A stretch of 64,000 nt of DNA from Strigops habroptila. Lineage: Eukaryota; Chordata; Aves; Psittaciformes; Psittacidae. A program made the position numbers and the translations under genes. A model generated the notes under the pieces. It was not told where the DNA came from and made no database searches. It saw nothing but the letters and a program-made list of their open reading frames with translations. Location: NCBI RefSeq assembly GCF_004027225.2, contig NC_044298.2, forward strand, positions 372,001 to 436,000, read 5' to 3'. Shown piece by piece: positions 1 to 64,000 of this stretch; the stretch's first letter is position 1, and each line of letters opens with the position of its first letter.

Positions 1-27
1 GGCATTGTCCTGCCCCCAGCTCTGAGG

Positions 28-2551
<2,524 letters not shown>

Positions 2552-3712
2552 GAACGCCGGGAGGAGAGGTGGGACAGTGATGGGACACCAGCCCTCGCCA
2601 GCCGGGGGCAGAGCTTGAGGCGGGGTATGGAGCGGGGGGGGTCTCTTGGTGTTTTCGGGTGGTTCATACATCCTCTGATGGAGCAACAGGGCTGGGTTTG
2701 GGGACTTGGTGCATCCTCTGATGCTTTGGGGCTCATTGGGTGCTCAGGGCTTGCTGGAGAAGCGAAACTCATTGCTGGACTACTAAGAGGTTCTCATCCA
2801 GCACCCATTTCCCCAACCCCAGTGCATCCCTCGCCCCATCCTTGCTTCCCACAGCCAGGAGGACTCTGGAGGGCTGGGCATTACCCCGCGTGACTAATGG
2901 AGTTTCGCCTTCTCGATTAATAAACCACATAAAGCTGCATGGCAAAGCCACGCTCCCGCCTGCCGCTGCCCCGGCACCCCCTGGCCTCCGGGAGCGGGGA
3001 GTTTGATGAGGATTTTCCATCTCCAGCAGAGATGATGCGTCCCAGGGGTTATCTGTCCTGGCACCACACGTCCAGGGCTTGCTGAGTTCTGCTGTTATAA
3101 AAGAGCTATAAAAAGCACCGGAGCTGCATGGTACAGGGGGAAAACCGCTTGGGGAGATGCCAGGATCCCTTGGCACTGAGGCCACACATCCCATGTGTTT
3201 GCTGGGAGCAGCATCCCACATTGGGCTGTGCTCCCTGTTCTGTGGTCCCTGGGGACGTCGCTGTGCCCAGGCTGTGCCAGGGGGCTTTCTGGCTCCACAG
3301 GGCTGGTGGGTGCTGCCACTTCCTATGTGGGGAAGACCTCATCCACCCACAGGATCTCATCCACGAGGGGTGTCACGGATGAGGATCCTTGGGCCAGAGG
3401 GGAGAGAAAGCTGGTGGTGACACTGGCACATCAATGGCACCCTTTGCCCCTGGTCCCCACCTTGATTTCACCTCTGTTGTGACCCCAGGAACAAACCAAA
3501 CCCCTTGTGCTACATTTCGGTCGCTGGTCGGATCCTTTCCGGGGGATCTTTAGTTATGAGGGTTTCTTCGTACAGATATAAAACCAAGGAGAAGGGGAAC
3601 ACCCAGCAGAGGGTTTGTGCCACGCTGGGTCCGTGCCGCTGTCCCAGTGCCATCCCCATCCGCACCAGTGCCAGGGCCCCTCGAGGCGGCGGCTTCAGCC
3701 CTGGGGTCTCGC
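2552..3712. other. Tail-to-tail gap between HAPLN2 and BCAN
   Basis: This is the 3' flank of HAPLN2, with a canonical AATAAA at 2919-2924, about 370 bases after the stop. It implies a compact 3' UTR. From about 2930 to 3712 I see no convincing exon. This part holds the 3' UTR of BCAN, but no TTTATT (AATAAA on the minus strand) is evident, so the BCAN poly(A) site is unplaced. Confidence 0.6.
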
Positions 3713-12494
<8,782 letters not shown>

Positions 12495-12502
12495 CCTCTG
12501 CC

Positions 12503-13720
12503 CTGCAAAGGGAGGGGAGGAAAACCCACCACACGTGAAGCACCCAAAATGTCCCTGCCCTGCATGAGGGAACCCCCCCCCAGACCCTCTGTGTGGTGAT
12601 GGGGTGATGCCGTGAGGTGTTGGGGCACAGAGGGAGAGGGTAGCACCAGCCATGGGGCAACTTGGAGGGTGGAGAGGAGAGGGAAAACAAGGGAATGGAT
12701 CATGGTTAACATGAGCAACTGGGACAACTGGCTGGGCAGCACTGGGTCCCATCCAGCCCCACCAGCCTTCCCAGGTCCCTTGGGGACAGCAGAACCCAGC
12801 CTGGCCCTGACAGCATGGAAAGTCTGAGCCCAAACCCTGGCTGTGGTGGGCAGGAGGCGATGCCAGAGCTGGGGCCATGTGTCCGCAGCGGAAAACCTCG
12901 GGATGGTTTCGGAACAGCCCGTGCAGAGCAGGGAAAAGGCAGCGAGAGCCGCGGCGGGGACTGGAACGTGCAAGCGGGACGTGCACACGCGTGTGCGCTG
13001 GTGCTTGTGCACATGTGTGTGCGTGAGCCCGTGCACGTGTGCTTGGTGGGACGAAGGGGGTTGAGGTCAGCCTTGGAGGGGGGGGGCACACAAAGGGCCG
13101 GGCAGGGGAGGAGGGAAGGAGCGGGAGGAGGTTTCTCTTTGCCATTCAGCTCACGCCGGAGGTTCCCTGCGTGCAGGCTGGGAAAACCAGGGCCGACCAA
13201 AGCAGCCCTTATGTCCCAGCCTCTCCCAGGGCTGCCTGGCACAAAGGGCTGGGGACGGAGCTGAAAGGACAGCCCAGTGCTATAGCACGGCTGTCACCAG
13301 CCCCCAGCCCTCCCCAGGGGACATGGGGCATGTCACGGGGGGGCTGTGGCTTCCCAGGGCCTCTTGCAGCCCCGCATAGAGGAGGGCGATGGGGGGATGC
13401 AGGAGATGCGCCTGCACGGTGCAGGGGAGCATCGCTCGGTGCCCCCTGGTCCCTCTGCGCAGGCTCCACGGGGATGGGGGTTCCTGGGAACGCTTCGGAG
13501 CCCCGGACACTCAGAGCAGCTTTTCAGTCCATGAGCTCTTTGTACTGTGGGTTTCGGCAGCCTCAGAAGAGGATTTGGCACCTGCACAGTGCTCCCGGGG
13601 CCAGGTACCGGCTGCCAGGGCCAGGCTGGCAGGAGGCTGGTCCCATCCCTGCATCCCTCTGCAAGCAGAGTGCCCGGAGTGCACCCGTGGGACCGGTGCA
13701 CCAGGGAGAGGCTGTGAATA
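12503..13720. other. BCAN 5' flank / start of BCAN-NES intergenic DNA
   Basis: GC-rich DNA upstream of the BCAN start exon. It should contain the untranslated first exon and promoter, but I cannot place them. A run of alternating purine/pyrimidine (GTGCACACGCGTGTGCGC and neighbours) lies at about 12970-13045 and could adopt Z-DNA. No coding exon is recognised. Confidence 0.4.
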
Positions 13721-13721
13721 C

Positions 13722-14695
13722 AGCCCCTGGCACCACACACCATAGACATACAGTCCCAGGCACCATGCACCATGGATGCACAGCCCCTGGCACCACACAC
13801 CATGGATGCACAGCCCCTGGCAGCACACACCATAGACATACAGTCCCAGGCACCATGCACCATGGATGCACAGCCCCTGGTACCACGCATCATGGATGCA
13901 CAGCCCCTGGTACCGTGCACCATGGATGTACAGCCCCTGGCACCACACACCATGGATATACAGCCCCTGGTACCATGCACCATGGATGCACAGCCCCTGG
14001 CACCACACACCATGGATATACAGCCCCTGGTACCATGCACCATGGATGCACAGCCCCTGGCACCACACACCATGGATATACAGCCCCTGGTACCATGCAC
14101 CATGGATGCACAGCCCCTGGCACCACACACCATGGATATACAGCCCCTGGTACCATGCACCATGGATGCACAGCCCCTGGCACCACACACCATGGATATA
14201 CAGCCCCTGGTACCATGCACCATGGATGCACAGCCCCTGGCACCACAACACCATGGATATACAGCCCCTGGTACCATGCACCATGGATGCACAGCCCCTG
14301 GCACCACACACCATGGATATACAGCCCCTGTACCGTGCACCATGGATGCACAGCCCCTGGCACCACACACCATGGATATACAGCCCCTGGTACCATGCAC
14401 ATGGATGCACAGCCCTGGCACCACACACCATGGATATACAGCCCCTGGTACCATGCACCATGGATGCACAGCCCTGGCACCACACACCATGGATATACAA
14501 GCCCCTGGTACCATGCACCATGGATGCAGAGCCCCAGCACCATGCACTATGGTTGTACAGCCCCTGCTACCACACACCATGGATGCACAGCCCCAGCACC
14601 ATGCACTATGGATGTACAGCCCCTGCTACCACACACCATGGATGCACAGCCCCAGCACCATGCACTATGGATGTACAGCCCCAGCCCCAAGCACC
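13722..14695. repeat. 60-bp minisatellite, about 16 units, open in several frames
   Basis: This is a tandem array of a roughly 30-base half-unit that alternates as a 60-base dimer. One half carries CACCATGGATGCACAGC and the other CACCATGGATATACAGC, joined by CCCCTGG-rich linkers. The middle part (about 13920-14400) is nearly perfect. The ends are degenerate, with CTATGG-type variants from about 14545. Because 60 is a multiple of three and the unit has few stops, long open frames of up to 636 codons cross it on both strands, and every half-unit has an ATG in strong context. I treat these as repeat artefacts, not genes. Confidence 0.95.
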
Positions 14696-17600
14696 ATGAC
14701 CATCACCCATCCTGTGGTGAGCACAGACCCCGTTCCCAGCAGGAGCTCCCCACGGGCAGCCGGAGCCAAGCCAGGAACTCTCTGTGCTCCGCATCATTTA
14801 CATTCAGCCCCAGAGCTCTGGAGCAGGGACAAACCCTCCCTCCTGGTGGCTGGGCTCCAGCGGGGTCTGGCTGCAAGGAAGCACCTTCCCTTCCCGTTCC
14901 CAAGGCACCGCCGTGGCCTGAGCAGCGGCCCCGGAGCCCCGGGCAGTGATGAAACCCTTCAGGAACGGGGTGAGCGGGGGCCTGCTCCCCTCATGCACCC
15001 TTCCCTGGCTGGGATAAGGTGCTGGAGCACCGGGAATGGGATGTGGAGGGGGTTAAACCCTATCTCAAGCTGCCATGGGCAATGCCTTGGAGCCCCATGA
15101 TGGCAAAAGGTGCTGGGTTTGGGGTTGGAATTTCGGTTGGGTTTTGGTTTTCTGTCTTTGCCACAAATGGAAAGTTTTTCAGCCCACACGTCGGGAGGGG
15201 AAAGCCAGGAACAGGAGGAGGGAAAAGCGGCCAAGAAGACAGGGGTATGGAGGCGATTGTGGGGACCATCATCTCTAAGACCTCGGAGCTTGGGAGCTGC
15301 TGAAGACAGACTGAGACACAGGCACGCACGCAGGTGACATCCATCTCCATGGGAAACCAGGTGGAAAATGGAGCTGGAGTCTATTTTGGGATGGGAACGA
15401 TCTTTTTTGCTCCCCTGAGCTCGGCCCCGCTTTCAGAGGACATGATTTGAGGCTGCAGCTCCAGGGGCAAAGGCCGGAGCTGCATCCATCGTGCGAGGGG
15501 ACGGATGATCCCTGACCCCTTCCCATCTGGGAAGGGGCTTCCTCCTCCTCCACGACCCCCTTGTCCCCTCCACGTGCGGGCGGCTCCTCCCGTCTCACAA
15601 GGTGCCCGCAGCCCGCAGCGAGCCGGGGGGAGCAGTCAGCGGAGCGGTGGCTTTCCAGGGATGCTCAGCTGCAGAATGAGTCAGCAGCAGCCACGGGCAG
15701 AGCTTGGCCACGCTCCAGGCTGGAGCAGGGAGCCCTTGTCCCCACGGCAAAGGGCTCCGGACACCCCAGCCCATGTCCCCATCCATGCACGCACCCATCC
15801 CGCCACGCACGTGGCTGCCTCTGGAGCAGCTCCCCCGCTGCAGCCAGGATCCATCCCCAAGCCCTGGATGTGCGGGGGGTGCTCGGAGGGGTCGGGAAGC
15901 GCCCGGCAGCCTCTTGGCAGCAGCCGCTGGCAAAGCTTAAAAGGCCGGAAGCAGGTGGGGAGAACGGGGGGTACCTCTGGCTGCCAGAACCCCTCAGCCC
16001 CCCCTATTCCAACAGGGAGAAAGGGGCTCCTTGTTGTAGGGCTGGGATGCAGCGGGGAGCGGAGGGGGGGGACCGCAAGGAGGGGTTGGGAGCAGACCCC
16101 ATAGGGACACATGGAGGTTTGCAAAGCTATCCCCACCTCTCCCCCTGCTGTAGAGCTCCGGTGGGGAAACTGAGGCAGGAGTTGGGACAAGAGGAGTGTG
16201 GGGTGGAGGATGTGGGGTCCCACATCGCGGCATTGCTGCTCAGTGGCAGCACCTCCACACGCTCACGCAGCTCCTCGCTCCCAGCACAAAGGCTCCCAGT
16301 TTCCCCAGTCTAAACGCAGAAAGGCAGCCCTAAAGCATCCCGGTCACCCTCCAGGAGCTGGGAAAGGCTCCGGGATGGGGCAGAGGGAGCTTTTCCCACC
16401 CCTCCGGCAGCCGAAAGGAAGAGCAACAGGTTCTGGGTTGGACTCAGCCAGGAGAAGTCCCCGTGATGGGAGACGAGGCGGCTTCAGTCAAAAGCGGTCC
16501 CCGGAGGCGATGCTCAAGGGCAGCCCCTTCATCCCGGGGACAAACTGGGATGTACGGGAAGGAAAAGGGAACGCAGCAAACTGCCCCGACCCGGGGCACC
16601 CCACGGAGGGGTCGGGGGGTCACACTGGGGCTGCTCAGAGGAGAAAAGCCATGGAAATCCCACAACATGTTCCTGTGTTCCTCCCCTCTGCACTGGGACA
16701 CGGGCAGTGCTGGGGGACGGGGCCAGGAGGGCCGGTGGTGCCCTGCAGCCCTCCCAGCTCCTGGGCTCTGCCCCCGGGATGGGGCAGCTTTGCCCCATGG
16801 AAAACCTCCCTATGGAGCATCCGGGCAGGACTGGGGGAAGCCGGAGCCCCGGGGCTCTGTGCAAGGCCCTGCCCAGCTCCGTGCCTCAGTTTCCCTTTCC
16901 ACTCTCCCCTGACTGCAGCCTCCTTGGGACAAGGACCCATGCAGAGGCTCTGCAGGAGAGAAGGGGAAGGCTCCCCGTGATGGGACACCCCAGATCCATG
17001 CTGGACCCCCATTCCCCTCCGGCAGCTCTCCCAAAACAATGGTCCCATGGGAGCAGCTGCTGAAACACCCCCAAAATTCCCATTATTCCCAACGGGACGA
17101 GCCGGGCAGCACAAAAGTCCTTTTCCCATCCAACTTAGCAAGATCCCCCCTTTACTCCCTGCTCTGCCCCAGCACTGCAGCTACAAGCTAGTCCATTCAA
17201 AACCAGAAAGATGCTGTGAGGGGGTCGGTGACAAGGACAAACCTCCCCAAAGCAGGACCATCAGCTTCCAGCATCCTCCTGCCCTGCGATGGAGGATGCC
17301 CCATGCCCGGTGCCTGCATCCCATGGGAAAAACCACGAGGAAAGCTCTCGGCATCCCCACGCTGGAGCATGTCTCCTTTTACTCTCCCCCGGCGCAGAGG
17401 TGAAACGAGATACAGGGATTAGTAGCTCCCTCCTCACCCCTCGGCCGTTCCCCGCCGCGTTCCCCGCATCCCACCTTGCTCCATGCGCGGCGGCAGCTCC
17501 TTGGGGACCCTTCCTGGTGGTGGCAGCGCCGGGGGAGCGTCCCAAGCCCCGAGGCCACGGTGAGGGGCTTTGCTGCGGCTTCTCCGGGGCAGTGCTGGCA

Positions 17601-18774
17601 GGAGGGCTGGGACCGAGCTCCACCAGGCATAAGTGCAGGCAGCGAGCAAAGAGGAGCCTTGTATGTGTGTGTGTGTGTCCGTGTCCTCGTCTCCTTTTCT
17701 TTCGCCTTCTTTTCCCTTCCCCTTTCCCTCCTCCTTTTATATTTATTCCTTCCCCTCATTAAAGGAGGGGGGGGAATAGACGATGACCGTGCTGGCACCA
17801 GCGCCTTGTCCCTCCCCTTCCCTCCTTTCCCTCCCTTCCCTCCCTCCCGGCAGCAGGCAAACCCAGCACAAGATGCTGGGAGAGGAGGATGCTCAACCCT
17901 GGCACGTTATTTAACCCAATGCAGCACAAGCGGAGGAGCAGCCGGCGCTGGATCCCAAGGACATGGCTGGAGGAGGGACCCCCACCCTCCACACAGCCGG
18001 GAATGCCCTTTGGATGCTGAATTCTAACACTTGGCAGCTCCAGCTGGATGAGGAGGGGGCCATGGGCAGGGGTCTTTGTCATGTAAAATCACCTTTTGGG
18101 AGTGAATAGAGACACCATCCAGGGGCTGGAGGGACCCAGCCCCAAAAGGGTGGTGGGAGAAGCCGGACCCGGGCTCCGGTGCGACACCGTGCCTCAGTTT
18201 ACCCACCTGCAGCCGTGTCATGGGCACTTAACGCATCTTTAGGCTTGATGACTTAGGGATTCCTTCTGAAGGGGCCCCACCGGGGTGCGGGGTGCAGCTG
18301 AGGACCCTCGTTTAGGAGAAGGGCAGTGCCCATCGGCCAGCCTCAGGGCTGCTCTTACCCAGACCTGGCTCCCGCTGTGTGTGGTGTGGAGCATCCTCTG
18401 GCTCCTGCCAGCTAATTGCAGGGTGAGTTTGCAGCAAACTGCAGCTCCTGAGTGGAATTCATCATTCCTCACCCCGGGAATTAATTGCAGCGGCGAAGGC
18501 GGACTCATGCGCGACGCAGTGGCGGGGGGATGCTCTGCCCTCCAGGGATGGACATAGGGATGGGGATAGGGATGGGGTACCCAGCCTTTGCCCCCCCGCC
18601 CCCCTCGCCCTACCCCATCCATGAGCTCACATCCTGCACCCGGTAGTTTTGTGGTGAAAGGCTCTGGGTTGGGAATCGCAGAGCTCAGCAAGGAGCATCC
18701 CCATCCTAATTGGGAACAAATGTTCCAGCCTGGATGGGGTTTCTGCTTTCCAGCCCTGTCGTGGGCTCATCCCC
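14696..18774. other. BCAN-NES intergenic DNA, no gene seen
   Basis: GC-rich sequence without any exon I recognise. The open frames are short to medium and lack domains or conserved splice structure. Short low-complexity tracts occur, such as GT repeats near 17660 and pyrimidine/purine runs near 17680-17850. Regulatory elements for the divergently transcribed BCAN and NES could lie here, but nothing specific can be supported. Confidence 0.5.
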
Positions 18775-19345
18775 AGAGCGGGAGCAGCAGGTCAGGGAGG
18801 GGATCCTGCCCCTCTGCTGCGCTTGGTGAGACGACCCCCTGCAGCCCTGGTCGAGCTCTGGAGCAGCAACACCGGGGCGGACATGGAGCTGTTGGAGCGA
18901 GGCCAGGGGAGGCCCCGGAGCTGCTGCGAGGGCTGGAGCAGCTCTGCTCTGGAGCCAGGCTGAGAGAGCTGGGCTGGGGCAGCCTGGAGAAGAGAAGGCT
19001 CCTGAAGGGGAGATCTTAGAGCAGCTCCAGTGCCTAAAGGGGCTCCAGGAAACCTGGAGAGGGGCTTTGGACAAGGGACAGGACAAGGGGAATGGCTTTA
19101 ACCTGCCAGAGGGGCGATTGAGGTGAGCTCTGAGGCAGAAGCTCTTCCCTGTGAGGGTGCTGAGGCCCCAGAGAAGCTGTGGCTGCCCCATCCCTGGCAG
19201 TGTTCAAGGCCAGGTTGGACACAGGGGCTTGGAGCAACCTGCTCTAGTGGAAGGTGTCCCTGCCCGTGGCAGGGGCTTGGAGCTGGAGGAGCTTTAAGGT
19301 CCCTTCAACCAACCCGAGTTCGATGTGGTTCGATAAATTCTACCC
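18775..19345 (+). mobile_element. CR1 LINE fragment, intergenic
   Basis: This is a sense-orientation CR1 3' region of about 570 bases. It includes the 'ggctggagcagctctgctctg' segment, the AGGCTGAGAGAGCTGGGCTG segment and the terminal CTTTAAGGTCCCTTCAACC. The target-site tail is not obvious. It is one of the two longest CR1 pieces in the window, with the copy at 915-1515. Confidence 0.9.
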
Positions 19346-19779
19346 GTGCCGGCTCACAGGATGCCTTCCAGGGCTGTGGCTCTGACTGCCCCTTCCCAGG
19401 GCAGCTCCTGGTCCCTCTTGGCTGATGGCATTAGTGGGGAAAAGTTCTTGGTACATCCAGGTCCTGGAAGGGGTAGGGGAAGAGGGTGAAGACCAAAGTG
19501 GCAGCAGGGCACAACCCTTATTTGACATCAGAGAATCTCTATCCCTGCCTGCAGTCACCTAGGGTCTCCCAGCCCTTCCCATTGCCCCAGGCCCAGCCCC
19601 AGCAGCCAAGGGTATGGGAAGGGGTCCGGTTCCCAGCTGCATCCAGGCTGGAAGAGCCCCAGTGCCCAGATGTGCTTCCTTCTCCCCCTCCTCCTGCTCC
19701 AGCCCTGCTTGAAGTCACGTAACAGCTCTGACACGTGCCCCGTGCCAAGCTGGCTGGCACCGGGGGGGGAACACACGTC

Positions 19780-20335
19780 CCAGTCCCATGGGATCCTGGC
19801 CCTGAGCATCCCCCAGGGACACAGACATCCCCATCCCATGGGATCCTGACCCTGAGCATCCCCCAGAGACACAGACATCCCCATCCCATGGGATCCTGAC
19901 CCTGAGCATCCCCCAGAGACACAGACATCCCCATCCCATGGGATCCTGACCCTGAGCATCCCCCAGAGACACAGACATCCCCATCCCATGGGATCCTGAC
20001 CCTGAGCATCCCCCAGAGACACAGACATCCCCATCCCATGGGATCCTGACCCTGAGCATCCCCCAGAGACACAGACATCCCCATCCCATGGGATCCTGAC
20101 CCTGAGCATCCCCCAGAGACACAGACATCCCCATCCCATGGGATCCTGACCCTGAGCATCCCCAGAGACACAGACATCCCCATCCCATGGGATCCTGACC
20201 CTGAGCATCCCCCAGAGACACAGACATCCCCATCCCATGGGATCCTGACCCTGAGCATCCCCCAGAGACACAGACATCCCCATCCCATGGGATCCTGACC
20301 CCAAGCATCCCCCAGGGACACAGATGTCTCTATTC
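19780..20335. repeat. 50-bp minisatellite, about 11 units
   Basis: Tandem copies of a 50-base unit whose core includes CATGGGATCCTGACCCTGAG and CCCCCAGAGACACAGACATC. Copies are nearly identical. One has lost a single C near 20160. Fifty is not a multiple of three, so a minus-strand frame that stays open across the array cycles through three unit phases and gives a 50-residue period. It is not a gene. Confidence 0.95.
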
Positions 20336-22010
20336 CAAGTGATTGCCAACCCTGAGCACCCCACAGGAGGAAGGGATACATAGACATCCCCACCCCGGGG
20401 TGTCCCTCCAGGCTCCCCCAAGCAAGGAAGTGCTGGGACCCCTCTACATCCCTGGGGATCCTGAGTCCTCCCTGGGCTGCAGGATCTGGGTTGTCCCTAC
20501 GGGAGAAAGGATGGGGCAAAGCCAAAGCAAAGGTGTGAGGAGGAAGAGGAGAGCAAGGCCGGCTCCGGAGCAGACGTGCAGCTGGAAACAAGGAGGAGGA
20601 GGAGTATGCTGAAGGCTCAGGCAGAGCTCTGGGGACCCGGAGATGAATGACCCAACCTCAGCGCTCCCTGTGCTGCTTAATGGCATTTCAATGCTGCTGC
20701 AAGAGGCAAAGCAGAGGCTGGCCAGGGAGCCAGGCAGGAAGTCTGGCCGGAGATGAGCCGGGAAGACGATGCCTTTGGGGACCCCCAAGTAAGGGCATCC
20801 CCCCCCTTAACACTGAGAGGGAGAACCCGCTCCCTGCCATGGGGCTGGGGCCGGGATCGCTGTTACTGCTGCTCCCAGGCGGTGGGGACATGGAGCCCGC
20901 AGCGGTGCGGGGCTGGAAGGAGCGTGGGGACAGCGCTGGGTGGCCTTTGCCAGCAGAGGGGACTGTTGCTTGTGTCTGGAGCTCGCCCGGAGCCGCCCCT
21001 TGGGACAACGAGGAAAGGGACGTTTTCCCTTTCCCTCTTTTCCTGGGCGGGACACGAGGGACCATCCCATGGGAGAACCGCGGTCACTCGGAGAGGGGGA
21101 GGAAGGGGGAAAGCGCCGGCAACAAGTTTCTCCCCAACAGACGTTTTCCTGCTTCTTTTGTTCCCGAATTTCCAGTTCGAAGCCTCCTCCCCTCGCCCCC
21201 GCCCCCCCCCCCGCCCTCCATTGGAACCAAATGAGGAGCCGGCGCTTGCCAAGTCTCAGACGCGGAACCGGCTGCAGTCCCCTTTGGGCTTCCCATGTGG
21301 AATGCGAGGATGCTGCAGCTGGACACAGCTGGATGCAGCACCCCAAGGAGGGGGTGGCCGGGGTGATGCCCTGTGCCACCCCCCCTCTCTGCTGTCCCCC
21401 TTGTGCCAAAGCGGTGTCGCTACGGCTGCAGGGCATTGAGCCCAAAACTGGCCACCGAGAGGCACCGGTGTTCCCGGTGCAGCCAGCACCTTCCCGGGAA
21501 TGTGGGACCATAGACGGGCCCCGTTGGGCTTCCTTAGCCCCACTGTTTGGAGCAGCACGGGAAGGATGCCCTTATCGCCAACTGACCTTTGGACATCTCC
21601 CAAGCTCCATGCCGAGCCCCACAGCAGCTCCTCCAGCCCCACAGCAGCCCCACAGCAGTTCTGCAGCTCCACAGCAGCCCCTCCAGCCCCACAGCAGCTC
21701 TCCAGCCCCACAGCAGCCCCTCAAGCCCCACAGCAACCCTTCCAGCCCCACAGCACAGCGCTCAAGCTTTGGAAGGGGGGCAGATTTTCCCAGCCAAGCC
21801 ATGCCAGGGGGGGATCCAACCCCTCCAACCACCTTCCTAAAGTGCCAAGAAACACCTTGCTCTTCCCCAAGGCTAGAACATCACATCTGGAGCACAGCTG
21901 GGGGGAGGCTCAAGTGGCTGGAGCCCGTGTGGGCTGGAGCCGGGCAGGAGCGGAAGGGTTAAACCTGGCGGCTCGCCCGGGGCTCAGGGGCCTCCCACTT
22001 GCCCAGCGTG
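20336..22010. other. NES upstream region with short CAG/CCC repeats
   Basis: GC-rich DNA leading to nestin. From about 21605 to 21765 there are imperfect 18-24 base repeats built on AGCCCCACAGCAGCCCCTCC. Nothing else is recognisable. The NES promoter should be in the last few hundred bases, just before a TATGAATA-like sequence at 22014. Confidence 0.45.
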
Positions 22011-22110
22011 GAGTATGAATAGCTGCGCTCCCCTCTGCTCCAGGCACTCTTCCCTCCCTGCCTTCCCCCTCTTCCAGAGCCGCGGCATCCTCCGGCATCC
22101 CCCGGCGCCG

Positions 22111-25100
22111 ATGCTGAGCACGGAAAGCTTCAGCGGGGCGAGAGCCCTGGGCGAGGAGTCGCTGCAGATGTGGGAGCTCAACAAGCGGCTGGAAGCTTAC
22201 CTGGCGCGGGTGAAGGTGCTGGAGGAGGAGAACGAGGCGCTGAGAGCCGAGATCCAGAGCGCCAGGAGCGGCCCGGCCGGGGACCAGCGGCGGGTCAAGT
22301 ACGAGGAGGAGCTGCGGGCGCTGCGGGATGCGCTGCGGGACGCCTACAGCGGGAAGTGCGCGGCCGAGCTGGCCCGGGACAGCCTCTACGAGGAGGTGCA
22401 GCAGGTGAGAAGTCGGTGCCAGAAGGAGCAGGCGGCCCGAGAAGCGGCCAAGCAGCAGCTCTCGGTGAGCAGGAAGGAGCTGGAGGAGGAGAGGAGGGCG
22501 CAGATCTGGCTCAAGGAGAGCGCTGTGCGGCTGCAGAAGGAGGTGGAAGCTCTGCTGGAGGTACACGAGGAGGAGAAAGCGGGGCTGGAGCAGGACATCG
22601 CCGGCTTCTCGCAGAGCCTGGAGAGCTTCCGCTGCGCGCCGGTGGCTTTCCAGCCCCTGGAGGTGGAGGATTACTCCAAGAGGCTCTCGGAGATCTGGAA
22701 AGGGGCTGTGGAGACCTACAAGACGGAGGTGTCGCAGCTGGAGGGTTCCCTCTGCCAGGCCAAGGAAAGCCTCTGGAAGGCTGTGGAGGACAACCAGCAG
22801 AGCCAGCTCCAGCTCCAGCGCCTGGAGAAGGACCTGGCCGGGCTCAAAGCGCGGAAGGAGATGCTGGAGGAGTCCTTGTCCCGGCAGTGGCAGGAGCAGC
22901 GCGGGGAGGCAGAGAAGTTCCAGGTGGGTGGAGGTGGTGGGGTGGCACTGGGTGCCATGGGGAGGGGAGAGCGGGGTGCTGGGGGTGCCGGAGGGGTGCT
23001 CAGGGATGGGAGGAGGCAAGACAGAGGGAGCAAACCCCAGGGCAGGGCGGATGGTGAAGCCCTGGATGAGATGGAGGAAGAGGAAGCTGGGGAGGGCGGG
23101 AGCAGGAGCAGAGCAGCTCGGGACATCCCTGTCCCCACCACAGCAGGGACCTGGGGCCACCTCGGCGCCGGGGAGCAGCACCCGGACGCTGGGTTCATTC
23201 CCATCAACCTGCCTGGAGCTGCTGCTCCTCATCCTAGAGGAGCGCCCGGCGCTGGGTGCAGGCAGGGCACAGGCAGCGGGTACAGGCAGCGGGGGGGTCA
23301 TGGGCAGGATAAACTCCGACCGACTTTGCTGCAGCTGCAGCCTAACAGCTGCAAAAGTCATTCAGCAGAGGGGGAATGGGGCTGGAATGCCGGGACAGCG
23401 CCCGGGGAAGGAGCCCTCTTTGTTCCAGGTCCAGGGATCAGCCACGGGCACCACAGAGCAAGAGAAGCAAAAGATGTTTCTTTCCCACGCTGGCATCCCG
23501 CTGTCCTGAATCCCGCCGGCATTCCCGCTCTCGCAGCCCCCTGCCCATCACTTTGTGGCATCCTTCCTCTCCTCACCCCCCCCTCCACATCCTCAGCCCC
23601 CCTAAAACCAAGTGCCCAGGACCCCTTTTCCCTATGGAAAGGAGGGTGGATGGAAGCAGGAGCCACCCGCATGGTCCCATGTCCAGCAGGACCAGGCAGG
23701 GCTGGGGCAGGACTGAGGTGTCCCTGATCCCATCCCGCAGCTGGCGCTGGAGGCCCTGGAGCAGGAGAAGCAGACGCTGCGGGTGCAGATCGCCCAGGTC
23801 CTGGAGGACAGGCAGCAGCTCATGCACCTCAAGATGTCCCTTAGCCTGGAAGTGGCGACCTACAGGTGAGGTCCCCGACGGGGGTGAGGACGGGGACCAC
23901 CTCGGGCACACACAGAAGGTGCTTGGGGGGGGTCTCGGGGACAAAGGGGGGGCTTGCAAAGGGGTGTCCCTCTTCCAGCCCTTCCAGATGGCCCCAGACA
24001 AAGGCGGCTGCGGGGGACTGGGGGGACAATTTGCATGAGAATAGGGGCTGTCCCCAGCGCAGGCCCCGGCAGAGCATGATGTCACCGGAGCGGACACTAA
24101 TCCTGGGAACAGGGGGATGGGACGGGAGACAGGAGAGGGGGGGGGGGCGGGATAGAGGAGCAGAACCCCCCGCAGCCCTCCCGTGCCTCAGTTTCCCTGC
24201 GAGGGGTGCTGGGGTGCACCAGGAGCCGCTGCAGGCACCCACCTCCCCACCCTGCAGCACCCACCAAGGGGCACCCACCGCGTTCCTCTCCCTGCAGGAC
24301 GCTGCTGGAAGCAGAGAGCACCCGCTTGCAAATGCCAACGGGGGAATACAGGCTGGCCAACGGCTTGAGAGGTAAGGGTCACCCCGGCTCCATCCCGGCT
24401 CCATTCCGGGACTGCCCCGGGACCATCCCGGCTCCATCCTGGCTCCATCCCCGGCTCCATCCCGGCTCCATCCCTGGCACCAGGGAGGGAGATTTTGGGA
24501 TGAGGCTCAATATAGACACAGTTTTCCTGTCTGGTTGCTCAGCTGTGATAGGAAGGTGTGAACAGCGTCCAGAGAGCTCCTGGCATGATAAGAGCTTATC
24601 ATCCCTGCATGATGCCACCCCCTCCAGCCCCCCCGCTGGAGCACTGGCATCCGCCGCACTCCAGGCAGGAATTTCCCACTTCCCATCAAGGGGCTGTTTA
24701 AAAATAGGCACAGGGGCAGCGAGAGGCACCTCAAGAGGTGATGGGGGGGGGGCCGGAGGAGCCCCACAAGTGGCTCCTCACCCTCTGCCCCCCGCTTTTT
24801 GCAGATCTCAAGCTGGAGGGGAGCAGCAGCACCAAGCTGGGCCCTGAGGCCAGGAGGATGCTGCCCCGGGAGCACCGTGCCAGCCCCTCGCCCTTCGCCA
24901 GGGCAGAGGGGAGGGGGCAGCCAGGGAAAGCCCCCAGTGATGCTCTGATCCCCCAAACCCCGAGCGCTGGCACCAGGGAGCTCCAGCGCGTCGGTGCTGC
25001 CCATGGCGCGGCACCACGGGATGCTCCCAGCTTCCCTGCAGCAAGCCCCTCGCAGCCCATCCAGCTCTCCCCAGAGCCCCCCAGCCCCATGCTGGGAAGC

Positions 25101-28100
25101 CCAGGGGAGGGTCCTGCCTGGCCGGGGGGAGATGGGGATGAGAGGAGCCGAGGGAAGGAGCATCCACCACCCGAAGCCATGGAGAAGACCCGCAGCCTGC
25201 GGTACCCAGCCCAGCTGGTCAGCGAGGCGCTGGAGGATGCTCTCAAGGAGGTGAAGGATGATGCTCAAGCCAAAGAAGAGCCCATGCTCAGCGCCACCTG
25301 GGCCCCCCGGGATGCCCCCAGCCCCATTCCCCACACAGAGGCTGTGGCAGAAGGAGGAGAAGGGCAAGACCTCTCTGAGGGTGATGGGGATGGTGAAGCC
25401 CCTGAAGCAGAGGAGGAGGTTGAGGAGTTGGTGGTCCAGGGGCTGGGTGTCGAGAGCAGCACCCAGCGGGACGGAGCCACGTCCCCTCCTTGTGGCTTTG
25501 CTGCTTCCCTTAGTGCCACTGTGAGCCAGGAAGAGATGGGAGAGTGGGAAGAGGAGATGCCCACTGTGCGGAGCCCAAGGGAACCAGAAGTGGTGTCCCA
25601 GGAAGAGGACATGGGCGGCCCCGGCCAGACAGGGACCAGCCAGGAAGAGCCAGAGCAAGGGGAGGAGGAGGTCCCAAGCATGGAGGCATCACACCCCGAG
25701 GAGGAGGAGGAGGAGGAAGAGGAGGAGGAAGAGGAAGAGGAGGAGGAGAGGGCATCCCACATCCCCTGCGGGGAGGACGGTGATTTCCAGGGTGAAGGAA
25801 TGGATGAACACCAAGAGGAGTCCCCACCAAGGGAAGCTGAAGCTGCTCGTGCTGCCCTCGAGGAAAGCCACCCGGCCCTGGAAGAGGACCTTGTTGATGG
25901 AGAGCAGGAAGAGCCTGACCACCAGGAAATGCCTGTGTGCGAGACAGGGCTGGAGGAAAGGGGGCAGGAGATGTGCCCAGAGCAGGAGCCCTCAAGCATC
26001 CGTGGGGCCACCCCAGCAGAAGAGGCTCCACTGGGGCCTGAGGAAGATGCGGTGGAAGGGGAGGGCCAAGGCAGAGCAGAAGGTGAGGGAGAAGAGGGAG
26101 AGGCCAGCGGGGGGGTGCTGGGAGGAGACCCCTGGGCAGGACCTGGACCCCTGGGCCAGGAGAGCAGAGCCCAGGAGGAGCTGCAGGGAAAGGACTTCAT
26201 GGAAGAGGAGCGGGAGCAGGAGCAGGAGCAGGGAGAGGAGCCCTGGGGCAGGGACGATGATGGCAGCAGCCAAGAGCCCCCTGCAGAGGGCTGGGAGGTG
26301 GCAGCAGAGGACACAGAGGAGGCTCTGGGGACAGATGACACTCCACTAGGCGCAGGAGGGCTGGAGAGCGAGGGCAGAGATGGCACATGGCTGGAGGGAA
26401 CCCAAGGAGAGGGTGAAGAAGATGATGAAGAGGCTGAGCCAGCCCCAGAGCTGGCAAGGGATGAGCAGGACGGCTCCATGGGGCAACCTGTCCCCACAGG
26501 TCCCCCTGGGCAAGGGGACAGCCAGGAGCTGGCCGAGGCTCTGGAGGAGCCATGGGAAGGGCGGGATGAGGATGTGGATGATGCTCCCGGCTCCAGCCCT
26601 GCAGAGCTTCAGCAGGCACGAGGCATGGAGAGGGATGGGCCATTGGAGGAGGAGGATGGGCCATTGGAGGAGGAGGACGAGGATGGGGGCTCGGGGGAGC
26701 TGGAGGAGGCAGCAGGGACAGGCAGGAAGGTGGAGCTGGAGGACACGCTGCCCGACAGCACCCCCTTGCACCTCTATGGGGGGGAGATGTTGGCTGTGGC
26801 CCCATCCAGCCAAACCCCTCTCGAGGCTGAGGACACCATAGAGGCAGCATCTGAAGGAGCTCCAGAGGATGAAGGGTGGCTGGAAGGGAGCGATAAGCCA
26901 CCAGCTCCCACCATGGTCCAGAGCCATGAGGAGGAGGCAGGGACAGAGGGAGCTCCTGCAGCAGAGGGTGCTGAGGAGGAGGAAGGTTACTTCATGGTCT
27001 CTGCTCCCAACCAAGAGGTGTCCAGCTCGGAGGAAGCCGAGATCTCCGAGGACTTTGAAGAGATTAAAGCTGAAGCAACCGAGGGCAGCAGAGACGATGT
27101 GGAAGCTCCTGGAGGAGCATCTCCAGCGCCAGACGACAAAGGGCACTTTGAGGCATTAGTTGGTGCAGCAGATGAAGCCGTGAGGATGCCCACAGAGATG
27201 CCAAAGGATGAGGATGAGGAGGTCGACGGGGGTTCTTCCGAGCCGGAGGAAGGCCCCATTGTGCCTGGAGGAGACGGTGGGGCCATGGGGCCGGTGGCAG
27301 GAGGTGCTGCTGAACCAGCCCAGGCTGCTGAACCAGCCGAGGAGCTCGATGGCGCGGTGGAGCCGGACAGTGATGCTGGAAGAGCCGAAACACCCCCAGG
27401 CTGCAGCCTGGGGCTGGAGGAAGATGAGGATGAGCCCAGCGTAGCTGAGCCCATCCCTCCGGCAGTGCTCCAGCCCCAGGAGAGGCCAGTTCCTCTGCCC
27501 CACCAAGCAGAGCAGCATCCATCAGATGAGCAACCACCACCCATGGAGCAGGAAGCACGGGACGGTGACAGCCCTCTCCCAGCCGAGGACAAGGAGCCCC
27601 CCGAGGCCGACCCACCTCATGCAGGCTCCGGGCCGGAGCAGGGGGGGTCCCCAGAGGTGGCTGAAGAGCAATCGGATGCTGCAGAGGTGCCACTGGACAT
27701 CCCGGAGGACCCGGATCTGCTGGAGATCGTCGAGCAAGCGTTGGAGTTCAACCAGGAGGTGGTGATGGGCGCCAGGGCAGCCGAGGGCAAGGAGCAGGGT
27801 CCCGGCGGCACCCAGGATGCTGGAGAAGACTCTTCACCCACCTCGTCCAGCGAGGAGGAGCCCACGGTGCAGGAGGCACCGGCGGACGCGGCACCGCAGG
27901 CTCCGGTGCGGGCAGAGAACGGGCTGCACCGCGCCGCCAGCCTGGAGGACCTGGCCGAGTTCAGCGAGGAGGTGCCCAACGGCATCACCGGCACCGCACC
28001 GGCATTCCCTATGGAGAACACAGACCCTGCCGCGGCCGTGCCGGCTCCCGGAGATGCCACCGGCACCAAGGTGGCCGATGCCAGCCCATGTGGTAAACAC

Positions 28101-28151
28101 GGTGACACCGTCCGAGCCGAGCAGGAGCCCTGCTCCATGGGGAACGAGTGA
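22111..28151 (+). CDS. NES: Nestin (avian nestin/transitin), class VI intermediate filament
   Basis: Intermediate-filament protein of neural and muscle progenitors that co-assembles with vimentin-type partners. Coding exons: 22111-22923, 23741-23865, 24298-24371 and 24805-28151, about 1452 residues (human 1621 from memory). The rod starts with the helix-initiation motif (QMWELNKRLEAYLARVKVLE), runs as an alpha-helical coiled coil and ends in exons 2-3 with LKMSLSLEVATYRTLLEAE. The last exon encodes a long Glu/Gly/Pro-rich tail with an oligo-Glu block near 25700 and the conserved DTLPDSTPL motif. I chose the ATG at 22111 because the human protein starts just before GEES-QMWELN. An in-frame ATG at 22015 would add 32 residues but sits in a TATA-like sequence. 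AATAAA is at 28509-28514. A large open frame antisense to the tail is a codon-bias shadow. Confidence 0.93.
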
Positions 28152-30029
28152 TGGGGACCCCTCCGGTACCCCCCATCCTGCCAGAACCCAGCACCCCCCT
28201 TCATGCCCCCACCCCACCTAACGCTTCTCCATCCCCTCATGGTCTTTAACACCTTTGTGTGGGTTTTTGTGTCCCCTCTAAGAGTGAAGAGCCACCGAGG
28301 CCACGGGCCCCACGGTCGCATGCAGGGACCCGGCCCCATCTCTGCCCCCTCCGGGTGTGTTGTCGTGGCTGTATTTAATTGAACCCCCATCTTTCCCCCT
28401 CCCATCTCCGCCCCACGGGATGCAGCACCCAAGGGTGACACTGCGGGGTCCCCGGTCCCCACATGGGGTGACCCACGCCGGGTGTATTCGCTGCCGTGTT
28501 GTTAAGTTAATAAAGCCTCGTCCTTCAGCTCCGCTCCTCATTCCAGCCCCAGGGAAGCTGCCACCAGGGGCCCCAGGATGATGCTCCCCAATATCCCCTT
28601 GTGCACCTCCAGGGTGATGGTCCCCCATCCCCAGGCTCATGTAACCCCCATCCATGGGTTGATGTTCTCCCACCCCCAGGGCGCTGCTCCTGCATTCCCA
28701 AGCTAATGTGACCCCTGGCTTGATGTTCCCTCATCCCTGGGGTGATGCTCCCCATTCCAGGGCAATGCAGCCCCCCCGGGTGATCACACAACCATGGAAC
28801 CAGCCAGGGAAAGACCTTTCAGCTCATCCAGCCCAAGCATTGCCCAGCACTGCCGAGGCCACCACGCACCCGTGGCACTGAGGACCTTGAACAGGGGGAC
28901 AGTCACTGCCCTGCTCCTGCTGGCCAAGATGTGCTGCTCCCCATGCCCAGGCCCTCACGGATACCCCAAGCCCTTCCCCAGCCCCCGCCTGGGCGGGAGC
29001 GGGACGGGATTCCAGCCCACCCCATCCCGGTGCCAGCGCCTCCAGCCAGGAGCCGGTAAATCCAGCCACTATTCCCACCTGGATCGGGCAGGATGCCCTC
29101 AGGACCGGTACCCCCGAGCATCACATTGGGGACCCCATCACCCCGACGGGACCCTGTCACTGCAGCAGACGCATCTTTCCCCCTTTTCCCAAAGGATGCT
29201 GAGCCTCAGGATGGGGCTGTGGGGAGCCGGGGGGGGTTTCAATGTCCCGTTGTGTGAGCAGGCGTGGGGACGGCATGGCATAAATCAGCCTCTGGGCACA
29301 GAATGGGCTCCTTTATACTGGGCAAAGGGCTGAGTCACCCTGGGCAAGGGGACAAGACCAGCAGCACCCACTGGTGCTGATGGGTGCGCTCAGCATCGCC
29401 CCTTGGGTGCCCGCCTGGCTGGCCCCAGCGCTCACCCACACGCCGGATGGAGCCCGTGCCAGCACCGGGATGCTCGGAGCCAGGGAGCGATAAGGACCCA
29501 CCATGGATCTGCCTTTCCTCATGGGAAGCCCCCGGCCCCCCCCCAGCCCGAGGGTGACGGTTTCCTTTTAAGGTGAAACTCCAGCAGCTCCGAGCCCCGG
29601 GATGAAATCAAACACAAGCTCCGTGATGAGCTGGAGCAGGCGCCGGGGCCGGGTTCAATCCACACCGAGCCTGGGCAGCATCAGCCCCATGGCAGCTCTG
29701 GTTCCCCCCACCTCAATGTCCCCCCTCCCCAGGGTCACCCCCAAAGCTGCCCGGTGATGGCAGCGCACGGATGGATGGATGGATGGAAGGATGAGGAGAT
29801 TCCCAAGGCGGGGGGTGACATTCCTAATGAAATGAATCCACATTCCAGCCGGTGCTGACAAAGCGACGAGGGGGGACAGATGGTGGAGGGGAGGAGGAGG
29901 AGGAGGAGGATGGGATGAGGCTGCCCAGGGCTATGGGGCACCCGGTGGGGTGGGTTTGCAGACCCCAGGGTGCAGCCGGGAGCAGGAACCCAGTGATGAA
30001 GGTCTGGAGGCTGCGAGTGTCACCCATGG
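28152..30029. other. NES 3' UTR and intergenic DNA
   Basis: The NES 3' UTR runs to just past AATAAA at 28509-28514. Beyond it lie short imperfect repeats of a GATGCTCCCC-type motif (about 28575-28760) and a (GGAT)n tract near 29770-29790. No gene is recognised. Confidence 0.55.
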
Positions 30030-30640
30030 GACACACCATGTCCCCAACGGGACCAAATGTGTCCTCAGTGGGACAAAGCACGGCCCAAACTGGTTCAAGC
30101 ATGTCCATGATGGGACCAAGCGTGTCCTGATGGGATCAACCATGTCCATGATGGGACCAAGCGTGTCCCAGTCATGAGCATTGCCATGATGGGACCAGCT
30201 GTGCCCTGATGGGACCAACCATGTCCATGATGGGACCAACCATGTCCTGATGGGACCAACCATGTCCATGACAGGACCAAGTGTGTCCCAGTGATGAGCA
30301 TGTCCGTGATGGGACCAGCTGTGCCCTGATGGGACTAAGCGTGTTCTCGATGGGATTGAGTGTGATAGAACCAGATGTGCCCTGATGGGACCAAGCATGT
30401 CCCCAACAGGACCAAGCATGTCCTTGATGGGACCAATTCTGCCCAGGCAGGACCAAACGTGTCCCCAACAAGACCAAGTGTGTCCTGATGGGACCAAGTG
30501 TATCCCCAACGGGACGGGGTTTGTCCCCTGCGGGACAGACCGTGCCCTGATGGGAACAAGCGTGTCCCCAACAGGACCGAGCATGTCCCTTATGGGACCA
30601 AACGTGCGCCAATGGGGCTGAGCGTGCCCCAGTCACACTC
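30030..30640. repeat. Degenerate minisatellite built on GATGGGACCAA
   Basis: About 600 bases of imperfect tandem copies, roughly 18-30 bases each, of GTCC-(ATGATGGGACCAA)-(GCGTGTCC). Spacing and sequence vary much more than in the arrays at 13.7 and 19.8 kb, so this is an older or less homogenised array. Open frames across it are artefacts. Confidence 0.85.
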
Positions 30641-32314
30641 AGGGCACCAACAGCCCCCCATGTCCCACCCCTGCAGACCAGAAGCCACCAAACCACACTG
30701 GGCACCATCAAATTGGGGGCCCAGAGCACCCGAACCCCGCTCCAATGCTGGTGCACCAGGGCGATGGGGGGGGTGCAGGGGGTCCAGCCATGGGGGGGGG
30801 GGCTGTGGGGCTGGTGCTTTAAGAGCCCCCCCCAGCCCGGCCCCCTGCAGCCGGGGAGGGGTTTGTTTGGTGAGAAGGGGATTTCAATGGAGCCACCACA
30901 AAACCTCCCTGTGGGGTGAGGGCCGGGGGGGGGGGGGGGGCGGGATGACCTCAGCGATGACTTCATCCCGCTCCCAGCTCCCAAAAACTCCTGGGAACCT
31001 TATAAGGAAAGGACTAAAAATACAGCGCGAGGGGCCGGGGCAGCCCCCTCCCCACAACGAGCCCTTTGGGGGGGGGGGCGAGACGCGGGCGAGCAGGAGC
31101 CGCGCTGGGGCCACCAAGGGGGGGGTGGCCCTGTGGGTTGTCCCCCGTGATGGGGACAATGGATGGGGACCTAACCCCCCCCCCCCCCCACGGGAGCGGC
31201 GGGCTGGTCCCCAGCCCCACACCAGCGCAGGGATGTGGGCAGTGGGGGGTCCATCCCCATTCCCAGCCGTTCCCATCCTTTCCTGCGACCTCCCCCCCCC
31301 GTCCCGAGATGTTCCCCCCCACCACCTCCCGCTCGCCCTTCACTCGGGTCAGACCCCCCGGAATAGCTCCGGTGTCTATAATAAGCTCTTGGCCCCGTTT
31401 TGGGGCTCATTCAGCTGCTGGGTCATGCCCCCCCCCCGGCAGCTGCTGCCAAATCGGGGCGATCGCGGATGCCTGAGGCCGAGCCCCGCGGCGGGATCCC
31501 GCCGGGAATGTGCGTCTGGAGCCGTCCGTCAGCGGCGGGGAGGGCGGAGGGGGCCCGGGGGTGATGCTCCCCCATCGCATCCCATCGCATCCCACCGCAT
31601 CCCACCGCATCCCACCGCATCCCATCGCATCCCACCGCGCCCCATCGCATCCCATCCCCAGGGCGATGCAACCCCCGGGGCGATGCTCCCCTCTCTATGG
31701 GGCGATGTACCCCCATGGGGTGATGCTCCCCTGCCCATTTACGCACCCGCAGCACCCATAAAGAGGGCGCAGGATGCGGCACAGGCCGGGATCAGACACC
31801 CGTCATTAAGCAGGGTGGGAATGAGCCGGGAACAGGGATGCAGCGTGGGAAGCAGCTCGGCCGGATCCCAACCCGTGTGTGTCAGCGCCGTGCCTCAGTT
31901 TCCCTTCTCACCCAGCCCCAAATGGAACGGGGCTGAGCCAACTATGGGCAAAGGGGGTACCCCGCTCCCGGGGCACCCCATGGCACCCACCTATGGGACA
32001 CCGGGATGGGGGCAGCGAGGGCAGGAGGTGACTCAGCTCCGGACACGCCACTGACAAAGTGGTTCCTTCCTCATGGAATTGCCGGTGTCCGCACGCAGGT
32101 GGCACCGGGACAAACAGGGATGTGCCCCCCCCCCCGGATCCAACCTGCCACGGACACGCTGGGAAAAGCCCCCCCAGATCCCGGCTGGTGCCAGGATGTG
32201 GGGACAGGATGTGACCGCGGCCGGTCCTGAGTCACCCCCGGCAGCTGGGGCTGGGTCCGGCCTTGGAAAGGGATGAGGCTCCAGAGCGTCCCCAGGGGTT
32301 GCCCTGCGCGGTTC
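30641..32314. other. Intergenic DNA with homopolymers and a 10-bp repeat
   Basis: Contains long G and C runs (for example around 30925, 31068 and 31176), and at 31570-31660 a tandem of the decamer CATCCCACCG and its CATCCCATCG variant. A 518-codon open frame spans this interval but has no domain, no splice logic and a GC-driven composition. No gene is called. Confidence 0.5.
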
Positions 32315-32640
32315 AGGGGCCCCATTCCCAGTTTGGGGACCCCATTCCCAGTTTGGGGGTGCCGTTCCCAGTTCAGAGTCTCCATTCCCAGTTTGGGGAC
32401 CTTATTCCCAGTTCAGAGTCTCCATTCCCAGTTTGGGGACCCCGTTTCCAGTTTGGGGACCTTATTTCCAGTTCGGAGGCCCCATTCCCAGATCGGGGGC
32501 CCCATTCCCAGTTTGGGGGTGCCGTTCCCAGTTCAGAGTCTCCATTCCCAGTTTGGGGACCACGTTTCCAGTTTGGGGACCTTATTCCCAGTTCGGGGGC
32601 CCCATTCCCAGTTCGGGGGCCCCATTCCCAGTTTGCCGAC
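32315..32640. repeat. 20-bp minisatellite (CCCATTCCCAGTTTGGGG)
   Basis: About 16 copies of a unit of roughly 20 bases, CCCATTCCCAGTTTGGGG with AC/GC ends, alternating with TTATTCCCAGTTC variants. Higher-order repetition is visible: a block of about 140 bases recurs. It lies about 450 bases upstream of the DNAJ promoter. Confidence 0.9.
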
Positions 32641-33084
32641 CCCGTGCCAGCCCTTCCCCATCCCTCAGGGTGGAAGATCTCCAGGAATCCCGACCACATT
32701 CCAGCCGCGGGCAGGTGGAGGGGGGGTCCCTGAAACCCCATCGGGGCGACAACTGCCGGGCTTGGGTTTCGGGGCGGGGGGGGGCGCTTGTCACCTCCAG
32801 GCCCGTGGGACCCCCCCTCATCCTCCTCCTTCTCCTCCATGGACCTCCCAAACCTCTCCCTCCTGCTGGCCCCCCAAACAGGGGGACGTGGACCCCCAAA
32901 ACCTCTCTTTGCTGCCCCCCCCAAATAGGGGGACATGGACCCCCCCAAACCTCTCCCTGCTGCCCCCCCCCCCCTTCACCCCACGGGGTCGGGCACGATC
33001 GCGACGCACCCCTGTCGCGACCGGGTCCCGCCGCGCCCCACGGCGCCCCCTGCAGGCCGCCCTCAGCGCTCGTCACTCTTTCAC

Positions 33085-33430
33085 CTGATTGGCCACCTTG
33101 TTCTAGCCAATGAAAGAGGCGTCTCGCCGAGGAGGCGGCCCCCGGCTGTCTTTCACAGCCAATCGGAAGCCACAAAAGCGTTCCTCCTCCTCCCGGAACA
33201 GCGGCTAACCAATGAAAGCCGCGATCGGGGCTGACCGCTGAGGGAGGCGTGGCAGACGAGGGGCGCAGGAGGCGGCTCGCAGCCAATGAGCGTGGCGGGT
33301 GGGGCGCAGGAAGCGGCTCGCAGCCAATGAGCGCGGCGGGTGGGGCGCGGGAGGCGGTCCGCAGCCAATGGGGAGCGCGGGGGGCGTGTCCCCGGCTTCC
33401 AGAGAGTTCGGAGACGGGAGCGGAGCGGCG
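33085..33430 (+). promoter_or_regulatory. DNAJ gene promoter: seven CCAAT boxes, HSE-like site, untranslated exon 1
   Basis: CCAAT boxes lie at 33107, 33159, 33209, 33283, 33324 and 33364, plus a reversed one (ATTGG) at 33088. The last three sit in 40-41 base tandem repeats of a GCAGCCAATG block with GGCGGGTGGGGCGC. CCAAT is the NF-Y core. At 33396-33410 CTTCCAGAGAGTTCG matches the inverted heat-shock-element pattern TTC-GAA-TTC with one mismatch (GAG). An untranslated exon ends at 33430 (donor GTGAGT) and splices to 33611. No TATA box is seen. Binding of NF-Y or HSF is inferred. Confidence 0.75.
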
Positions 33431-33629
33431 GTGAGTGATGGCGGCCCCGGCGCGGCCCGAGCCCCGCTCCCGGCTCCCCCCGCTCGGCGGGGCCCGGTGG
33501 CGGGCGGAGGGGATGGGGGGGTTAAAGCCGTGGTGACCGCCGGGGCGGTGCGGGCGCGCCGCGGGGATGGGTCGCTCCTGACATGTCGCGACTTCGCGGT
33601 TGTATCGCAGCGCGTCGGCAGCGAGGACG

Positions 33630-36274
33630 ATGGTGAAGGAAACGGGTTACTACGACCTGCTGGGCGTGCGGCCGGGCGCCACGCTGGACGAGATCAAGCG
33701 GGCGTACCGGCGGCTGGCGCTGCGCTACCACCCCGACAAGAACCCCAGCGAGGGCGAGCGGGTGCGTGCAGCCCCCCCCGGCGCCCCCTGCCCGGCCCCG
33801 CTGCGCCCCCCCCGGCTCACCCCCTGTATCCCCCCAGTTCAAGCAGATCTCCCAAGCCTACGAGGTGCTGTCGGACACCCACAAACGGGCGCTGTACGAC
33901 CGCGGCGGGGAGCGAGCCATGAAGGAAGGAGGCTTGGGGAGCCGGGGGGGCAGCGCTGGGTTCGGCTCGCCCATGGACATCTTCGACTTCTTCTTCGGAG
34001 GGGGAGTGCGGATGCGCGGCCGGGCTGACAGGAGAGGTACCGGCATAAAGGGGATCCCCTCTCATCCTCCAGCACCCCGCGACCTGCCCAGCGCTGCTTT
34101 TGGGGGGCAGCAGCAACGCCCCCCGCGGCACCCGGCCCGACGCTTCCTCCTCAGCCCGTCATTACTTTCTCCATCAGCCCCTGTTCAAAGGGCCCTGCCC
34201 TGGCCCGGCTTTCCCCCGGTGTCCCCGGGGCTGGGGCTGAGTCAGCCCAGCGCTGCCCTGGGCTCCTTTGGGGGGAGGCTGGAGCGAGAGTCAGGGCGTG
34301 CGGAGCCGCTGGGGTGACTCTTGGCGTGCCTCTGGCCTGGGTCATGGCACAGGGTGACTCGCCGCAGCGTTCCCTGCTGGGATGGCGCGATTTAATAGCA
34401 GGGCAATTAGGAGCCCGGGGGGAAGCGTCTGCTCCAGCTGGAGGGAGGCGATGAGGAGCTGCAGGGAAAGAGACCACCAGAAACATGGGGAGATCCCTTT
34501 GGAGCCAGCGCCTGGCTTCATCCCGAAGGATGGAGGGAAGCTGCTCGGCCACTGCTCCCTATGGAGAGCGGGGTGATGGGGAGGCTGACCCGGGCTCTCC
34601 CCTCTGTTCCCGCAGGGAAGACCGTGGTGCACCAGCTCTCCGTGTCCCTGGAGGACCTCTACAACGGCACCACTCGGAAGCTGTCCCTGCAGAAGAACAT
34701 CATCTGCAGGAAGTGTGGAGGTGAGCCCCGGGGTGCCGGGGGGGGTCCCCAGCACCGCAGCCCCCTCCTCACCCCTCCTCTCCCCTCCCCGCAGGCTGTG
34801 GGGTGCGGGAGGGCGCCCAGAGGAGGTGTCCCAAGTGCCACGGCTCGGGCATGGAGGTGCGGATCCATCAGCTGGGGCCCAGTATGATCCAGCAGATCCA
34901 GACGGTGTGTTCCCAGTGCCAGGGCCAGGGCGAGTGGATCCGGCCTCGGGATTGCTGCCTCACCTGCAACGGCCGCAAGGTCGTCAGGGAGAAGAAGATC
35001 CTCAATGTCCACCTGGATAAAGGTGGGATGGGGCCGTGTGGGGCGCGGGGGCGCCCCTAAATGTGCTGCGCCCCCCCCCCTGAGCTCCGCTTCTCCCCCC
35101 CACAGGCATGAAGGACGGGCAGAAGATCACGTTCCATGAGGAAGGGGACCAGGTCCCGGGGCTGGAGCCCGGGGACATCATCATAGTCCTGGATCAGAAG
35201 GAGCATCCCGTGTTCCGGCGCAGCGGCGACGACCTCATTGTGCGCAGGGAGATCAGCCTGGCCGACGCGCTGTGCGGCTGCCGCCAGGTCATCCGCACCC
35301 TGGATAACAGGAGCCTGCTCCTGGCCTCCCCGCCAGGTGGGAGCGGGAGCGGGATGCGTGGGGCAGCCCTGCAGTGGGGCTGGGATTGGGGGCGGGATGC
35401 ACTGGGACAGCCCTGCAGTGGGGCTGGGATTGGGGGCGGGATGCACTGGGACAGCCCTGCAATGGGGCTGGGATTGGATGCACTGGGCCAGCCCTGCAAT
35501 GGGGCTGGGATTGGATGCACTGGGACAGCCCTGCAATGGGGCTGGGATTGGGTGCACTGGGACAGCCCTGCAATGGGGCTGGGATTGGGACCAGGATGCA
35601 CTGGGACACCCTTGCGAGGGGGCTGGGCTTGGGGCTGGGATTGGCATCGGGATGCACTGGGACAGCCCTGCAGTGGGGCTGGGATTGGGATCAGGATGCA
35701 CTAGGATGGCCCTGCAATGGGGCTGGGATTGGGACCAGGATGCACCAGGATGGACCGGGATGCACTGGGACAGCCCTGCAGTGGGGCTGGAGTTGGGACC
35801 GGGATGCACTGGGACAGCCCTGCGAGGGGGCTGCGCGCTGACACTTGTCCCCCCACCAGGGGACGTTATCCGGCCCGGAGACCTCAAGTGTGTCCCCAAC
35901 GAGGGGATGCCCGTCTACAGGAGCCCGTTCCAGAAGGGGAAGCTCATCCTGCAGTTCCAGGTGAGGAGCGGGCGCCGGGGCCACATCCTGCACCCCTGCG
36001 GGGTCTCCGCCTGCTCACGCCGTGCTTCCCCGCGTGTTCCCAGGTGAAGTTCCCGGAGCCAGGCTGGCTGCCCCCCGAGCGCCTGCGCCAGCTCCAGGCC
36101 TTCTTCCCGCCGCAGGACGAGGTGATGGCCACGGAGGACACGGAGGAGGTGGAGCTCAGCGACTACACGGCCCATGGGGGGCCGGGGGGGCGAAGGCCCT
36201 TCCCTGGGGACCCCCCCCACGATGATGACTTTGAGGACGGGACGCGCCAGCACGTCCAGTGCCAAACCTCATAG
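33630..36274 (+). CDS. Type I DNAJ/Hsp40 co-chaperone, DNAJA1/DNAJA4-like extra paralogue
   Basis: Predicted cytosolic Hsp70 co-chaperone. Coding exons: 33630-33761, 33838-34036, 34616-34720, 34795-35022, 35106-35336, 35860-35960 and 36044-36274. All phases agree, giving 408 residues (DNAJA1 and DNAJA4 about 397). In order: J domain ([16 protein letters not shown] in YHPDKN), Gly/Phe region ([14 protein letters not shown]), the zinc centre with four motifs ([32 protein letters not shown]), substrate-binding beta domains ([24 protein letters not shown]), an acidic stretch (DDDFED) and a C-terminal CQTS prenylation box. Every hallmark is intact, so this looks like a working gene. It belongs to the DNAJA1/A4 clade and not A2 or A3. 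Its place between NES and CRABP2 has no human counterpart I know of. ATTAAA is at 36840-36845. Confidence 0.93.
35345..35830 (+). repeat. Minisatellite inside the DNAJ gene's sixth coding intron
   Basis: About 12 copies of a unit of 37-50 bases with the core GGGACAGCCCTGCAATGGGG, then CTGGGATTGG and GATGCACT. It fills the intron between the exons ending at 35336 and starting at 35860. Unit length varies because the GGGACCAGGATGCACT part is present or absent. Confidence 0.9.
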
Positions 36275-39029
36275 CCAGGGCTGGGGGGGGGGGGGGCTGT
36301 GGGGCAGAGCTTGGGGGGGGGGCTATGGGGCAGGGAGGGGGCTCTCGGAGCCGTCACCTTCAGGGATGTACATAGGTCACCTTTGGACAGCACTTCACCT
36401 CCCTTTGCCCCCCCACTTTGGGGACCCCCCCCCCAGGCCCTCCTGCTAAAGGGGATGGGCCCCTTCAGTGGGTGCTGCCCTGCACTGAGGGGAAGGGGGG
36501 GCCCTCACCCCCTGCCTCAGTTTCCCCATTGATGCTGGGGCAAAGCCTCCCGACGAGCCCCATAGGGGGAGGACTTGAACTGCCCCCCCCGGCCCCGGCC
36601 GGCCCCACAGCGCCGTGGGGCCCCCACAAGGCCTTTGCTTTGCCCATTTCTGTCCTTGCTGGAGCCTGGCTCAGGCCTGGGAGCGAGGGGGGGGTTTCTC
36701 TGGTCTCTTTGCACACACAAAAGGGGGTTTTTTGGGGGGGGTCCCGTCCCTTTAATTTATTTTTTAGAGGAATTTTAAGCATTTTTTCTCTGTTGTCATT
36801 GTCGGGGGGGGGCTGGAGGGGGGGCACTTTGTACTTGGCATTAAAAGCAAATCCCGACTCCAGCGGCTGCGTGGTGCCGGATCCCTGCGGATTCCCCATG
36901 GATTCCCTGTGGGGTGGCTCCGGGCTCCTGCTCCGTGGCCGGGGTGTGCCTCAGTTTCCCTGCTGTGACCCAGCGGGGCCAGAGCTGCCCCCCAACCCCT
37001 CCTGTCCCCCCCCCTTTCACCCCATTGTGACCATCCCTGCGGAGGCACCCCCCCCCCCCCCAGACAACTTCATGCCCCCCATTGCTTTGCTGTGGGGCAG
37101 AACCAGGTGCGGGCAAAACCCCCCCAAACTGGGGGGGGAAGCTGCACCCCTTTAATGCACGAAGATGGGGGTGAACCCCTTGGGGGGGGCTGCAGCTGGA
37201 CACACACACATACACCCCCCCGCTCCTGCTGGAGCTCAGGGAAGCGTTTGGCTCCAGATGTGGATGGAGGAGGAGAGCAGGAACAATGGTGGCCACCGGC
37301 CAGCTTTGGGGGGGCCCCACAGCCCCCGGGGTGAATCCGCACCCTGTGGGAGGGGGGTGATGGGTGGTGGCCGTGTTCCCCCCCCCCCCCCCCCGCCCTG
37401 GGTGTCCCCTCCCAGAGGTGACAGCGCGTTATGGGGCGCGTCACCCGCGTCCTGGGCTGCCCTGGGGGCACCCCACGGCAATGGGGTCACCCCACGGCAA
37501 TGGGGTCACCACCAATGGGAGCCCCCCCCGCCCCCCAAACCGGTCTCTGCCCTTTGTCACCGGTGCCCTGTGGCACCCGCAGCACCAGGGACCCCCCTTC
37601 CCAAACCTGGCACCTCCCAGAGCCCATCACCGGGACCTCCATCCCCATGGATCATCCTGGGGGGGGGGATTGCTCCTCCAGCCCGGCTTAACCCCCCCAC
37701 CCCCCCAACCAGGACCCCCCATTCCAGCCTGGAAAAGGAGGATGTTCCCCCCAAACCTGCCCAGCAAGTCCTGGGGGTCATTCCTAGCCCCATCCTCAGC
37801 CCCATCCATGGCTCCATCCCCGGCCTCATCCACCCCCCAGCACGCTCCCCCCTGGCGGGGGCTCTGGGGGCACCTCTCTGTGGCCCCCCCATTGTCCCCT
37901 GCGCAGACCCCGCGCATCCCCCCACGGCTCCAGCGATGGGGGGGGGATGTTCCATGACCCCCCCCCCCAGCACATACACTGCGGGGCCCCCCCGGGGGTC
38001 GCTCATTCATTCGCTCCCTCCCGCCCATTCATTCCTCTGCTCATTCATCCCCTCGCTCCGGCCCCGCTTTGTCTCGGCACATGAAAGCCGAGGGGCCCCC
38101 TCCCCATCCCGGGGGGCAACCGGGGGCCCCCCGCAGGTCACCGGGGCCGCTCGGGGCCGGCTGAGAGGCGCCGGGAGCACCGAAACCACCCAGGAGGAGC
38201 CATGGAGCGCGGGGGGGGGGGCCCATTCCAGAGCATTCCCGAGCACCCTCTTGGCGCTGGGGTCACTGTGACCCCCCCCTTCCCAGCTGGAATTCGGTTC
38301 CGGTGGGATGGGGGCACATCCATCACCCCCCCCCCCGGACCTCCCCATCACTTGGGGGGCAGCAGGATGGGACCCCCAATGTGGCTGGATAGTGGGGGGG
38401 TTGTGCAGGCCCCATAGACCCCCCGTGACAAGCAGAGACACGAATCGGAGCCGTCCCTTGGGCAGCCAAGGGGAAAGCGGATATTCCAAAGGGGGGTAGA
38501 AGCGGGAATTGCGCGGGGGGGGTGGGGGGGGGCTGGTTTTCCATTACCCGGGTGGGTGGTTGTGGGGTCTTGGGGTGGGAGGAAGCGGCAGGTTTGGTGA
38601 TGGAGCCAGGTCCATTGACCCCCCCCCCCGCCATGGTCCCGCATCCCGGTTGGATGCTGGGAAAACCGGGACATGGTCTGGGAATGGCGATGCCAAGTGT
38701 CCACCTGGAGATACCGGAGCCTTCATCCCCCCCTCCTCCTCCTCCCCAGGGAAGGTGTAATTACACCCTTCCTGCTGCTGCTGAGGAGGGGGGGAAAGCA
38801 GCGGCCCCCCCCCATTGCTGCCCCACAGCTGCCCTATGGCTGCCTCATGGCTGCCCTATAGCTGCCCCACCTCTGCCCCATTGCTGCCCCCTGCTTCCCA
38901 CGCTGGGATGTGCCAACGCGGCCACTGCCTTTGCCTGGGGGCCCTTGCGCAAGGATCGGGCGTGTGGCAGCAGGAGCAGGACATGGGGATGTCGGGACAT
39001 CGGGACGTCGGGACATGGGGCAAAGGACA
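36275..39029. other. DNAJ gene 3' UTR and intergenic DNA before CRABP2
   Basis: The 3' UTR of the DNAJ gene extends to ATTAAA at 36840-36845. It carries an A/T-rich patch (36755-36790) that stands out in this GC-rich window. From about 36860 to 39029 there are many C/G runs and no exon I recognise. Open frames of up to 368 codons here have proline/glycine-rich GC-driven composition and no domain. Confidence 0.55.
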
Positions 39030-39408
39030 TTTATTGGGAAGCGGAGGGAAGGGCCAGGGATGGTCCGGGAGGGGTTGGACCCGGGGGAGGGGGCCGGCCC
39101 TGGTGCTCTGTGACCACGGAGCCACCATCTGGAGCCATCGGGGGTTTCCTTCCACCACATCAATGACAATAAATACCTGGGGCGGGGACACACGGGGGCT
39201 GCGTCCAAACACAACACATCCAAGTGAACCAAACCTGCCTAAAACCAGCCCAAACCCCCCCCCCTCCACCCGGGTGCTTTGGCTGCAGCGAGAGAATGAG
39301 GCTTGTGGGGGGGCTCTGCTGTACCCCCAGGGGAAGATGCACCCCTGTGGCTGTGGGGGGACTGGAGGGGACACGGGGGGGGGACACGGGGACACTGGTG
39401 CGGTGGCA

Positions 39409-42107
39409 TCACTCCCGGACGTAGACCCTGGTGCAGACGACGTCGTCGGCCGTCATGGTCTGCAATGAGGAGCAGGTCATGGATGGGACCCCCCCACACG
39501 CACGCACATATATAAAGGGAGTTTCCCAGCATGCCCCGGGGCAGGGATGCTCACCAGGATGAGCTCCCCGTCGTTGGTCATCTCCCTGGACCAGCCCGTC
39601 TTGGGCCCCTCGCCCCGGAGCAGCCGCTGCTCACAAACCATCTTGTTCTCACTCGCCCACTTGGCCAAGCTCTGCACAGGGGACAAGGGGACAATGGGGG
39701 GGGGGACACCCCGAGACACCCCCAGAGCCCCCCCACAGGGTGCACTATCTGTCAGTGTGCTGGGACATGCATGGGGATGGGGATGGGGATGTGGATGGGG
39801 ATGTGAATGGGGACACGGATGGGGATGGGGACACGGATGGGGGCACGGATGGGGATGTGGATGGGGATGGGGACATGGATGGGGACACTGATGGGGATGT
39901 GAATGGGGACATGGATGGGGACGTGGGTGGGGACACAGATGGGGACACGGATGGGGATGGGGACATGGATGGGGATGTGAATGGGGACGTGGATGGGGAC
40001 GTGGATGGGGACGTGGATGGGGACGTGGATGGGGACATTTGCTCCTGCTCCCAACAGTGTCTGGGATCACATGTACCCGGGGCAGGGGGCACAGGGAAGG
40101 CGGAGGGACCGTCCCCCTCCGACAAGAGGGAGCATGTGGCTGCATGTGTGCAAACACGCGTGTGCACGCATGACCACGGGCGCACTTGCACCAGTGTGCA
40201 CGCACACGTGTGTAACTGCTCTCACACGCCTCCATGTGCCCTTGTGCAAAACATGTGTGGACACGACGCGTGTCCATCTACGCACACGCGAGAGCGCGCA
40301 CACGCACACGAGTGCTCCTGCCCTCCCGCCACACGCGTGTGGGTGCGTGGAGACACGCGTGTGGGTGCGGGGGGACGCGGGGGGGGCCGCACCTTGCAGG
40401 GCCGCCCGTCCACCGTCTGCTCCTCGAACTCCTGCCCGATGCAGAAGCTGATCTCCGTGGTCCGCACCGTGGTCGAGGTCTTGATGTAGAAGCTCTCCCC
40501 GTCCTGCCGGATCTCCACCGCGGGCTTGGAGGCTGCCGCCACCGCGATCTTCCTCAGCATCACGTTAACCCCTGGGGACAAGGGGCGGGACATGGGGCTC
40601 CCCACTGATGGGGGGCCCGGGGGTGGCTCTGGGGCGCGGGGGGCGCACACACACACACGCGCGCATCGCCAGGGGGACCCCGGCCCCGCGGAGGCACATC
40701 TGGCTCAGCCACATCTGGCTCTCGTTACCTGGCTCCGGATGCGCCCCGGGGAAGGGATGAGGGTGATGGGGTGGGGGGGGGTGTGAAGGGGCTCCCCCAG
40801 GCCGGGGTGACGGCGGGGACACGGCCCTCGGTGACCCGCGGGTCCCCCCCCCCAAAGCGCAGCTGCGGCTTTGTCCGCGCTGCCGCGGGCGCCTCATCCA
40901 TCACCGGCCGAGCCCCGCGCTGTCACCGCGGCCGCGCTTTGGGGACGTTGTTCCCTTGGCACCCTCCGCCTTGTGCCCCGGTCCCCCCCTCAGAGAAGGG
41001 CCCTGCGGGGAGGGGGTCCCCCCGCATGGGAATGAGGGGACACGGATGGTCCCAACCCCGCAGCGGGGACACGGGGGGATGCGGGTGCTCGGCGCGGGGG
41101 GGGGGGCACACGAAAACGTCCCTGGGAGGCTCCCCATGGCCGGGACCTTGGGGATGCTGCTGCTGACCAGGGCGGTGCAGGGGGGACCCCCAGGTCTGAC
41201 CCACACTTGGGGGTCCCTGAGGCCCCCCCCCCCATGATGCTCAAGAGGAGAAAACAGCCGCCAAAGGGAGCAAAGTCCCTTTATTGCGGGGGGAAGGGGG
41301 CACGATGCAGGCAGATGTGGGGGTCCGGAGCTGACACACCCTCCCCCCCCCCCCAGCGCCTCCACCATGGGGGCCCTGAGGCCGGGGGGGCCCCGGAGCC
41401 TCCCAGGTCCGCGGTGGGGAGGGAGGAGCAGCCGGTCGCAGATCGCTTTCCCTGCTGCGGTTCCCCCGGTGGGGGGTGGGGGGGAGGGAGGGGGCCGCGG
41501 GGGGGGGGCGGGGAATGAAACCCAAGAAAGTGATAATTATCCTGAAATATTCGCTCCGGATCCCCTAACCTGGAAAAAATCCCGCTCCGGCGGCCCGGGG
41601 GGGGCCCTGCCCACAGCCCCGGGGCCCCCCGCTTCCCCCCCCGGCCGTGGGGCCCGGCTCTATGCACCTCCCAAAGCCCCCTCACAGTGTGGGGCAGAGG
41701 GGACCCGACATAGGATGGGGGCACCCCGTAGAGTGAGGGCCCCTTGGGTGGGATGTTGGGGATACCGGGGAGGGGGGAGCCCCATTGGGTGCCTTTGGGG
41801 GGGGGGCAGGCGCAGGGTGTTGGGGGGGATGATGGTTGGGGAGCACCACAGCGGCGGGGGGGGCCGCAGGGGCTGTGCTGGACCCCCCCTCCCAACCTCC
41901 CGTGCCTCAGTTTCCCCAACGGGCTTTGTGAAAGGGGGGGCTCCGGACGCCCCCAGGGCTGGAGGAGGGGTTCGGTGGGGGGAGATGTGGGGCAGGACCC
42001 CCCCCGATCCCCCCCACACCTCGGGGCTCGCACTCACCCAACGCCTTCAGCAGCTCCTCGAAGTTCTCCGAGCTCTTCATCTTCCAGTTCCCGGAGAAAT
42101 TGGGCAT
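39409..42107 (-). CDS. CRABP2: Cellular retinoic acid-binding protein 2
   Basis: Small cytosolic carrier of the lipocalin/FABP fold that delivers all-trans retinoic acid to nuclear RAR. There are four coding exons with the family's fixed sizes: 42107-42038 (70 nt), 40571-40393 (179), 39671-39555 (117) and 39459-39409 (51), giving 138 residues as in mammals. Diagnostic stretches are [63 protein letters not shown] and [12 protein letters not shown]. The last holds the Arg and Tyr that contact the ligand carboxylate. A minus-strand AATAAA lies at 39035-39030. A TATA-like AATAAAAC on the minus strand near 42297-42290 could be the core promoter (inferred). Introns carry repeats. The gene is tandem with ISG20L2 on the same strand. 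Confidence 0.97.
39765..40045. repeat. Hexamer-based array GGGGAY-RYGGAT in CRABP2 intron
   Basis: A tract of about 280 bases of GGGGATGTGGAT, GGGGACATGGAT and similar 6/12-base units in the second coding intron of CRABP2. It reads as Asp-Gly-Asp-Val repeats on the plus strand. This is a strand-asymmetric, purine-rich microsatellite or minisatellite. Confidence 0.95.
40135..40375. repeat. Alternating purine/pyrimidine (CA/CG-TG) tract in CRABP2 intron
   Basis: Dense ACACGCGTGTGCACGC-type sequence, mostly alternating purine and pyrimidine with several CGCG cores. This is the kind of sequence that favours Z-DNA. It ends 18 bases before the donor of CRABP2 exon 2. A shorter CACACACACACGCGCGC tract lies at 40650-40668. 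Confidence 0.75.
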
Positions 42108-42409
42108 CGCGGGGCCGGGGGGGGACAACGGCGCAGCGAGGGGGGGACACCGAGGGGGGGACACCGGGGGGGGACACCGAGGGGGGGACACCGAGGGGGA
42201 ACGGACGGCACCAGCGACCCGCCGCTCCCTGCGCACCGGCCCCGCCGCTCTCCGGTCCCGGCCCGGCCCGGCCCGCCCGCGCCGCCCGTTTTATTGCCGG
42301 GCCGGTCCCACCCGCTCCGCCCCCGGCCCCGGCCCCGGCCCCGGCCCCGGCCCGGGGGGGCTCCGCGCTCACCTGCGGGGCTCCGCACCGGGAGGGCGCC
42401 GGAGGGACC

Positions 42410-42865
42410 CCCCCAAAGTGTCTGCACCCCCTTAAAGTGTCTGTGCTCCCTAAAGTGACTGTGACCACCCCTAAAGTGACTGAACCCCCTTAAAGTGTCT
42501 GTGCGCCCCTAAAGTGACTGTGACCACCCCTGAAGTGTCTGTGCCCCCTAAAGTGACTGAACCCCCCCAAAGTGTCTGCGACCCCCCAAAGTGTCTGCAC
42601 CCCCTTAAAGTGTCTGTGCCCCCCAAAGTGTCTGTGCACCCCTAAAGTGACTGTGACCACCCCTAAAGTGACTGAACCCCCCCAAAGTGTCTGTGCGCCC
42701 CTAAAGTGTCTGTGACCCCCCTAAAGTGTCTGCACCCCCTAAAGTGACTGAACCCCCCCAAAGTGTCTGTGCGCCTCTAAAGTGTCTGCACCCCCCTTAA
42801 AGTGTCTGCACCCCCCAAAGTGACTGAACCCCCCTAAAGTGTCTGTGCCCCCCAAACTGCCCACA
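42410..42865. repeat. Minisatellite CCCCTAAAGTGTCTGTG upstream of CRABP2
   Basis: About 23 copies of a 17-22 base unit, CCCCTAAAGTGTCTGTGC or its AAAGTGACTGAAC variant. It starts about 300 bases upstream of the CRABP2 start codon. Variant units are interspersed, so the array is old or has been shuffled. Confidence 0.9.
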
Positions 42866-44515
42866 TCCCCCCCCCCCGAGCTGCCCGCACCCCTCTAACC
42901 TCCCTGCACCCCTAACCCCAGCCCTGCCTCGCGCGGGGGGGGCCACACGCGTGCACACACACGTCCCGACACGCGTGCACACGCAGCGCGCAGGTGCTCG
43001 GGCCCGCACATACATGATGCGTGCACACAAGCGAGGAGCTCCACGTGTCGCGTGTCCAGCCCCGCGCTCACACGCGTGTGTCACACATGTGCAAGCGTGT
43101 TCGGGCTGCGGGAGGTTGGGTTTTGGGGGGGAAGGGGAGGATTTGGGGTGCTCGGTTGAGCCGGTACCGGGATGAGCGAGAAATGGCGTTTCTGGCTCCT
43201 TGGCAGCTCCAAGATGGAAGGAGCGAGATTCCTGCTGCACTTTGGGGGTGAAGCTGCCCCCCCGGAGCCACATTCCCGTCCCGAGCCCCCCACATTCCAT
43301 GGGGTGGCGCCGCCGAGGAGCCAAGTTGTGGCTTGTCGCGAGTCCCTAATCCCCTGAAGAACAGGATTCCCAACAAAGAGCTGACAGATCCCGACCTACG
43401 GCGGCTGCTGGAGGGGATGGGGCTGGAATGGGGGGGGTCGGGGAGGGGGGCACCCCAAGGCTGTGTGTGTGTCCCCCCCCAGGGCCACAGGAGGTGGCAA
43501 CGGCATGGATTTGGGGGAAAAGCAGCTGGATTTGGAGAAGTGGGTGGAGGGGATGGGGTGGGACCCCCCCCCCGCCCCACATCTGGAAGGGATTCTGTTG
43601 GGAAGGGCGGATAAAGGCTTCACACCCCCCCGAATTCCTTGGAAACCGCAGAAATCCCGAGGGCAGGGTCCAATGGGGGTCACCCCCCAACTGCCTCTCA
43701 TTGGGGGGGGACAATGTCCAGTGTCACCCGAGCTCCCCGGTGGGACAGGACCCCCCCAACTTCTCACTGCGTTGAGCTGAGGGGCTCCAAGGTTGGGGGG
43801 GGCGGTGTGAAGCCGCCCGTGCTGCCCCCCCCCACCCCTGCAAATCCATCCCAGCTGTGGGGCTCCCTCGGGAATCGATCCCAGCCGGACAGCGGGAACG
43901 TGCCCCACTGTGGGGCTGGGGGGGGGGGGGACCCCACACACACACCTCATGGCCCCCCCCCTCCCCTCCATGTGCCCCCCGGCGCCGGCTCCTCCTTCCC
44001 GAGGAGGTAAAAGCTCCTTTAAGGCTCGGCCATTCCAAAGCCTGGTCGTAAACTCGGCTCCAACACAAAGGCTCCCGCTTCCCATCCATGCGCTCACCTT
44101 CCCTGGGATCCGGGGGCATTCCCACCCCTTCCCGGCACGGCTCTGGGTGAGGCGGGAGCGCACACACACGGAGCCTTTGGGAAAGGGGAGCTGACCCCCA
44201 AAACACCCCGCAGGATCCCATGGGATGCTCGGGAATGCTGCGGCCCCCCCAGTCCCACATGGATGCAGGAGGGATCCCCAAGCCCTGGGAGCAGGCACTA
44301 CCCAGCAGCCCACGACTGAACTGGGAAAGGGGGTGACAATGGGGGGGTCCCCCATGAGCATGGGCTGGTGTGAAGGTGGGGGGGGGGCGGGCAACTGCTT
44401 CTCCTTCAACCAGCAGCACCCCCACAGAGCCTGGTGTGGGGCACCCCACTGCCCACCCCCCCGGGGGGGTCCCCCCATTGGTCTCCAGCACCAAAAGGCT
44501 CATGAATCATTCCCG
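42866..44515. other. CRABP2-ISG20L2 intergenic DNA
   Basis: Contains a second CACACGCGTGCACACG-type Z-DNA-prone tract at about 42945-43110, related in sequence style to the one in the CRABP2 intron. The rest is GC-rich with C runs and no recognisable exon. The ISG20L2 poly(A) signal (ATTAAA on the minus strand, 44521-44516) marks the far end. Confidence 0.5.
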
Positions 44516-45090
44516 TTTAATTGGGATTGGGGCTGTAACCAGCTCAGTTCCAAACAGCCCCCACCCCGGGGCAGCCCCAGAACTGGGGTTCGGGGCAGCC
44601 CCACACCGGAGGCAGCGCTAAGGACGCGGTGGTGGCACTGGTGGCACTGGTGGCACCGGTCCCCCGTGCCCAGGCTCGTCCTGGCCCTTGTGCAATGAGG
44701 AAGATGGAACCAAAGCTCCCAAACGAAGAGCTCCCGGAGCCCTTCGGCGCTTCCTGCTCCTGGCAGAGGTAGTTGTGCAAGATGGGAAGGACCAGGAAGG
44801 GAAGGAGCCCGCCCTGGGCACCGCTTCCCGCAGGGAATGGGGCTGTGGAGCAGGGAGAGCCCCTCGGAGGCACCCAGACTGTGGTACCAGCACCGCTGGG
44901 GGGCACAGTGTGGCCCCAGCTCTGCCCCACGTCGCTGGGGAGGACGGGGGCTGTCACACAGTGCTGGGATAAGGCACATCAGGGCGCAGGGATGCTGGTG
45001 CCCGGCTCCATGCTCCCACCCGTTGTCCATAGGGATGGATGGAACAGCACCGGGACCCCTCTTGGGGTGCAGGATGGAGCTGGGGGGGCC

Positions 45091-46265
45091 TCACTCCTGC
45101 TTGGGGGTCAGCAGGAGCTGTTGCTCCCATTCCACCTCCACCACCTTGTAGAGCTCCATGGTGGTCCGGGCGTCCTCCACCGAGGAGTGGCCGCTCTTCC
45201 CGACCTGTTGGGGACAGAGCACGGGGGGGGCACAGCCTGAGACACTGCTCTGACACTAACCCCCCCCCCCCAGCGCTGCAGGGGTCCCTCCTCCTGTGGG
45301 CTGGCACCCAGTGAGGGGGAAACTGAGGCACGGGGCAGCCTCGCAGTGGGGGCACAACTTGGAGCGCCCCGAGCTCAGGATGGTGGGAATCATGGAATGG
45401 GTCGGGTTGGAGCAACCTTAAAGCTCATCTAAAGCCACGGGCAGGGACACCTTCCACTAGAGCAGGTTGCTCCAAGCCCCTGTGTCCAACCTGGCCTTGA
45501 ACACTGCCAGGGCTGGGGCCCTTCCCGCCGGGGGGGTGCCCCACCTGGATGTCCTTGTGCAGCAGCTCCTTGGCCAGGCGCTTCAGGGACACGGTGGCGT
45601 TCTCGGGGAAGCCGCCTTTGCGGTTCAGCAGCGGCATCTTGGACGTGTCGCGGGTGAGAGCTTCGGGGTGGAAGTACTTGAGCGCCTTGAAGTCGTTGTG
45701 GACGGCGTGACCCACCACCACCTTCCCCGCGAGGAGGCGCAGGATCTGCGGAAGCGGCTCGGCGTGAACGCAGCCTCCCCCCGTGGGGCTGCCCCACGGC
45801 GGGACCCACAACGAGCCTCCCCCCCCCACCCCACCCCCCACCCAAAAACCCGGCCCGGCTCCGCACCTCTTTCCGCGCCGCGCCGAACGGGACGGCGCCG
45901 GCCATGTGGTGCCGCCGGATGCCGCTCCAGCGGGTGCGGTAATCCACGACGGGCGCGGCGGGCCGGACGTACCGGTCGTACAGCACGTCCCCGCCGTAGC
46001 CCACGATGCTGCAGCGGGCCAGGGCGCTGCGGCGCCCGCCGGGGCCCGTACCCACCATCTCGCAGTCGATCGCCACCGCCGGGCCGCTGGGGGGCGCTGC
46101 GGGGCCGCTCCCGCTCCCGCCGCTGCCTTTGGCGCGGGCGGGCGCCGGCCCCCGCCGCTCCGCGCGCCGCCGCTGCAGGAAGCGCCGGTGCTTCCGGTTG
46201 CCGCGCGGGGCCGCGCGGGGCCGCGCCACGTGCGCCGCGTGCACGTTGAGGATCAGGTCGGACAT
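45091..46265 (-). CDS. ISG20L2: ISG20-like 2, nucleolar 3'-5' exoribonuclease
   Basis: DEDDh-family exonuclease. In mammals it trims the 3' end of 12S pre-rRNA on the way to 5.8S rRNA, in the nucleolus. Exons: 46265-45867, 45745-45545 and 45204-45091, 237 residues. Exo I is seen as [10 protein letters not shown], Exo II as [17 protein letters not shown], and Exo III as [19 protein letters not shown] with the catalytic His and Asp. The N terminus is Arg/Lys-rich ([17 protein letters not shown]), which suits a nucleolar signal. It is clearly shorter than the human protein (353 residues from memory), mainly in the N-terminal extension. A CR1 sits in the second intron. It is head to head with METTL25B, the two ATGs 126 bases apart. 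Confidence 0.95.
45386..45520 (-). mobile_element. CR1 LINE tip in ISG20L2 intron
   Basis: About 135 bases of the CR1 3' end in the same orientation as the gene. It ends at CAGGGCTGGGGC, 25 bases from the exon 2 donor. The next bases (CCTTCCCGC) are shared with the CR1 at 62.8 kb. Confidence 0.9.
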
Positions 46266-46390
46266 CGCGGGGGGGGGAGGGGAGCGGGGGGGGGGAGGAA
46301 CCGGGACCCCCCCGGAGCCGGCACCGGCGGCCGCGGCACGAGGCGGGGTAACCGGCGGAAGTGACGCGATAGCCCGGCGGGAAGGCGCGG
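46266..46390. promoter_or_regulatory. Compact bidirectional promoter ISG20L2 / METTL25B
   Basis: Only 125 bases separate the ISG20L2 ATG (minus) from the probable METTL25B ATG (plus). The interval is a TATA-less, CpG-rich G/C tract, as expected for a divergent housekeeping promoter. Both 5' UTRs must be very short. The CRE-type array begins about 50 bases into METTL25B. Confidence 0.65.
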
Positions 46391-49230
<2,840 letters not shown>

Positions 49231-49235
<5 letters not shown>

Positions 49236-49291
49236 ACCCATCATCAGTGGCTGCACCAAAGCACCACGGGGCAACGTGAGAGGTGTTTATT
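49231..49291. other. Abutting poly(A) signals of METTL25B and MRPL24
   Basis: Plus-strand AATAAA at 49231-49236 overlaps the METTL25B stop codon (TAA, 49233-49235). Minus-strand AATAAA (TTTATT on plus) at 49291-49286 serves MRPL24. The stop codons of the two convergent genes are 88 bases apart, so cleavage 10-30 bases past each signal makes the transcripts end to end or overlapping. Confidence 0.85.
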
Positions 49292-49323
49292 ACCCTGGGG
49301 GGGGTGGTCCAGTCCCCCCCCAG

Positions 49324-50321
49324 TTAATACCAGTAAGATTTCTTAGCCCGGCGCGTCTCCACGATGTCCATTGCATCCATGATCTCCTCCTCAAAGGTCT
49401 TCAGAGACGGCACGTACGTCTTCTCCATCGCATCCTCCACCGACGTGTCCTTTGGGCCATCTGTGTGCCAAGGGACAGCGTTGACCCCCCCCCCAGCCCC
49501 TCCCCGTGATCCCAACATGTGTGTGTCCCCCCGCCATGTCCCCACTCACCGATCCACTGCTCGGGGACGATGCCGTCGCGGCGCTGCTGCAGCGGCAAAG
49601 GGATGATGCGGCCGCTGCGCAGGGACACGCGGACGCGCTCGCCCTCCTCCGTGTAGCGCCATTGCACCTCCGTGGGCTTCCTGACGGCAAACAGCAGCTT
49701 GAAGGGGGGGTCATAGTGGGGGGGTCACTTTGGGGGGGGTCCTCTCACCCCCTTCTCCGTGCCCGTTACCGGTCCTCGGGGTCCACCAGGGAGATCTGGC
49801 TGAGCAGCAGCGGCGCCTCGCTGGCAACGTAGGTGCCGCTGTACTTGGTGGTGCGGTTGATGTAGCGGTAGTGCTGGCATGGGGATGGGGGGGTCACCAC
49901 CAGCACCCACAGCCTGTGTGTGCCCCCCCCCCAGTCCCCAGCTCCAGCCTCACCGTGTTCAGCCCTTCCACCACCACCCAGTTGCGGGCTCGCACCACCT
50001 GGGTGACCATCGCCTGCTTCCCCGCGTCCTTCCCGCTCAGGACCTGGACCTGCGGCGTGAGGAGAAGCGGGGGGTCAATGGGCATGGACCCCGTTGTGTG
50101 GGGATGGGGGGGGAGGATAAAAAGGGGGGACACACACACACACTCACCGTGTCCCCCTGGAACACCTTCCAGTCCTCGCTGGCGATGGGCTCCACGATGA
50201 CCCTGCGGCGCTGCTTGCCCGGCGGGTTGCGGTGCTTGGCGGCCGCGGTGTCGGGGGGCCACGTGCCGTGCCGGTAACCGGCGGGCAGCCGCGCCGCAGC
50301 CAGCACGGCCGAGAGGCGCAT
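49324..50321 (-). CDS. MRPL24: Mitochondrial large-subunit ribosomal protein L24
   Basis: uL24 component of the mitochondrial 39S subunit. Exons on the minus strand: 50321-50148, 50049-49954, 49873-49770, 49680-49550 and 49460-49324, 213 residues (human 216 from memory) with consistent phases. The KOW-type core reads [19 protein letters not shown] then [10 protein letters not shown]. Other conserved parts are [53 protein letters not shown] and a KKSYWY end. The N terminus ([19 protein letters not shown]) is Arg-rich without acidic residues, as for a mitochondrial presequence. An untranslated first exon likely ends at 50808 (GAG then GTGAGGG). Transcription is from the ZNF143-motif promoter. 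Confidence 0.96.
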
Positions 50322-50329
50322 GGCTGGGG

Positions 50330-50600
50330 GGGACACGCTGAGGCACCCGGGGACCCCCATGGGGCACCCAGGGACCCCCTTGAGGCACTCGGGGACCCCC
50401 ATGGGGTACTCAGGGACCCCCATGGGACATCCAAGGACCCCCATGGGGCACCCAGAGACCCCTTTGAGGCACTCGGGGATCCCCATGGGGTACTCAGGGA
50501 CCCCCATGAGACACCCAAGGACCCCCATGGGGCACACAGAGACACCCATGGGGCACTCAGGGACACCCATGGGGCACTCAGGGACACCCATGGGGTCATG
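50330..50600 (-). repeat. Minisatellite CCCCCATGGGGCACCCAGGGA in MRPL24 intron 1
   Basis: About ten copies of a unit of about 27 bases (CCCATGGGGCACTCAGGGA, or CCTTTGAGGCACTCGGGGA variants) begin right next to the MRPL24 start exon. Palindromic CCCATGGG cores recur in most units. Open frames through it are artefacts. Confidence 0.9.
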
Positions 50601-50839
50601 GATGCTGTGACTTAGAGGGGGGGGTCACCCGGGGTCCCTCTTACATGCCCCCCCCCCCCAGTGGCACCCCGGGGTCGCTCTGAGCGTGGTCCCTCTCCCC
50701 AGCAGGACCCCCTCTAGAGCTCCCTGTCCCAAGGGGACCCCCAAACGCCCCCCATAGGCCCCCGGTGCCCCCCAGAGGCCCCCGGTGTCGCGTCCCCCCG
50801 CCCTCACCTCCAGCTCCCGCGCCCTCCGAGCCGCGAGGG

Positions 50840-51232
50840 GGCGTGGCCTGGCGCGGTGCACGCCGGGACGGGTAGTCCCGGGGGAGGGGGACTCTGTGGC
50901 GGCGCGGTGCACGCTGGGAGTTGTAGTCCTTCCCTCCACTGCCGGCGCGGTGCCTTAGGGCCGCGCGGTGCACGCTGGGAGTTGTAGTCCTCTCCCCCCC
51001 CACCGCCCGCGCTGTGCCTTGGGGGACCGCGCGGTGCACGCTGGGAGTTGTAGTCCTTTCCCTCACCGCCCCTCCGCGCACACCCCCGGTGTCCGCGGCC
51101 TTGGTCTGCGATGGAGGCCGCGGCCCCTCCCCGCCGCCCCGCGGGGCTCCCTAAGCGAGGCCGGGGCTCCCCCCGCGGCCTACGCGCTGCCCCGGCCGGG
51201 GCCTCTCGGTGGCCGCTGGGAGCTGTAGTCCT
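50840..51232 (-). promoter_or_regulatory. MRPL24: MRPL24 promoter with repeated ZNF143/THAP11-type motifs
   Basis: CTGGGAGTTGTAGTCC, the reverse complement of the SBS-type element GGACTACAACTCCCAG, occurs at 50914-50929, 50975-50990 and 51040-51055. A degenerate copy (CCGGGACGGGTAGTCCC) lies at about 50862, and CTGGGAGCTGTAGTCC at about 51216. The first four sit in repeated GCGCGGTGCACGC blocks spaced about 60 bases apart, starting close to the untranslated MRPL24 exon. The motif ACTACAACTCCCAG is known to bind ZNF143, with THAP11/HCFC1, in housekeeping promoters. Confidence 0.8.
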
Positions 51233-51359
51233 CAGCCCCGGCTCCATTTTCTCCTCAGGGCCCGGGGCCGGGGGAGCCGTGACCCGGCGGGACCCGCTCC
51301 GGCCGCCGCGGGCAGCGGACCCGCGCAAAGGGAGGCGCCAGCCGGTGTGGAAGCGCTTT

Positions 51360-56259
<4,900 letters not shown>

Positions 56260-56880
56260 CTTCGCTGGCGGCTGCTCCCGGTGCAACGGAGGGGAAGGGG
56301 AAAGGGGGAAAGGGGAGAAGGGGAAAGGGAAAGGGGGGGGTTAAAGCCGAACTTTAGGACGCGAACCCCTAAAGCAGGAGGGATCCGCACGGCAAAGCAC
56401 CGCGGGGAGGGGGGGGGGGGGAAGGAGGAGGAGGAGGGGACCCGAAGGTTCCTCCTGCCCCCCGGTGCGGCGGCGCCCGGTAACGAGCCCTATGGGGGGG
56501 GCGCGGCGGCGGGGGGGGGGCAGCCCCGGCCCCGCGGCGTTAGAGGCGGCGCGGAGCGGCGGAGGGTCCGCGCCCCATGCGGTTGTTTGTGTTTGAATTC
56601 AACTGCTCCCTCCCTCCGCCGCCCCCCCCGGCCTCCTCCTCCTCCTCCTCCTCCTCCGCCGCCGCCGCCGCCGCCGCCGCCGCCCGGTGGATGCGCTCGG
56701 TGGCTCCGCAGCGCTGCCTGGCCCCGGCCCACGCGGGAGGGGAAAATGGAGCCCGATACGAGTGGATGGGGAACGGTGGGGGGGTGGTTCCAGCTCGGGA
56801 TGGGGGAGTTGTCGTGGGTGTGTCGCGATAAAAGGGGACGCGGCGCGGCCATGCGGTGTGGGGGTATGGTAGGGGCGGGC
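56260..56880 (-). promoter_or_regulatory. HDGF: HDGF CpG-rich promoter / 5' UTR
   Basis: Very CpG-dense sequence with a purine block (about 56290-56340), G runs, and a (GCC)n/(CCT)n tract at about 56620-56690. No TATA box is seen. It fits a CpG-island housekeeping promoter for HDGF. The exact start site cannot be read. Confidence 0.6.
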
Positions 56881-56884
56881 GGAA

Positions 56885-58075
56885 GCATGTGGAAGCGGTG
56901 TAAATCCATGTGAAAACAGTGTAAAACCAGCGTGAATCCATGTGAAACCAATGTAAAACCAGTGTAAATCCATGTGGAACCGGTGTAAAACTGTGTAAAA
57001 CCAGTGTAAATCCATGTGGAACCGGTGTAAAACTGTGTAAAACCAGCGTGAATCCATGTGAAACCGATGTAAAACCAGTGTAAATCCATGTGGAACCGGT
57101 GTAAAACTGTGTAAAACCAGTGTAAATCCATGTGGAACTGGTGTAAAACTGTGTAAAACCAGTGTAAATCCATGTGGAACTGGTGTAAAACTGTGTAAAA
57201 CCAGTGTAAATCCATGTGGAACTGGTGTAAAACTGTGTAAAACCAGTGTAAATCCATGTGGAACTGGTGTAAAACTGTGTAAAACCAGTGTAAATCCATG
57301 TGAAAACAGTGTAAAAGTGTGTAAAACCAGCGTGAATCCATGTGAAACCAGTGTAAAACCAGTGTAAATCCATGTGAAACCAGTGTAAAACCAGTGTAAA
57401 TCCATGTGAAAACAGTGTAAAACTGTGTAAAACCAGTGTAAATCCATGTGAAAACAGTGTAAAAGTGTGTAAAACCAGCGTGAATCCATGTGGAACCAGT
57501 GTAAAACTGTGTAAAACTGGTGTAAATCCATGTGAAACCAGTGTAAAACCAGTGTAAATCCATGTGAAACCAGTGTAAAACTGTGTAAAACCAGTGTAAA
57601 TGCATGTGAAACCGGTGTAAAACTGTGTAAAACCAGTGCAAATCCATGTAAAACAGTGTTAAACTGTGTAAAACCAGTGTAACATTGTGTAAAACTGTGT
57701 AAAACCAGTGTAACATTGTGTAAAACTGTGCAAAACCGGTGTAAAACTGTGTTCAACTGTTAAACCAGTGTAAAACCAGAGGAAATTCGTGTAAAACCAG
57801 TGTAAAAGCAGTGTAAAACCATGTAAACCCAGTGTAAAACCATCTAACACTGTGCAAAACAGTGTAACACCACACAAACCCCAGTCTAAACCCTTTGTAA
57901 ACCTGTGTAAACTGGTGAAAAACCAGGTAAACCCAGTTAAAAGTGGGGTCAAACCAGTTAAATCTGGGGTAAAAGTGGGGTAAAGCCAGTGCAAACCTAG
58001 TGAAAGGCCAGTGAAAGCCTTGCACAGGCGGTGTAAAGCCGGTGTAAAGCCATGCAAACCCCTTGTAAACCCAAA
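56885..58075. repeat. 42-bp minisatellite, A/T-richer, between HDGF and PRCC
   Basis: About 1.2 kb of GTGTAAAACCAGTGTAAATC, CCATGTGGAACTGGTG and GTAAAACTGT segments forming a 42-base unit (14 codons). It is cleanest at about 57000-57300 and decays toward both ends. The minus strand stays open for 408 codons in one frame and 385 in another, giving Phe/Tyr/His/Trp-rich periodic peptides. It is much less GC-rich than its surroundings. I treat it as a satellite, not a gene. Confidence 0.95.
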
Positions 58076-58269
58076 CCGTGTCGAGCCGGTGCCATTCCCA
58101 ACGTTCCCCATCCCAGCAGGAGCTGATGGTGCCGCCGGAGCAGGAGGACTTTGGAAAGAGGGAAGATAAACAACTGGGAGCATTTTGTGCTCTGGGCGAG
58201 CTCCAGCATTCCCCAAAGCGTTGCTCTTCCCAAACCCCCCGTTCTACCAGGATCACTCCCAACATGGAG

Positions 58270-58670
58270 AACAGAATCCTGGAATGGGTTGGGTTGGAGG
58301 GACCTTAAAGCTCATCTAAAGCCATGCGCAGGGACACCTTCCACTGGAGCAGGTTGCTCCAAGCCCCTGTGTCCAACCTGGCCTTGAACACTGCCAGGGA
58401 TGGGGCAGCCACAGCTTCTCTGGGCACCCTGTGCCAGCGCCTCAGCACCCTCACAGGGAAGAGCTTCTGCCTCAGAGCTCATCTCAATCTCCCCTCTGGC
58501 AGGTTAAAGCCATTGCCCTTGTCCTGTCCCTCCATCCCTTGTCCAAAGCCCCTCTCCAGGTTTCCTGGAGCCCCTTTAGGCACTGGAGCTGCTCTAAGGT
58601 CTCCCCTTCACGCAGCAGAGGGGCAGGATCCCCTCCCTGCCCTGCTGCTCCCGCTCTGCGGTGAATTAAA
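58270..58670 (-). mobile_element. CR1 LINE fragment upstream of PRCC
   Basis: Antisense CR1 3' region that begins at GAATGGGTTGGGTTGGAGGG and continues to the GGGGCAGGATCCCCTCCC segment. It is close in sequence to the CR1 at 18.8-19.3 kb in the opposite orientation, including GCCAGAGGG-type subfamily bases. Confidence 0.9.
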
Positions 58671-58679
58671 CGTGCAGGA

Positions 58680-59330
58680 ACATCTCTGTGGGGCTGGGGA
58701 CGGGGGTTATGGGGTGATGGAGGCATAAACTGTCACCTCAAGCTCTATAAACCTGTCCCAGGTTCAGACTTGGAGCAGTGCAGCTCGCCTGGGGGGGCCG
58801 GGGTGGCGATGGGGACGCTGTCCCAGCACCCAGCCTGGCCCAACCAAGCATTAAATGAAGCCCAAACCCTTTGCAAGACGAAAAGCTCCACCATGAGCCG
58901 GGGTTCCTGGGCTGGATCCTTTCCCTTCCTCCCCTGGGGCTGCTTTCCTTGGCTCCACTTCTCCTCCCGAGCTGCAAAGGAACACAAAGGGAGAGGCAGC
59001 GGGGTCAGAGCTCCCAGCAGGACCCCGGGGAGGGCCAGGCTTGAGGAATCTCCAGCTTAAACAAGAAAAGCTGGATAAAGGGCAAGGAAAAACAAGGTTT
59101 TGCTCCCTCCTTGTGCGAGGCGAGAGCAGGACCTCGGTTCAACTCGGTCCCCGCAGGGTTAGTGCTGGGTTTCCAGGTTTAACTCCTGCTTTCCAATGGA
59201 CCCGCTTAGGAAGGAGGGAATGAACCAACACACTGGGGAGGTGCCGCCGTACCCCGGGATTTCACCCCAAGGGTTGATCCACGGCTTCGGGTCCCACCGC
59301 ATGTGGGGAGCTGGGGCTGAGCCGCGCAGG
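58680..59330. other. Intergenic DNA between CR1 and PRCC promoter
   Basis: Moderately GC-rich DNA without a recognisable exon, repeat or RNA gene. Confidence 0.5.
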
Positions 59331-60066
59331 GAGAGCGGCCCCGCAGTGACACAGCACCCGGGCCCGGGCCCGCCGGGAGCTGTAGTCCGCGCTCCGCCGC
59401 TCGCTTGGCGATGAACTAAGCGGCCTGGCAGCGGGGAGCGCCGGGAGCTGTAGTGCGGCCGCCGCCGCCGAGCCCCCGCGGGCCCCCGGCGGGCCGCAGC
59501 CGGGCTAGGCCGTACTCTACCCCGGGGCTTAGCCAGGCCTCACTAGGCCCGACCTAGGCCTGGGCCTAGACCTTGCCCGCGGCTCCCCTGGGCGTCCCCT
59601 CCCCGCTCCCCCGCCATGTCCCGCCCCGGCCCCGCCGCCCCGCGGCTCACGGGGCACGCCGGGAGCGGTGGTCCCCGCCGGGCGGCGAGCGGACTACACT
59701 TCCCATGGTGCCGCGCGGCGGGTCCGCGCTGGGAGGCGGGCGAGGGGCCGCGCGCAGGGCACGCTGGGAGTTGTAGTTCCCGCCGCGCCGGGGCGCGGAC
59801 CCTGCCGGCAGCCATTATCTGGGAGCGCGGCGCGCCGGGCGCGGAACCGGGCGTTGGGGCCGCTCCGCCGCTGCTCCGAGCCCGCGGCCCCGCCGCTGCT
59901 CCGCCGGGCTGGGGCCGCGATGGCGGCTTAGCCTCGCCCTCGGCCTCCCCTTGCTCCCCGCTGTGCTCGCTGAAGGCGCGGCGGCAGCGCGGCCTAGCCG
60001 AGAGGGCGGATCCTCGGCCTCGCGTAGCGGCTGCTGCCCGCGGAGGGCCGCCCTCCTCGGGAGGCC
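59331..60066 (+). promoter_or_regulatory. PRCC: PRCC CpG-island promoter with ZNF143-type motifs in both orientations
   Basis: CGGGAGCTGTAGTCC lies at about 59374-59388, a variant CGGGAGCTGTAGTGC at 59442-59456, GGACTACACTTCCCATGG (opposite orientation) at 59691-59708, and CTGGGAGTTGTAGTTCCC at 59764-59781. The last two match the ACTACA-NN-TCCC element bound by ZNF143. The sequence is CpG-dense and TATA-less, and includes the PRCC 5' UTR up to the ATG at 60067. Confidence 0.75.
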
Positions 60067-63000
60067 ATGTCCTTGGTGGCCTATGCCAGCAGCGAAGAGG
60101 AGAGCGATGCGGAGGAGCCCGCGGGCGACGAGGAGGAAGCCGCCGCCGCTCCTCCTCCTCCTTCTGCCGCCGCAGCCCAGCAGCCCCCGGCGCGGGGGCT
60201 CTTCGCGACTCTGCCTCCCCCCAAAGCCCCCGCGGTGCCCCCGCCGCCGGGCAGCGGCTTCCCCCTGCTGCCGCCGCCGCCTCCCTTCCTTATGGGCCCT
60301 CCGCCTGGCGTGAGGGGCTTCGGCGCCCCCCCGGGCCCCGCCGTCAGCCCGCCCGAGGCGGGCGGGAGCGGGGAGCAGCAGCCCCGGCCGGGGGGGCTGC
60401 TCCTGCCGCCCCCCAGGAACGCTGCCGCCGACACCGCTGCCCTCAGCCTGCCCCCTCCCGGCGCGGCCGCTGCTGCTCCCGCCGCGGCCGGGGGGGATTC
60501 GAGCCTCCCCAAGCCCAAGAAGAGGACGGAGCCGGTGCGGATCACGGTGCCCGAGTTGCACAAGGGAGATGTGAGTATGAAACCGCGCTCGGCCCCGCTC
60601 ATTGTGTGTGGGAGCTCCTCTCCCCGAGGTTGGTTTGCCTGGAAAGAGCAGCGTCTCCTTCCCCTGCTCGCACCCATCCCAAGGGATTAGATACAAGCTC
60701 TTCCCTGTGAGGGTGCTGAGGCGCTGGCACAGGGTGCCCAGAGAAGCTGTGGCTGCCCCATCCCTGGCAGTGTTCAAGGCCAGGTTGGACACAGGGGCTT
60801 GGAGCAACCTGCTCTGGTGGAAGGTGTCCCTGCGCGTGGAGCTGGAGGAGCTTTAAGGTCCCTTTAGCCCAACCCATCCCATGATAATCTATCACGGCAC
60901 CAGAACCTGTTGTGCTGGCATCTACAGGGAGATTTGTCCTGGCTCCAGCCCTAATCCTAAAGAGCTTTCCAGCATTAAACTGATATAGAAACCTGATTTA
61001 TAATCCCAACACAGCAAACCCCAGCTTATCTCCACCCTTATTCACTCCCGAAGGTACCGAGGTGCTGATGTGGATGGCCTTGGGTGGGGGCATCCCCCTA
61101 AAGTCTCTTCTCCTCTTTGCTCTGCCAGCGGTGGCTTTGCCTGTCAAGTTCTTCTGTCTCCGCAGGCTTCGGGTGTCCTGCAGCCCTTTAGTGCTCGTTT
61201 CCCTCTTTGCTCGTGGTTGCAGGGTGTTACAGGGCTCCTGAGCACTAAATCCAGGCAGCCCCGTGGTGGGAGCAGGGAAAGGCAGGTCCCTGCCCCCTTA
61301 GTGAGCAGCTTTCCCTCTCCCCTTCGCCGTGGGTCTGTGCCTGGCCTCAGGTGCTGCTGCTGCTGCTGAGGAGCTGCACTGGGGTGCTCGGGGCAGCGCA
61401 GGGAACAGCTTTGGCTGCAGGTTTCCAGCTTGCTCCTGCTCCTGTGGACGGTGTCCGTCCCACAGCAGGAACCCAGGTGGGCTTTTAGCTCTCTGCCCTG
61501 CCCTGGATGCATCAGCAAGAGCTTGAGCGCATCCCCTGGTGCCTTCTAGTGCCCTTGGCTGATGATAGACCCAGAGCTGCGTCGCTGGGACCTGTGCCTG
61601 GTTCAGGCCTCCGTTGTAGGGTGGCTTTGTCGTTCCGATGCCTCCCCTTGTGCTAAGCTCTCTTTTTCTTTCTCAGTCAGATTCAGAGGAAGATGAACCA
61701 ACAAAGAAGAAAAATACTCTTCAGGTAAATCCCGAGGAGGTTTTTTTTCCCCTGGGAAGAAGCATTTGTGGGGGACAGATCTTGGCCTTCCGCTGGTACA
61801 AATGAGCCCCTTTAGCACGTGGCTTTTAGTGTATGAAATTCGTGAACTCCCCTCAGGGATCGCCCTCTTTTGGGGCAGTTTCAGAGTTTTCAGCCTCAAA
61901 AAGCCCGGCGTTACGTTGGGAAGTTGGCACCTATTTGTAAAGAGCACATTTCCCTTCGAAGCCCCTCTGGCCTTTTGGGTGAGAAAGCACCCGCAAAGTG
62001 CTTTTCAAAGCAGCAACTGCTGGTGCTGAGCCATGGGGAAGCCGTTCGTGGTGGTAGAGAGGGGCGAACGGGCAGCAAAGCTCCGGAGTCTCACTCATCC
62101 CTCTTCTCTTTTCCCTCTGGGACCCGTTTGCCCTGCCTGAAACCGTGCAGGGCCGCGGCGAGGGCTCCGGTTTGTCCGCTCTGCTTCCTCAACCCAAGAA
62201 CATGACAGTGAAGGAGACCAATCGGTTACTTTTGCCCTACTCCATCTCGAGGAAAGCCGGAGAAACCCCCTGTGACTCCAAAGCTAAAGCCCCCACCTCT
62301 TCCTCCAAAGCAAAACCTCTCTCCAAGCCAGCAGTGCCCACGACTCCGTCTCCATCCGCTATCAAAGCCGCTGCCAAGAGCGCGGCCCTGCAGGTAACCA
62401 AACAGATCACGCAGGAAGAGGAGGACAGCGACGAAGAGGTCGAGCCAGAGAACTACTTCTCCTTGTCTGACAGGAGCGAGCCCGGCGTGGTGGGTGCTGA
62501 CACCTACATGTACTCTGGCCCCGTGGTGCCGGAGGACCCCCCGCCCGGGACGGAGCCGGAGCCCCACTTCCAGGACGCTGCTGCCAACGCGCCTCTGGAG
62601 TTCAAGACGGGCGCGGGCTCCAGTGGGGCTCAGCACAGTTGGGTGCCCAAGCCTGGAGAAGATTACAGCAGCCAGCCCTACAGCCACTTCCCTGCCTACA
62701 GCGAGGCGGGCGCCTACTATCAGGTGAGTTCTGCTCGGGAAAGACCTCTGGGGTGAGCGGGGGGCTGAGGGAGTTGTGGGAGCAGAGGGGAGCTGGGGCA
62801 GGGAGCAGAGATCCACGGTGTTGAACACATCAGAGGCTCATGGGCTGAGGTGGGGTGGAAACGACCTCAAGGTCCTCCAGCTCCAACCCCCTGCCATGGG
62901 CAAGGACACCTTCCACTAGAGCAGGTTGCTCCAAGCCCCTGTGTCCAACCTGGCCTTGAACACTGCCAGGGATGGGGCCCTTCCCGCTGGGGGTAGCGCA

Positions 63001-63230
63001 CTCTGTCCCCCAGGCTGGCGAAGCAGCAGCTGGGGGCTGTGATTCCATGCTCCATCCTTGGCCCCTGTGCATGGATGCTCCAGGGTTCATTTCCCTCTGC
63101 TCTTGTGCCAAACTGCTTTTCCTTCTGCTGACAGGATTACTACGGCGGCGGGTACTACCAGGAGGGGGAACCAGCCCAGGCAGCAGCGCAGGAGATGAGC
63201 AGCGACTCCTCCTTCATCGATGACGAAGCG
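60067..63230 (+). CDS. PRCC: PRCC, proline-rich mitotic checkpoint/splicing-associated protein (5' part)
   Basis: Nuclear protein linked to pre-mRNA splicing and to MAD2L2. In humans it is the fusion partner of TFE3 in papillary renal carcinoma. Exons in the window: 60067-60570, 61677-61724, 62151-62723 and 63135-63230, all phase 0, 407 codons. Seen: start MSLVAYASSEEESDAEE, a Pro/Ala/Gly-rich region, PKPKKRTEPVRITVPELHKG, DSEEDEPTKKK, SALLPQPKNMTVKETNRLLL, SAIKAAAKSAALQVTKQITQ, PPGTEPEPHFQDAAANAP, a Tyr/Gly-rich DYYGGGYYQ and SFIDDEA. The conserved C terminus (FKRLQGK onward in human) lies beyond the window. The exon 4 donor GCG then GTTGGC is weak, but the human junction supports it. CR1 copies lie in introns 1 and 3. 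Confidence 0.95.
60685..60895 (+). mobile_element. CR1 LINE fragment in PRCC intron 1
   Basis: Sense-orientation CR1 3' end from AAGCTCTTCCCTGTGAGGG to TTTAGCCCAACCCATCCCA, about 210 bases, starting 115 bases after the exon 1 donor. Confidence 0.9.
62830..62992 (-). mobile_element. CR1 LINE tip in PRCC intron 3
   Basis: Antisense CR1 3' end of about 155 bases. It departs from the CR1 consensus at GGGATGGGGC, where CCTTCCCGC follows, as in the ISG20L2 copy. Confidence 0.88.
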
Positions 63231-64000
63231 GTTGGCACCTCACTCTCTGTCCTGCTGCAGAATTGCTGTTTAAGCTCCGTTTGAGCCCAGGACCCCACCA
63301 GCCCTCCCTGTGCTTCGTGCTGGGTTGTTCCGTGGGCTCTAGCGCTGGGTGATGCCCTCCCTGCAGCCTCTCGGGCTGCTGCTTCAGCACGTTCCTGTGT
63401 GTTATCAGGCGGGGATGAGCTCCTAGAGCTCCATTCCCTCCTTGTGAGGGGCATGTGGGGCAGACGGGGGGTGTGAAGATGGGCCTGGCCGAGCTGCAGA
63501 TGAGCCACTCTTGAGGTACCTTCACGGTGCACCCTCCAGCGCAGCAGTGAATTCCCCACTCGGTTAAAACCCTCTTTTCAACCACCTTTTCCCACTGTTG
63601 AGCTCATGTAGAAGCTGCCAGTCTCATAAGCTGAGCCTGCCAGTGCTGCAGAGGACAGTCACCCCTCGCTCCTCCGAGGGACCCCTGCCCTTTAGAGGTG
63701 TATTTGTGCCACGGGAGGTGGGTGTGTTGGCAGCAGAACCTCAGGCACCTCCCTAGAGCTTGAATTGAGTGGCTCGGGAGGCCGAGGTTCTCCTGAGCAA
63801 GACTGAGAACACGAGTCGATGCTGTTTTCTGCGTGGGGCGGTGAGGTTATAACCTTCCCGCTGCCAGGTTTAAGGTCTGTAGCAGAGCAGAACTCGCCTC
63901 GATACCAGGGGAGGTGGTGGTTGGGGGGGCCGGGGCTCAGCCTCCATCCCCCTTCCCTTGTTCCAGAGCTGCTGTGACTCTGGTGGCTTCTCTTGTTCCA
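63231..64000 (+). other. PRCC: PRCC intron 4 up to window end
   Basis: Intron sequence with lower GC than the rest of the window. I see no match to the next expected PRCC exon (FKRLQGKRN-like) and no other feature. Confidence 0.6.

Follow-up and report, generated by a model that had tools for sequence, protein, structure and literature searches.

A real and intact DNAJA-type gene lies beside CRABP2 in the 64-kb stretch of parrot DNA analysed here (the window; C23:372001-436000, within a contig of 2.9 Mb). This gene is probably a third member of the DNAJA1/DNAJA4 group, preserved on the CRABP2-side block since 2R, the two rounds of genome duplication early in vertebrate history, and its product is predicted to be a farnesylated, heat-inducible J-protein. 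An initial annotation had described a likely whole-genome-duplication paralogue of DNAJA4/DNAJA1 at this place. An old paralogue beside CRABP2 is upheld, and the reading is refined in that DNAJA1 itself joins the same set.

Gene structure and encoded protein

The gene is composed of seven coding exons on the plus strand (33630..36274, stop included), all with GT-AG splice sites. The joined exons form a single frame of 408 amino acids that is free from internal stops. Exon 1 (33630..33761) encodes the J domain with its HPD motif, and exon 2 (33838..34036) the remainder of the J domain and a Gly/Phe-rich region that is longer than in DNAJA1 and DNAJA4. C-terminal domain I and the zinc region both begin in exon 3 (34616..34720), with the bulk of the zinc region in exon 4 (34795..35022) and the C-terminal domains in exon 5 (35106..35336). 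In DNAJA1 of the same genome, the equivalent of exon 5 is divided by an extra intron (115 + 116 = 231 bases). Exon 6 (35860..35960) is followed by exon 7 (36044..36274), which holds the tail, the CQTS box and the stop. A pseudogene reading of the gene was rejected, as no coding lesions were found. Intron 5 is almost wholly a minisatellite with units of 37-44 bases (35338-35833).

The protein matches three Pfam families above their cut-offs: DnaJ at residues 7-65 (E 3.2e-25), DnaJ_CXXCXGXG (E 2.1e-12) and DnaJ_C, the client-binding C-terminal domain, at residues 115-336 (E 2.2e-39). The HPD motif is located at residue 34. Four zinc motifs of the CxxCxGxG type start at residues 141, 157, 184 and 200, the fourth being CxxCxGxK, as it is in DNAJA1. 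The Gly/Phe-rich region covers approximately residues 75-100, judged by eye in the alignment. The final four residues, CQTS, form a CaaX box identical to that of DNAJA1, for which farnesylation is predicted. With its J domain and HPD, Gly/Phe region, zinc region and C-terminal domains, the protein is classed as a type I J-protein (DNAJA). Exons, Pfam matches and motifs agree with the initial annotation, which had reported a complete type I DNAJ gene of seven coding exons, including the HPD motif, the zinc motifs and the CQTS box. The best match among solved structures is a construct of human DNAJA2 (E 4.9e-118), and the J-domain chain of DNAJA1 is also among the matches.

Transcript ends and upstream region

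Position 33611 is the base directly 3′ of a splice acceptor, ahead of the ATG exon. A non-coding first exon is likely to reside upstream of it, with its donor at 33430/33431. The possible 5′ UTR intron (33431..33610, plus strand) runs from GTGAGT to CAG, as read from the sequence alone. At the other end, a polyadenylation signal, ATTAAA, is found at 36840..36845 (plus strand). The range of 33611..36845 originally given for the gene is sound at both marks, starting on the post-acceptor base and ending on the last base of ATTAAA, but omits the likely first exon further upstream.

Seven CCAAT/ATTGG pentamers occur upstream of the gene (33088..33369, either strand), in fewer than 300 bases, where the window mean is 0.26 per 301 bases. 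The only other stretches with seven pentamers in the 64-kb window lie in the intron 5 repeat. Three of the seven fall within a 41-base tandem repeat (33260-33370, 2.7 copies), each unit of which carries one CCAAT box. Next to these is a heat-shock-element-like site, CTTCCAGAGAGTTCG (33396..33410, plus strand), with 8/9 core bases. The expectation for an 8/9 element is 0.03 per 700 bases (200 random sequences). Within the 64 kb, the pattern is also present at four further places, five in all. The same scan of 700-base promoters detected 9/9 sites in both DNAJA1 and DNAJA4, and no such site in the 700 bases scanned for DNAJA2. The element-like site and the CCAAT boxes together suggest that the gene is induced by heat, like DNAJA1 and DNAJA4.

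The CRABP2 locus and the quadruplicated block

The gene sits between a nestin-like gene and CRABP2, as had been proposed, with a filament-domain frame on one side and the CRABP2 match on the other. CRABP2 is the convergent neighbour, approximately 3 kb away (39412..42107, minus strand), and was located by a search with a protein query. The names of the neighbouring genes are provisional assignments from domains and gene order. We take the intermediate-filament domain frame (21877..23724, plus) to be nestin, the link domains at 10414..11790 (minus; V-set exon within 11322-12392) to be BCAN and those at 1551..2539 (plus) to be HAPLN2. Likewise, a weak RNase_T match just below cut-off (45432-46451, minus) is taken as ISG20L2 and a Methyltransf_32 frame (46960-48552, plus) as METTL25B.

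Downstream of the filament domain is an open frame of 1147 amino acids (24708-28148), likely the nestin/transitin tail, which matches nothing in Pfam. The interval between the BCAN-like and nestin-like genes contains two minisatellites, one of 60-base units in 16 copies (13718-14698) and one of 50-base units in 11 copies with 98% matches (19779-20324). A long array of 21/42/116-base units (56886-57872) resides in the window's only AT-richer region, where GC is 0.525 over 56001-58000.

The arrangement beside CRABP2 is mirrored elsewhere in this genome. On contig C9, DNAJA4 (C9:18,511,083-18,516,321) and the CRABP1 exons (C9:18,548,509-18,551,962) are 32 kb apart, which bears out the initial claim of a DNAJA4-CRABP1 adjacency. 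A search for link domains returned at least 32 matches. Pairs of link-domain clusters on opposite strands were found on C9 (8.24-8.27 Mb), C21 (0.425-0.435 Mb), C23 (0.373-0.384 Mb) and C26 (29.04-29.18 Mb), and the matches on C1, C3, C4, C5 and C11 were unpaired, among the matches listed. Three of the four contigs with such paired lectican/link-protein clusters carry a DNAJA gene: DNAJA4 on C9, DNAJA1 on C26 and the window gene on C23. The linkage is loose, as DNAJA1 is 13.5 Mb from the cluster on C26 and DNAJA4 10.2 Mb from that on C9. Because the clusters are 10 and 13.5 Mb off, the CRABP adjacency is the stronger argument. By its CRABP and link-domain families, the window gene lies in the quadruplicated block. 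The earlier argument from HDGF and HDGFL3 received no support. A search for the PWWP domain of the HDGF family gave 15 matches, of which a single, partial one falls on C23 (window 56158-56223, minus) and none on C9, C26 or C21. The PWWP domain is split by introns, and the search is informative neither way.

Paralogues and intron positions

Genome-wide searches covered an assembly of 89 contigs (1.149 Gb). The zinc-domain search returned six matches, namely DNAJA4 (C9), DNAJA1 and DNAJA2 (C26), the window gene and two on C4, which are presumably DNAJA3. The whole-protein search returned 45 exon-level matches. Neither search identified a DNAJA-type gene on C21, and in the whole-protein search no tandem DNAJA copies were seen at any DNAJA locus. 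A recent tandem or segmental copy was rejected, a second close copy being absent from the 45 matches. The 102-Mb contig C26 carries both DNAJA2 (0.35 Mb) and DNAJA1 (42.58 Mb), which fits the fusion of chromosomes 11 and Z described for parrots (PMC8854603) and accords with a parrot origin of the window.

The bird DNAJA1, DNAJA2 and DNAJA4 proteins were assembled from the same genome for comparison. By alignment column and phase, the window gene's six introns correspond to all six introns of DNAJA4 and to six of the seven in DNAJA1, which shares these six positions with both genes. DNAJA2 has one matching intron among the seven compared (of eight). A retrocopy was rejected on the match of all six introns to DNAJA4. 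DNAJA1 belongs to the same set because six of its seven introns are common and it lies on a contig with another lectican/link-protein cluster.

The window protein is 64.0% identical to bird DNAJA4, 62.4% to bird DNAJA1 and 50.0% to DNAJA2. Identity to the human sequences is 63.6% for DNAJA1 and 61.0% for DNAJA4. For reference, bird DNAJA4 and bird DNAJA1 are 73.8% identical, the bird and human DNAJA4 proteins 80.9% and the bird and human DNAJA1 proteins 92.4%. The divergence speaks against recent copying, the product of the gene being less identical to DNAJA4 and DNAJA1 than those are to each other.

Phylogeny and constraint

Trees were built from eight rows, of which human DNAJA1, DNAJA2 and DNAJA4 and fly Droj2 were reference sequences checked in part, and the rest came from this genome. 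The window protein stands alone alongside the DNAJA4 pair and the DNAJA1 pair, and the DNAJA2 pair is separated from this group at 100/100. By this split and by the common introns, the protein groups with DNAJA1 and DNAJA4 and not with DNAJA2. In AU tests, pairing the window protein with bird DNAJA4 gave p values of 0.0107 (eight rows), 0.0243 (without fly) and 0.0466 (without DNAJA2), and pairing it with bird DNAJA1 gave 0.00244, 0.00241 and 0.0019, respectively. On these comparisons a bird-specific origin from DNAJA4 or DNAJA1 is rejected, with one of the six p values at just 0.0466. Nesting within either bird protein had been named beforehand as one outcome that would overturn the proposal, and it was not found. 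Pairing with the whole DNAJA4 pair or the whole DNAJA1 pair was not rejected by the AU tests. In free trees, the window protein joins DNAJA4 or DNAJA1 depending on the run, with strong support absent. The tree is fragile, and a moderate witness only, because the window gene has a long branch and is GC-rich (GC3 0.890).

At sites that split DNAJA4 from DNAJA1, the window protein is DNAJA4-like at 13 and DNAJA1-like at 9. It shares five of the 14 changes specific to bird DNAJA4 (ancestral at four, another letter at five) and three of the 19 specific to human DNAJA4 (ancestral 11, other five). The corresponding figures are two of 10 for bird DNAJA1 (ancestral five, other three) and one of five for human DNAJA1 (ancestral one, other three). 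Among the sequence features, the five common changes out of 14 are what most favours a bird copy of DNAJA4.

Rate tests with the fly outgroup gave 49:22 for the window protein against DNAJA4 (chi-square 10.3) and 52:22 against DNAJA1 (12.2). With DNAJA2 as outgroup, the counts were 42:29 against DNAJA4 (chi-square 2.4, not significant) and 46:24 against DNAJA1 (6.9). The seven reference proteins have 151 invariant columns in common; the window protein keeps 135 of these and differs at 16, including G233E (in the GEGDQ stretch), F280C, R199C and G175S. Differences to DNAJA4 at codon positions 1, 2 and 3 are 0.264, 0.199 and 0.645, a pattern as would be expected under purifying selection through most of the history of the gene.

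Proposed origin and alternative explanations

It is proposed that 2R copied an ancestral DNAJA block. The window gene would represent the copy with CRABP2, BCAN and HAPLN2, DNAJA4 that with CRABP1, ACAN and HAPLN3, and DNAJA1 that with VCAN and HAPLN1. The copy with NCAN and HAPLN4 would have lost its DNAJA member. A 2R quartet minus one copy is the best fit to the data, and the 2R date itself is one that we infer. The window protein is most likely a cytosolic J-protein of type I, with the HPD motif pointing to a partnership with Hsp70. The J domain would trigger ATP hydrolysis by Hsp70, while the zinc region and the C-terminal domains would hold the unfolded client. The CQTS end would be farnesylated, placing part of the pool on membranes. 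The client surface appears to have drifted, and any special client set, like the activity, the lipid and the heat induction, is a prediction. The mammalian CRABP2 locus is not known to carry this DNAJA gene. A wider scenario is offered tentatively, as a possibility: early vertebrates had, besides DNAJA1 and DNAJA4, a third heat-inducible, farnesylated DNAJA of this kind and at one time a fourth. In birds, and perhaps in frogs, the copy on the CRABP2 side would still serve as a specialised stress chaperone that evolves fast, while mammals would have lost it.

The gene could instead derive from DNAJA4 through a later DNA-level copy, specific to sauropsids or birds, that retained the introns, inserted next to CRABP2 and diverged rapidly thereafter. 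All six introns are common with DNAJA4 and none is extra, bird DNAJA4 gives the highest identity, and the five changes shared with bird DNAJA4 would also be accounted for. Four of these five are K>R or I>V, however, which a GC-rich gene would easily gain, and the AU tests stand against a pairing with bird DNAJA4 in all three row sets. The protein is nearly as close to DNAJA1, and landing beside the CRABP1 paralogue by chance would be improbable because CRABP1 is DNAJA4's own neighbour. Such a copy is considered unlikely. That the gene descends from an ancient local duplicate, made before or between the 2R rounds, and is not strictly the CRABP2-side 2R copy, is quite improbable. One gene per block on three of four duplicated blocks is the plain 2R pattern, and a tandem DNAJA copy was seen at none of the loci, although the sister-group tests favour neither DNAJA4 nor DNAJA1 and the branch lengths give no date for the split.

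The faster evolution seen with the fly outgroup and the 16 altered invariant residues would also suit a gene that is being lost, intact in sequence but with scant expression or with chaperone activity absent. Against this, the 408 codons are open and the splice sites sound, the divergence is mostly at third codon positions, and the upstream region is CCAAT-rich with a heat-shock-element-like site. The rate difference to DNAJA4 is also not significant with the DNAJA2 outgroup, and an annotated gene is kept at that place in chicken. Ongoing loss is very improbable, and a 2R copy retained on the CRABP2 side is preferred.

The chicken gene and wider significance

A published table gives the chicken order as HDGFL1/RRNAD1/CRABP2/LOC425431/BCAN/HAPLN2/RHBG/MEF2D (PMC8230197), and another paper places LOC425431 between ISG20L2 and BCAN. 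Both name it as a candidate gene only, in passages that make no mention of its origin. By family name and position rather than by sequence, LOC425431 is very likely the orthologue of the window gene, which would therefore predate the split of the chicken and parrot lines. The initial annotation regarded the gene as an addition to the bird set; it is indeed intact, but not quite new, as it is already in the chicken annotation under a provisional name. In mammals and chicken, nestin has been placed between BCAN and PRCC, in a main text that mentions neither DnaJ nor CRABP (PMC2075511, 2007). A 2014 survey lists two Dnaja4 genes for frog and one each for human, chicken and five fishes, and for chicken a single Dnaja1 (PMC4277396, Table 2). 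The extra frog gene could, but need not, be the counterpart of the window gene. In a chicken heat-stress paper, the full name given for DNAJA1 is "subfamily A member 1-like" (PMC10209269), which could denote the Z-linked gene or LOC425431 and carries no weight here. A search of mostly open-access literature, bioRxiv excluded, found the name LOC425431 in those two papers only and, among the papers listed, nothing on DNAJA-CRABP2 paralogy or synteny or on the 2R status of this gene.

Should the proposed origin hold, birds would have one DNAJA gene more than the four that textbooks give for human, and inventories that take over human gene names would miss or merge it. A single ancestral chaperone gene could also be followed cleanly through a quadruplicated block. 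In the wider scenario, with the gene lost in mammals, bird and mammal sets of Hsp70 co-chaperones would differ by a whole ancient gene, masked by a "-like" name. Read mapping to DNAJA1 and DNAJA4 in studies of heat stress in birds should separate out this gene.

Comparison with known DNAJA genes

Like the window gene, DNAJA2 encodes a type I J-protein, and its product too ends in a CaaX-like motif. It differs in its 50.0% identity, its one common intron of the seven compared and the absence of a heat-shock-element-like site in 700 bases. DNAJA1 is alike in its domains, its CQTS end, six intron positions and a heat-shock element in the promoter (9/9, compared with 8/9 for the window gene), and differs by 62.4% identity and one additional intron. 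DNAJA4 shares the domains, the six introns, the CRABP-linked position and, in this bird, the CQTS end. Compared with bird DNAJA4, the window protein has a longer Gly/Phe region and a rewritten tail at 64.0% identity, and its gene has a GC3 of 0.890 versus 0.467 for DNAJA4, 0.514 for DNAJA1 and 0.367 for DNAJA2.
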